Assembly: GCA_019454045.1 (NCBI GenBank)
Contig: SKCR01006518.1
Span: 124,001-188,000, forward strand
Direction of reading: 5' to 3'
Length of the DNA: 64,000 nt
DNA from: Zanthoxylum bungeanum
Taxonomy: Eukaryota; Streptophyta; Magnoliopsida; Sapindales; Rutaceae
The notes under the pieces were generated by a model, which ran no database searches, was not told the origin of the DNA, and saw only the letters and a program-made list of their open reading frames with translations. Positions 1 to 64,000 of this stretch are shown here, in pieces. The first letter of the stretch is position 1; each line of letters starts with the position of its first letter. Both the position numbers and the translations under genes were made by a program.

Positions 1-246
1 AATTCTGAAGATTTCATGCCCGAAATTGATGAACCATCCAGAAGTGTGTAGTGTGTAATTATTAAAGTCACTTTCAATCATTTTCAAAGCAAAAAATAAA
101 TTAATAAATAAATAATAAAAATTATCAAATCATCACCAAACATGATAAGAGATTAGTGGAGCAATTAATAATGGATTTGGTGGAGCAATTAGTGGAGCAA
201 TTAATAATTGATTTGGTGGATGATTTGATGGAGGCAAAATTTTGCC

Positions 247-254
247 TATAAATA
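247..254 (+). promoter_or_regulatory. TATA box of type-A Athila LTR
   Basis: TATAAATA follows a GGAGGCAAAATTTTGCC palindrome and precedes an AAGCC-rich leader. The same motif and context recur in the other type-A LTRs (about 15551 and 24661), which supports a conserved promoter driving the genomic RNA. Confidence 0.6.
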
Positions 255-560
255 CCAAGCCATTTCATTTGTAAAATTCATACTTTCTTCTAAGGAATTC
301 CTTAAGAATACTAAGAAGATTGTATCTTGTTTGTTTATTTATAGCTTTTAGTAATTAATTTCCGCTTTCGCACTTTCTTTTCTTTACTTTTCAGTTTTTA
401 CTTTCCGCAATTTACTTTTACGCACAGTACTTTTCTTTCTTTAATTTTCAGTTTTTACTTTTCAGTAATGAGGAGGTAACCCCCCTTTGCTGGGGTAAAA
501 GGTAAAACTTTTATTACTAATATTTAGATTAATCTCCCTTAATTATAATATATAAACTAG

Positions 561-726
561 TTAAAACCTGACTTAACGAGGATATCGCCATATTGGTCGG
601 TTGGTAATTATTTAAATTGGTTTTAACCTGACTAAACTGGATACCACCTGATTGGTCGGTTGGTAATTAATTATTAATTTGACTTAATCTGGATACCGCC
701 TATATGGCTGGTTGGTAATTATCATG
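561..726 (+). repeat. Three tandem units of about 57 bp in R/U5
   Basis: Three diverged direct repeats share the core GGATACCGCC(N)ATATGGTCGGTTGGTAAT. The array is kept in every Athila LTR of the window (for example 8750-8925, 15880-16020, and in reverse at 29930-30060, 55400-55520 and 61460-61600), including the type-B LTRs whose U3 is unrelated. Confidence 0.75.
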
Positions 727-824
727 CAAAGTTAATATATTATATTAAGGGAGATATCTAAAATAGAAGTAATAAAAGTGGATCCTTTTACCTCAGCATT
801 TTCTTTTATTGTAATTTTACTTTA

Positions 825-909
825 TTTACTTTTCAGCAATTTACTTTTCAGCATTTACTTTTCAGCAATTTACTTTTCAGCTTTTACTTTATGTCTTTTA
901 CTTTTCAGT
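825..909 (+). repeat. Minisatellite of TTTACTTTTCAGCA units
   Basis: Direct repeats of 13-15 bp. The array is longer in other type-A LTRs (16120-16320, 25230-25430) and occurs inverted at 16990-17190 and 26110-26300. Each unit resembles a pyrimidine tract plus CAG. Confidence 0.7.
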
Positions 910-1685
910 AATTTTATTTTATGTCTTTTATTTTTAAGTTTTTACTAGCCCTAGTTATGTGTTAGTTATCTGGGGTTGTGATGAATTCTAATATCATCGG
1001 TTTATAAGGGGTTATTTTATAGTTTGGGTAATTTAAAGATTTACTTATTAAGTCTTAAGCTTAATGCTTCTTGTTGTCTGATCACCAATAAGATTGATGT
1101 GGTAAATCTAAAATGAACTAGACATAGGGATTTTAGGTTTCAGCCTTGGACTTAATAGCTCACGATCTTCCTTGAGGATAGATAACCCTTTAATAGATTT
1201 CCTTACAGGATAGGAATATACCTGTCGGGCGGGGGTAGCCATAATTGGAACTTAAACTTAATGAATCCAGATAATTTGATTGACACAGACATATGATTCA
1301 ATTAGGTTAAACTGGGTATTTGTGTCTGACCATCGACAGAGGCTTACACATAATTTAGTGTTCCAGGTTAGTAAACTGATTTATTACACAAACATAAAAT
1401 AACCACTTCATCTTTAAAATGATATTAGAATGATTCACAACCCTAGATCTTTGTGTCTTTTGTTATTTTCCTTGGTATTTTCTTTTGTCTTTTTTATTTA
1501 TTTTGTAAAACCACTTTCAACCAATCAAACAATCATTCTTTTATCCATTTAATTAGATATTTGTAAATAAATAGTATCAATAATTAATAACAACAGTAGG
1601 AATTAAGTCCTCGTGGGATCGATATTTTTATACTACTTGAACGATACGTGCGCTTACGTTATACGCGTGTGTTTGCACCGGTCAA

Positions 1686-1865
1686 ATGCCTACCTCAGTC
1701 TCTCTGCAACTTGCTGATCTAACGCTTATATTTCCAAGAGGTGTTGTTGAAGATGTGCTGGTCAAAGTCGACAAACTCATTCTTCCAGCATATTTCATTA
1801 TCCTTGACATGGAAGAAGACAAAGATGTACCTATCATCCTTGGAAGACCATTCTTTGCGACATGA
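1686..1865 (+). pseudogene. Protease C-terminal fragment, Athila copy 1
   Basis: A 59-codon remnant of the retropepsin-like aspartic protease. It retains the C-terminal ILGRPF motif but has lost the catalytic Asp-containing half that is present in copy 2 (20108-20160). It starts two bases after the LTR end, at a deletion whose edges share CAA. The reading frame ends in TGA just after the protease core. It is non-functional. Confidence 0.8.
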
Positions 1866-1946
1866 CGAACGGTTATTGATGTATAAAAATGAGAACTGAC
1901 CATGAAAGTTCAAGACCAATAAGTTACTTTTAATGTTTTCAAAGCC

Positions 1947-3316
1947 GTGAAATTCCTGAGCGATGAAAAGGAAGAAGAATGTTTCAGAATTGATTTTTTT
2001 GATAGTATCGTTCAGAATATTGAGCCAAATCCCACAGATACACTTGAAGCTTGCATCACCAACATGACTGACAGCGAGCTAGCTGCTGAAATCCTGGAAT
2101 GTATCAACTACCTTGACAAACCATTCCAATTCAAATCAACACCACCAGTTGAAAGTCTGGAACTTCTGAAGAAAGATCGAATCAAGTTTTCAATTGAAGA
2201 ACCACCACAGCCGGAGCTGAAGTTACTACCGAGCCATCTCAGATATATATTTCTTGGAAACTCTTCTGAATTACCTGTTATTATTTCTTCTTCACTAACA
2301 TTGGAGCAAGAAGAAAAGTTGCTGAGAGTATTACGAGAGCACAAGAAAGCCATTGGCTGGACTATAGCAGCATTCGAGGCATTAGTCCATTATTTTGCAT
2401 GCATAATATTATAATGAACGATGAGTACAAACCCATAGTGGAGCATCAACGGAGACTCAATCCAATCATGAAGGAGATCTTGAAGAAATAAATCATCAAA
2501 TGGTTGGATGCTGACATCATTTACCCCATCTCAGACAGCACTTGGGTGAGTCATATGCAATGTGTGCCAAAGAAAGAAGGAATCATTGTAGTCACAAATG
2601 AAAAGAACGAGCTAATTCCAACAAGAACAGTGACTGGATGGAGAGTATGCATGGACTACCGAAAGCTGAACAAAGCCACGAGAAAGGACCATTTTCCGCT
2701 GCCATTCATTGATCAAATGTTGGACAGACTGGCGGGACATGAGTTCTATTGCTTTCTGGACGGATATTCAGGGTACAATCAGATTGCTATCGCCCCAAAA
2801 GATCAGGAGAAAACCACTTTTACATGTTCGTATGGTACTTTTGCATTTCGTAGGATGCCATTTGGATTATATAATGCCCCTGCCGCATTTCAACGTTGCA
2901 TGATGGCCATCTTCTCAGACATGTTGGAGCAGAGTATGGAAGTTTTTATGGATGACTTCTCTGTGTTTGGAGATTCTTTTGACCACTGCTTACAAAATTT
3001 GGAACAAGTGTTACAAAGATGTGAATATACCAACCTGGTACTCAACTGGGAGAAATGCCACTTCATGATGCAGGAAGACATTGTTCTTGGACACCGGATC
3101 TCACAAAAGGGAATCGAGGTAAACAAAGCAAAGATTAAAAAAAACTACCTCCGCCGACATCCGTCAAAGGGATTCGGAGCTTTCTCGGACATGCTGGCTT
3201 TTACAGGAGATTTATCAAAGACTTTTTCAAGATTGCTAAACCTATATGCAATCTTCTGGAGAAAGATGTATCTATCAACTTCACCAAATAATTCCATGAA
3301 GCTTTTGAGATCTTAA
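1947..3316 (+). pseudogene. Athila pol: protease-RT linker and reverse transcriptase, copy 1
   Basis: The region 1947-2397 encodes the linker that precedes RT in Athila polyproteins, including LPSHLRYIFLGNS and KLLRVLREHKKAIGWT. RT proper is read from 2504 and shows WRVCMDYRKLNKAT, the DGYSGYNQI block, RRMPFGLYNAPAAFQ and the catalytic FMDDFSVFG (the YxDD box as FMDD). Stops and frameshifts occur around 2400-2500 and after about 3140, where the frame is lost in the RT thumb. It once made the polymerase that copies element RNA into cDNA in virus-like particles. It is now a pseudogene. Confidence 0.9.
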
Positions 3317-3738
3317 AACAGAAGCTGGTCTCTGCCCCCATCATAGTAGCACTAGACTGGACCCTTCCATTTGAGGTGATGTGCGATGCTAGTGATTTTG
3401 TTGTAGGTGCAGTTTTGGGACAACACAAAGAAAAGATTTTCCACACCATTTACTACTCCAGCAAAACTTTGAATGAAGCTCAACTTAACTACACAACCAC
3501 TGAAAAGGAGTTGCTTGCAGTTGTGTTCGCTTTTGACAAATTCTACTTCTATCTGTTGGGTCCCAAAGTGGTGGTCTACACAGATCATTCAGCAATCAAA
3601 TATCTGATCGCGAAGAAAGATGTCAAACCCAGATTGATCCGTTGGATACTTCTTCTGTAAGAATTTGACGTGGAAATTCGAGACAGGAAATGGACAGAAA
3701 ACCAAGTGGCAGATCATCTATCGAGGCTCGAGAATGGA
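3316..3738 (+). pseudogene. Athila RNase H domain, copy 1
   Basis: The sequence encodes [35 protein letters not shown] and [11 protein letters not shown], the conserved acidic RNase H blocks of Ty3/gypsy, followed by an ADHLSRLE end. It is interrupted by a TAA stop at 3658-3660. RNase H removes the RNA strand during reverse transcription. Only one RNase H is visible, as expected for Athila and unlike the Tat element at 47580. Confidence 0.88.
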
Positions 3739-3864
3739 GAAACAGCTGGCAAAGAATTGTCAATCAAATAAACGTTTCCAGATGAACAGTTGTTTGCCAT
3801 GAAACAGTAGGATGTCCCTCGGTATGCTGACTATGTCAACTTCATTGTATCAGGAAAATGGCCG

Positions 3865-5106
3865 TTGGAATGGACAACTCAGCAACGAAAGAAGTTCTTC
3901 AATGAATTCAAGCATTATGTTTGGGATGAGTCGTACATGTTCAAACGTTGTGCTGATCAATTATTGAGATGGTGTGTTCCACATGAGGAGGTCAACAATG
4001 TTCTTCAACATTGTCATTCATCACCATATGGTGGACACTTCAGCGGAAACAAAACTGTAGCCAAAGTCCTACAATCAGGTTTGTTTTAGCCCACTCTTTT
4101 TAAAGATGCTTATCTTTTTGCTTTTCAATGTGACAGGTGCCAGAGAACGGGAAATATTTCCAGGAGAAATGAATGACCGTTGCAAAATATTCTGTAAGTG
4201 GAAATTTTTGATGTATGGGGAATTGATTTTATAGGACCCTTTATTCCATCATTCAGAAACATGTACATACTGGTTGCAGTAGACTACGTCTCCAAATGGG
4301 TTGAAGCAATTTCACTGCCATCCAATGATTCAAAAGTGGTGATTAAATTCCTTAAGAAGAAGATTTTCACTCGGTTCGGAACACCTCGGGCAATTATCAG
4401 TGATGGTGATACACATTTCTGCAAAAGATATTTTGATGCACTCCTATCCAAATATGGAGTTACTCACAAGTTTGCCACTGCTTACCATCCACAGTCAAAT
4501 GGACAGGTTGAAGTTTCAAACAGAGAAATCAAAAGAATCTTGGAGAGAACTGTTGGATCAACAAGAAGGGACTGGTCGAAAAAACTGGATGATGTATTAT
4601 GGGCCTACCGAACAGCTTACAAGACACCCATTGGTATGTCCTCATATCGATTGGTGTTTGGGAAAACATGTCATCTGCCAGTTGAGCTTGAACACAAGGC
4701 GTATTGGGCACTGAAGAAGTTGAATATTGATTCACAAGCTGCAGGAGAGAAACGATTTCACCAACTCAACGAATTGGAGGAGTTTCGTCTACAAGCTTAT
4801 GAGAATGCCAGATTGTACAAAGAAAAGACCAAGAAATGGCATGACCGAAAAATAGTGCACAGAATGTTGGAACCAAGGCAGCAGGTGTTGTTGTACAACT
4901 CAAGGTTGAAACTTTTCCCTGGAAAGTTGAAATCAAGGTGGTCAGGTCCTTTTGTGATCACTCAGGTTTTACCATATGGAGCTGTTAAGTTACTGGATCC
5001 CAACACCAACGAAACATTCAAGGTTAACAGTCAGCGTGTCAAGCACTACTGGGGAGAATCATTTGAGCGACAAAAAGAAAGTGTCACACTTTCAGATCCA
5101 GCATAA
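3865..5106 (+). pseudogene. Athila integrase, copy 1
   Basis: An N-terminal HHCC zinc-binding region (HCHSSPYGGH near 4010-4040, then CDRCQ near 4130-4145) is broken by stops around 4087-4200. From 4198 the core is open for 302 codons. It has the first Asp in GIDFIGPF, the second in ISDGDTHF and the Glu in [10 protein letters not shown], so the DDE triad is kept. A GPF-type C-terminal domain (SRWSGPFVI) follows, and the frame ends at TAA. The frame opens at a GTG with no ATG, so it is a continuation of pol and not a separate gene. The domain inserts the cDNA into chromosomes. Confidence 0.9.
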
Positions 5107-5175
5107 CGTTCGGGTAGTCACGTCTAGCTGACGACGTTAAACTTAGCGCTAGCAGGGAGGCAACCCATACAATTT
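5107..5175 (+). other. Conserved post-integrase block of Athila copies
   Basis: A short non-coding block containing AGCGCTAGCAGGGAGGCAAC and then CCATACAA follows the integrase stop. It recurs at 21010-21065 and, in reverse orientation and diverged, at about 59903-59950 in copy 4, although the flanking coding sequence there is different. It may be a cis-acting RNA element; its function is unknown. Confidence 0.55.
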
Positions 5176-5204
5176 GTGTATATATTGTGATCTGGTGTGT
5201 TTTA

Positions 5205-5228
5205 TTTTTGTGTGTTTAATTTTTGCAG
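5205..5228 (+). promoter_or_regulatory. Putative splice acceptor before accessory ORF A, copy 1
   Basis: A T-rich tract ends in TTTTTGCAG and is followed by GTAAAA. The ORF A start codon lies 17 bp downstream. Copy 2 has the same arrangement (CAG ending at 21117). Confidence 0.45.
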
Positions 5229-5244
5229 GTAAAATCATTTCACG

Positions 5245-5793
5245 ATGGAATAAGCTCTCGCAAATCTTCACAAGCAATTTCCTTCTCTCCCTCAAAAATA
5301 TCTGATGAAAGTCTAAAAAGCTCACTTGGAACGGATAAGACTACTGATGATCAAAGGTATTCCAACTGACATTCGTTGGATTATTGAAGCACGGGTCCGA
5401 TTGGCAGGTGAGTCTTCTGAATCTTTTATTTCACATCTGACTGGTTTTGGAAGAAGCACTTATGCAAAGAAACGTAGAGCTAAGCAAATGGGTGTTTGTT
5501 ACAAATGTGCACGCTGGAATTGCAATACTCGTTGTCGTTCTTTAGGAATAGTGTCTGATAATCGCGAAGATAAAATTAAATTCATTAGGGATGGCTTCAG
5601 TAAAGAGTCTTTAGATGATATATCTTCGACTCTTGAGACGCATCCCAGTAGATATGTTCATATAGTCATTCGTAAATTACATACACAATTCCAAAAAGAA
5701 AGACAACTGTTAAGTCTCTGGAATCTGACTCAAAAAGACCATGTTTGCCAATTTATAAGAAAATTTGATGGGAAGCTTGTCCTTGACGCATAG
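5245..5793 (+). pseudogene. Accessory ORF A, copy 1: carlavirus CRP-like protein, two early stops
   Basis: The homologue of the intact ORF at 21134-21682. The conserved ATG at 5245 is followed by a TAA at codon 3, and another TAA lies near codon 24. The rest is open to the stop at 5791-5793. The C-x2-C-x4-C-x3-C cysteines, the AKKRRAK basic run and the SDNREDKI-x-FIRDG segment are all conserved. The first extra cysteine of copy 2 (C83) is a glycine here. Re-initiation at an internal ATG could give 155 residues, but an inactivated gene is the simpler reading. Confidence 0.8.
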
Positions 5794-5971
5794 ACGTCAA
5801 CCAAGCTGTAAATTATTGTAAATAATATATCTCTTTGTCTTTTCCTAATAATTGTAATTTGTTTTGTTGTTTTCTTTTATTTTCTCCGATATGATCCAGA
5901 TCTTTTTGACCTATCACGATTTATTTTACTGTTTAACTAATAATTTTCATTTGGCATGTACTAGTGCTATT

Positions 5972-5992
5972 ATTTTTACTCACCCTTTTCAG
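5972..5992 (+). promoter_or_regulatory. Putative splice acceptor before LOG-like ORF B, copy 1
   Basis: TTTTTACTCACCCTTTTCAG is followed by GTGTTATA, 53 bp before the ORF B ATG. The tract is almost identical in copy 2 (CAG ending at 21817). Confidence 0.45.
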
Positions 5993-6044
5993 GTGTTATA
6001 AATTTAACTCATCATTGCACATTTGAAGGCATCCAGAGTAAAAC

Positions 6045-6698
6045 ATGGAAGCCACTTCAAGAAAACGAGTTGAAAACATATGTGTGTTTTGCGATACTAG
6101 TGTTGGTGTTAAACCACAATACATAAAAGCAGCACAAGAATTGGGTCGAGTCTTAGCTGCAAGGAATATGCACTTAGTATATGGCGGAGGCAATCTTGGA
6201 CTAATGGGGATCGTTTCAAAGGCTGTACAGGATGGAGGCAGTCAAGTCTTGGGAATCATCCCAAAACCCTTGGCGGAGGCAAATCTTATTGGACCATCAA
6301 ATGTAGAAGAACTAATTGTGCCAGGTATGTCTGAACGACTGGTAGAAATGATTAATCGTGCTGATGCTTTTATTGTTTTGCCATGTGGCTTGGGTACATT
6401 GGAGGAAATTTTTACAGTGTTATCTTATGCAAACTTGAACATACACCAGAAGCCGCTTGGACTATACAACGTTGAAGGATTTTATGATTTTATTTGTGTA
6501 TTTCTTGATGATGCTCGGAGAAATGGGTTCGTGACAAAACCTATGAAAGAACTCATCTTTACTGCCAGAACTGCTCCAGATCTAATTGACCAAATCTTAG
6601 CCTATGAACCATAAATTGACCCTATCATTTCAAAGATAAATTGGTCCGAGAACGATCGTGGTAAGAGGCGTCGGATTAATCTGGATCTTAACTTTTAA
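6045..6698 (+). pseudogene. LOG-like cytokinin riboside 5'-monophosphate phosphoribohydrolase in Athila copy 1
   Basis: The ORF is open for 189 codons from ATG 6045 to TAA 6612. LOG enzymes hydrolyse cytokinin nucleotides to active free-base cytokinin plus ribose 5-phosphate in the cytosol and nucleus. Visible family features are ICVFC at residues 12-16, the phosphate-binding YGGGNLGLMG at 46-55, Arg98 in the MSERLVEM segment, and PCGLGTLEE at 113-121, which is the PGGxGTxxE signature with its first glycine changed to cysteine. The TAA corresponds to CAA in copy 2. The same frame stays open after it to 6698 and encodes a conserved tail with GKRRR and LDLNF. The length with the tail (217 codons) suits the family. 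It lies within a retrotransposon, after ORF A and before the 3' UTR. The glycine loss and the nonsense codon suggest inactivity. Confidence 0.9.
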
Positions 6699-6760
6699 CT
6701 TTTCGTGTAGAATTTCAGCTAACCAGGTACTATCTTCTAAACTCTTCTTCTACTTTTTAA

Positions 6761-6778
6761 GACATTGGGGACAATGTC
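6761..6778 (+). other. GGGA-tetraloop hairpin in Athila 3' UTR
   Basis: GACATTG-GGGA-CAATGTC forms a perfect 7-bp stem with a GNRA loop. The equivalent in copy 2 (22591-22608) has one mismatch. The equivalent in copy 4 (57622-57637, minus strand) has an A-T to G-C change on both sides of the stem. Confidence 0.55.
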
Positions 6779-7559
6779 TCATTTAGGTTTGGGGGTGGGG
6801 AATAGTTGATTAGTATCTTGTTTTTATTTTGTTTTTATTTTTAGTCCAAATGTTTTCGAAAAATACAAAAAAAAAATTGAAATATTTTCAAAAATTACAA
6901 AAATATTTTGCGTTTTTATTTTTTTTTTGACTAAAAATGTGAAATTGGTGAGAGATAATGTGTAAGGAGTTTCCACTCCTGATACGTATTTCAACCCATT
7001 TTCGAAACAAGTTAATTTTTGTTTATTTCCTTTTGAATTATTTAATTTGTGAATTCTCCATACAATTAACTAAAATGGATCTTCATATGCTCAGTTGACA
7101 TGTATTATCAACATGCATGGTAATATACATACATGAGATGTAATTGAAAAGTTTGTAATATTCAGTGCTCTAGTTTAATTGGAGGAAGCATCTATGAAAA
7201 GCATTGGAGTAAAAAAAAATATCAAAAATCAAAGAAAAAAATCAAAAAAATTATTCCATTGCTACAAAAAGGTGTGAATTCTGATAAAACTTTAGGACAA
7301 AAATATTATTATCTTATCAACTGCACTTGTGACTGTTGTGGGCAAAAATGAGTTGATTAACATTTTGTTGGCTGTGTATATGGAGAATGGTAAATATAAT
7401 CGGAGAATTTACTTATTCAGTAATTTAGAAAGAAAGAAAACAACTAGTAACTTGGAGTATAAGTTTCACCTGATTAGTCACTAACTTCTTTATTCTCTTT
7501 TCTCTTGTCTTTTTGCTTTTGTGTGCATTAGTTTCACTACCTTTTTTACTTTTGTAAAA

Positions 7560-7690
7560 TGTTTGTGGGTATCATTGTTGTAAACCCTCACGAGACTACA
7601 ACTCGTCCACTAGGGACACCTAGGGGTTTAAAGGCTTGTTGCATACGCTAAATGCAACTGTGATCCCTACGAAAGTGGCTTAGTTAAATT
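7560..7690 (+). other. Conserved 3'-UTR block with GTTGCAT/ATGCAAC stem
   Basis: About 130 bp containing ACGAGACTACAACTCGTCCA, ACTAGGGACACCTAGGGG and GTTGCAT-7nt-ATGCAAC is retained in all four Athila 3' regions of the window (also about 23630-23760, reverse 27560-27690 and reverse 56540-56665). Confidence 0.6.
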
Positions 7691-7749
7691 TTATTTTAAA
7701 GATGTTTATATTATTTTATTCTGTGTTTTGCTCGAGGACTAGCAAAATA

Positions 7750-7764
7750 TTAGGTTTGGGGGTG
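7750..7764 (+). promoter_or_regulatory. Polypurine tract before 3' LTR, Athila copy 1
   Basis: TTAGGTTTGGGGGTG lies directly before the LTR start TGATGAG. It would prime plus-strand DNA synthesis. Confidence 0.7.
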
Positions 7765-8024
7765 TGATGAGTGGTAATTATATCACTATTTCCCACTCAT
7801 TTAACTTAATATTTTGTATAGTTTCTTGAGTTTTGTGAATATTTTGATGTATTTTGTGTTATTTTATAGATAAATAAAGTTTCAAGACTCTCTGGAGGTG
7901 ATTTGGGGCCAAAACAGTGAAAAACAGACAAAAGGGCAATTTGGTAATTTTACGCGTCACGATGCGTAAGCCTTCGACGTCGCACGCCTAACATGCGCCA
8001 TGAGCCGTTAACGTGCGCTAGGGG

Positions 8025-8430
8025 ACACGTGTCCGAATCTGAAAAGTTTGACTTGCTAACGTGCGTCTGCCACGTGTCAACATCACAGCCGATTTGCTAA
8101 CGTGCGCCGTGCCACGTGTCATCAACCTATGGTGACGACAATCACCATCGCCATGTGTCACCACGTGTCACTCCACATGTTAGCCACGTTATCATCCACA
8201 TCAGCAGTAGACCGAGTCAACATGCCACGTCACCACCACATCATCATCAGCCAATCACAACGTGCCACGTGTCGCAATCCTACAGTGCCGACAATCACTT
8301 TCGCCACGTGTTTCCACGTCATCACCACTTCATCGCCACGTCAGCATAATTATTGAGTCAATTATCCACATCGCCACGTCATCGGATAAGAATCTGAAGC
8401 AGCCAACCAGAGTGCGACACGTGTCACGTC
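8025..8430 (+). promoter_or_regulatory. G-box/ABRE-like array in type-B U3
   Basis: Seven CACGTG palindromes (mostly in (G/A)CCACGTGTC) and four CCACGTCA motifs lie within about 400 bp upstream of the TATA box. G-boxes and ABREs of this form are bound by plant bZIP and bHLH factors in ABA, light and stress responses. Whether they act in this LTR is inference. Confidence 0.6.
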
Positions 8431-8473
8431 GCGACGCGAAGTGCGCGTCGCGACGCGCACACCTTACCGAGAC

Positions 8474-8480
8474 CTATAAA
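8474..8480 (+). promoter_or_regulatory. TATA box of type-B LTR
   Basis: CTATAAA lies just downstream of the G-box array. The equivalent on the minus strand of copy 4 is near 55837-55845. Confidence 0.55.
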
Positions 8481-9835
8481 TTCAGCTCGAGGTTTCAGTT
8501 TCAGATGTACCTTCCTCTCTGAATTCTCTGATGTAAATATGGAGTTTTATATCTAGTTTTCTTTAAATTTCAGTTTTGTAATTAATTTTAATTACGTTCT
8601 GTAATAATAATTTACTTTCTTTACTTTTTCAGTATTTACTATTCAGCTATGAGGAGATAACTTCTCACTACTATGGTGAAAGGTAAAATTTTTATTACTG
8701 CTATTTAGATTAATCTCCATAATTATAATATATTCACTATTTAAAATTTGACTTAATGAGGATACCGATGTATTGGTCGGTTGGTAATCAATTATAAACT
8801 GGTTTTAATCTGACTAAGCATAGATACCGCCTGGTTGGTCGGTTGGTAATATACCGCCTTTATGGCATGTCAGACTTAATTTCACTTAATCAGATTACCG
8901 CCTATATGGTTGGTTGGTAATACCATCACAAGTTGATATATTATATTAAGGGAGATATCTAAAATAGTAGTAGTAAAAGTAGATCTTTTAACCCCTAAAA
9001 TTTTATATTTGTAATTTTACTTTTCAGTATTTACTTTACCGCATTTACTTTTCAGCATTTTATTTTATGTCTTTTATTTTTAAAGTTTTACTAGCCCTAG
9101 TTATGTGTCGTAACTAAGTTATTTATCTAGGGTTGTGATGAATTCTAATATCACCGGTTTATAATGGGTTATTTTATAGTTTGGGTAATTTAAAGGTTTA
9201 CTTATTAAGTCTTAAGCTTAATGCGTCTTGTTAATTGGCCACTAATAAGATTGATCTGGTAAATCTAAAATAAACTTGACAAATGAATTTTAGGTTTCAG
9301 CCTTAGACTTAATAGCCCACGATCTTCCTTGAGGATAGATAACCCTTTAATATATTTCCTTACAGGATAGACATATACATGTCGGGCAGGGTAGCCATAA
9401 TTGAAACTTAAACTCAATGAATCCAGGTAATTTGGTTGACATAGATATATGGTTCAATTGGGTTAAACTGGGTATTTGCGTCTGACCATCGACAGAGGCT
9501 TTCGTATAATTTCATGTTCCAGGTTAGTAAACCGATATATTACTCAAAAATGAAATAACAACTTCATCTTTTAAAAGATATTGGAAAGATTCACAACCCT
9601 GGATAGTTTCTTAATATTGAATTTTCTTAAACCTACTTTCGTGCAATTTTATTTACTTGTTTTAAATTTAGAATCTTCACCATTTCAAATCAATCAATCA
9701 ACTTGTTAGATACTAGTAATCATTTGACCTCATAAAATTAATAGATTAGGTATTAAGTCCTCGTGGGATCAATGCTTTTTATACTACTTGAACGATATGT
9801 ACGCTTGCGTTATACGCGTGTGATTTCGCCGGTCA

Positions 9836-10186
9836 GCGGTCACAACTCTCCTCAACTACCCTTAAATTGGCCAATCAGATCCACTCATTTCACTATTACT
9901 ACATCGGCATCTGGCGGCTCTACTCTACCACCTCTCTGCCACTGCACCGGCCTATGGCGGCTGGTAGGGGCTACTTCCAATGAGATCTTGCTTTCCCACA
10001 GTCATCATTAGCCTTCTAGAAGCTTATTTTCTTGCCTAGGGCATACAACATATGACTCCAATACAAGTCAGCTTATGATTTCATCTTCGTTCCTCGGGTT
10101 GGCATACCGAGGCAGATGATACTATCAAAGCTCTATTTACCTCTCTCAACTAGGTCGGGTTATATGGACTTCATCGGGTCGGTTTT
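9836..10186. other. Unassigned spacer between Athila copy 1 and an old copia LTR
   Basis: 351 bp, more GC-rich than its surroundings, with no convincing ORF, RNA gene or repeat that I recognise. Confidence 0.4.
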
Positions 10187-10896
10187 TGTTGGGACAAATG
10201 TGGAACCCCTATGGTCGGATCGGTGCATCGTGTAGCGAAAAATGGGTTTAACCCGTGGATATAGAGCATTGGTGCATTTTTAAATAATAAAATGGAATAA
10301 TAAATTCCATTACGAGTCCATAGGAAAAAATCAGAGACGAATTGGAGTCCGGAAATTCAAAATCGAGAAAAATAAGATTATGCGAGTAGTGCGAATCGCA
10401 CGTGCACTGTAGCGCCTAACAATAATTTTTTTATATTTTCGTTGCTTATGTATCAGCTCTCTAGACAGAGAGCTGATATTGAGGGGTTTTTCACCCAATA
10501 CATTTCAAATTTTCTCCAAACAACTTCAAACACCCAAAATCTAATTTTAAACATAAAAACCAACATCAACACATGTTATATAATAAACATAAATGTATTC
10601 TAAATACATATAAGCATTACTTTGAATCAAAATACAAACTAAACAAGAATCCCATAGAGAAGTAACTCATAAACAATTTCATGTCACTTAAATGTGATCA
10701 TGTGATTCTAGAATGGTAGCTATAGCTCCAAGTTTCATCTAGAATTCCAAACTCTAATTTTATGATTCATGTGCAACATGAACATATTTGACCCAATCAC
10801 AAGTATATTGTATTTATGCTTCCAAAGCATCCATACACAATTCATTAACCCAATTTCAATTTCAAGTTATGTTATTATATATCCAATGTATAATAC
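10187..10896 (-). repeat. Old minus-strand copia LTR, 3' part (split by LARD insertion)
   Basis: On the minus strand this ends in CCCAACA, and it continues on the far side of the LARD at 35982 once one copy of the AATAC duplication is removed. The two parts together would be about 2.4 kb, comparable to the LARD LTRs. Only parts of the far half are recognisably similar to them. Confidence 0.55.
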
Positions 10897-13484
10897 TGTT
10901 AGAGTTGATGCTCGGAGCGTCAATTCGGATATATTTATGTCTGATTCATGAATACGAACAATTCATTTTTTTTCATAATATTACTTATTTATGGTAGTTT
11001 TCTTGATTTTATATACATATTCGATCTAATTACGATTAGATTGAAACTAAATATGATTTAGTGATATGTATATATTAGACAAAGACCCGATAATATATAA
11101 TGTAGTGCGCAGTTACAAAGTAATTTGTAATTGACATTGGGAAATGTCACTACTAGAAATATATTATCAACTAAAGTTCCTGGTCAAGATTTACTAACAC
11201 GGGTCGGTTAGTAAAATCCGTTGAGACCAGTACACGTCGTATATCGAGACTTGGTCCGATGATTTATCCCAATGAACCATAAGTCTATGGAGACTCGTAT
11301 AGACGTGTAGGTGTTTATAATGGATAAACATTGAACGACACATTGAAGATTTCCAAATAGATGGTACACCAACATCAATAGGAATCTTCTCGGGTTGAGT
11401 GAGCATAGTGATCTTTCGACATGAGGTACCATTGTGGATGTATGAGGTATCCTCCACACTTTGATGACAGTCACATTACTGATCTATTTAGATCAGACCT
11501 CCGTCTGTTCATTGGGTGTGGACCGATCCTCAGGATATCATGTGCGTATAAAGATAGGATCCGTCAGTTCTGTATACATAGCATATGTATTCAATGTGCA
11601 ATTAGCAATCTGTTAAATCCATGGGCATGTGGTACACTGTAGAAGTAAGTTCTAAGTGTTATTAAGAGATTGCTAATAGAATCATCGACGGGATTATACC
11701 TATAGAGATTTGACGCTTTTATCTATATCTCTGGGATAATGCGGATACCTGTGACGGAGGAATTATACATATACGATGACCTCGACCTGTATGGTTCAGA
11801 TTTTTTATCTGTGTTCGTCATAATTTACGGGTGGGTAGATTATTGACACGAAATTAGATTTTGTGACGGATATGCCTGAACCTAAGGAGTCTCACTAATG
11901 AAATATACTCGTAGGGCACTATGGCAACTTTTATAAATAATACTGATTATTTATAAGTCGTTTAACGGTTAAACGATAATACATGCGTTTAGGATATTTC
12001 GGCCATTTATTAAATGTCAAATTGTGATATTTTATATTTATAATTAATATATGTATTTTGATTATTTAATATAAATATAATACATATATTTAAGTATTTG
12101 TATTTAATTATTTGATTATTTAAATGTTAAATAATTAAATTGATTAAATAATAAATATCTTTTTACTTTATTAAAGTAAGTTAGATGGCTTATTTTAATT
12201 GGTTGGAATGGTCATTTTTAATTGGTATAAATGGCTTGATTTAATTAGTCCAAGTGTGGTATTTAGTGGATAAATACAACATTTTTAATTAAATCATTTT
12301 CCAACATTTACTTAATGAAATAAAAAATTGAAAAATACTTGATATTTTTCTAGGATTTTCGGCCACATGCTAGAAAATATATAGCCTTGGTTTTCATTTT
12401 TTGTTTTATTATCCAAGAACCCTAAAATCAAATACAAAGTAAGGTTAAGAGAAAAAGAGAAGGAAAAGAAGAAAAGCTTGGAATCTTGGTATTTTTATAA
12501 GTTTTTCTTTACTTTATTCTTCATGAAAAATATTTCTATGACTCTAGGCTTCAATATGTGTAGCTTATATCTCTCTCTACTCCTTTTTGTTTGTATTTTG
12601 ATGGTTGGGAACTTGGTAGAAAGATGAAAGCATGTATGTTAAAAAGATTGCTTGAAATTAGTTCTTAAGCACTCTTTTAGCCATTTGATGGTGATGTTGT
12701 CATTCTAGAGTTGCTTAGCCACTAATAAATGACCTAGAATTGTTATTGAGTTGTTTCATGGTGGTGATACTTGTATGGTGTAGTAAGGATTGAATTAAAG
12801 TGTTGTTTTATTAATTTGGTGTTAATTGACCAATTGGACAATTTTGAGAAATTAGGGTTCATAACCCTCTCCAAATTTGGGGCTTTTCATATATGTGTTA
12901 ATTAATGATGTATATATGATGCATATTAATTTTGGTGTTGATTGGACTTGATCTTGAATGGTTTTGAACCAATTTGGACTAAAGTGCAATTCTTGGAAAC
13001 TTGAGGGACCTCTCGAAAATTTTGGAAAATTATTTTCTTGAATTTCAATTTGTATTTTGACATGTATAAATCATTTTGGTAGTGATTGGGAATCACCTAA
13101 TTATGTATTTGACAAATTAGGACTAAAATGATCAAAATGCAAAGTTTAACGGCATTTCTGTAATTACTGAAAAATCTGGAAATTTTTCAGATTCATGTTT
13201 TTAATGTATATTTGATGTACAAATCATTTTGGTTGTGATTTGAAATCACCTAAGCTTGTTTTGAATAATCTACGACTAAAATGATGAAAATGGAATGTTT
13301 TGGGGTCTTATGGTAATTTATTGAAATTATGATTTATGGGTTATAAAATTTCTGTTTTTGAGTATTGAGTGATAAAAATAAATAAGTTTATTTTAATTAC
13401 TCAAGAAAAATTAAAGAAATGAGAAAATTTGATTTTCTCGTATTTCGCTGCGTAATCCAGGTATTTTTGCCCAAAACCCCAACA
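10897..13484 (+). repeat. 5' LTR of the LARD-like element
   Basis: 2588 bp, TGTTAGAGTT to CCCAACA, preceded by AATAC. It aligns along its length with 33016-35981 and shows the empty site for the MITE inserted there (about 12205-12212). No ORF of note. Confidence 0.88.
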
Positions 13485-13488
13485 AAAA

Positions 13489-13500
13489 TAGTATCATAGC
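13489..13500 (+). promoter_or_regulatory. Degenerate tRNA-Met-type primer-binding site
   Basis: TAGTATCATAGC differs at two positions from the common plant PBS TGGTATCAGAGC and lies 4 bp after the LTR. Confidence 0.55.
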
Positions 13501-14940
13501 AGGTCTAAACCTCAATGATATGAATATGCCTTTTAATTCAATGTTTAATTTTGTCTTTACTTGATGCATGCTTTTATTTATTTAATTTGATTAAATTAAA
13601 TGTGTAACATCTTTGCAGAAGATCCCTAATTAATAAGGTTTTAAAGTAATATGTATTGGATGCATATTTTTTGGTCTGTCTTGTCATTACAGTTTTTGGA
13701 TATCTGTTCTATGACTGCATCCGAGAAAGTGTCAAAGCAGTGATGGTGTAGTTGATAGAATTTTATCCATACCGAATGTATATATGATACTAAATAAATT
13801 CAAGCGAAAGCGGAAATCCTGAATGTGTCAAAGCTGTCAGGACTAGGCAAGTATCTTGAATTTATCATTGACAAGTTTAATCTTGGTACGCCTCCTTGTG
13901 AACGTGCCAAAGCTGTCACAATGAGAAACGACCAGGACCAGAACCTAGGAGTCACTAGTGAGTGATTGACAATGAGTTGTCTACCTAATGAATATACGTA
14001 GGCGAAAACGTGCCAAAGCTGTGAGTCGAAATATATTCATGGGGTCTACCTCTCACTATGGAATTCAATTTAATCATTGAATTTCCATTTTCCGTTGGGG
14101 ATTACGGTATTACGTAAAATAGTGTGAGGCATTGCTTGGTTTAAAAATTCCATAACTAAAGCAGTGTGTAATATTATGAAAATTGATGCTTATGTTTCCT
14201 TTATTCTATTGTGTTGATAGAATTAAAACTTCTAATTCACTGCATATATATTATTTGTATATGTTTTCTGACTTTCTTTATGGTTGCAGATTTCTAAAAT
14301 AGGATCTAGATTTAAAGTAGGCTTGGATAGTGTTAGATTAGTTAAGACCATCGGGAACTGTTGTTCCGGTTTTCTTGAAAAATCAAGATGGTTAGTGACT
14401 TAGTTTCTAAGTCACAATAAATAATCTAAATATATATTCGTTTTAGGATATAATAGTGTAGAGAGAATAGTTTCTTTTGCAGTAAGAATTGATGTGAATT
14501 AGTTCATGTCTCCAGATTCTTGACTAACATTAAGAAAACCCCAATTTGTATTTGTTTATCTGATAATAACGTTTCTTGGCTTTAATGACCTTTAGAGGTA
14601 ATGTGTCTGACATAGTTTGCTAATCAATTATTTGCAATTGTTGTGAATAGTTGAAGGTAAATTATAAAGCTAAAGAAAGGACATGCGTATAGTTGTGTAT
14701 AGGAAATATTGATTTTCACAATACGACAACTATAGGTATTGGATATCGGATCTCCCATCTAGTTATTTAAAATATTATTTAATGATTGTCTTGATATTCG
14801 ATATCAGAACTTGTGATTATTGGATAGTTACTTGTTCTTTATAAGCAGCTATTATATATTTTAAAATGACTAATACTGTAATTGATGTAGAGATAAATAT
14901 TAAGAAAATATTCGGTTAACTAAATAACTTAGAACAGTGC
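13501..14940 (+). other. LARD internal region, left part, with repeated GTGCCAAAGCTGT motif
   Basis: No ORF of note. The motif GTG(T/C)CAAAGC(A/T)GT occurs four times, at about 13728, 13826, 13904 and 14010, in otherwise different sequence. It may be a structural or packaging element, or the relic of a repeat. Confidence 0.55.
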
Positions 14941-17900
14941 AGATGAGTGGAAAATATATCAATATTTACCGCCCACTTTTACTTAATATTTTGTTTAGTT
15001 TCTCGGGTTTGATGAATGTTTTGATGTGTTTTAGTTTATTTTGCAGATAAAATAATATTGGGACACAATGAAATCATTTAGGATGAAATGTGGGTCAAAT
15101 AAGGGCAAAAATTGGACTTGACATATTAATTTTGGAGATTGGAACTTGAAAGGGCGTTTTAACGAAGTGCAGTTTTGGAAATTCCAATTTTGCGCATCTG
15201 TCGTATTTTGGGCATAACTTGTTACTCCGATATCGGATTAAGCTGATTCAAGTTCCAGATTAAAGAAAGCTCAAATATCTACAACTTTGAAAGACAAAAT
15301 AATTTCGAATTCTGAATATTTCATACCCGAAATTGATGAACCATCCAGAAGTGTGTTGTGTGTAATTATTAAAGTCATTTTCAATCATTTTCAAAGCAAA
15401 AAATAAATTAATAAATAAATAATAAAAATTATCAAATCACCACCAAACATGATAAGCAATTAGTGGAGCAATTAATAATGGATTTGGTGGAGCAATTAGT
15501 GGAGCAAATGGATTTGGTGGATGATTTGATGGAGGCAAAATTTTGCCTATAAATACCAAGCCATTTCATTTGTAAATTCATACTTTCCTCTAAGGAATTC
15601 CTTAAGAATACTAAGAATATTGTATCTTGTTTGTTTATTTACAGCTTTTAGTAATTAATTTCAGCTTTCGCATTTTCTTTTCTTTACTTTTCAGTTTTTA
15701 CTTTCCGCAATTTACTTTTACGCACAGTACTTTTCTTTCTTTAATTTTCAGTTTTTACTTTTCAGTAATGAGGAGGTAACTCTCATTTGCTGGGGTAAAA
15801 GGTAAAACTTTTATTACTAATATTTAGATTAATCTCCCTTAATTATAATATATAAACTAGTTAAAACCTGACTTAACGAGGATACTGCCATATTGGTCGG
15901 TTGGTAATTATTTAAATTGGTTTTAACCTGACTAAACTGGATACCGCCTGATTGGTCTGTTGGTAATTAATTATTAATTTGACTTAATCTGGATACCGCC
16001 TATATGGCTGGTTGTAATTATCATGCAAAGTTAATATATTATATTAAGGGAGATATCTAAAATAGAAGTAATAAAAGTGGATCCTTTTACCTCATCATTT
16101 TCTTTTATTATACTTTTACTTTATTTACTTTTCAGCAATTTACTTTCAGCATTTACTTTTCAACAATTTACTTTCAGCAATTTACTTTCAGCATTTACTT
16201 TTCAGTAATTTACTTTCAGCATTTACTTTTCTGAATTTAATTTTCAGTATTTAATTTCGGCATTTACTTTCCGTCATTTACTTTTCAGCAATTTACTTTT
16301 CAACATTTTACTTTATGTCTTTTATTTTATTTAAGTTTTTACTAGCCCAAGTTATGTGTCGTAACTAAGTTAGTTATCTGGGGTTGTGATGAATTCTAAT
16401 ATCACCGGTTTATAAGAGGTTATTTTATAGTTTGGGTAATTTAAAGATTTACTTATTAAGTCTTAAGCTTAATGTGTCTTGTTAATTGGCCACTAATAAG
16501 ATTGATCTGGTAAATCTAAAATAAACTTGACAAAGGAAATTTAGGTTTCAGCCTTAGACTTAATAGCCCACGATCTTCCTTGAGGATATATAACCCTTTA
16601 ATAGATTTCCTTACAGGATAGGCATATACATGTCGGGCGGGGGTAGCCATAATTGGAACTTAAACTTAATGAATCCAGGTAATTTGGTTGACATAAACAT
16701 ATGATTCAATTGGGTTATACTGGGTATTTGCTTCTGACCATCGACAGAGGCTTTTGCATAATTTCGTGTTCCAGGTTAGTAAACCGATTTATTACACAAA
16801 CATGAAATAACCGCTTCATCTTTTAAAAGATATTAGAAAGATTCACAACCTTAGATAGTTTCCTAATATTAAATTTTCTTAAACCTACTTTCGTGCAATT
16901 TTATTTACTTGTTTTTAAATTCAAAATCATCAACATTTCAAATCAATCAATCAACCTGTTAGACATAACTAGGGCTAGTAAAAACTTAAATAAAATAAAA
17001 GACATAAAGTAAAATATTGAAAAGTAAATTGCTGAAAAGTAAATGACGGAAAGTAAATGCTGAAATTAAATACTGAAAATTAAATGCTGAAAATGAAATG
17101 CTGAAAGTAAATTACTAAAAAGTAAATGCTGAAAGTAAATTGCTGAAAGTAAATTGCTGAAAAGTAAATGCTGAAAAGTAAATAAAGTAAAAGTACAATA
17201 AAAGAAAATGCTGAGGTAAAATGATCCACTTTTATTACTTCTATTTTAGATATCTCCCTTAATATAATATATTAACTTTGCATGATAATTACCAACCAGC
17301 CATATAGGCGGTATCCAGATTAAGTCAAATTAATAATTAATTACCAACGGACCAATCAGGCGGTATCCAGTTTAGTCAGGTTAAAACCAATTTAAATAAT
17401 TACCAACCGACCAATATGGCGGTATCCTCGTTAAGTCAGGTTTTAACTAGTTTATATATTATAATTAAAGGAGATTAATCTAAATATTAGTAATAAAAGT
17501 TTTACCTTTTACCCCAGCAAATGGGAGTTACCTCCTCATTACTGAAAAGTAAAAACTGAAAATTAAAGAAAGAAAAGTACTGTGCGTAAAAGTAAATTGT
17601 GCAAAGTAAAAACTGAAAAGTAAAGAAAAGAAAGTGCGAAAACGGAAAATAATTACTGAAAGTTGTAAATAAACAAACAAGATACAATCTTCTTAGTATT
17701 CTTAAGGAATTCCTTATAGGATAGACATATACCTGTCGGGCGGGGGTAGCCATAATTGGAACTTAAACTTAATGAATCCAGGTAATTTGGTTGACATAGA
17801 CATATGGTTCAATTGGGTTATACTGGGTATTTGCGTCTGACCATCGACATAGGCTTTTGCATAATTTCGTGTTCCAGGTTAGTAAACTGATTTATTACAC

Positions 17901-18193
17901 AAATATGAAATAACCGCTTCATCTTTTAAAAGATATTAGAAAGATTCACAACCCTAGATAGTTTCCTAATATTAAATTTTCTTAAACCTACTTTCGTGCA
18001 ATTTTATTTACTTGTTTTTAAATTCAAAATCATCACCATTTCAAATCAATCAATCAACCTGTTAGATACTAGTAATCATTTGACCTCATAAAATTAATAG
18101 ATTAGGTATTAAGTCCTCGTGGGATCAATACTTTTTATACTACTTGAACGATACGTGCGTTTGCGTTATACGCGTGTGTGTAATCACCGGTCA
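14941..18193 (+). repeat. 5' LTR of Athila copy 2, with internal inverted segment
   Basis: A type-A LTR of 3253 bp. The forward LTR runs to about 16967. Then 16968-17716 is a reverse complement of about 15590-16350. Forward sequence resumes at about 17711, so 17717-18193 repeats and completes 16610-16967. The junctions share ACTAG and TTCCTTA. Confidence 0.82.
16968..17716 (-). repeat. Inverted LTR segment inside the copy 2 5' LTR
   Basis: Reverse complement of the upstream part of the same LTR, including the 57-bp tandem array (about 17290-17440) and the minisatellite (16990-17190). The same left junction occurs in the 3' LTR at 26076. Confidence 0.85.
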
Positions 18194-18199
18194 AGGTTT

Positions 18200-18217
18200 T
18201 GGCGCCGTTGCCGGGGA
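18200..18217 (+). promoter_or_regulatory. Primer-binding site, tRNA-Asp type
   Basis: TGGCGCCGTTGCCGGGGA is, from memory, a perfect 18-nt complement of the 3' end of plant tRNA-Asp including CCA, the primer typical of Athila. It lies 6 bp after the LTR. Confidence 0.85.
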
Positions 18218-18279
18218 CTTATTTTTCTTTCACTATTAGTTTTAGGGTTAGATACGTTACTTGTATCTAATTTCTTTTT

Positions 18280-18309
18280 ACTTATTTTTTTTGTTTTTTT
18301 GTGTTTCAG
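18280..18309 (+). promoter_or_regulatory. Putative splice acceptor in gag leader
   Basis: A long T-rich tract ends in GTGTTTCAG, followed by GTTCTCAG and the gag ATG at 18325. It is the same class of site as those before ORFs A and B. Confidence 0.4.
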
Positions 18310-18324
18310 GTTCTCAGAAACTAC

Positions 18325-19970
18325 ATGAGACGAACCAGAAGCTTTGAACTCCGACCGCTTGACCCAGAGATTGAAAGAACCATCAGACAGTTGAGAAGGG
18401 AAAGGCGAGAAGGCCAAGAAGCAATCATTAACATGGAACCTGAACCTTTGAACGTTGCACCACCAATTCCCATCCGAGATAGAACCATTCCGGTGGTTGA
18501 CAGACTCATTTCTTGTATTGTACTTCCTCCTTACCAGCAAATGCGGGTGACATATAAACATGCATCCAGATGATTCAGCAGTCAGTACAGTTCGGGGGAA
18601 ATGCAACTGAAGATCCTAATGCCCACATCAACAACTTCCTGGAAGTTTACGGTACTTTCAATTACAACCGAGCAGCTGAAGAAGCAATGAGACTGCGGGT
18701 TTTTCCATATTCCCTGAAAGACAGAGCTAAAGCTTGGCTACATTCGTTACCAGCAGGTTCTATCATAATTTGGAACACTCTAGCCACCAAATTTCTTGCA
18801 AAGTACTTTCCACCAGCCAGAACTGCAAAGTTGAGGAATGACATCACATCCTTCGTGCAACAAGATTCAGAATCCCTTTGCGAAGCTTGGGAAAGATTCA
18901 AAGATTTACTCTGGAAATGTCCTCATCATGAGATCACAAAGTGGCTACAAGTCCAAACTTTCTACAATGGACTTTCTGGACTAATGAGAACCATAATTGA
19001 TGCTGCTGCTGGAGGAGCTTTAATGGCAAAAGGAGAAGGTCAAGCCTGGGACTTAATCGAGGAAATGGCTAACAATAATTCATTGTGGCCAACAGACAGG
19101 AGCATGATTCAAAGAATTGCAGGAATTTATGAACTTGGAGCAAACACAGCAGTAAATACCAGGCTGGATCAGATATGCAAATGTCTAGAAACACTTAGCA
19201 CGCAAGTTGTGAACATCGCTGGAACCACAAGTTCACCATATGGAGGAGCACCAGAACCAATTCCACATAAAGAAACGGTGAACTACGTCAACAATTTCAA
19301 CAGACAGAGGAATAATCTATATTCCAACACCTATAACCCAGGGTGGAAGAATCATCCTAATTTTTCATGGAGCAACAATTCAGGGAAAATGAACAACCCA
19401 CCACCCGGATTCCAGCAACAGAACAAAGGCCAGGAGCGTGAAAAAGAACCATGAATAATAGAAGTGTTGGCCCAATTGAAGAAGCAATAAGCAAAATACG
19501 ATGCTTTAGCAGCTATGGTTCAAAATCAAGTGGCATTGAATCAAAGTCATTCAGCTTCTATCAAAGCACTGGAGAATCAAATGGGACAACTGGTCAATAC
19601 TCAGAGTTATAGACCATCGGGTACTCTTCCTAGCAACACAGAGCCAAATCCAAGGAACATGGGAAAGGAACAATGTCATGCCATCATGTTAAAAAGCGGT
19701 ACTGAAATCAACAAAGATGTTGGAGCCAAAACAACTGATGAAGAAGTTCCAAAAGAAACAAAGCAACAGATGGAGGAAAAAAAAAGCAAAGGAAAAAGAA
19801 CAGATCACTCCACCTCCACCTTTTCCACAACGACTTCAGAAAAAAAAATGGACAAGCAGTTTGTTCGATTCCTGGAGGTGTTCAAGAAGCTTCACATCAA
19901 CATTCCATTTGCAAAAGCGTTGGAACAAATGCCCAGCTATGCCAAATTCATGAAAGACATTCTTTTATGA
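18325..19970 (+). pseudogene. Athila gag, copy 2
   Basis: Gag forms the virus-like particle. It is read from ATG 18325 (83 codons) and continues in the next frame from 18570 (294 codons), where about one base is missing. It then continues after a TGA at 19452 into 19515-19970. Visible features are FLEVYGTFNYNRAAEEAMRL and the following segment ending in KAWLHSLPAGSI, the core retrotransposon gag domain with FLAKYFPPARTAKLRNDI, a Gln/Asn-rich stretch at about 19260-19450, and a C-terminal coiled-coil-like part with FLEVFKKLHINIPFAKALEQ. A CCHC knuckle is not evident. It is broken by at least one frameshift and two stops. Confidence 0.88.
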
Positions 19971-19979
19971 AAGCGGAGA

Positions 19980-20369
19980 TTGGGAGATTACGAGATAGTA
20001 GCATTATCAGAAGAATGCAGCGCTATCATTCAGAGGAAACTTCCTCCAAAATTGAAAGATCCTGGCAGTTTCATTGTTCCTTGCACCATAGGAGAACATG
20101 ACTTTGGTAAGGCTTTATGTGATTTAGGTGCTAGTGTTAACTTGATGCCTTTTTCTATTTTCAGGAAACTACAGATTGGAGAAACAATGCCCACATCAGT
20201 CTCTCTACAATTTACTGATAGAATGCTCGTATTTCCGAGAGGTGTAGTTGAAGATGTGCTGGTCAAGGTTGACAAATTCATTTTCCCAGCAGATTTTATT
20301 GTCCTTGATATGGAGGAAGACGCAGACGTGCCAATCATCCTTGGGAGACCGTTCTTGGCTACAGGTTGA
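19980..20369 (+). pseudogene. Athila protease, copy 2
   Basis: The aspartic protease domain retains the catalytic segment ALCDLGASVNLMP (D-L-G-A) and the ILGRPFLATG end. It is separated from gag by a stop at 19968 and a frame change. The next codon after the core is TGA, so pol could not be read through. The protease normally cleaves the gag-pol polyprotein. Confidence 0.85.
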
Positions 20370-20996
20370 ACCATTATTGATGTACAAAAATGAAAATTAA
20401 CCATGAGGGTACAGGACCAAGAAGTAACATTCAATATTTTCAATGCCATGAATTTCCAGAAGATGAAAAGAAGGAGGAATGTTTCAGACTTGATGTGATA
20501 CACAGTACCATTCAGAACTCCAATGCAATGCAAAGTTCTATTGACAAACTTAAAATATGTCAATTGCATGTGGAGCCTGAAGATAAAGCGTCTTTTGCAC
20601 TGAAAAAGCCAATTCTTGCACTACAAGCAACAGAAGAGAAAAAGTTCCACCAGCTCAACGAATTGGAGGAATTTCACAATCAGCCTTTTGAGGATGCCAA
20701 ATTATACAAAGAAAATGCCAAGAAGAGACATGATGAGAAGTTAGCGTGCATACAACTGGAACCAGGGTAGAAGGTATTGTTAAACAAATCAAGGGTGAAA
20801 TTCTTCCCATGGAAGCCAAAATCACGGTGGTCAGGTCCATTTGTGATCACCAAAGTTTTACCAGACAGAGCCGTTGAGATACATGATCCTGACTCCAACA
20901 AAACTTTCAAGGTTAAAAAAAAGCGTGTTAAGCACTACTGAGGAGAATCATTTGAGCGACAAAAAGAAAGTGTCACACTTTCAGATCCAGCCTAAC
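20370..20996 (+). pseudogene. Deleted pol remnant: protease-RT linker fused to integrase C-terminus, copy 2
   Basis: From 20390 the frame encodes the start of the protease-RT linker (DEKKEECFRLDV). Near 20596 it passes directly into the integrase tail ([24 protein letters not shown]), which aligns with 4735-4850 of copy 1. The GPF-type end continues in broken frames to about 20996. RT, RNase H and the DDE core are missing, so copy 2 could move only by using proteins from another element. Confidence 0.85.
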
Positions 20997-21093
20997 GTTC
21001 GAGAAGTCACGTCTAGCTGACGACGTTAAACTTAGCGCTCGCAGGGAGGCAACCCATGCAATTTGTGTATATATTGTGATTTGGTGTGATTTC

Positions 21094-21117
21094 ATTTTGT
21101 GTGTTTAGTTTTTGCAG
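21094..21117 (+). promoter_or_regulatory. Putative splice acceptor before ORF A, copy 2
   Basis: GTGTGTTTAGTTTTTGCAG then GTTAAG, 16 bp before ATG 21134. It matches the copy 1 site. Confidence 0.45.
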
Positions 21118-21133
21118 GTTAAGTCATTTCAGG

Positions 21134-21682
21134 ATGGAAGAAGTTCTCGCAAATCTTCACAAGCAATTTCCTTCTCTCCCTCAAAAATCTCTGATGAAAG
21201 TCTACAAAACTCGCTTGGAACAAATGAGACTATTGATGATCAAAGGTATTCCTACTGACATTCGTTGGATTATTGAAGCACGGGTCCGATTGGCAGGTGA
21301 GTCTTCTGACTCTTTTATTTCACATCTGCCTGGTTTAGGAAAGAGCACATATGCTAAAAAGAGAAGAGCCAAAAGAATGTGTGTTTGTTATAAATGTGCT
21401 CGCATGTTTTGTAATACTCGTTGTCGTTATTTAGGAATGGTGTCTGATAACCGCGAAGATAAGATTAATTTCATTAGGGATGGCTTGAGTAAGGAGTCTT
21501 TGGATGACATATCTAAAACTCTTGAGACGCATCCCAGTGGATGTGTGTATCACGAAATTCGTGTGTTATACGCACAATTCCAAAAAGAAAGACAACAATT
21601 AAGTCTCGGGAATCTGACTCAAAAAGACCATGTTTGCCAATTTATAAGAAAATTGGATGGGAAGCTTGTCCCTGACGCATAG
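21134..21682 (+). CDS. Accessory ORF A: carlavirus-type cysteine-rich nucleic-acid-binding protein-like, intact
   Basis: 182 residues from ATG 21134. This start is conserved in copy 1 and follows the acceptor-like site. Residues 1-60 are probably helical. A Gly-rich hinge leads into STYAKKRRAKRM (71-82), then cysteines C83, C85, C88, C93 and C97, of which the C-x2-C-x4-C-x3-C set is conserved in copy 1, then SDNREDKINFIRDG (104-117) and a 60-residue C-terminal extension. The order Gly/Ser plus Tyr-Ala, Arg/Lys run, Cys pair, Cys pair, then a Phe-Ile-x2-Gly block resembles carlavirus and allexivirus cysteine-rich proteins (Pfam Carla_C4 / Viral_NABP). These bind nucleic acid, enter the nucleus and suppress RNA silencing in some viruses. 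The cysteine spacing is tighter than I expect for those viruses. The assignment is by eye; the ORF itself is certain. Confidence 0.75.
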   Translation: MEEVLANLHKQFPSLPQKSLMKVYKTRLEQMRLLMIKGIPTDIRWIIEARVRLAGESSDSFISHLPGLGKSTYAKKRRAKRMCVCYKCARMFCNTRCRYLGMVSDNREDKINFIRDGLSKESLDDISKTLETHPSGCVYHEIRVLYAQFQKERQQLSLGNLTQKDHVCQFIRKLDGKLVPDA

Positions 21683-21795
21683 ACGTCAATCAAGCCGCTA
21701 CTTTTCTTTGATTTTCTCCGATAGGATCCATACCTTTTTGACTATCACGATTTATTTTATTATTAACTAATAATTGTCATTTAGTACAAGTGCTA

Positions 21796-21817
21796 TTATT
21801 TTACTCACCCTTTTCAG
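21796..21817 (+). promoter_or_regulatory. Putative splice acceptor before LOG-like ORF B, copy 2
   Basis: ATTTTACTCACCCTTTTCAG then GTGTTATA, nearly identical to copy 1. Confidence 0.45.
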
Positions 21818-21869
21818 GTGTTATAAATTCAACTCATCATTGCACTTTTGAAGACATCCAGAGGAAAAC

Positions 21870-22522
21870 ATAGAAGCCACTTCAAGAAGACGAGTTGAAA
21901 ACATCTGTGTGTTTTGCGGTACTAGTGTTGGTGTTAAGCTACAATACGTAAAGCATCACAGGATTTGGGTCGAGTCTTAGCTGCAAGGAATATGCACTTA
22001 GTATATGGCGGAGGCAATCTTGGACTTATGGGGATCATTTCAAAGGCTATACATGAAGGAGGCAGTCACGTTTTGGGAATCATCCCAAAACCCTTGGCAG
22101 AGGCAAATCTTATTGGACCATCAAACGAAGAAGAGATAATTGTGTCAGGTATGTCTGAACGACTGGTAGAAATGATTAATCGTTTTGATGCTTTTATTGC
22201 TTTGCCAGGTGGCTTGGGTACATTGGAGGAAATTTTTACAGTGTTATCTTGGGCGAACCTGAACATACACCAGAAACCGCTTGGACTGTACAATGTTGAA
22301 GGATTTTATGATTTTTTTTGTGTGTTTCATGATTATGCCCGGAGAAATGGGTTCGTGTCAAAACCTATGAAAGAACTCCTCTTTACTGCCAGAACTGCTC
22401 CGGATCTAATTGACCAAATCTTAGCCTATGAACCACAAATTAACCCTATCCTTTCAAAGATAAAATGGTCCGAGGACGATCGTGGTAAGAGGCGTCGGAT
22501 TAATCTGGATCTTAACCTTTAA
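21870..22522 (+). pseudogene. LOG-like phosphoribohydrolase in Athila copy 2 (start lost, 1-nt deletion)
   Basis: The position of the copy 1 start codon reads ATA (21870), and one A is missing from an A run near codon 28 (about 21952). After that the frame is open to TAA 22520. The length of 653 nt is exactly one short of 217 codons plus stop. Here the LOG signature is intact as PGGLGTLEE, with YGGGNLGLMG and the Arg in MSERLVEM also kept. The C-terminus carries KWSEDDRGKRRRINLDLNL, a basic cluster followed by an LxLxL motif. An ATG at 21965 could start a 185-residue product with the catalytic motifs but without the N-terminal strand; its activity is unlikely but untested. Confidence 0.88.
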
Positions 22523-23823
22523 CTTTTCATTTAGATGTAGAATTTCAGCTAACCATGTATTATCTTCTAAACTCTTCTTCTATTGTTTAAGACATTGGGG
22601 AAAATGTCTCATTTAGGTTTCGAGGAGGGAATTAGTTGATCAGTATCTTGTTTTTAGTCCAAAATTTTTCGAAAAATACAAAAAAAAAATTGAAAATTTT
22701 CAAAAATTACAAAAATATTTTGCGTTTTTGTGTTTTTATTTTGACTAAAATGGTGAAATTGGTAAGAGATAGCTGAGTAAGGAGTTTCCACTCCTGAGAC
22801 GTATTTCAAACCTAATTCGGAACAAGTTAATTTTTGTTTATTTCCTTTTGAATTATTTAATTTGTGAATTCTCCATAATACTGACTAAAATGGATCTTCA
22901 TATGCTCAGTTAGCATTATCAACATGCATAGTAACATACAGACATAAGCTGAAATTGAAAAATTTGTAATATTCGGTGCTCTAGTTTAATTGGAGGAAAC
23001 TTCTCAAAAAGTGATGGAGTAAAAAAAAAAAAAAACATCTGAGATCCGAGTTATTAAGTCTGTAAGGGTGTTTTAACACCTAGTGCCCTAAAGCCAACTG
23101 GTTTGGGAGTCACTGGCCCAAAGCTCACTACATGGATCAAAGATGCTGCAAAAATATATATATCTGAAGTCTGAGTAATTAAGTCTGTAGGGGTGTCTTA
23201 ACACCTGGTGCCCTAAAGCCAACTGGTTTGGGAGCCACCGACCCAACACTCGCTACATAGATGGAAGATATTGTATATATAAAAAAAAATCAAAAATCAA
23301 AGAAAAAAATTAGAAAAATTATTCCATTGCTGCAAAAAGGTGTGAATTCTGATAAAACTTTAGGACAAAAATATTACACTTTTATCAACTGCACTTGTGA
23401 CTGTTGTGGGCAAAAATGAGTGATTAATATTTTGTCGGCTGTGCATATGGAGAATGGTAAATATAATCGGAGAATTTACTTATTCAGTAATTTATAAAGA
23501 AAGAAAACAACTAGTAACTTGGAGTAGAAGTTTCACCTGATTAATCACTAACTTCTTTATTCTATTTTCTCGTCTTTTTGCTTTTGTGTGCATTAGTTTT
23601 ATTATCTTTTTACTTTTGTAAAACGTTTGTGGGTATCGTTGCTGTAAGCCCGTACGAGACTATAACTCTTCCACTAGGGACACCTAGGGGGTTTAAAGGC
23701 TTGTTGCAAATGCTAAATGCAACTGTGATCCCTACGAAAGTGGCTTAGTTTAATTTTAATTGTTTCTTGTATTTTATTTTGTTGTTTTTCTCGAGGACGA
23801 GCAAAATTTTAGGTTTGGGGGTG
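22523..23823 (+). other. 3' UTR of Athila copy 2
   Basis: Non-coding. It holds the GGGA-loop hairpin (22591-22608), a decayed first polypurine tract, a duplicated module of about 125 bp (23036-23290), the conserved block at about 23630-23760 and the final tract GGTTTGGGGGTG before the LTR. Confidence 0.7.
23036..23290 (+). repeat. Tandemly duplicated 125-bp module in the 3' UTR
   Basis: Two copies each contain GTCTGTARGGGTG, a (G)GTGTTTTAACACC hairpin, GCCCTAAAGCCAACTGGTTTGGGAG and a CTACATRGATSRAAGAT end. Two copies occur in reverse at about 28030-28290 and one at about 57010-57120. Copy 1 lacks the module. Confidence 0.7.
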
Positions 23824-26075
23824 TGATGAGCGGAAAATATATCAATATTTACCGCCCCTTTTACTTAATATTTTGTTTAGTTTCTCGGGTTTGATGAACA
23901 TTTTGATGTGTTTTAGTTTATTTTGCAGATAAAATAATATTGGGACACAATTAAATCATTTAGGATGAAATGTGGGTCAAATAAGGGAAAAAATTGGACT
24001 TGACATATTAATTTTGGAGGGCCGCTATTCCGCAGGAATAGAGTAAGGCCTTTACCTCCTCAGTAGCTACTGAGCTATCAAGAGACATTAACTCTATGGC
24101 AATTTGCTATTAAGCAAATGCCATATTAAAAATAGCTCTTGATAGATACCATTGAAAAGGAAGGCGGTACGCCTTAAAGGGCACAAGAGTGCCCGCTTCG
24201 CTCTTCCTTCTTGTACATTTAGGATAGCTCCTTGGTGTGCTGATTGGAAACTTGAAAGGGAGTTTTAACGAAGTGCAGTTTTGGAAACTCCAATTTTGCG
24301 CATCTGTCGTATTATGGGCATAACTTTTTACTCCGATATCAGATTGAGCTGATTCAGGTTCCAGATTAAATAAGACTCAATGCTCTACAACTTGGAAAGA
24401 CAAAATAATTTCGAATTCTGAAGATTTCATGCCCGAAATTGATGAACCATCCAGAAGTGTGTTGTGTGTAATTATTAAAGTCATTTTCAATCATTTTCAA
24501 AGCAAAAAATAAATTAATAAATACATAATAAAAATTATCAAATCACCACCAACATGATAAGCAATTAGTGGAGCAATTAATAATGGATTTGGTGGAGCAA
24601 TTAGTGGAGCAATTAATAATGGATTTGGTGGATGATTTGATGGAGGCAAAATTTTGCCTATAAATACCAAGCCATTTCATTTGTAAATTCATACTTTCTT
24701 CTAAGGAATTCCTTAAGAATACTAAGAAGATTGTATCTTATTTGTTTATTTACAGCTTTCAGTAATTAATTTCAGCTTTCGCACTTTCTTTTCTTTACTT
24801 TTCAGTTTTTACTTTCCGCAATTTACTTTTACGCACAATACTTTTCTTTCTATAATTTACAGTTTTTACTTTTCAGTAATGAGGAGGTAACTCTCCTTTG
24901 CTGGGGTAAAAGGTAAAACTTTTATTACTAATATTTATATTAATCTCCCTTAATTATAATATATAAACTAGTTAAAACCTGACTTAACGAGGATACCGCC
25001 ATATTGGTCGGTTGGTAATTATTTAAATTGGTTTTAACCTGACTAAACTGGATACCGTCTGATTGGTCGGTTGGTAATTAATTATTAATTTGACTTAATC
25101 TGGATACCGCCTATATGGCTTGTTGGTAATTATCATGCAAAGTTCTTATATTATATTAAGGGAGATATCTAAAATAGAAGTAATAAAATTGGATCTTTTT
25201 ACCTCAGCATTTTCTTTTATTGTACTTTTACTTTATTTACTTTTCAGTAATTTACTTTCAGCATTTACTTTTCAACAATTTACTTTCAGCAATTTACTTT
25301 CAGCATTTTCTTTTCAGTAATTTACTTTCAGCATTTACTTTTCAGCATGTAATTTTCAGTATTTAATTTCAGCATTTACTTTCCGTCACTTACTTTTCTG
25401 CAATTTACTTTTCAGCATTTTACTTTATGTCTTTTATTTTATTTAAATTTTTACTAGCCCTAGTTATGTGTCGTAACTAAGTTAGTTATCTGGGGTTGTG
25501 ATGAATTCTAATATCACCGGTTTTAAGAGGTTATTTTATAGTTTGGGTAATTTAAAGATTTACTTATTAAGTCTTAAGCTTAATGCGTCTTGTTAATTGG
25601 CCACTAATAAGATTGATCTGGTAAATCTAAAATAAACTTGACAAAGGAAATTTAGGTTTCAGCCTTAGACTTAATAGCCCACGATCTTCCTTGAGGATAT
25701 ATAACCCTTTAATAGATTTCCTTACAGGATAGACATATACCTGTCGGGCGGGGTAGCCATAATTGGAACTTAAACTTAATGAATCCAGGTAATTTGGTTG
25801 ACATAGACATATGGTTCAATTGGGTTATACTGGGTATTTGCGTCTGACCATCGACAGAGGCTTTTGCATAATTTCGTGTTTCAGGTTAGTAAACCGATTT
25901 ATTACACAAACATGAAATAACCGCTTCATCTTTTAAAAGATATTAGAAAGATTCACAACCTTAGATAGTTTCCTAATATTAAATTTCTTAAACCTACTTT
26001 CGTGCAATTTTATTTACTTGTTTTTAAATTCAAAATCATCAACATTTCAAATCAATCAATCAACTGTTAGACATA
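23824..26075 (+). repeat. 3' LTR of Athila copy 2, truncated, with inverted junction
   Basis: Starts TGATGAGCGG. It matches the 5' LTR up to the ACTAG inversion point, where reverse-complement sequence takes over. It contains a 223-bp foreign insert (24020-24242) that is absent from the 5' LTR. Confidence 0.85.
24020..24242. other. Hairpin-dense 223-bp insert in the 3' LTR
   Basis: Compared with 15136-15150 this is a clean insertion between TTTTGGAG and ATTGGAAAC. It contains at least six perfect or near-perfect hairpins in a row: CTATTCC-GCA-GGAATAG (24025-24041), a 16-nt palindrome (24059-24074), CTATCAAGAG paired with CTCTTGATAG (24075-24084 and 24136-24145) enclosing an 11-bp bulged stem (24097-24123), AAGGCG-GTA-CGCCTT (24161-24175) and GGGCAC-AAGA-GTGCCC (24179-24194). 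Its composition suggests organellar, perhaps mitochondrial, origin. I cannot name it. Confidence 0.6.
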
Positions 26076-28436
26076 ACTAGGGCTAGTAAAAACTTAAATA
26101 AAATAAAAGACATAAAGTAAAATATTGAAAAGTAAATTGCTGAAAAGTAAATGACGGAAAGTAAATGCTGAAATTAAATACTGAAAATTAAATGCTGAAA
26201 ATGAAATGCTGAAAGTAAATTACTGAAAAGTAAATGCTGTGAAAGTAAATAGCTGAAAGTAAATTGCTGAAAAGTAAATGCTGAAAAGTAAATAAAGTAA
26301 AAGTACAATAAAAGAAAATGCTGAGGTAAAATGATCCACTTTTATTACTTCTATTTTAGATATCTCCATTAATATAATATATTAACTTTACATGATAATT
26401 ACCAACCAGCCATATAGACGGTATCCAGATTAAGTCAAATTAATAATTAATTACCAACCGACCAATCAAGCGGTATCCAGTTTAGTCAGGTTAAAACCAA
26501 TTTAAATAATTACCAACCGACCAATATGGCGGTATCTTCGTTAAGTCAGGTTTTAACTAGTTTATATATTATAATTAAGGGAGATTAATCTAAATATTAG
26601 TAATAAAAGTTTTACCTTTTACCCCAGCAAAGGGGAGTTACCTCCTCATTACTGAAAAGTAAAAACTGAAAATTAAAGAAAGAAAAATATTGTGCGTAAA
26701 AGTAAATTGCGGAAAGTAAAAACTGAAAAGAAAAGAAAAGAAAGTGCGAAAACGGAAAATAATTACTGAAAGTTGTAAATAAATAAACAAGATACAATCT
26801 TCTTAGTATTCTTAAGGAATTCCTTAGAAGAAAGTATGAATTTACAAATGAAATGGCTTGGTATTTATAGGCAAAATTTTGCCTCCATCAAATCATCCAC
26901 CAAATCCATTATTAATTGCTCCACTAATTGCTCCACCAAATCTATTATTAATTGCTCCACTAATTGCTTATCATGTTTGGTGGTGATTTGATAATTTTTA
27001 TGATTTATTTATTAATTTATTTTTTTGCTTTGAAAATGATTGAAAATGACTTTAATAATTACACACAACACACTTTTGGATGGTTCATCAATTTCGGGCA
27101 TGAAATATTCAGAATTAAAAATTATTTTGTCTTTCAAAATTGTAGATATTTGAGTCTTCTTTAATCTGAAACCTGAATCAGCTCAATCCGATATCGGAGT
27201 AAAAAGTTATGCCCAAAATACGACAGATGCGCAAAACTAGAATTTCCAAAACTGCACTTCGTTAAAACGCCCTTTCAAGTTTCCAATCTCCAAAATTAAT
27301 ATGTCAAGTCCAATTTTTGCCCTTATTTGACCCAAATTTCATCCTAAATAATTTCATTATGTCCCAATATTATTTTATCTGTAAAATAAACTAAAACACA
27401 TCAAAACGTTCATCAAACCCGAGAAACTAAATAAAATATTAAGTAAAAGGGGCGGTAAATATTGATATATTTTCCGCTCATCACACCCCCAAACCTAACA
27501 TTTTGCTAGTCTTCGAGCAAAACAATAAAATAAAATACAAGAAACAATTATAATTAAACTAAGCCACTTTCGTAGGGATCACAGTTGCATTTAGCATATG
27601 CAACAAGCCTTTAAACCCCTAGGTGTCCCTAGTGGACGAGTTATTGTCTCGTGAGGGCTTACAACAACGATACCCACAAACATTTTACAAAAGTAAAAAG
27701 ATAATAAAACTAATGCACACAAAAGCAAAAAGACAAGAGAAAAGAGAATAAAAAAGTTAGTGACTAATCAGGTGAAACTTCTACTCCAAGTTACTAGTTG
27801 TTTTCTTTCTTTCTAAATTACTGAATAAGTAAATTCTCCGATTATATTTACCATTCTCCATATGCACAGCCGACAAAATACTAATCAACTCATTTTTTCC
27901 CACAACAGTCACAAGTGCAGTTGATAAGAGAGTAATATTTTTGTCCTAAAGTTTTATCAAAATTCACACCTTTTTGCAGCAATGGAATATTTTTCTGATT
28001 TTTCTGAATTTTTTCTTTGATTTTTGATTTTTTTTTATTTATATACAATATATTCCATCTATGTAGCGAGTGTTGGGTCGGTGGCTCCCAAATCAGTTGG
28101 CTTTCGGGCACCAGGTGTTAAGACACCCCTACAGACTTAATTACTCAGACTTCATATATATATATTTTTGCAGCATCTTTGATCCATGTAGCGAGCTTTG
28201 GGCAAGTGACTCCCAAACCAGTTGGCTTTAGGGCACTAGGTGTTAAATCACCCTTACAGACTTAATAACTCGAATCTCATACGTTTTTTTTTTACTCCAT
28301 CACTTTTTGAGATGCTGCCTCCAATTAAACTAGAGCACTGAATATTACAAACTTTTCAATTATAACTCATGTCCGTATTTTACCATACATGTTGATAATA
28401 CCTGCCAACTGAGCATATGAAGATCCATTTTAGTCA
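26076..28436 (-). mobile_element. Inverted Athila 3' arm (reverse LTR plus reverse 3' UTR)
   Basis: 26076-27483 is a reverse-complement type-A LTR missing its R/U5 end. It is followed at 27484 by the reverse of the polypurine tract (CACCCCCAAACCT) and of the 3' UTR (conserved block 27560-27690, module pair 28030-28290), up to ATTTTAGT near 28434. With 22890-25455 it forms an inverted repeat of about 2.4-kb arms around a spacer of about 620 bp. It carries no coding sequence and lacks the 223-bp insert. Confidence 0.8.
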
Positions 28437-28941
28437 TTTCATCCATTTTAATATGTTTCTGATGAAACGCGAATAGAATATTCTGACTGGTTCAAAGATA
28501 TTCGATTTGAAGTTTTGAAAAATTATATCATTAAAATTCATCGTGAGTCTTTGAATTGTTCAAAGATGTTTGATATGATCAAACATATAAATTTATGGCA
28601 ATTTGTTCTAAGGTTATTCAATGAATATGATTCTTACTCAATATTACTCTTCTACGATTCATCGTGAGCATATGATAATACCTGCCAACTGAGCATATGA
28701 AGATCCATTTTAGTCATTTCATCCATTTTAATATGTTTCTGATGAAACGCGAATAGAATATTCTGACTGGTTCAAATATATTCGATTTGAAGTTTTGAAA
28801 AATTATATCATTAAAATTCATCGTGAGTCTTTGAATTGTTCAAAGATGTTTGATATGATCAAACATATAAATTTATGGCAATTTGTTCTAAGGTTATTCA
28901 ATGAATATGATTCTTACTCAATATTACTCTTCTACGATTCC
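28394..28941. repeat. Tandem duplication, 280-bp period
   Basis: 28394-28673 and 28674-28941 are nearly identical. Each contains the last 40 bp of the inverted Athila arm plus 240 bp of LARD sequence, so the duplication happened after the arm was in place. Confidence 0.85.
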
Positions 28942-29101
28942 ATCGTGATGGCATTGGTCAGTGGGAGAAGTCAAATCTTATATGATTTGATTCGTTTGGT
29001 ATTGAGTGTTACCTAATTAGTTTCAATACTCTTCGGGATATGCTCCAGTAACTCTAATTCGTCCTTTTAATTAAGGTTCCATTAGTTTCTACAGTTATGT
29101 A
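28437..29101 (+). other. LARD internal region, middle part
   Basis: It contains a 73-codon open frame at 28795-29016, part of which is repeated by the 280-bp duplication. I do not recognise the encoded sequence, and it may be a decayed fragment. No other gene is seen. Confidence 0.4.
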
Positions 29102-30915
29102 TGATCAGTGAAATCACACACGTAACGCAAGCGCACATATCACCCAAGTAGTATAAAAATATCGATCCTACAATGACTTAATTTCTATTGTTGTTATTAA
29201 TTATTGATTCTATTTATTTACAGGTATCTATTAAAGGGAGAAGGGAATGATTGTCGATTGGTTGGTTGAATGTGGATTTGCTAAATAATTAAAAATAAAA
29301 AATAAAACAAAGGAAATTAATAATAAAGAAAACATCTAGGGTTATGATTCCACACAATATTATTCTAATGATGAATTGATTCTCTTATATTTGTGTAATA
29401 AATCAGTTTGCTAACCTGGAACACGAAAATATGCAAAAGCCTCTTCCGACGGTCAGATGCAAACACCCAGAATAACCCAATTAATCATATGTCTATGTTA
29501 AACAAGTTACCTGAATTCATTAAGTTCAAGTTCCAATTGTGGCTACTCCTGCCCGACAGGTATATGTCTATCCTGGAAGGAAATCTATCTAATGGTCACC
29601 ATGCCCTAAGGTGAGATCGTAAGGTATTGAATCTAAGGCTAAAACCTAAAATCTCTTTTCCAAGTTCATTTTAAGTTTACCCCATCGATCTTATTGGTGA
29701 TCAGGCAACAATAAGCTTTAAGCTTAAGATTCAATAAACAAACTAAAGTATTAAACATAATATAATTAAATCAATTATTAAACTCATGAATATTGTATTT
29801 CAACAATTCCCTAGAATAAAAATAAAATATTGGGGTTAGGGGATCCACCTTTAATATTTCAAATGTAGAAATCTCACTTTATTATAATATAGAAATTATC
29901 AGTATTACCCAATTAAGTCAAACCAGTCATAAAGGCGGTGTTATTATTTGTCCATAAACCAGCCATATATGCGGTAATCATCTGTCACCTAAAGATCGAC
30001 CATATAGGTGGTGTCACATTATGTCAAATAAATAAAACCAGCCATTAAGGCGGTATCAACTTTAATCCATATTATTAAATTATAATTTCCATATTATAAA
30101 TTAGGTGAGATTAATCTACCTTATCATATTAAAGATTTCACCCTTCCCCCAGCGGAAATTAACTATTAAACATAAAAGAAAGTAAACACACACAAACTAT
30201 TATTACTAAAAATAAAAATAAATATAAATTACAAAACTACTAAATAAAACACACAAGATACAATCCTTAATTCATTATCAAGAAACCAAGGAAAGTGTCA
30301 AATTTACAAATGAAATGGCTTTGTATTTATAGGTAAAATTTTACCTCCACCAATTTCTCCACCATACATGGCACCAAACATGGCACAAAACATGGCACCA
30401 AATCCTTCACCAAACATGCTTGCATGTTTGGTGGAAGTTTGACAATTTTCATTTATTTTTTTTTTTTTGTTTTGAAAATGACTTTAATAATTAAACATAA
30501 CACACTTCCGGATATTTTATCAATTTCGGACATGAAAACTTCAGAATTTGAAATTATTATGAACGTTAAAATTATAGATATTTGATTCTTCTTTAATCTG
30601 GAACCTGAATCACCTCAATCCGATATCGGCGTAGAAAGTTATGGATAAAATACGACAATTACGCAAAGTTGAAATTTCTAAAATTGTACTTCGTTAGAAC
30701 GCTATTTCAAGATTCCATCCTCTAAAATCCAAATGTCAAGTCCAATTTTTGCCCTTATTTGTTCCACATTTCGTTCTGATTGATTCCATTGAGTCCCGAT
30801 TTTATTTTATCTGTAAAATAAACTAAAACACATCAAAACGTTCATCAAACCCGAGAAACTAAACAAAATATTAGGTAAAAGGGGCGGTAAATAGTGATAT
30901 ATTTTTCGTTCATCA
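29102..30915 (-). repeat. Athila solo LTR, minus strand
   Basis: On the minus strand it starts TGATGAACG (30915) and ends GATCA (29102). It includes the A-type TATA region and the AACCAGCCAT-AAGGCGGT tandem array (29930-30060). The flanks ATGTA (29097-29101) and ACGTA (30916-30920) fit a 5-bp target duplication with one C-to-T change. No internal sequence is attached. Confidence 0.8.
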
Positions 30916-33015
30916 ACGTATATGATATGTATAGGTAGAAAATTCGAATCTTGAAAAGTTTGAGATTTGAATCTTTCTTTTGTATAATAGTTAAATAATT
31001 GAAAGTATTTGTGCCCCGGTGGTACAAGCAAAAGTTTATCATTTATTATATTTAATAGAATATTGTATTTTATTTGATAGAATATCTTTTCTACGATCCC
31101 GAGTAATAAAATTATTTTATTACTTGGTGAGTAACATCGAATGTTGACCATTATAGAAAAGACTTGATTTATTGAAGTCAAATGTGAGAGTGATAAACTA
31201 CAAATGGAACTGCATAATTAATAAGATGAAAGACCCTAAGACATCTTCCGTATAAGTTCAATATGATGTCAGAATCATTTATAAAGTATTTGATACTTAA
31301 TGGTTCTGTTGTTTTCTTAGCGAAGAAAATTATCATATAACTTATAGTGGGGGTGATATTTGATATCGATTCCGGAAGTTAGATTAGGCCATAGATATAA
31401 GATTGTTCATAGCTCACTACGATCAAGTTTTGAACTTGATTGAACTTTTGTTATGAATCGTTCATAAAATGTGCAAATGGTTTGCGTAGTAAAAGCAAAG
31501 TGAGCTTATTAAAGGTTTGACATTTATAGTATGATAGTGAGAAAAATTACACTCAACAATATATTGTAGATCATGAGGAAACTTTTCTCTAGTCACACTA
31601 ATTGAACAATTAAAGGTTTGTTGGTTAATGTTGATATTAAACTATGTGTTTTAGCAAGAATGCAAAGTGGATTTTCTGAATGGTTTATTCGAATAAGAGA
31701 TTCATTGTGATTTCTTTATTTGAAGAGTTCATTCTGGAATGGCCCTAGAGTTTGTGTTCTACTAAGATCACAGTTTGATATAAAAGCTTATAGAGTCTAT
31801 TGTAGACTCGGGTAAGCCTTCCGGAAATCGGAGTCTATTGTAGACTCGAGTAAGCCTTCCAGAAATCGGAGCCTATTGTAGACTTGGGAAAGCCTTCCGG
31901 AAATCGTATTCTCTAATTTTGATTAAAGTCAGATTGTCCGATTCTATCAAAACATAGATAATTCATATATGATAGTAGCGTCAGTGGGAGCGTACAAATT
32001 TCTTTCTAGTGTTATATATCCTAATAACATTATCATTATTAATGTAATAATGAGATGTATGAGGTAAATGGTTTACCTAAGTCTTCGTTTCTCCGTGAAA
32101 GCAGTGGGAGTAATCTTTGTTATATTTGGTATAAAGTTTTATATATGATATAAAACTAATAGACTTGTGAGATACTCTCATTTGTCGTGCATTAGATATG
32201 ATCTAATATTGGATACAACATGACTAACTGTATGACAATTAGTATAACTGTTTGACAGTTAGTGTGTCTCTTGTATATAGTATTAATCTTTTGTAAAGGA
32301 TGATTCCTTTGTCGAAAGAGAAATTGATTAGAATGTCTAGTCAATCTTATGCATTATATGATGATGGCATAATGAATACTATATTATGTGCGAAAAAGAT
32401 ATCAATTCAATCGTAATTGTTGCGAGCAATTTTTATATGCTACAGACCATATGATGTGTTTGGAACATGTTCTTTGTTATCTTTGATATATTAAGAACGA
32501 GTTTCTCATTCATGGAGAATATAGTCTGCAACCACGGGGGCCTAATTAGTTTTGAGTCTAATTATTATGATAGACGGTCTACGTCATAAAGAGTCAGAAA
32601 ATATACAGTGGGAGTGTCTAAGTAGAATTAATTATAACTTATGAAGTATTGACTTATGAAGTTACAAAGTGACCTTATAAATTAGAAGTTTTGATATTGG
32701 TGTTGTGCTTGCGGTTGTCTGCATAGTATTTTGGACCTGATCATTAAATACTTGGACAATTTTATGGTTATAGCACAATATTGATATTGCATTTGAGTCA
32801 TATTGATGTATAACTTAGGTTATGCAAAATATGAATCATGCTGATTAAGGGAAACGTTTTGGGTTTGTTGGACAAACTCAATATGTTATAGCAGACTTAC
32901 TTGTTGTTGCATACCTCTTGAGTGAAAGGTCAGCTCTTGAGGACCATGCGTATGTGATACATATTTAAATGTGTATATGATACCGTGGATTGGCACTAGA
33001 GAAAATGGGAGAAAT
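30916..33015 (+). other. LARD internal region, right part
   Basis: No convincing gene. It contains a 38-bp triple repeat, several CAGTGGGAG motifs (about 31985, 32103, 32608) and a final purine tract GAAAATGGGAGAAA before the 3' LTR. The minus-strand open frame at 30807-31181 straddles the solo LTR edge and is not a gene. Confidence 0.55.
31793..31906 (+). repeat. Three 38-bp tandem repeats, each with a hairpin
   Basis: Units 31793-31830, 31831-31868 and 31869-31906. The first two begin with GAGTCTA-TTG-TAGACTC, a 7-bp stem; the third has substitutions in the stem. All contain CTTCC(G/A)GAAATCG. Confidence 0.88.
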
Positions 33016-35981
33016 TGTTAGGGTTGGTGCTCGGAGTGCCAATCCGGATCGTATTTATATCCGATTCATGAATATGAACAATTCATTTTTTCATAATATT
33101 ACTTATTTATGGTAGTACTTCTTGCTTTTATATACATATTCGATCTAATTACGATTAGATTGAAACTAAATATGATTTATAATGTAGTGCGCAGTTACAA
33201 AGTAATTTGTAATTGACATTGGGAAGTGTCACTACTAGAAATATATTATCAAATAAAGTTCCTGGTCAAGATTTACTAACACGGGTTGGTTAGTAAATTT
33301 TGTTGAGACCAGTACACATCGTATATCGAGACTTGGTCCGATGGTTTATCCCAATGAACCATGAGTCTGGGGAAACTCGTATAGACGTGTAGGTGTTTAT
33401 AGTGGATAAACACTGAACGACTTATTGAAGATTTCCTAAAAGATGAGACACTAACGTCAATAGGAATCTTCTCGGGTTGAGTGAGCATAGTGATCCTTCG
33501 ACTTGTGGTACCACTGTGGATGTATGAGGTATCCTCCACACTTTGATGGCAGTCATGTCATCGATCTATTTAGATCAGACCTCCGTCTGTTCATTGGGTG
33601 TGGACTGATCCTCAGGATATCCTGTGCATATAAAGATAAGATCTGTTAGTTCTGTGTACAGAGCATAGATATTCAATGTGCGATTAGCAATCTGTTAAAT
33701 CCATGGGCCTATGGTACACTGTAGAAGTTAGTTCTAAGTGTTATTAAAAGATTGCTAATAGAGTCGTCGACGAGATTATATCTATAGAGATTTGACATGT
33801 TTATCTATATCTCTGGGATAACCCGGATACCTGTGACGGAGGGATTATACATATGCGATGACCTTGACCTGTATGGTTCAGAGTTTTTACCCGTGTTCGT
33901 CATAATTTATGGGTGGGTAGATTATGGACACGAAATTAGATTTCGTGACGGATATGCCTGAACCTAAAGAGTATCACTAATGAAATATACTCATAGGACA
34001 CTATGGCAACTTTTATAAATAATATTGATTATTTATAAGTCGTTTAACGGTTGAACGATAATACATGCGTTTGGGATCTTTCGGTCATTTATTAAATATC
34101 AAATTGTGATATTTGATATTTATAATTAATATATGTATTTTGATTATTTAATGTAAATATAATACATATATTTAAGATATTTGTAGTTAATTATTTGATT
34201 TTTTAAATGTTAAATAATTAAATTGATTAAATAATAAATATCTTTTTACTTTATTAAATTAAGTTAGATGGCTTATTTTAATTGGTTGGAATTAGGGGTG
34301 GCAATGGGCCGGGCCGAGCCGGGCTTTTACAAGCCCGGCCCTAGCCCGGCCAACCAAAAAAAGCCCGGGCCCGTGAAAAGCCCGGCCCGGGTGCCTTACG
34401 GGCCGGGCTTGGGCCGGGGCTTTTTTTAGGCCCGAATTTTAAAAAAAAATTAAAAAAAATACAAATATAAAATATATTTACACTATATATAAAGACAATT
34501 TATAAATAAATCACAATTTTATTGATAAATTAACAATTTAAATACTAAAAATAAATAAAAATGATACAAGCATATTAAAAAATATATATATTTATGTTTT
34601 TTTTTTTTTTTAATTTTGGCCCGGCCCGGGCTTTTAAGCCCGCGGGCCGGGCTTGCCGGCCGGGCCGTGGGCTTTTTTGCCACCCTTAGTTGGAATGACC
34701 ATTTTTAATTGGTATAAATGGCTTGATTTAATTAGTTTAAGTGTGGTATTTAATGGATAAAAACAACATTTTTAATTAAATCATTTTCCAACATTTATTT
34801 AATGAAATAAAAAATTGAAAAATGCTTGATATTTTTCTAGGATTTTCGGCCACATGCTAGAAAATATATAAGCCTTGATTTTCATTTTTTGTTTTATTAT
34901 CCAAGAACCCTAAAATCAAATATAAAGTAAGGTTAAGAGAAAAAGAGAAGGAAAAGAAGAAAAGCTTGGAATCTTGGTAATTTTGAAAGTTTTTCTTTAC
35001 TTTCTTCTTCATGAAAAATATTTCTATGACTCTAGGCTTCAATATGTGTAGCTTAGATCTTTCTCTACTCCTTTGTGTTTGTATTTTGATGGTTGGGAAC
35101 TTGGTAGAAAGATGAAAGCATGTATGTTAAAAAGATTGCTTGAAATTAGTTCTTAAGCACTCTTTTAGCCATTTGGTGGTGATGTTGTCATTCTAGAGTT
35201 GCTTAGCCACTCATAAATGACCTACAATTATTCTTGAGTTGTTTCATGGTGGTGAGACTTGTTTGGTGTAGTAAGGATTGAATTAAAGTGTTGAAATTTA
35301 TTAATTTGGTGTTAATTGACCAATTGGATAATTTTGAGAAATTAGGGTTCATAACCCCCTCCAATGTGGGGATTTTCATATATGTGTTAGTTAATGATGT
35401 ATCTATGATGCATATTAATTTTGGTGTTGATTGGACTTGATCTTGAATGGTTTTGAACCAATTTGAACTAAGGTATAATTCTTGGAAACTTGAGGGACCT
35501 CTCGGCATTTTTGAAAAATTGTTTTCTTGAATTGTAATTTTTATTTTGACATGTATGACATGTATAAATCATTTTGGTAGTGATTGGGAATCACTTAATT
35601 ATGTATTTGGCAAATTAGGACTAAAATGATCAAAATGTAAAGTTTAGGGTCATTTTCATAATTACTGAAAAATCTGGAAATTTTTCAATTTCTGTTTTTA
35701 ATGTATATTTGATGTAAAAATCATTTTGGTTATAATTGGAAATCACATAAGCTTGTTTTGAACAATCTAGGACTAAAATGATGAAAATGGAAAGTTTTGG
35801 GATCTTATGGTAATTTACTGAAATTATGATTTTTTGGTTATAAAATTTCTGTTTTTGAGTATTGAGTGATAAAAATAAATAAATTTATTTTAATTACTCA
35901 AGAAAAATTACAGAAATGGAAAATTTTGATTTTCCCGCATTCCGATGTGTAACCCGTGTATTTTTGCCCAAAACCCCAACA
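33016..35981 (+). repeat. 3' LTR of the LARD-like element, with MITE inserted
   Basis: TGTTAGGGTT to CCCAACA, followed by AATAC. It is about 2.57 kb without the 396-bp MITE and its extra target copy. A gap near 33180 (about 50 bp relative to the 5' LTR) is present. Confidence 0.88.
34293..34688. mobile_element. hAT-type MITE, 396 bp
   Basis: Ends TAGGGGTGGCAA and TTGCCACCCTTA are inverted repeats, with a perfect 8-bp duplication GTTGGAAT on both sides (34285-34292, 34689-34696). The ends are rich in GGGCCGGGC; the centre is AT-rich and non-coding. The 5' LTR at about 12205 shows the unoccupied site. Confidence 0.9.
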
Positions 35982-37645
35982 AATACATCACTATATGCTT
36001 CACTAATGATAACAACTCACTAATGAAAAATATAGTTTTAGAGAATATCAAACTTACCGAATAAGGTTGATTCCAAGATCCAATTTTCTCATTCTTGTTG
36101 AAAATATAGAGAACTTCTAAAGTTTCTCTCGTAAATACTTTCTTTAGGTTAATTTTCTTATGCTTTGCCTATCAAAAAATTATTCAAGCTTGTCTTTTAT
36201 AATCAAACTTATGTATTTTTAATTAATAAAAGTTCTAATCAACTTTTATATTGGCTTAATCTAATTTGTCCAAATATGCATATTATGTGTAACTAATCAA
36301 CTTTGTCTACCACTTTGATTTAATCAAATTAAATCTAAACAAAAGTTTAACCACTTGATTAATCCAATTAAATCAAATCAAATACACTTATTATTGCAAA
36401 TTTTGTAATTACTAAAATATCCTCCCATGGTAGAGATATTTATGAAATTACAACAAAGTCCTTCTGTGATTATTAATTTGAATTAATCTAATTAACCCAA
36501 ATTGGTCAAATAAATAATTAATGTGATCTAATAATACTTAATTAATTTGATTGATAATTAGAATATCAAATATTATTTATTATCAAATATTATCAGCTTC
36601 CCGAATGATCAACGAGTACACTTTATATTGTAGGACTCTCTAAGTTCAGACACGTTTGTCATATAAGTCTAGCTTATTTGTACGCAATTTGACCACCTTC
36701 GAAGTTGCGAATAACACGAAAGACCTTTATGAACTATACAAGTCGAGGTCATCACATATGTTTAACAATCCCTCCGTCGTAGGCTATTCGAGTTGTTCTT
36801 AGGAAACATATATTATACTCTCAAGTTTCCAAGGCACACATCTCATATTGTCGACATTTCCACGATTATTTACAATAAATCAGAACATTATTTCTGATAT
36901 ATATGTCATCAAACCTAGGTGATTGGCTTTGGCCAAAGCCTTATGAGTCTTGACTCACTAACATGGATATTTTGACCCCTTATGGTACACATACAGGCCG
37001 ACAGATTCTATCTTGATACACACTTAATTAACGAGTGCATCGGTCCTCATTCAACGAACATCTAGCGATCAGACTATGAAGGTCTTTGACATATATGACA
37101 TAAAAGTGTGAAGGATTACACATAAAATCAATGTTATCCTATAGTCAAAAGATCACATATGCTATTCGACACGAGGAGATTCTTATTGATGGTGGTGTGA
37201 ACTTCCAACTATTAGGAATCACATGTGATTCATTCAGTATTCCCTCCAACAAATACTTGCACGTCTATACGAGCTTTCATTGCTCATGGTCCATTGGGTT
37301 AGACTGTTGTAACTTCAATTTCAATATACGACATGTGCTAGTCTTCCAGGTTATAGGAATTCGACCGTATTTCAAAAACCAACGACTAAGAATATTTACT
37401 TTAAGAATAGTTTATAATAGTATTATTATCCCAATGTCGGACCACCCAATGTCAAGTATTACCACATGACTATTCTAAGATTGATGTCATTCCCGGCATA
37501 TTTATATATCAAACTTATATGCATTATGACATAATAATTACCATTAACAAGGCTGAAGTGAAAAGATAATTATTTTATTAATAAATTATAAAATATAATG
37601 TACAATACATTATTCAGATTGGCTCTCCAAGCACAAACTCTTATA
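35982..37645 (-). repeat. Old minus-strand copia LTR, 5' part
   Basis: Continuation of 10187-10896 after removal of the LARD. Parts match the reverse complement of the LARD LTR (the CAAGTCGAGGTCATCACATATG region near 36745; GAGGAGATTCTTATTGATGG near 37180). The minus-strand start (near 37645) is degraded. Confidence 0.6.
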
Positions 37646-37664
37646 AACTCCTGCTTACTTAGTG

Positions 37665-37773
37665 TCAATCTGGATGGTACCGAAGTCTCATCTCATCCAC
37701 ATGCTTATCGAATAACTTAAGAGATAATGCCTTAGTAAGCGGGTCTATTATGTTGTCTTATCCTTGAACCTTC
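37665..37773 (-). pseudogene. Copia RNase H C-terminal remnant
   Basis: The minus strand reads KVQG, a stop, then DNIIDPLTKALSLKLFDKHV and DEMRLRY, the terminal D-N-I-x-D-P-L-T-K block of copia pol, followed closely by the LTR. This identifies the old element, and by LTR resemblance the LARD, as copia-related. Confidence 0.75.
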
Positions 37774-39253
37774 AAAACCACTATGTCTTAGTTGGATACA
37801 CGTAGTCCGATAATAGGAAATGCAATTATTGATCTACTTTAGACTATAACTCTTAGAAACAAATAAATACTATTTCAGTGAATTCTGAATCTTTGAGTTG
37901 AATTTTATCTTGAGAATGTTTCAATTTAAGCACTTATCAATTTTAGTCTAGTTCAGACTTTAGGTTTGATGTTGAGACATCATAATTAAGATTGTTCGAT
38001 AGAATGTATGACCACATGCCTAGACATATATCATTAATGCAATATCCACGGGCTAGTTGGTTAGAAATAGCTACCTATAACTGTTAAGTGTGAAGCTATC
38101 CGTGAGTAATATGGGCATATGTACCACCAGTTTGTAGAGGAAGATCTACCGTGAGAAAAGGGTTACCTTAATAGGTAGTGTGAAAGCTCGTAATGTGATT
38201 AATTTATGAAAATGACAAGCTCTTAATGAGTTTCATAAATAGTCATAATTTTATAAAATTCTTCCTACTTAATCCAAAATATAATCCTAAGTAGATTTTC
38301 ACCATATTTATATCAATATTTTACTCATCTCTATACCAACATTAAATTTTTTTTAACACATCATGAACAATGAAATTGTTAACGTGTTTTTTTTTTTTTA
38401 ACGATTGAACTTTAAAAATATTTATAAGTCATTGTTCATGTGAACAATTTTTTTTTTAAAGGGTTGTAAATGTTCAAATATATTTTAGGTATGTAAAATG
38501 ACATTGTAATCATGAGCGAGTATTTATAACTTTCATTATAAATGAAAAATGTGATTGAGTATTGTGCATGTGATTGACATTGTGACTAAAAAAATATGAT
38601 TGAGTATTCATAAATCATTGTAATTGAGAAATATGACATAAAATTATGTATGTGAATGACATTGTGAATGAGTTGTATGTGTGAATATGATTGTGATTGT
38701 TGCAATATAACGACTTTGATGCTGATTTTGATCTTGTAGAAATCCTAATTTAATATTGTATCATATAGGTCCTTCAATTAACTTTTTTTATCCTGAATTA
38801 GGATCCGAGTCCGATAATCTGATTCTCTACTTCTAGATTTAGAGATTCTCTACCTTTGGCTTTAGTCAATTCTGTGGGAAATTATTAAAAAAAAATCATT
38901 CAAGAAACAATCTGGATCGACTACAGCTAGCTCTAACACACACATTTGGTATATCAATAAGAAACTTGATAGAGAAAATAATTATTTGAATTTGGACTTC
39001 AACCAACATTGAGCGCTCCGATGTAGGAGGTGGTATATCATGTGTCGGATATATATGTCAGCTCTCTCACAGCAGCTGGGTCCGTCAGTCACAGAAACAT
39101 ACTCGTGTAGAATTTCCTTCAATTTAATTTTTCCAATAGGATTTTATTTGAATTCTGAGAAAATCCAATATTCCATTAATCCAGAATCATATCTATAATA
39201 CAATTGACATTGGTACATCAATTCAATTCCCTTATGAGACATCCAATTCTAAC
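37774..39253. other. Decayed spacer upstream of the copia remnant
   Basis: AT-rich, with no recognisable ORF, RNA gene or repeat boundary. It is presumably the rest of the decayed minus-strand copia pol plus unrelated sequence. Confidence 0.4.
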
Positions 39254-39921
39254 TAGACTTGCTAAGCCGGACCGAACTTTAACCAAATTCTGGTCCTAAC
39301 TTATGTAATAAGTTCATGCCTAAAGATATGAGAGGGTTAGGCAGGATCTTGGACCGCTTGGACTGAGGCCAAGCTTAGGCCTGATTTTCTTATAAAAAAA
39401 ATTAATTAATTAAATAATATTATTTTTTTATTAAAAAAATAATAATAAAAATTTGACATAACTCACCTAAAAAAAATTCAAAAGTTTAGATCATGTAAAA
39501 TATAACATAAGTTCTAAGTGTCCAAAAAAAAAAAACACTAATGATAAAATAATAAGTAATACTAATATAACTTAAACAAATATAAAAAAATAAAATAAAA
39601 TAAAGCACAAAATTGACAAAAAAAACATCAACATCAAACAATTAAGGATTCAAGGTAAAGAAATTAAGGAAGAGTGACTGAGGAAGAAAAGGAGGAGGAG
39701 CCGGTTTACTCTTTAGTTTTTTTTATTATTATTATATAGGTTAAGGATTGGGCTACGAGGGGACTTTGTTTTTAAAAGTCCTGATCGAGGACCAACAATT
39801 AGTGGGCCTTAATTTTCAAGCCCCCTGCCCCAACCTTCGCACTGAGGGCTGAGATGAAACCAGATGAGCCCGGGCTTGCCTGGATCGGGCTGGGATGGCC
39901 CAAACCACTTTGTCAAGCCTA
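39254..39921. mobile_element. Probable hAT MITE-like element, 668 bp
   Basis: The left end TAGACTTGCTAAGCC and right end TTTGTCAAGCCTA are imperfect inverted repeats. The flanks ATTCTAAC and ATTCTACA match in six of eight positions. GC-rich ends surround an AT-rich centre, as in the element at 34293. Confidence 0.5.
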
Positions 39922-40719
39922 ATTCTACAAACAAAAATTCACCAAAATTTCCAATACGAATACAAAATCAACCTCAACAATAAAATTGAGTAAAAGGATC
40001 AAGAAAATAGTCAAAATCCACAAAAATCATCACTAAAAAAAATATTGCGAAAAACAGAGCCGCTAGAAAACCCTGCACGGCTAAGACACAAGAAAATTTC
40101 CCTAATAGATAAAGATAGATAATCTGTTTCAACCAAATAAAAAAAAAAAAAAAAAAGAAGACAGATAATTATAGCACGGAGGAGGATCTTTTTGGTATTC
40201 AATTAAAGTTGGCAAATAATTAAAATCTAGTCATGGCATGGCAAGATTGAATGCCGTCAAAACACATGCTAGATTCAGAAGCTAGAAGACCTACACGCAA
40301 GTATGAATATATATCATGTCTTAGTTCAACAGGGCATAAAATATTTCCCATATTGACATCAAAACCACCATGAGAAACTGAGAACTATTTTTTGAATGAT
40401 GGTAATAGTTCAAATAAACTCAGCTATGAACTGATTTCCATAGGAAAATATCAATGAAGATGCAATGTCAAAGAGCCTTTCTCAGCAGGTTAAATTAATT
40501 TCACTAGTGAAATTCATGCATGCTCCAAGCAAATAAGAATATATAAACCTGGTATCAACTCCGAGAAGGTAGTTCCAACGGAATACCATTTATGACTATT
40601 TTGCTAAACATTGATAGCTGTGTTTCAAAAGCATAAAAAAGTTGAGTTAAAAACAGGTAGATCCGAATTCAGTTTTTAGGGGACAAAACACTCCTCCACG
40701 AGGACAACATGAAAAATCT
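39922..40719. other. Region downstream of RPS15, no gene seen
   Basis: It probably includes the 3' UTR of the minus-strand RPS15 gene. No polyadenylation site can be fixed and no other ORF is convincing. Confidence 0.4.
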
Positions 40720-43700
40720 TCACTTCAGAGGAATGAACCTAGAAGAATGGTAGCACCAATACCAGGTCTTCCGTGCTTGACTGGGCGTATGAGATTGAGA
40801 ACTCAGCTAGGTAATGTCCAATCATTTCGGGCTTAATTCGACTTGATTAAAGGTCTTGCCGTTGTAAACACCAATTATGCTTCCAATCATTTCAGGTACT
40901 ATGATCATGTTGCGAAGGTGAGTCCTAACTGGTTCAGGTTTCTCACCTGGTGGTGCCTCCCGTTTCTGTTTCAGGCCATCAAATAATAAATTCCCAAGCC
41001 ATTAATATGAATACAATTCCAACTGAAACTGAAGCGAGCATAAATAAAAGACAGTGAATTCCCTGTAACATGAACAATATAAAATAATAACACGGAGCTA
41101 TCAAACAATTGTCCAGAAATCTCAAAGAAAATATTGGCAAAGCATTGACAAGTTGAGAAAGATCCTACTCTAAGATGCAGCATTACTTCAGCGACAATAA
41201 TTTGAAAAATGCATAATTTTCCATGAAATGATTAAATAATTGACTTAGAATCAACAAAAGTTGGCACAAAAGCTTCTAATTGATAAGATTCCATAAATCA
41301 AGATAATTGAAGGGAGAAAATCAAGGAATATCCTTTTTGAATCCTTTGTAATTATATCTTTTATCTAGTAGTTAATCTCTTTCCTATTTCAAATTTCAAT
41401 CATTATGTATTTATAGTACTAAATGTCATTGTAAATAATAAGAGAAAATATATTCTTCTTCAACTTGTCCTCTTCAATTCCACATGGTATCAGAGCCCAG
41501 ATCCCTTCTCTAATTTTTTCTACACAATCTTCAACCAACCCTGCCTGGCTTCTCGACAGTGGAGCCCTCACATCATGTCACTACTGATCTCAACAACCTC
41601 GCTCTCCACCACCTTATAACGGCACTGATGAAATAATGATTGGGACGGCACTGCACTCCCCATTCCCCCATGGTTCTACCTCTCTTAATACTTTAACTAA
41701 CTCCTTTACATTATCTAATGTGTTATATGTTCCCCCATATGAAACGTAATCTCATCTCCATTTCTCATTTTGCAAGTCCAACAACACTTCCATTGAGTTC
41801 TTACCATCTTCTTTTCATGTGAAGGATCTTCGCACGGGGGCAATTCTGTTACAGGTCGGACTAACGATGGTGTTTACGAATGGCCGACCTCCCCCACTCA
41901 GTCGCCTCCAATCGCCTTTTCAAGTGTCAGCACCTCTGTACCTGAGTGGCATCATCGGCTCGGGCATCCTCGTCGTCCATCTTTAAACGAATCCTGTCTT
42001 CTTTTAATTCTGCTGTTTCTATTTCCCTCTATCAAATTTCATTGTAATGCTTGCCAATGCAATAAAAGTCACAAATTACCGTTCTCTTCCTCTACTCTCA
42101 CTACATCTGCACCTCTTGAAGTTATATATACAGACTTATGGACTTCCCGGTCTACTCCTTCGATAACTTCAAATACTACATAATCTTTATCGACCATTTC
42201 ACCAAATACATATGGCTTTTTCCCATAAAACGAAAATCTGACACCCGTGATGTCTTTGTGCGCTTCAAGGCACTAGTCGAAAAATTCTTCCAACGCCCTA
42301 TCATATCACTCTACTCTGACAATGGGGGGGAATACCAAGCCCTCTCTTCCTTCTTAACATTACATGGGGTCTCCCATCTCACTTCCCCTCCTCATACTCC
42401 TGAACACAATGGGTACTCTGAACGTCGTCATCGACATATCGTCGAGACAGGTCTTTCTCTTCTTACTCACTCCTCCATGCCTCTCTCATATTGGCCATTT
42501 GCACTCTCCACTGCTGTCTATCTCATAAATCGCATGCCTACACCAACCTTAAACCACAACTCTCCTTATCTCAAACTCTTCGGTCATTTACCGAACTACT
42601 CGAAACTACGCAGCTTTGGCTGTCTCTGCTACCCTTGGCTCCGTCCTTACACATCTCACAAACTGAGTCTCGGTCCTCTCCCTGTGTCTTCGTCGGATAT
42701 TCTCTCACTCAGCGGGCTTATCTATGTCTCGAGCCGTCCACCAATCGGCTTTACACCTCTCGACATGTCCGCTTCGTTGAGACACTTTTTCTTTTGCCAC
42801 CTATCCTGTGTCCACTTCTCGTGCCATTCCTCACACCATCTCTGAATGGTGTTCCATGACATTACCAGTACTGGAGTCACCCTTGCAGAATACCGACCCT
42901 GCACCCCCACAAATCCGCACCACTTAATCCCCATATCCGACCACAACCTCCATCTAACATTACCATCACTTCTCAAACCCCAACCGACCACATCGGTCCT
43001 GTCGGACATAACCAATCCAGGGCATCCTCATCTATTACCAATCAAACCAATCCTGGCCGACCACATACACGGCCTGAATTACCACACCTACCCAATCACT
43101 CAAACATCAACCGACCCCATATGAATCCAAGTCAACCACCCCTCGCCGACAACCCACGGTCCAACCGACCTCATACAACCAGCCCGATCACAACCCAACC
43201 CAACTACACAGCCCACGACCCTCCGCCTGCTCAATCCCGACCACCAACGAACACCACCACACCAACACATACCGACCACTAGATCACTCAACTATGACAC
43301 CGTGACCGACCACCCAAACACCGACCCAACACATGAACACTCAACCACACCCACGAGACCGACCACACTACCAACGAACACCGACATGAACCCTCAACTT
43401 CACCACCCATACCCAACCACCCATAACCGACCACCCCCATCATGCACCATCCATCTCACCCCGTGTCATTGTCACACGTTCCAAAAACAACCTCCACAAA
43501 ACCAATACAAAAACTTAACCTCCACGCCCAGCTTCAGCAACCTAATCTAGAACCCAACACCATTACCCAAGCCCTCAAGGACCCTAAGTGGCGCCATGCT
43601 CTGTCAGAGGAGTACAATGCTCTTCTTCATAATGGGACATGGGAACTAGTGCCCACCCCGTCCCGACCAAAACCTGGTCGCTGTTGTAAGTGGATCTTTC

Positions 43701-46668
43701 GCACCAAATTTAATCCTAATGGTTCTATTGACAGGTACAAAGCTCGATTAGTTGCAAGGATTCATCAAGACCTGGCGTGGATTATTATGAAAACCTTCAG
43801 TCCAGTCATCAAGCCGACCACAGTTCGGATTGTTCTCAGTCTTGCGGTTAGTCAAGGTTGGTCTCTCCGACAACTTGACATCAACAATGCTTTTCTTCAA
43901 GGCACTCTCACTGAAGATGTTTATATGTCACAACCTTCGGGCTTCATTGATCGGGATCACCCCAATCACGTCTGCAAACTTCGCAAAGCCATCTACGGCC
44001 TCAAACAAGCTCCTCGAGCATGGTACCATGAACTGCGTCAATTTCTTCTACAGTCCGGCTTCACCAACTCAATGGCCGACACCTCACTGTTCATCTTCAC
44101 CAACGCCCAAACCACACTCTATCTCCTAGTCTATGTCGACGACATCATCATAACTGGAAATGATGTTGCAACTGTCCGCCGATTCATAGACCACTCTCTC
44201 TAGCTTCTCACTCAAGGACCTTGGCCAACTTGCTTATTTCCTTGGGGTGGAGGTTACTAGTCACAACGATGATCTTTTCCTTAGTCAACGCAAGTACATT
44301 GCCGATCTGCTCACCAGAACCCACATGATTACCGCCAGCCAGCCTCAACTCCTCTGGCGACAAACAAACCCGACACTCACGTTACAATCTGGATCTCCCT
44401 TACCTGATCCGACCGAGTACAGAACTATTGTCGGGAGCCTCCAGTATCTCTCACTCACTCGACCAGACATTGCTTATACTGTCAACAAACTTTCTCAGTT
44501 TATGCATCAACCGACCGATGAACATTGGCATGCAGTCAAGCGTCTATACGATATCTCTGTGGCACTCTGGACCATGGCATATTTCTCCGCCGAAACTCCC
44601 CTCTCTCACTCCATGCCTTTTCCGACGCTGATTGGGCTGGCAACAAGGACGACTTCACCTCCACTGGTGCTTACATAGTTTATCTGGGTCATAATCCTAT
44701 TTCCTGGAGCTCCAAGAAACAACGCTCTGTTGCCCGGTCATCCACTGAGGCCGAGTACCGATCAGTGGCCTCCACTGCTGCCGAACTTAGATGGATTTGT
44801 GCTCTCCTGACTGAACTGGTGTCACTCTCTCTCTCCAACCAGTAATCTACTGTGACAATGTTGGCAAAACCAATCTCTGCTCCAATCCTGTTTTCCACTC
44901 ACGCATGAAACATGTCGCCCTTGACTACCACTTCATCCGAGAACAAGTTCAACATGGTCTATACTCCGGGTCTCCCCATCTCTGGAGCTGATCAACTAGC
45001 GGACGCTCTAACCAAACCGCTTGCTCGGTCTCCTTTCAATTCAATCAAGTCCAAGATCGGACTCTCTCCACGACCGTCCATCTTGCGGGGGCATGATAAG
45101 ATTCCATAAATCAAGATAATTGAAGGGAGAAAATCAAGGAATATCCTTTTTGAATCCTTTGTAATTATATCTTTTATCTAGTAGTTAATCTCTTTCCTAT
45201 TTCAAATTTCAATCATTGTGTATTTATAGTACTAAATGTCATTGTAAATAATAAGAAAAATATATTCTTCTTCAACTTGCCCTCTTCAATTCCACACTAA
45301 TGGTGCGATTAAGTACTTGTAAGTTGTAATCGGAATGGGCACGAATTAGAATGTTATGGAATCAAAATGGACTTGAATCGGAATGGTAAATCAGAAAAAA
45401 AAATTGTTTACTTAACTGTATTAATCATAATCGAAATCAATATTCTCATTGATGTGTTTACTTTACCTAATAATAGGAATGAATTGTTAAAAAGTTACAA
45501 TATTACCCTTAAATTAAAAGTTGTTTACTTAGCTGTCATAATCGAATTGAATATTCTCATTGAATGGATGACAGTTTCCTTTAAATCTATACAATAGTTA
45601 TATAGATTTAAAGGAAACTATCATCCATTCACCCAAAATCCCAAAATTAAGTTAAAGTTTGAAAATACCCCTCGTTTTTTAAAACTATCATATGTACAAC
45701 TCAAGTTATGAAAAATAGACATTTTACACCCAAATTACAACTTTTTTGTATGTAAAATGTACTTTTCCATAACTAGTTTTTGGTGAGTAAGATGTTCACA
45801 ATTACTAATTTTTGGATGTAAGATATCCCTTTTACATAATTTGAGGTGGACAGATGATAATTTTTTTGAAAAAAAAGGAAGGGGATTTTTGAATTTAACT
45901 TAATTTTGGGTGGATAAAAGAAAATTTCCCTAGATTTAATAAGTACACCTACAAATTCATTCTCCTCATTTTTACTTCAGTTTAGCCTCTTGAACTCAAG
46001 GGTAGACAATGTTCGTCCGGGCATTCAGAAAAGCGCTGAGATATAGATTTAATTAGTGCACATTCATTATCTAGCATTACTATTAAAAATGAGTTTTCAC
46101 TAAGCTATAAGCTATAAGCATTAAATCACATGTTCATTCATTGTCAAACAAGCCATATAAAGCATACATGGACACTAAAATAACCCAGTACGATCACTTA
46201 CCGCCTTGCGCAATTTCTTGATCAAAGCCATCGGCTTCCTTTTCAACCCTCTCTGGAACCTAATATGGACAAAATCGCCATACAAAACATTATAATATTC
46301 TTTTTTATTTTATTCCGAAATTGCACGATCAAAATAAATATATAAAATATTAAAAAAAAATAGATAGAAAATGAATAGGCACCTTCTGCGAGCACGGGCG
46401 GTAAATAGCTTGACGAGTTCATCGGTGGACATGTCCAAAAGAGCGTCCAAATCGACACCTCTGAAGCTGAACTTCTTGAACGTTCTCTTCTTTGGCTGTC
46501 CTGCAGCAGCAGCAGCAGCAGCATCGGTTTCCACATCCGCCTGCACACACCACAAACAAATATCAGTTGAATTACTTTATGTTTGGTTCCCGAGAAAAAA
46601 ACGAAGGAAACGAAATCAAAATTAAGAAAAATCTTAAAGAACGATTAATGTCGGCTTGAGATTACCAT
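40720..46668 (-). CDS. RPS15: 40S ribosomal protein S15 (uS19), four exons, last exon with three 1-bp deletions
   Basis: Exons on the minus strand: 46666-46668 (ATG alone), 46383-46540, 46202-46259 and 40720-40965. All introns have GT donors and AG acceptors and keep phase. The product begins MADVETD with an alanine run, then [59 protein letters not shown] and NGKTFNQVE, and would end SSRFIPLK. S15 sits in the head of the small ribosomal subunit near the decoding centre. In exon 4 one base is missing near 40837, 40786 and 40748, each time shifting an otherwise perfectly conserved frame. Either this is a young pseudogene or the assembly has indel errors. Intron 3 is about 5.2 kb because of a copia insertion and a foldback element. 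Confidence 0.85.
41281..41484 (+). repeat. 5' LTR of the copia element
   Basis: 204 bp, TGATAAGATT to CCACA, nearly identical to 45094-45296, which suggests recent insertion. The adjacent TGGTATCAGAGCCC (41485-41498) is a perfect plant tRNA-Met primer site. Confidence 0.93.
41545..41990 (+). pseudogene. Copia protease and pre-integrase region
   Basis: WLLDSGA (catalytic Asp) is followed, after one extra C in a C run, by [13 protein letters not shown], then [16 protein letters not shown] and [18 protein letters not shown] segments in shifting frames. This is the copia aspartic protease and the start of the GAG-pre-integrase domain. Confidence 0.75.
42000..42845 (+). pseudogene. Copia integrase
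   Basis: [19 protein letters not shown] zinc residues near 42040-42080, then open from 42138: [19 protein letters not shown] (first Asp), YSDNGGEY (second Asp) and [19 protein letters not shown] (Glu). The frame is lost near 42640, where parts of the next 200 codons continue in another frame ([20 protein letters not shown]). Confidence 0.88.
42846..43440 (+). other. Variable Pro/Thr/His-rich spacer between integrase and RT
   Basis: C-rich, with many CCGACC(A)C repeats. All frames on this strand are Pro/Thr/His-rich and none is conserved-looking. It is probably the hypervariable linker of copia pol. Confidence 0.6.
43442..44250 (+). pseudogene. Copia reverse transcriptase
   Basis: Encodes [57 protein letters not shown] and the catalytic [11 protein letters not shown]. 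Short of a full ORF: a few codons are missing after LVARIHQD, and the frame breaks near 44200 before continuing as [18 protein letters not shown]. Confidence 0.92.
44251..45093 (+). pseudogene. Copia RT end and RNase H
   Basis: [20 protein letters not shown] and [20 protein letters not shown], then [20 protein letters not shown], are the RNase H signatures, followed by [13 protein letters not shown] at the pol end. The domains fall in three frames. The purine tract TTGCGGGGGCA (45083-45093) follows. Confidence 0.9.
45094..45296 (+). repeat. 3' LTR of the copia element
   Basis: 203 bp, followed by the CTAAT duplication. It differs from the 5' LTR at only a few positions. Confidence 0.93.
45562..45945. 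mobile_element. Foldback element with 30-bp hairpin in RPS15 intron 3
   Basis: 45562-45591 and 45601-45630 are inverted copies (29 of 30 positions) around a 9-nt loop. A second inverted pair, CCCAAAATTAAGTTAAA (about 45643) and TTTAACTTAATTTTGGG (about 45895), suggests a foldback MITE covering about 45600-45945. No target duplication is firmly identified. Confidence 0.55.
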
Positions 46669-46734
46669 GGCTCGAGACTAGACTGAGAAATAAACAAATG
46701 CTTGTTCGCGGATGCGTTTGTACGTGTCCGTGGC

Positions 46735-46742
46735 TAGGGTTT
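46735..46742 (-). promoter_or_regulatory. Telo-box in RPS15 promoter
   Basis: Minus-strand AAACCCTA lies about 70 bp upstream of the RPS15 ATG. Telo-boxes near the start are typical of plant ribosomal protein genes, so this supports a genuine ancestral promoter here. Confidence 0.6.
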
Positions 46743-46978
46743 TTAGAGATTGAAAGTTGCGAATTTATACGACACCCATGACGAAATATGGTTACGGGTT
46801 TCAATTCCTATTCGGGTCGCCCGATCATATCGAATACAGAATTCGGGTAGAAAGTTTTGACCCGGGATGGTACTTTAAAGTTAAACAAATGTATTTGGCC
46901 CGTGATTGTTTTTAGTATTTCACTTTTCCATTTTCTCCATTTTTTAAGGTTTTTTCAAATGAATTTGGCTCCAGCAAG

Positions 46979-47447
46979 TAAGGGTGTTCATAGGGTCGGG
47001 TCAACCCGTGATCCGACATGACCCGACCCGATCCGCGAGGGTCCCAAAAAAATTTTGCAAATTTTCGACCCGACCCGAAATTGTCGGATTGAGCAACGGG
47101 TTTGATACTAAAACCCGACCCGACCCTATAATATTTATATTATTTTTCTAAAATTTTTATTATTTTTCAAAAAAAAATTATTATTATTTTTAGAGTTTTT
47201 ACTTTTATTGTATTAAAACTTTTATTTATGATACTTTTTTAGACATAAAATAACAAATATTTGTATTTCAAAATAATTAATTCATTAAAAAAAAATTTTA
47301 CCTACCCAACGACCCGACCCGAACCCGATCGGGTTCCACCTTCGTGTGACCCGACCCGCGACCCGAACTTCTCATAACCCGACCCGATTGGGTCTCACAA
47401 AATTTCAAAAACCTTACCCGACCAGACCCGACCCGTGAATACCCCTA
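46979..47447. mobile_element. hAT-type MITE, 469 bp
   Basis: Ends TAAGGGTGTTCA and TGAATACCCCTA, with a perfect 8-bp duplication CCAGCAAG (46971-46978, 47448-47455). The ends are rich in GACCCGACCCG around an AT-rich centre. Non-coding. Confidence 0.88.
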
Positions 47448-47579
47448 CCAGCAAGCAATAGCTCTATAATGATCAACCCAGAATTATGTTTTGAAATATA
47501 TATATATATATATATAATTTTCTAATGAGAGATTTCTCATTGAAATAAAATGAGTACCAAACGAAATGAAAAGAAAAAC

Positions 47580-48116
47580 TGTTAACAGACGAAAATCTCC
47601 ACCGTAGAACGAAATCTCCCTGAGACTAAAGAAAGAGCGAAGGGAGAAAGGGCGATGGACCAAAGGGCGACAAAGAGCGTGGGGCGATCGGACCAGCGGT
47701 TAGGACGAAAGCCCATGATGCAATTACATTTAGGACGAAAATTCATGATACGGTTACTCCCACGATCATGGCAGTTGGACAGTTTTCCTCCACAACCAAG
47801 CAGTTGAGACGCACAGCTCAGCGGTTACAGGCACGATCCAGCAACGGCAGAGAGATACTGGAACCGCTTAAAACGGTTGACAAACTTCACTATAAAAGCT
47901 TATATCATGCCAAGAGAAAAAGCCCCCGATCAAATGAAGATTCAATGAGCATATTTTTTTTTTCATTTCTTATATTGTAATCTTAGGACTGTAACTTGTG
48001 TGCTTGCGCCCCTTGGAGGCTTATTCACTTAATCAAACACTCATTACTGGGACATTGTCTCAGGAGATTTGAACCTTACACGCTCTTCTTTCTTCACGCA
48101 TAAAATTACGCAAACA
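47580..48116 (+). repeat. 5' LTR of the Tat element
   Basis: 537 bp, TGTTAACAG to CAAACA, matched by 63482 onward. The open frame 47768-47980 lies inside the LTR and is not a gene. Confidence 0.88.
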
Positions 48117-48121
48117 GTTTT

Positions 48122-48140
48122 TGGCGACCACAGTGGGAGA
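48122..48140 (+). promoter_or_regulatory. Primer-binding site of the Tat element
   Basis: TGGCGACCACAGTGGGAGA lies 5 bp after the LTR. Its form fits a tRNA 3' end, probably tRNA-Arg as in related Ogre elements; the tRNA assignment is from memory. Confidence 0.65.
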
Positions 48141-48159
48141 CTTGGTGTAAAGAGTGGAG

Positions 48160-50150
48160 ATGCCTCCGAAAAGAAACGCTCAAACTGGCTCAACTGCGGA
48201 GGAAGGAGGACTTGAGCAAACCAACCAGCCCAACGTTCCAGCCATAGTGGGTCAATTCGAGGGTCTGGCAGATGCTAATCGGTATGAATCTATGAGAGAA
48301 CTCAGCCCTAACGCGGTGCGCGCTTTGTTCGGTGAATTCACACAGGATATTGTCGAACAGGTTAGGCTTCAAAATGCGCATGTCATAGATAAATTCGTAT
48401 CAACTACCAATTCGCATTATGAAAACATGGCTAAACATCTAAGCTCGATGAATGAATTAATGGCCAAATGTGTAAACGGCGGGACGGCGCTGCCGTGGAC
48501 TACGCCCCTCCCTACACCGAGCAGTCAGGAGGCTGGTCCTAGTAATGTTCCTCCACAGGGGACCAACATCCCTACGGTTCTCAGAGAAGGAATAAGTCCT
48601 GGAGGCAATGGCCCACAATTAGGGTCGAATATACACAAATGGTCAAATATGGCACAAAACGAAGTGGTGATGCCTCAGGGTGTCCAGGTTTCCCAGGGGC
48701 AGAATCATGATTATATCCCACTTTTGAGAGGACCGCAGCCACCGCCCATAGCTATGCCATTTAATGGCAATGATATGCTAAGGGAGCAAATGACCGAGAT
48801 TCTTCAAAACCAATTTGGTCTAGGCATACGGCCAATTCGGCCAAGATATCGGAAACCGTATCCTGATTGGGTCGATGTGGCCTATCCATGGCCTAGAAAC
48901 TACAAGATATCAGATTTTTCCCTCTTTACAGGGTCTAGGGAAGTTTCTACCATGGAACTGTAGGACGATTTACCCTCCAGTGTGGGGAAGTCAATGATTT
49001 CCACAAACTAAGATTATTTCACGGATCACTATCAGGGGTAGCTCTCATGGTATGTCAGTCTGCCGGCCAATTCGGTAGAAAGTTGGTAGCAGATGGAGCA
49101 ACTGTTTCATGCGTAATTTTACAAGGCTGAATCTGAAATAGCCTTAGCTGATTTGGCAAACTTAAGACAATTGCCAGGAGAGTGGGTCGAGACATTTTTA
49201 CAACGGTTTAAGGTAGCCCGAGGCCGATGTTACGTGCCTTTGCCCGAAAAAGAATTTATGAGGATCGCTCAAGGTTGCTTAAATCTCGATCTGAAAAAGA
49301 AGTTTCAGGATCGCGAGTTTTGGGACCTTCCCGAACTCACCACTAGTGTGGTGCGTTATGAGCGATTATTACGAGAAGATGAGCAAATGAAGAATTTGAG
49401 CAAATGGACATATTACAGGAATATTGACTATGAAATGATCGAAATAGATACTCAGTCGGCCGATTTATATCTGGCCGAGTTGGTTAAAGGGAAACCTTAC
49501 GTTTGCAAAACGTGGGCGGAACCCCGAATAAGTGAAAAAAATGATAGAAAGGGCAGGAATTTCTCCTTTGATATTACTAAAGTCGATGCCATAATATGAC
49601 CAGTTATATAAGGACAAGAAAATTAGCAGAGCGGATCGGTAGTAAAAAATATTGTAAGTGGCATAATGCATGGTCTCACACAACTAATAATTGCCTTGTT
49701 TTTCGTAATGTCTTACAGGATGCCATAGAATCCGACGAATCATGTTCGAGAAAAAGATGGTCGTGGACAGCGACCCTTTTCCAAAATCGTGGGGTGAACA
49801 TGATCAATCCAGACCTTGCCAAAGTGAACCTGCCGGAAGTCAAATTAGTGCTAGACGAAGGACATCACCGTCGTCGTCCAAGCGCTCTGGAAATGATTAA
49901 GGAACCTTTAGGGCAAGGAGACCAGCAGAACATTTGTATTCGATGCAATTGCGAAAGGCCTGCAAAGAGAAAGCCATCATCATGGCAGCCCCGGACCTTC
50001 GCCCCAAGGTTCTATGGGGAGAATTCAAATTTCGTCCAGAATGTAAGGATGTCAGGTCGAAGATTAATCGGCCCAATGTTTGGCATTCGTACCAAAAGCC
50101 ACACTCGGGTCATCGGCCATGCAGGAAACTATCCCCCTGTAGAAGAATGA
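48160..50150 (+). pseudogene. Tat gag
   Basis: ATG 48160 (MPPKRNAQTG) is preferred over an in-frame GTG six bases earlier. The first frame ends at 48963. The gag core continues from 49150 (LANLRQLPGEWVETFLQRF, GCLNLDLKKKFQDREFWDLP) to 49599. A CKWHNAWSHTTNNC motif (C-x2-H-x4-H-x4-C, near 49650-49695) marks the nucleocapsid-like end in a third frame. At least three frame changes. Confidence 0.82.
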
Positions 50151-50654
50151 CAAGGACGCAGTGAAGAGGCGGCGGCACCAAAGAAATTATGGCCATTTGA
50201 TGCGTCGACAAGGTGAAACAAAGGCCACCAATGCCGTAGCCCTCACACCAAAACAGAAGTAATAAAAAGGGGGTGACGACAAAGAAGGAACGGTGATAAG
50301 TTGTGACGAACGCACTAAATTCAGCAAACGGAAACAGGACGAAAAAACCGATGATGAGAGCCGCCTATCCTCATTCAGTTCGGCAGTATGCCGCCAGTGG
50401 TGGTAATCATTACCTATTGCCTGGGAAATTCAGGAGAGATAACAATTGGGAGCTGGAACAAGCGAGGACGTTTATGAGGGTGTCGAAACTGAATTTGCAG
50501 CGCTCTCAATCACAGACACGGAAGTTGAAGATGAGGAGATGACCGATATGTAGAAGAAGAAATAGACATCAAGACCGAATCAAGGAGAAGATGAATTTCA
50601 CAGAATCAGCTTCTCATAGAATTATATGAAGCCGGTAATCTTGCAGTCGGGACA
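50151..50654 (+). other. Decayed gag-protease spacer of the Tat element
   Basis: Purine-rich, acidic-coding sequence with stops in all frames. No domain recognised. Confidence 0.45.
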
Positions 50655-51515
50655 TTGGGAGAAGATTTGGGACGATATATGTTCCTTGTTTTGTATGGGA
50701 CGCCTAAGGTAAAACGAACCCTCACCATAGCTGAAAAACGGAGATTGACTGTCAATCATGTCTCTCAAGATTTACCAGCCACGTTGCCACTTTCCAGATG
50801 GGACATGGAAGAGGAATCACCGCACGTTGAGGGCGATCAAACAATGGAAATAGATCTATCAGGGAGAGTGTTTTTCCCGAAGCCACTAACACAAATGACG
50901 AAGCACCTGCGGCCGTTGTATGTAAAGGCAAAGGCTAATGGGATACTTGTCACCAAATTACTAATTGATAACGGGGCGACCATTAATGCAATACCAGTTA
51001 GGATGCTAGAACGTTTGGCAAAGTCCGAAGAAGACCTTCTCCCTACGGAAGTGATGCTTACCGGCTTTAATGGAGGGGCGACGACAGCAAAATGAGTTAT
51101 TCCATTGAACCTACAAGTGGGAAGTACTACGAAGACAGTGGTATTTTTCGTCATAGATGGACCAACCACATACAATATGCTACTGGGACGAGACTGGATT
51201 CACGGCAGCCGATGCATCCCTTCATCCCTTCATCAATGCCTGGTTTTCTGGAACCAGAGGGATGAAGTAGAGATAGTGCATGCCGACAATAAGCATTTCG
51301 CTGCGGAGACAAACTCGGCCGAGTACTTCATATACGAAGGGAACTATGGGCCGACCAGAGTTTTGAATAAAGGGGAAAGCCCTACCATTGTGGCTCAGAA
51401 TGACGAGTTTTACCCCTCTGGGTTGCTGGACGATTTGTTCGCACAGACGAGACCAACCACAGTGGTCTTTGGAGAACCGACACACATCGATTCAAATGAA
51501 GTACGGCCAGAATAA
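50655..51515 (+). pseudogene. Tat protease
   Basis: LLIDNGATINAIPVRMLERL contains the catalytic Asp (D-N-G-A in place of D-S/T-G-A). After a TGA at 51093 the frame change leads into YNMLLGRDWIH, the C-terminal flap of gypsy proteases. Confidence 0.82.
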
Positions 51516-51621
51516 GGAGCAAGTCGCTCTTGCGGCCTCCAATGCCAATTTATTGGCCTATGTGATATAGTGAAAAAGTAAGGACGAAGCACAGGCCGCT
51601 ATTTCGGCCTTAAGAGGCAAA

Positions 51622-52620
51622 TTGCTGGCACACCAGACAGAGGACGAAATAAATAACTATGTGGAGGGACTACTTGATGGAATGAGGAGAATCAAAGGAA
51701 GAAGAGTTCGCCCTGAATGGACGACGCAGAAAAACATCTTAAGAAGACAAGACGCTTTGGACGAGGTAAATCTGGGGAATGAGCAAAATAGGCGCATAAC
51801 TTACGTCAGCAAGGAATTGGAGCCCCATGTACTTGAAAAGTTAGTTAGTTTGTTGCAAAGATACAAAGATTGTTTTGCATGGGACTACCATGAGATGCCT
51901 GACTTAGATAGGACTTTGGTATAGCATAAGCTGCCAATCATGCCAAGTCATAGGCCTCACAGGCAGCCTCCCCGGAGGTTTGCACCTAATGGCATGCCTG
52001 ATATTAAGAAAGAAGTTGAACGACTGCTAGAGGCAAAATTCATTAGGACGACCAGATATGTGGAATGGTTGTCAAATATTGTCTCAGTTAGGAAAAAAGA
52101 ATGGAAAGATAAGGATTTGTATAGATTTCAGAAATTTAAACCTGGCAACACCAAAGGATCAATACCCAATGCCGACAGTAGATTCCTTAGTGGATTCCAC
52201 GGCGAGGTATCAAGTATACTCGTTTATGGATGGGTATGCGGACTATAATCAGATTTACATCGCCGAAGATGATGTACATAAGACGGCCTTTAGATGCCCA
52301 GGCTCTCTAGGGTGTTATGAATGGGCGGTCATGCCATTCGGCCTGAAAAATGCTGGTGCCACTTATCAGCGGGCCATGAACTTATCTTTCATGACATGAT
52401 TGGCGAATTCGTAGAAGTCTATGTGGACGATATAATGGCTAAATCCGTGACTATGGACGAACATTTTGGCCATTTAGCAACGGCCTTCGAACGAATGAGA
52501 AAGTTCAAACAAAAGAATGAACCCTGCCAAATGTGCTTTCGGGGTGTGCGCAGGAAATTTCCTAGGGTTTCTAGTGCACCAACGGGGAATTGAGATCGAC
52601 TAATAAGTCTAGGCAATCAC
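51622..52620 (+). pseudogene. Tat reverse transcriptase
   Basis: YKDCFAWDYHEMPDLDRTLV is the pre-RT motif. After frame changes come RICIDFRNLNLATPKDQYP, FMDGYADYNQIYIAEDDVHK, WAVMPFGLKNAGATYQRAM and the catalytic VYVDDIMAKS. The domain is spread over three frames. Confidence 0.9.
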
Positions 52621-53190
52621 CGAAGCTATGCCACCCCGAAATAAAAAAGATTTGCAGAGGTTTCTAGGGCAAATTAACTTTTTAAGGCGATTCATCTCCA
52701 ACTGTGCAGGGAAAACAAAAGTGTCATCCTCCTTATAAAGCTAAAAGGCGAGGACGAATTCGTCTGGACCGAGGAACATCAACAAGCATTTGACAGCCTG
52801 AAGAGAAATACTGTCACAGGCCGCCGGTGATGGTACCTCCAGTGCCAGGAAAGCCAATAAAGTTGTACATAGCGGCTGAAGAGCAATCCATAGCTGGGAT
52901 GATCGCGCAAGATGACGACATGAACATCGAGAAAGCCATTTACTATATTAGCAAACAATTGTTGAATTATGAATGTAACTATTCTCCCATGGAGAAATTA
53001 TGTTTGGCTTTATACTTCACATGTACTAAATTACGAGCCTACCTTAGGCCGAATATAGTGTACTTGATTACAAGAATTAATATAATAAAGTACATGTTTT
53101 CTCGTCTCATCTTGCATCAAAGAGTCGGTTTTTTGTCACTATCACTTTCAGAATTTGATGTACGACATGAACCCCAAAAGGGCCGTTAAA
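52621..53190 (+). pseudogene. Tat first RNase H
   Basis: The RT connection FLGQINFLRRFISN lies near 52665. From 52830 KLYIAAEEQSIAGMIAQDDD, KAIYYISKQLLNYECNYSPM and EKLCLALYFTCTKLRAYL match the gypsy RNase H, in which the usual TDH segment is missing. Confidence 0.82.
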
Positions 53191-53194
53191 AATC

Positions 53195-53665
53195 AAGTCT
53201 TGGCCGATTTTTTGGCCGACCATCCATGTCTGAGCACGATAAAGGAAATAGAAATGGATCTGGACGAATGCAGTCTGAAACCATGGACGATGTATTTCGA
53301 CGGATCCAGCACAATGAAGGGAGCTGGAATAGAATTAGTTCTGGTCAGCCCGTTGGGAGAATCTTTCTGATTCTTAGTCAAGTTGACCGAATACTGCACT
53401 AATAACCAGGCCGAATACGAAGCCTTGATACTTGGGCTAGAGATGCTACTTAATATGGGAGTAACCAATGCGTCCATCAAGGGAGATTCGCAGCTGGTAA
53501 TTCAACAAGTGATATGAGCTTTCAAATGTCAAAGCCCATCAGTAATGGCATTATTAGACGTGGCCAAAGAATTAGTTGAACGATTTGATCACGCTGAATT
53601 AGAGTACATTCCGAGGGTGAAGAACGAATTGGCCAATAGCTTAGCCCAAGCAGCCTCCGGATATA
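53195..53665 (+). pseudogene. Tat second (archaeal-type) RNase H
   Basis: WTMYFDGSSTMKGAGIELVL, NNQAEYEALILGLEMLLNMG and IKGDSQLVIQQV carry the D-E-D acidic set; YIPRVKNELANSLAQAASG ends the domain. Two nonsense codons interrupt it (53368-53370, 53516-53518). This extra RNase H is the hallmark of Tat-lineage elements. Confidence 0.9.
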
Positions 53666-54557
53666 AACAGACAAACACAGGTAGGGTATACAAGAGCGAA
53701 GAGGTTGAACCAGTCCTCATGAGGCGAGCTAAAGATACGAACGCCATGATTATCGAAGTCGAAAAAAAGGACGATTGGAGGAACGAAATCAAGACATTCC
53801 TAAAGCAGCCCGAAGTAGGGAATGATCAAAAGCTAAAGCTTAAAGCTTTGAACTATATAGTATCAAGAGATGTGCTATATAAGAAACGACAAGATGGGTT
53901 GTTGTTGAAATGTGTAGGGCCATCCGAATCCAAAACTATCATGGTCGAAGTGCATGAAGGCATTTGTGGGGCTCACCAAACCGGGGTAAAGATGAGATGG
54001 TTGATTGTACGAAGCGGCTATTATTGGCCAAAGATGGGAGAATCGTGCACCTCATATGCCAAAGGATGCATTGCTTGTCAGAAGCACGGACCTATTCAGA
54101 GGGCTCCAGCAACTGAGATGGTCCCAGTCATTAAACTATGGCCGTTTATGGGATGGGCGATAGACTTTATAGGGAAGACTTATCCTGCATCAAGTAAGAA
54201 GCATACTTTCATCCTCGTTGCCACCGACTTCTTCATCAATGGGTGGAAGTCATCCCAGTTGTAGAAATCTCTCAAGAGCAGATCATCAAGTTCATAAAGG
54301 AACATATAATTCACCGATTTGGTATACCACAGATAATAATGGTAGATCATGTACTTTATTAAACGGTGAAAAGGTAAAAGACTTACTGGGCGAATACGGA
54401 GCCCGATTAGTGAACACTACTCCCTACTACCCTCAGTCAAATGGTCAAGCGGAATCGACTAACAAGACCCTTAAAGGATTGATTCGGAAAATGGTGACAG
54501 ACAATGCCAGACGGTGGGATGAATATTTGAGTCAAGCTTTATGGGCCTATAGAACGT
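53666..54557 (+). pseudogene. Tat integrase, N-terminal part (interrupted)
   Basis: The zinc region HEGICGAHQTG then GCIACQKHG (HHCC), the first Asp in MGWAIDFIGKTYP, and the Glu in YYPQSNGQAESTNKTLKG. The second Asp region (IIMVDH) is followed by a stop. It ends in LWAYRT, where Athila copy 4 is inserted; the rest is at 62521. Confidence 0.9.
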
Positions 54558-56471
54558 TGACCAGTGCATTCACACGCGTATAACGCAAGCGCACGTATCG
54601 TTCAAGTACTATAAAAATATCGATCACACGAGGACTTAATTCCTACTGTTGTTACTAATTATTGAATCTATTTATTTACAGGTATCTAATTAGAGGGAGA
54701 AGTGAATTGATTGCTTTTGGTTGGTTGAATGTGGATTTGCTGATTAAAATAAAAATAGACTCAAAAAAATACTAAGGAAAATAAATAAAAGACTCAAAAG
54801 ATCTAGGGTCGTGACTCCATACAATATTATTAAAAAGATGAATTGACTCTCTTATTTATGTGTATAAATTAATTTGCTAACCTGGAACATGATGATATGC
54901 AAAAGCCTCTTCCGATGGTCAGACGCAAATACCCAGTATAACCCAATTGAACCATATTCCTATGTCAACCACATTATCTGGATTCATTAAGACCAAGTTC
55001 CAATTATGGCTACCCACGCCCGACAGGAATATTCATATCCTGTAAGGAAATCTATTAAATGGTTATATATCCTCAAGGAAGATCGTGAGCTATTGAATCT
55101 AAGGCTGAAACCTAAAATCTCTATGTCTAGTTCATTTTAAGTTTACCCCATCAATCTTATTGGTGATCAGACAACAAAAAGCATTAAGCTTAAGACTCAA
55201 TAAACAAAATAAAGAATTACTCATAAAGAAAATCAATTATTAAGTGTGGATATTGTGTTTCATTACTTCCTTAGAATAAAAATAAAATAATGGGGTTAGA
55301 GGATCTACATTTAATATTTCTTATCTAGGAATCTCACTTACTATAATATATAAATTATTTTATGTTCTGTTTTCTCAGGAATTAATAATGTTAAACATTT
55401 AAAACCAGTCATATAGGCGGTAATCCATTTAGTCCAACTACACCAGCCATATAGGCGGTAATTATGTCACATAAAGACCAGCCATATAGGCGGTAAGGTA
55501 ATTTATATTTAAATCAGCCATACAGGCGGTAATAAAGTCTGCCATTATTTAATCCGATTAAATTATAATTTAAATATTATAATTAAGTGAGATTAAAATT
55601 AAATATTATAATTAAGTGAGATTAACCTAGATAATTATATTAAATGTTTCACCTTTTACCCCAACGGTAAAATTAACTACAAAACATAAAAGTAAATAAA
55701 TAAAATGCGGTAATAAAACTAAAAATGAAAAGACATAATTTTATTATTACAAACAGTTTACAAAAATAGATGCTTCCTATAAAATCAGGGAAAAGCTCCC
55801 AAGGAAAGCACGAGGAATGAATGAATTCAAAAGCTCAATTTATAGACAATTTTCGGCCTCGATCGTCGCGCCGCTAACCCTCATGGCGTCGTGACGCCCC
55901 AACAGTTCCTGGTCCACGCGGTTGATCAACGTGACTTCTGTCGGCGCAATCAGGAGTCAACACGTGTCGCGCTGTGAGTGGGCAATGATGCGGTCCAATA
56001 GATATGCGACATGTGGCATCCGACGATTGGTTGAAAATTTGGTCCTATGAGAGCTCGACACGTGGCAGGCTGTGATTCGCCAAAGATTCGGTCCAATGAT
56101 ACAGCGACACGTGGCACGCGCTTTGGTTCGGTCCAATGGAGTTTTGACACGTGGCAACCGACGCACGTTAGCATGAGCGGCGCACGTTAGCAGACAACCC
56201 AGATTTTGACACGTGGCCACAACGCATTTTAGCAGGCGGCGCACATTAGACGTCGTGATGCTGACTCCTTTGGCGGCGCGACGCGCAAATGACGAAAATG
56301 CCATTTTTGTCCATTTTTCTCTGTTTTGGCCCAAATTGCCTCCAATGCTTTCCAAACTTCATTTATCTGCAAAATAACACAAAACACATCAAAACGTTCA
56401 CAAAACCCGAGAAACTATACAAAATATTAGGTTAAATGAGTGAGAAATAGTGATATAAATACCACTCATCA
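54558..56471 (-). repeat. 3' LTR of Athila copy 4 (type B)
   Basis: 1914 bp; the minus strand starts TGATGAG and ends GGTCA. U3 contains five CACGTG boxes (about 55960-56215) upstream of a TATA box near 55840. R/U5 carries the ATATAGGCGGTAAT tandem array (55405-55530). Confidence 0.88.
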
Positions 56472-57681
56472 CACCCCCAAACCTAAGATTTTGATAGTCC
56501 TCAAGCAAAACATAAAATAAAATCACATAAACAAATTTAAACTAAGCCACTTTCGTAGGGATGACGGTTGCATTTAGCGTATGCAACAAGTCTTTAAGCC
56601 CCTAGATGTCCATAGTGGACGAGTTGTAGTCTCGTGAGGGTTTACAGCAATGATACCCACAAACATTTTACAAAAGTAAAAATGAAGTAAAACTAATGCA
56701 CACAAAAGCAAAAAGAAAAGATATAAATATCGTCCTCAGAGAATGTTCAGCATCAAAGTTAGAGGAACCTTCAAAATGCATATTCCAACTAAAATCCTTT
56801 CTTTTGAACAACACATCTAAATCAGACTCAAAGTGTGTGTGTGAATAGTCCAGCAAACGGCTTTGATTCTAAGTTGTCAACTCGGTGATTTCATCTCAAT
56901 TCTCAGTAGTTAATGGGTCAAACCAATCTGAGTATCTAAAATTATTCTGTCTATTACAATCAGCTCAGGGTGAGGTATGTGATTTTTCTGATTTTTTTTT
57001 ATATACAACATCTTTGATTCATGTAGCGAGCTTTGGGTCAGTGACTCCCAAACCAGGTGGTTTTAGGGCACTAGGTGTTAAAACACTCCTACGGACTTAA
57101 TCACCCGAATCTCGGATGTTTAATAAACTAACACAAGCTTTCCCGTTTGACGCGAACTATCACTGCTTACTGAGGCAAGATGCCCGGTTACTAAGTACTT
57201 GCTTAGTTTAGTTTAGTTTAGTTTTTTTTTACATACCTCACATAATAAATGTAGACAGAAACAGAAACTCAGACAAACGGTCATTCATCAACCACCGATT
57301 ATTTTAACTAGTCACTTTGTTAATTCCTTATTATATAACTACTTACAATACTATTTTAGTAGTGCGCACGAGTCTGACCTAGATAAGAAGTTCAAATTAG
57401 GGATAAAAGTGAAATTAGCATTTATCTTTTCCTAAAACTTTTTAGCTAAACAAACAATCAAATCATCAGACCAATTTTTTTTTTTATTTTTTGGTTTTTT
57501 TTTTTTGGGATTTTAAAACACACATAAAACAGAAAATAAAACACGCCATGCAGAAAGGAAAATTTTTAACGGAATTTTGAAAAATTTTAAAAGCAGACCC
57601 ACACCCCCAAACTTAAACCTAGCATTGTCCCCAATGCGTTACAAAACATAAATAAAAAGAATGGAACAACAGTACCTGGGT
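56472..57681 (-). other. 3' UTR of Athila copy 4
   Basis: Polypurine tract complement CACCCCCAAACCTAAG at 56472; conserved block 56540-56665; one 125-bp module at 57010-57120; second polypurine tract and covarying GGGA hairpin at 57600-57637. Poly-T runs near 57470-57510. Confidence 0.65.
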
Positions 57682-58731
57682 TTAATCATCGGCCTCCTCG
57701 TCATCGCTGTCCTCTGGAGGTGGATCTGGAAACTGTGGAACAGTAATGTGCAAGTCGCGTGCCATTTGTTGAAACACATGACCAATTGCGATGTTATACT
57801 CAATAAGATATTCCACACGAGCTTCCAATCGACTCATTCGTTCAGATAAAGTGTGAGGCCTCGATGATCTTTGTGGCGGTTGAGGAGGTTGTTGTTGTTG
57901 CTGTGCAGGTGCAGAAGATGCTCCAGCTTGAGCTTGTCTCTCTGTTCGGAGTTGCTGGATTATGCGGGTTGTTAAAGCTGTCACGGGCTGCATTGTTTCT
58001 TCTCTGGGATCAATAGGCACCATGGCCAATGTGTAAAGTGATGTGATCAAATGGCAGTAATAAAGGCCAGCCTGTGATGAATTTGCAGCCCAGGCAATAT
58101 TTGTCGAAATCAGTACCCCCATATCTATAGAAAGCCCCTCCATTAAGCAGTAAAGCAGAGTCATCCTTTCCCTTGTAACATATGTGATATGAGTCCCAGG
58201 TAATAGTGATCTGGTAAGGAAATGAAACCAAACTCGAGCGTCCGATTTGAGAGACTTGGAACTCATCTTCATGTATTCCCCGCTACTACTCATTTCCCAT
58301 GTAGCAGTGGGAATACATAATGTCTCTGTCAAATGTGTGATGTCGACTTCATTCCTTAATGCAGAATAGTCATCAGCTTCCATTTCTGGTATCTCATAAA
58401 ACCTATTAATGCTTGACGCGTCCACTGTCACCTGTTTTCCCCTAACCATCACCTTATATGCATGATGCTCTGGAGCATTTGCATAAAACTCATGTACTAT
58501 AGAGATACATGCAGGTCGGGGTTGCTGGCAAAGCTTCTACCAGTGCCTATTTGCGATCATACTGTCAATTTCAGGGAATAAACCGGGGGTTATCTCAAAA
58601 CCCCTCTCCATGATTGCAACTTTACTCCGCATTCCCCTGTCATATCGCTGTTCTGCGGCTGCCGAAACAAACTTAGACCCATCAAAATTTTGTTCAGCTG
58701 AAGTCGAAGCTCTGGATCTTTTTTGCGGCAT
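57682..58731 (-). pseudogene. Accessory ORF of Athila copy 4, putative plant transposon protein (PF20167-like), one nonsense codon
   Basis: ATG 58729-58731 (MPQKRSRAS) to the stop near 57682; 349 codons with a single TAG at codon 65 (58537-58539). Conserved-looking blocks are IMERGF, VHEFYANAPEHHAYKVMVRG and the QVTVDASSINRFYEIPE that follows, SDARVWFHFLTRSLLPGTH and RERMTLLYCLMEGLSIDMGV. This agrees with my recollection of the domain called putative plant transposon protein, common in Athila-type ORFs. The C-terminus is Gln/Pro-rich with an acidic end. Its function is unknown. It occupies the place that ORFs A and B hold in copies 1 and 2. Confidence 0.75.
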
Positions 58732-59640
58732 TTTCAAAAATTCGGCAGAATTTCCGATAAAAATCGCAAATTTCACCCAAAAAAACACAACCTAATTCTA
58801 TCACCAAATCACCTCCCTTCGCCTCCAAAACTACGAGTCAATCCAATGAACACTTCCTCAATTCCACAATTTCAAATCCGAATCAATCACCAATGTCAAT
58901 TGATTTTTAATTTGCAGATTTACCGTTCAATGTTCGGGTTCAATGTGGCTTTGGCAGTGTCCTTTCCAGTGAGGTTCCGTTTTGTCTAGGCTCAAAGGAT
59001 TCGGCTTGGGTGGTTCGGCTTGGGTGGTTCGGCAGCAAAGGTTCGGCGGTTCACGGCGGTTCTGGCGAGACAGTGGCAGTCTTGGTGGATCTCGGCCTGA
59101 CTCAGTTCGGCTTGGTGGATCTCGGCTTGGTGGCTCACAGCAATGGTTCGTTGGTGGCTCGGTGGTGGTTCACGGTCAGTCTCGGTTTGGTCTCGACGGC
59201 TAGAGATCTCGGTAGTGACGGTGAGGGTTCTCGGCTTCGGCTTGGTGGATCTCCCGGCTGGTCGGCAAAAGGTGTGACGACAGGTGGATCTTGGCCGGCA
59301 AATGTGCGGTTTGTGACTCTTGGCTTGGCGTGGATGTCGGCTGTGGTGCTCGGTTCTCAATGAGATTCAATTTCGGTGGTGGTTTCGGCAACTGGTGGTG
59401 ATGAATGATGATGATGATGGCTCGGTTTTGTGAGGTTTTGGTTGAAAGAAAATGAAGTGTGAGTGTAGGGGATAGAACCTGTCTCGGCGGCTCAGCCTTT
59501 TAGTGCAGAAATCGAGTCAGCGTCGCGAGCCTAATTTGGCCTACCGTCGCGACACTCGGTTATTTAGGGTTAGGGTTCTGTTTTTAGGGCTTGGGTGTCG
59601 CGATGCTGAGGGTTTAGTGCCGCGACGCGAATTTTTTTTT
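58732..59640 (-). other. Repeat-rich leader of the copy 4 accessory ORF
   Basis: 58980-59350 contains irregular repeats of GGCTTGGTGGATCTCGG on the plus strand; 59515-59630 has GTCGCGA repeats. The open frames here on both strands are Pro/His/Arg- or Gly/Trp-biased and look like products of the repeats. Confidence 0.5.
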
Positions 59641-59970
59641 TTTTTGACAAAACCAAGTCTTACGACGGATAAATCCTCTGGGACGCGTCTCAAGAGCAGC
59701 CTCCTTACTCTGCCGTCTTTTCAGGATTAACTTTAAATCTTCGTGATTTTGTCAAATTTTTATTTTGAAATAATCCCGCTTGCACTGGCTTGCTTTGTCC
59801 TGAAAAATTCCGTTTTTATTTTTCTTCCAAAACTAATACACAAAAATTAAAAAGTTCACACAAAATGTATACACAAATCATTAAAAATTAAAATAAAATT
59901 ATTGCATGGGTTGCCTCCCTGCTATCGCTAAATTTTTCGTCTTCAGCTAGAGGTGACTAAAATATATCTG

Positions 59971-60757
59971 TCAATGAGATTTCAGCGTTGTTTTGGATGT
60001 CCGATTAAAGACAATCTCATGTGCGTTGCTTTTGAAGGGTCTCTTCCAACTGTAAGGTGACAAAAATAATTTTTTCCAATTCAGTGCTTGTGCCACCTTT
60101 TTGATCTTTGTTGCTCCAGCAATTCCGGCAAAGAAAGAAAGAAAATCAGGAGGTCTCGTATGGTGCTTGACTTGGAATGGAAGTTCCATTCTGTCAAGCT
60201 TCTGGGTGATGTCTTTGATCTGTACTCCCCAAAACAGTGATGTTTCACCTGAATTCACTGGATCTTTGATAAGGTCAGACATTTGCTCATCCATTTGCTC
60301 TGCTTCTTGCTCCACATGAGGATGAAAAGATGTGTCTGATATTAGGTCTTCATCCTCTGATCTGGGTGGAATGATTGGCTCAAATAGATCTTCTTCAAAC
60401 ATTTTGTGCAATGGAATCTCCAAGATCTTCATTTTGAGGATACAAAACTACATCCTCAATTGTTGATGCAGTTGGTACAAACAACTCAGCTTCATCCTCT
60501 TCATAATCTGAATAATAAAAGTCAAATCGAGACTTTGTCGGTTCGGGTTCCTGAACTGATACCTCCGATTCTTGATTCTGCTCAACCTCCTCCTCTGTTG
60601 AAGTGTCATCGTGAAATGCTTGGTCAACTGAAAATGCTCCTTGAGGTATAAAGTTCTGGTTTTCTGTTAATTGTCTGATCTGATCTGTCATTCTCTGTAT
60701 GGATTCTGTTTGACTCTGAACTTGTGCATCAATTTGATCTAGGGTTTCTGTTAATCG
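59971..60757 (-). pseudogene. Acidic coding remnant of Athila copy 4 (unknown, gag-end-like)
   Basis: The minus strand reads LTETLDQIDAQVQSQTESIQ from the LTR junction, like the coiled-coil end of Athila gag, then a Glu/Asp-rich stretch (60691-60395), then after a frame change SETSLFWGVQ-type sequence to the stop near 59971. A single indel near 60400 seems to split one former ORF. I do not recognise the C-terminal half (PPDFLSFFAGIAGATKIKKV). Confidence 0.5.
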
Positions 60758-62515
60758 TGAATTGATTGCTTTTGGTTGGTTGAATGTGGAATTCCTGATT
60801 AAAATAAAAATAGACTCAAAAGAAAATACTAAGGAAAATAAATAAAAGACTCAAAAGATCTAGGGTCGTGACTCCACACAATATTATTAAAAAGATGAAT
60901 TGACTCTCTTATTTATGTGTAATAAATTAATTTGCTAACCTGGAACACTATGATATGCAAAAGCCTCTTCCGATGGTCAGACGCAAATACCCAATATAAC
61001 CCAATTGAATCATATTCCTATGCCAACCACATTATCTGGATTCATTAAGACCAAGTTCCAATTATGGCTACCCACGCCCGACAGGAATATTCCTATCCTA
61101 TAAGGAAATCTATTAAAGGGTTATCTATCCTCAAGGAAGATCGTGAGCTATTGAATCTAAGGCTGAAACCTAAAATCCCTATGTCTAGTTCATTTTAAGT
61201 TTACCCCATCAATCTTATTGGTGATCAAACAACAAGAAGCATTAAACTTAAGACTCAATAAACAAAATAAAGAATTACCCATAAAAGAAAATCAATTATT
61301 AAGTGTGGATATTGTGTTTCATTACTTCCCTAGAATAAAAATAAAATGCTGAGGTTAAAGGATCTACATTTAATATTTCTTATCTAGGAATCTCACTTAC
61401 TAAAATATATAAATTATTTTATGTTCTGCTTTCTCAGGAATTAATAATGTTAAACATTTAAAACCAGCCATATAGGCGGTAATCCATTTAGTCTAACTAC
61501 ACCAGCCATATAGGCGGTAATTATCTGTCACATAAAGACCAGTCATATAGGCGGTAAGGTAATTTCTATTTAAACCAGCCATACAGGAGGTAATAAAGTC
61601 TGCCATTATTTAATCCGGTTAAATTATAATTTAAATATTATAATTAAGTGAGATTAACCTAGATAATTATATTAAATGTTTCACCTTTTACCCCCGCGGT
61701 AAAATTAACTACAAAACATAAAAGTAAATAAATAAAATGCTGTAATAAAAATAAAAAATGAAAATACATAATTTTATTATTACAAATAGTTTACAAAAAT
61801 ATATGCTTCCTATAAAATCAGGGAAAAGCTCCCAAGGAAAGCACGAGGAATGAATGAATTCAGAAGCTCAATTTATAGACAATTTTCGGCCTCGGGCGTC
61901 GCGCCGCTAACCCTCATGGCGTCGCGACGCCCCAACAGTTCCTGGTCTACGCGGTTGGTCAATGCTGCTTCTGTCGGCACAATCAGGAGTCGACACGTGT
62001 CGCGCTGTGAGTGTGCGATGATGCGGTCCAATAGATAGGCGACACGTGGCATCCATCGATTGGTTGAAAATTCGGTCATATGAGAGCTCGACATGTGGCA
62101 AGCTGTGATTCGCCAAAGATTAGGTCCAATGATACAGTGACACGTGGCACGCGCTTTGGTTCGGTCCAATTGAGTTTTGACACGTGGCAACCGGCGCACG
62201 TTAGCATGAGCGGCGAACGTTAGCAGACCACCCAGATTTTGACACGTGGCCACAACGCATTTTAGCAAGCGGCGCACATTAGACGTCGCGACACTGACTC
62301 CTTTGGCGGCGTGACGCGCAAATGACGAAAATGCCTTTTTTGTCCATTTTTCTCTGTTTTGGCCCCAAATTGCCTCCAATGCTTTCCAAACTTTATTTAT
62401 CTGTAAAATAACACAAAACGCATCAAAACGTTCACAAAACCCGAGAAACTATACAAAATATTAGGTTAAATGAGTGGGAAATAGTGATATAAATACCACT
62501 CATCAAACGTCGCCG
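60758..62515 (-). repeat. 5' LTR of Athila copy 4 (3' end deleted)
   Basis: Nearly identical to 54700-56471. About 140 bp of the LTR 3' end and the adjoining PBS are missing at the 60758 junction. Confidence 0.88.
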
Positions 62516-62520
62516 CGAAC

Positions 62521-63003
62521 AAATAATTCGGTGACGCCGTTCCAATTAGTGTATGGTCAAGAAGCTGTGCTTCCAATAGAAATGAATATTGAGTCTACCA
62601 GGGTGATGCTGCAAGAAAAACTGACACGGGAAGACTACGACGAGACAATGATCCAGAACTTGTTGGAATTGGACGACATCAGATGTGATGCGCTAAATCG
62701 TCTAGAAGCACAAAAGAAAAGGATAGCCAAGGAATACAACCTCAGAGTAATGGCTAAATCGTTCAGGGAGGGCGAATTAGTGTGGAAGACTGTGTTGCCA
62801 CTTGGTTCTAAGGTCCCAGCGTATGACAAATGGTCGCCCAATTGGGAAGGCCCATTCATGGTAAAAAAACGTGTTGCCAAATGGAGCCTATCATCTACAA
62901 GACTTAAACGGGAGAATGCATACAAGAGCAATAAACTGCAAATACTTAAAGAAATATGTGCCCTCATTTTGGGAGCACGAAAACAAAATGCACTGAAACA
63001 ATA
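62521..63003 (+). pseudogene. Tat integrase, C-terminal part
   Basis: Continues in frame from 54557: SPRTNNSVTPFQLVYGQEAV, then VMAKSFREGELVWK and YDKWSPNWEGPFMVKKRV (GPF-type domain). Removing copy 4 and one AACGT restores AYRT-SPRT, which proves the insertion order. The terminal strands are degraded. Confidence 0.9.
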
Positions 63004-63151
63004 ACAAGTTCTCATTAAACATGGACGAAAACGTCCTAAGAATACAAAGATAGACGATATAACGTCTTACAAAATATTACTTTTGGCCCGAAGATCACCG
63101 AAAATCCCCAGGAAGTCCCTTAATGGACGAAATCGTTTCCCTCATCAGACG

Positions 63152-63332
63152 TCATTCGTCCTGTATTCCCATACCCACTGCGTCTAAGTCGGCCAGGCTT
63201 TTCTCAAAATTGATGCGGGCCAACCCCTCATACTCTGCCATAGACTCGTCCATCTCCTCTACTCGAGTAATGAGGGTCCTCCTGGACTGAGGGATTAGCT
63301 GAATGATGGGCCGGTCGATCAGAACAGGATAG
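63152..63332 (-). CDS. Possible antisense ORF exon downstream of Tat integrase
   Basis: The minus strand is open from a CCTTTTTTCCTCAG acceptor-like site (63333-63346) to TGA 63152-63154 and reads YPVLIDRPIIQLIPQSRRTL, ITRVEEMDESMAEYEGLARI, then NFEKSLADLDAVGMGIQDE. A candidate first exon MALDVKIE lies near 63435-63460, but the phases do not join cleanly. Antisense ORFs in this position are reported for several Tat-lineage elements. The function is unknown. Confidence 0.4.
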
Positions 63333-63465
63333 CTGAGGAAAAAAGGGAACGTCTGTCAGGACAACTCTCAGTTGGCGTAGTGGTCTTCCCTGAAACGAGG
63401 AAAGAACGAACCGGGATGGAAACTAAAAAATTCACCTCGATCTTCACGTCCAGTGCCATCAAGGT

Positions 63466-63481
63466 AAATTTGGGGGACAAT
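63466..63481 (+). promoter_or_regulatory. Polypurine tract of the Tat element
   Basis: AAATTTGGGGGACAAT lies directly before TGTTAACAG. Confidence 0.7.
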
Positions 63482-64000
63482 TGTTAACAGACGAAAATCT
63501 CCACCGTAGAACGAAATCGCCCTGAGACTAAAGAACGAGCGAATGGAGAAATGTCGATGGACCAAAGGGCGACAAAGAGCGTGGGGCGATCAGACCAGCG
63601 GTTAGGACGAAAGCCCATTATGCGGTAAAGAGCGTGGGGCGATCAGACCAGCGGTTAGGACGAAAGCCCATTATGCGGTTACATTTAGGACGAAAACCCA
63701 TGATACGGTTACTCCCACGATCATGGCAGTTGGACAGTTTTCCTCTACAACCAAGCTGTTGAGACGCACAGCTCAGCGGTTACAGGCACGATCCAGCAAC
63801 GGCAGGGAGATACTGGAACCGCTTAAAACAGTTGACAAAATTCACTATAAAAACTTATTTATGCCAAGAGAAAAAGCCCATGATCAAATGAAGACTCAAA
63901 TGAGCATATTTTTATTTTTCATTTCTTAGATTGTAATCTTAGGACTGTAACTTGTGTGTTTGCGCCCCTTGAAGGCTTATTCACTTAATCAAACACCATT
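63482..64000 (+). repeat. 3' LTR of the Tat element (right-truncated by window)
   Basis: Matches 47580 onward. It contains a 53-bp tandem duplication (63574-63626, 63627-63679) that is single in the 5' LTR. Confidence 0.88.

What the first reader, a model, noticed from the sequence alone, without database searches (positions are those of the whole stretch)
5245..6698. Retrotransposon module pairing a carlavirus-CRP-like ORF with a LOG cytokinin-activating enzyme
Two Athila copies carry, in the same order between integrase and the 3' UTR, ORF A (basic, cysteine-rich) and ORF B (LOG family). LOG releases active cytokinin. Carlavirus CRPs bind nucleic acid, can suppress silencing, and at least one (from chrysanthemum virus B, as I recall) drives host cell proliferation. 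A mobile element carrying both could, by inference, counter silencing and promote division of the cells it occupies. I know of no described retrotransposon with this pair.
Basis: partly seen in the sequence, partly recalled or inferred. Interest (0 to 1): 0.95.

Follow-up and report, generated by a model that had tools for sequence, protein, structure and literature searches.

The report
Retrotransposon carrying virus-like and cytokinin-enzyme genes
A very abundant plant jumping gene carries two extra genes, one resembling a plant-virus nucleic-acid-binding protein and one resembling an enzyme that switches on a growth hormone, and sequence evidence suggests both were kept working while the element multiplied.

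Summary
ORF A matches the carlavirus-type CRP families (Carla_C4, Viral_NABP) above curated cut-offs; 0 of 9 shuffled or reversed controls do. ORF B is a LOG-family protein. In the unnamed 3.96-Gb host genome, two ORF A queries gave 150 scored matches each, at 87% identity or more, with no shared place. Of 80 ORF A loci read, 80 have integrase sequence upstream and 78 LOG sequence downstream. 71 of 80 (window copy 2 included) share one protease-integrase deletion junction: an amplified, apparently non-autonomous subfamily that kept both ORFs. There, variants shared by four or more copies show purifying selection on ORF A (w 0.31) and LOG (w 0.37); private variants are neutral and 3' UTR pseudo-frames are about 1. 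Segmental duplication is refuted. The two window copies share a 3' module (about 92% identical) on diverged pol (about 73%), so it was exchanged by recombination. LOG domains in gypsy elements are in print; my searches of an open-access library found no report of the CRP-like ORF or the pair. Anti-silencing and cell-division roles are untested. New variant of a known kind.

The parts
4198..5106 (+). Copy 1 integrase (core and C-terminus), directly upstream of ORF A
   Evidence: Pfam rve 7.7e-16
2492..3660 (+). Copy 1 reverse transcriptase and RNase H (no gag found in copy 1)
   Evidence: RVT_1 104 bits, RT_RNaseH 116.5 bits
5020..5050 (.). Recombination breakpoint between the two copies: about 73% identity upstream, about 92% downstream, with a dip to 80-88% inside ORF A (about 5383-5742)
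   Evidence: sliding identity; dS 0.69 in INT, 0.26 in ORF A, 0.12 in ORF B
5220..5228 (+). Splice-acceptor-like sequence (TTTTTGCAG) 16 bases before the ORF A start; equivalent at 21109-21117 in copy 2
   Evidence: read from sequence; AG kept in 77 of 79 copies, but the background is similar
5245..5793 (+). ORF A, copy 1: CRP-like, broken near its start
   Evidence: Carla_C4 1.8e-7 (31.5 bits, cut-off 20.9), Viral_NABP 1.2e-5 (25.9, cut-off 23)
6045..6698 (+). ORF B, copy 1: LOG family; premature stop at 6612 and a changed PGG glycine
   Evidence: Lysine_decarbox 4.8e-32; TIGR00730 155.4 bits, cut-off 96.35; PDB 2a33 8.6e-51
7273..9835 (+). 3' LTR of copy 1 (both ends approximate)
   Evidence: self-comparison, sequence
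18200..18217 (+). Primer-binding site of copy 2, after the 5' LTR that ends near 18193
   Evidence: read from sequence; the match to tRNA-Asp is recalled
18558..20494 (+). Copy 2 gag and protease region
   Evidence: Retrotrans_gag 1.1e-23; Asp_protease_2 0.0058, below its cut-off
20494..20552 (.). Deletion junction joining protease to the integrase C-terminus (RT, RNase H and INT core lost), shared by most host copies sampled
   Evidence: 71 of 80 loci span it in one match, L002 (the window copy itself) included
20552..20992 (+). Integrase C-terminal remnant of copy 2
21134..21682 (+). ORF A, copy 2: open, 182 aa, C-x2-C-x4-C-x3-C finger after a basic stretch
   Evidence: Viral_NABP 5.4e-8, Carla_C4 8e-5; cysteine spacing
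21806..21817 (+). Splice-acceptor-like CACCCTTTTCAG before ORF B
   Evidence: AG kept in 74 of 79 copies, background similar
21870..22522 (+). ORF B, copy 2: LOG family, PGGxGTxxE intact, start codon lost and frameshifted
   Evidence: Lysine_decarbox 2.8e-33; TIGR00730 138.5 bits

Best explanation
The window holds two decayed members of a high-copy Athila-type Ty3/gypsy family with a two-gene accessory module between integrase and the 3' UTR. ORF A encodes a small basic protein with a cysteine finger, homologous to the 3'-terminal nucleic-acid-binding CRPs of carlaviruses and relatives. ORF B encodes a LOG-family phosphoribohydrolase in one uninterrupted frame. Shown here: homology, repeated co-occurrence in fixed order, presence both with an integrase core and in an amplified deletion subfamily, purifying selection on both ORFs, and exchange of the 3' module by recombination. 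Inferred: both are made from spliced 3' mRNAs (acceptor-like sites precede each). ORF A binds the element's RNA or host nucleic acid in the nucleus and blunts silencing or activates transcription. LOG releases active cytokinin and pushes the cell towards a dividing, transposition-permissive state. Retention of both genes in copies that lost RT and the integrase core fits products that help the element's own RNA or its host cell while pol comes in trans; the alternative is that selection acted in autonomous relatives and recombination passed the module on.
For: Families: (37 of 41 ORF A proteins hit Carla_C4, 34 of 41 Viral_NABP at E 0.01); controls. Copies and arrangement: and 116 (80 loci: integrase sequence upstream in 80, LOG downstream on the same strand in 78, covering at least 150 of 190 residues in 74); junction. 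Selection: (72 of 79 copies): shared variants w 0.31 (ORF A) and 0.37 (ORF B), singletons 1.01 and 1.10, 3' UTR pseudo-frames 0.90-1.16; one search repeats it with 70 junction-sharing copies (ORF B shared versus singleton p 1.1e-10). ORF B was not used to choose loci. Recombination. Another plant: L001 has integrase then ORF A.
Against: No expression or activity data. The ORF A model is weak (pLDDT 62.9, pTM 0.33); its Foldseek matches are mostly CRPs of such viruses but none is better than E 0.047. The finger spacing differs from a carlavirus CRP (C-x2-C-x9-C-x4-C in PVH, PMC3689765). LOG is optional: none in L001 within the 1 kb available, none in 2 of 80 host loci. Between the two window copies alone ORF B's w is 0.54 with an interval reaching 1.20. 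The integrase remnant also shows weak constraint (w 0.62, p 0.017; p 0.0036), so selection may partly reflect autonomous relatives. Some control frames reach nominal p values. Acceptor sites are no better conserved than their surroundings.
Confidence: 0.55

Rival explanations
1. ORF A is an intrinsic retroelement RNA-packaging or nucleocapsid-like accessory protein, and the virus CRPs either derive from such an element or share the motif for general nucleic-acid binding; it acts in particle assembly, not on silencing.
For: ORF A is widespread in plants, many hits being multi-member clusters (214 hits, 120 listed; named ones in Xanthoceras, Acer, Rhamnella, Orobanche), and directly follows integrase in another plant. 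It has a conserved C-terminal part of about 60 residues beyond the Pfam match. Direction of transfer is not resolved.
Against: gag is present in copy 2, so a nucleocapsid substitute is not obviously needed; the pairing with LOG suggests effects on the cell (inference).
Confidence: 0.3
2. LOG and ORF A are passively amplified captured genes without function in the element.
For: Most sampled copies have a broken ORF B (19 of 81 intact); copies evolve neutrally after insertion (singletons w about 1).
Against: Shared variants show w 0.31 and 0.37 against 0.90-1.74 in control frames; 17 of 19 intact ORF Bs keep PGGxGTxxE.
Confidence: 0.08
3. Selection acted only in autonomous elements and recombination spread the 3' module into the non-autonomous subfamily; the non-autonomous copies themselves gain nothing from it.
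For: Clear recombination breakpoint just before ORF A; ORF A also lies downstream of an integrase core in 6 of 80 loci, and three places besides window copy 1 pair a 302-residue integrase match with an ORF A match about 215 bases further on. The integrase remnant is itself weakly constrained.
Against: 71 of 80 sampled ORF A loci share one deletion junction and yet keep the module.
Confidence: 0.35
4. Segmental duplication of one locus.
For: Two copies about 16 kb apart.
Against: Different deletions, diverged pol (dS 0.69), and at least 300 ORF A matches in the host.
Confidence: 0.01

Closest known systems
LTR retrotransposons with a YgdH/LOG domain in Citrus and Populus (PMC9289625; Steinbauerova 2011 cited there)
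   Same: LOG-family ORF carried by Ty3/gypsy elements; Populus LOG sequences fall in the same tree group as ORF B.
   Different: No CRP-like ORF, pair, selection test or non-autonomous subfamily is described in the section I read.
Carlavirus and related cysteine-rich proteins (CVB p12, PVM and PVH CRP)
   Same: Pfam Carla_C4 and Viral_NABP; basic stretch followed by a cysteine finger.
   Different: Finger spacing C-x2-C-x4-C-x3-C instead of C-x2-C-x9-C-x4-C (PVH, PMC3689765); conserved C-terminal extension; encoded by a retrotransposon.
Env-like and other extra ORFs of Athila and Tat elements (PMC6317226, PMC11728184, PMC7264820; passages seen)
   Same: Sense ORFs between pol and the 3' LTR.
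   Different: No match to an env-like or Athila ORF-1 family; the PMC6317226 survey counted only eORFs of 250 codons or more, which would miss both ORFs (182 and 217 aa).
Orchid gypsy element with an AlkB RNA demethylase (PMC9289625)
   Same: Gypsy element with an enzyme-coding extra ORF.
   Different: Different enzyme; reported from two Phalaenopsis orchids; no CRP-like partner in what I read.

Membership tests
LOG (cytokinin riboside 5'-monophosphate phosphoribohydrolase) family | TIGR00730 / PF03641 family match | tested here: met
   155.4 and 138.5 bits against cut-off 96.35; PF03641 111.3 and 115.3 bits against 27
LOG (cytokinin riboside 5'-monophosphate phosphoribohydrolase) family | PGGxGTxxE motif | tested here: met
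   present in copy 2, altered in copy 1; in 17 of 19 intact copies and 99 of 120 listed homologues, some of them fragments
LOG (cytokinin riboside 5'-monophosphate phosphoribohydrolase) family | equivalog model NF058542 | tested here: not met
   109.6 and 96.2 bits against cut-off 300; the library names bacterial and archaeal proteins and I did not run the model on a known plant LOG, so this does not exclude LOG activity
LOG (cytokinin riboside 5'-monophosphate phosphoribohydrolase) family | enzyme activity | not testable with these tools
   needs an assay
Carlavirus-type CRP / viral nucleic-acid-binding family | Pfam Carla_C4 and Viral_NABP above gathering scores | tested here: met
   both window copies, both families; E 0.01 or better in 37 and 34 of 41 aligned proteins; 0 of 9 shuffled or reversed controls
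Carlavirus-type CRP / viral nucleic-acid-binding family | C-x2-C-x9-C-x4-C finger (as in PVH) | tested here: not met
   C-x2-C-x4-C-x3-C in 32 of 41, other spacings in 4, no four-cysteine pattern found in 5
Carlavirus-type CRP / viral nucleic-acid-binding family | encoded by a virus RNA genome | tested here: not met
   encoded in retrotransposons of a plant genome; so it is homologous to, and may work like, a CRP but is not a virus gene
Athila lineage of Ty3/gypsy | gag-PR-RT-RH-INT order without an additional RNase H (aRH marks Tat, PMC6317226 passage) | tested here: inconclusive
   order seen across the two copies; in L001 one open frame runs from RNase H-like sequence into integrase with no room seen for aRH; no lineage phylogeny was run; the Athila name and the tRNA-Asp primer site are recalled

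The most novel reading that the evidence does not exclude
A plant retrotransposon family carries, as a selected and recombinationally mobile module, an RNA-virus-type CRP and a cytokinin-activating enzyme that together reprogramme the host cell (blunting silencing or activating transcription, and driving a dividing state), and even non-autonomous copies keep the module because it benefits the element that carries it.
Probability: 0.3. Interest if true: 0.92.

Novelty: new variant of a known kind. Interest (0 to 1): 0.72.

Why it matters
Extra ORFs of plant retrotransposons are mostly of unknown origin and function. Here one is homologous to a virus protein with studied activities and the other to an enzyme with a simple assay, and both show the footprint of selection in an abundant family. 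That makes a long-standing question (do these ORFs do anything?) directly testable. It also links plant RNA viruses and retrotransposons by gene exchange, in a direction still open.

Tried and rejected
Segmental duplication: rejected. Passive hitch-hiking without function: disfavoured. Env-like protein: no such family match for the two ORFs. Scans of viral contigs with the ORF A and ORF B alignments found no relative. Structure of ORF A: low confidence, so its fold matches are only a hint. ORF A had no match among solved structures at E 1. Splice acceptors: sequence-plausible, conservation not discriminating. A contig-length coincidence (4511 bases) between one ORF A and one LOG database hit could not be followed up. 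The careful LOG tree did not finish; the quick one was used. Literature: ten searches. Those that paired retrotransposon terms with carlavirus, CRP, Carla_C4, viral-nucleic-acid-binding, cytokinin or LOG terms (11, 12, 18, 19, 36, 41, 101, and 29 on endogenous carlaviruses) returned between 0 and 5 papers each. I judged most of these by title and abstract start only, and saw none on a carlavirus-type CRP in a retrotransposon. Only open-licence papers are held. Steinbauerova 2011 was not seen, nor PMC155253 and PMC3634699 (not held). One search failed on an argument and was replaced by other searches.

Full report
WHAT IS THERE. In copy 1, reverse transcriptase (2492-3316), RNase H (3292-3660) and integrase (4198-5106) are followed by ORF A (ATG 5245, two stops near its start, open 5317-5793), ORF B (ATG 6045, stop at 6612, homology to 6695), a 3' UTR and a 3' LTR. 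In copy 2, a 5' LTR, primer-binding site (18200-18217), gag and protease are joined to an integrase C-terminal remnant (20552-20992), then ORF A (21134-21682, open, 182 aa) and ORF B (about 21870-22522, start codon lost and frameshifted). Only these two copies of each ORF are in the window.

IDENTITY OF ORF A. Pfam Carla_C4 and Viral_NABP are both above their curated cut-offs in both copies. Among 41 aligned proteins, 37 match Carla_C4 and 34 Viral_NABP at E 0.01. None of 9 shuffled or reversed controls matches either. A search of 5.8 billion proteins gave 214 hits at E 0.01 or better (best 120 listed), the top one 84% identical over 91% of the query, many in multi-member clusters; named ones are from Xanthoceras, Acer, Rhamnella and Orobanche. 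The cysteine pattern is C-x2-C-x4-C-x3-C in 32 of 41, other spacings in 4, not found in 5. It is shorter than the C-x2-C-x9-C-x4-C of a carlavirus CRP (PMC3689765, passages read). The AlphaFold model is poor (pLDDT 62.9, pTM 0.33). Foldseek against viral models lists 23 matches, none better than E 0.047; the first 16 rows are plant-virus nucleic-acid-binding or silencing-suppressor proteins or rows without a name (their membership of Betaflexiviridae is recalled). I count that only as consistent.

IDENTITY OF ORF B. It is a LOG-family protein: TIGR00730 above cut-off, best solved relative At2g37210. The NCBI equivalog model for LOG is not reached (109.6 and 96.2 bits against 300). A quick tree (SH-aLRT only; the careful one did not finish) puts the window ORFs with 102 database proteins, including Populus 'LOGL10' and several Xanthoceras proteins, apart from 40 LOG1/LOG3-type hits and LOG8 (97*). 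The 102 were labelled by search rank, not by known genomic context, and other host LOG subfamilies were not sampled.

COPIES IN THE HOST. The host genome is 3.96 Gb in 51,709 contigs, unnamed. Searches with ORF A of copy 2, ORF A of copy 1 and ORF B of copy 1 each returned 150 matches, the number scored, at 89%, 87% and 88% identity or more, out of 47,474, 43,647 and 66,420 first-look candidates. The two ORF A lists share three contigs but no place, so there are at least 300 ORF A matches; I have no estimate of the total. I read 80 of the 150 loci, window copy 2 among them. Integrase sequence lies upstream on the same strand in 80 of 80; LOG sequence lies downstream in 78 of 80, covering at least 150 of 190 residues in 74, starting 188-596 bases (median 260) after ORF A; two loci have none and two have under 50 residues (the first 40 also). 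In 81 loci (the 80 plus window copy 1) an open LOG piece was found in 78; ORF B is intact in 19, ORF A in 66 (biased, since loci were found by ORF A), both in 15; 17 of the 19 intact ORF Bs keep PGGxGTxxE. Independent lists agree: three places shared between searches show the pair on one strand with match starts about 0.85 kb apart, and three places shared between (besides window copy 1) show ORF A about 215 bases after a 302-residue integrase match (contigs, positions read by eye).

A NON-AUTONOMOUS SUBFAMILY. 71 of 80 loci (window copy 2 among them) span copy 2's protease/integrase junction in one match, and 6 of 80 have the integrase core. In those 6, ORF A is full-length in 5 and nearly so in 1, and open ORF B pieces are present in 6. 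RT was found in 0 of 80, but the flanks reach only 1.5 kb, so its loss rests on the junction. The sampled copies resemble copy 2 because copy 2 was the query, so this does not say what share of the whole family is non-autonomous.

SELECTION. In 72 of 79 copies (those with an integrase remnant over 88% identical to copy 2), variants seen in one copy are neutral: w 1.01 in ORF A, 1.10 in ORF B. Variants seen in four or more copies are not: w 0.31 and 0.37, with 0 of 1000 context-matched randomisations as low. Controls: 3' UTR pseudo-frames 0.90-1.16, shifted ORF B frames 1.35 and 1.74; the integrase remnant is intermediate, 0.62 (p 0.017). With 70 junction-sharing copies, shared versus singleton p is 1.1e-10 for ORF B, 1.9e-7 for ORF A and 0.0036 for the integrase remnant. 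Some control frames also reach nominal p values: ORF B +1 frame 0.014 (0.0011 and 0.0032 in single count classes) and 3' UTR frame 0 0.0036 in the highest class (0.078 overall). Frameshift-type indels per kb: ORF A 0 (biased), integrase remnant 1.3, INT-ORF A spacer 2.0, ORF B 2.0, 3' UTR 10.5, ORF A-B spacer 21.7. Between the two window copies alone, w is 0.29 (integrase C-terminus), 0.37 (ORF A, 0.23-0.64) and 0.54 (ORF B, 0.26-1.20). ORF B was not used in choosing loci, so its population result is the cleaner one.

RECOMBINATION. Between the two window copies, identity jumps from about 73% to about 92% at 5020-5050, just before ORF A, with a dip to 80-88% inside ORF A; dS falls from 0.69 (integrase) to 0.26 (ORF A) and 0.12 (ORF B). 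The 3' module therefore moved between pol lineages.

ANOTHER PLANT. L001, a 3.3-kb contig in a bacterial MAG that I take to be plant contamination, has integrase (open frame 104-1594) followed by ORF A (frame 1736-2347) and no LOG in the remaining 1 kb. ORF A looks like the more general partner and LOG the optional one; this is one locus.

HOW IT MIGHT WORK. Carlavirus CRPs bind nucleic acids, several suppress RNA silencing, and CVB p12 acts as a transcription factor linked to hyperplasia (PMC12172455 and PMC3689765, passages read; they disagree on how far p12 itself suppresses silencing). LOG enzymes release active cytokinin (established knowledge). Acceptor-like sites before each ORF would allow expression from spliced mRNAs, though their conservation is not above background. 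A module that quiets silencing and favours division is a reasonable but untested inference.

WHAT IS KNOWN. PMC9289625 (section 12 and passages read) reports the YgdH/LOG domain in gypsy-type consensuses of two Citrus species and, without its filter, poplar, citing Steinbauerova 2011 (not seen). PMC6317226 (passages) counted extra ORFs only from 250 codons up. My searches of the held open-access library, judged mostly from listings, gave no report of the CRP-like ORF or of the pair (calls under Tried and rejected). I file this as a new variant of a known kind: an Athila-type element with extra ORFs, unusual in the identity of ORF A, the pairing and the evidence of selection.

Noticed in passing
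window 22882-28436: The 3' end and LTR of copy 2 are followed by an inverted copy (26071-28436, 93-94% identical), forming a large palindrome.
   Followed up: no
window 57682-58536, minus strand: ORF with Pfam Transposase_32 (9e-39), a family that PMC11728184 (passage) relates to Athila ORF1.
   Followed up: no
window 41797-44678: Pieces of a second retroelement with an rve integrase domain; copia-like order is my reading of the frames.
   Followed up: no
L001: Plant retrotransposon sequence filed in a Candidatus Nomurabacteria MAG (DAIEQH010000041.1), apparently a contaminant contig.
   Followed up: partly
window 20552-20992: In the deletion subfamily the integrase C-terminal remnant is open at the two stop positions of copy 2 in most copies and shows weak constraint (w 0.62), so it may be translated.
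   Followed up: partly
window 28393-28948: Tandem duplication of about 270 bases, 99% identical.
   Followed up: no
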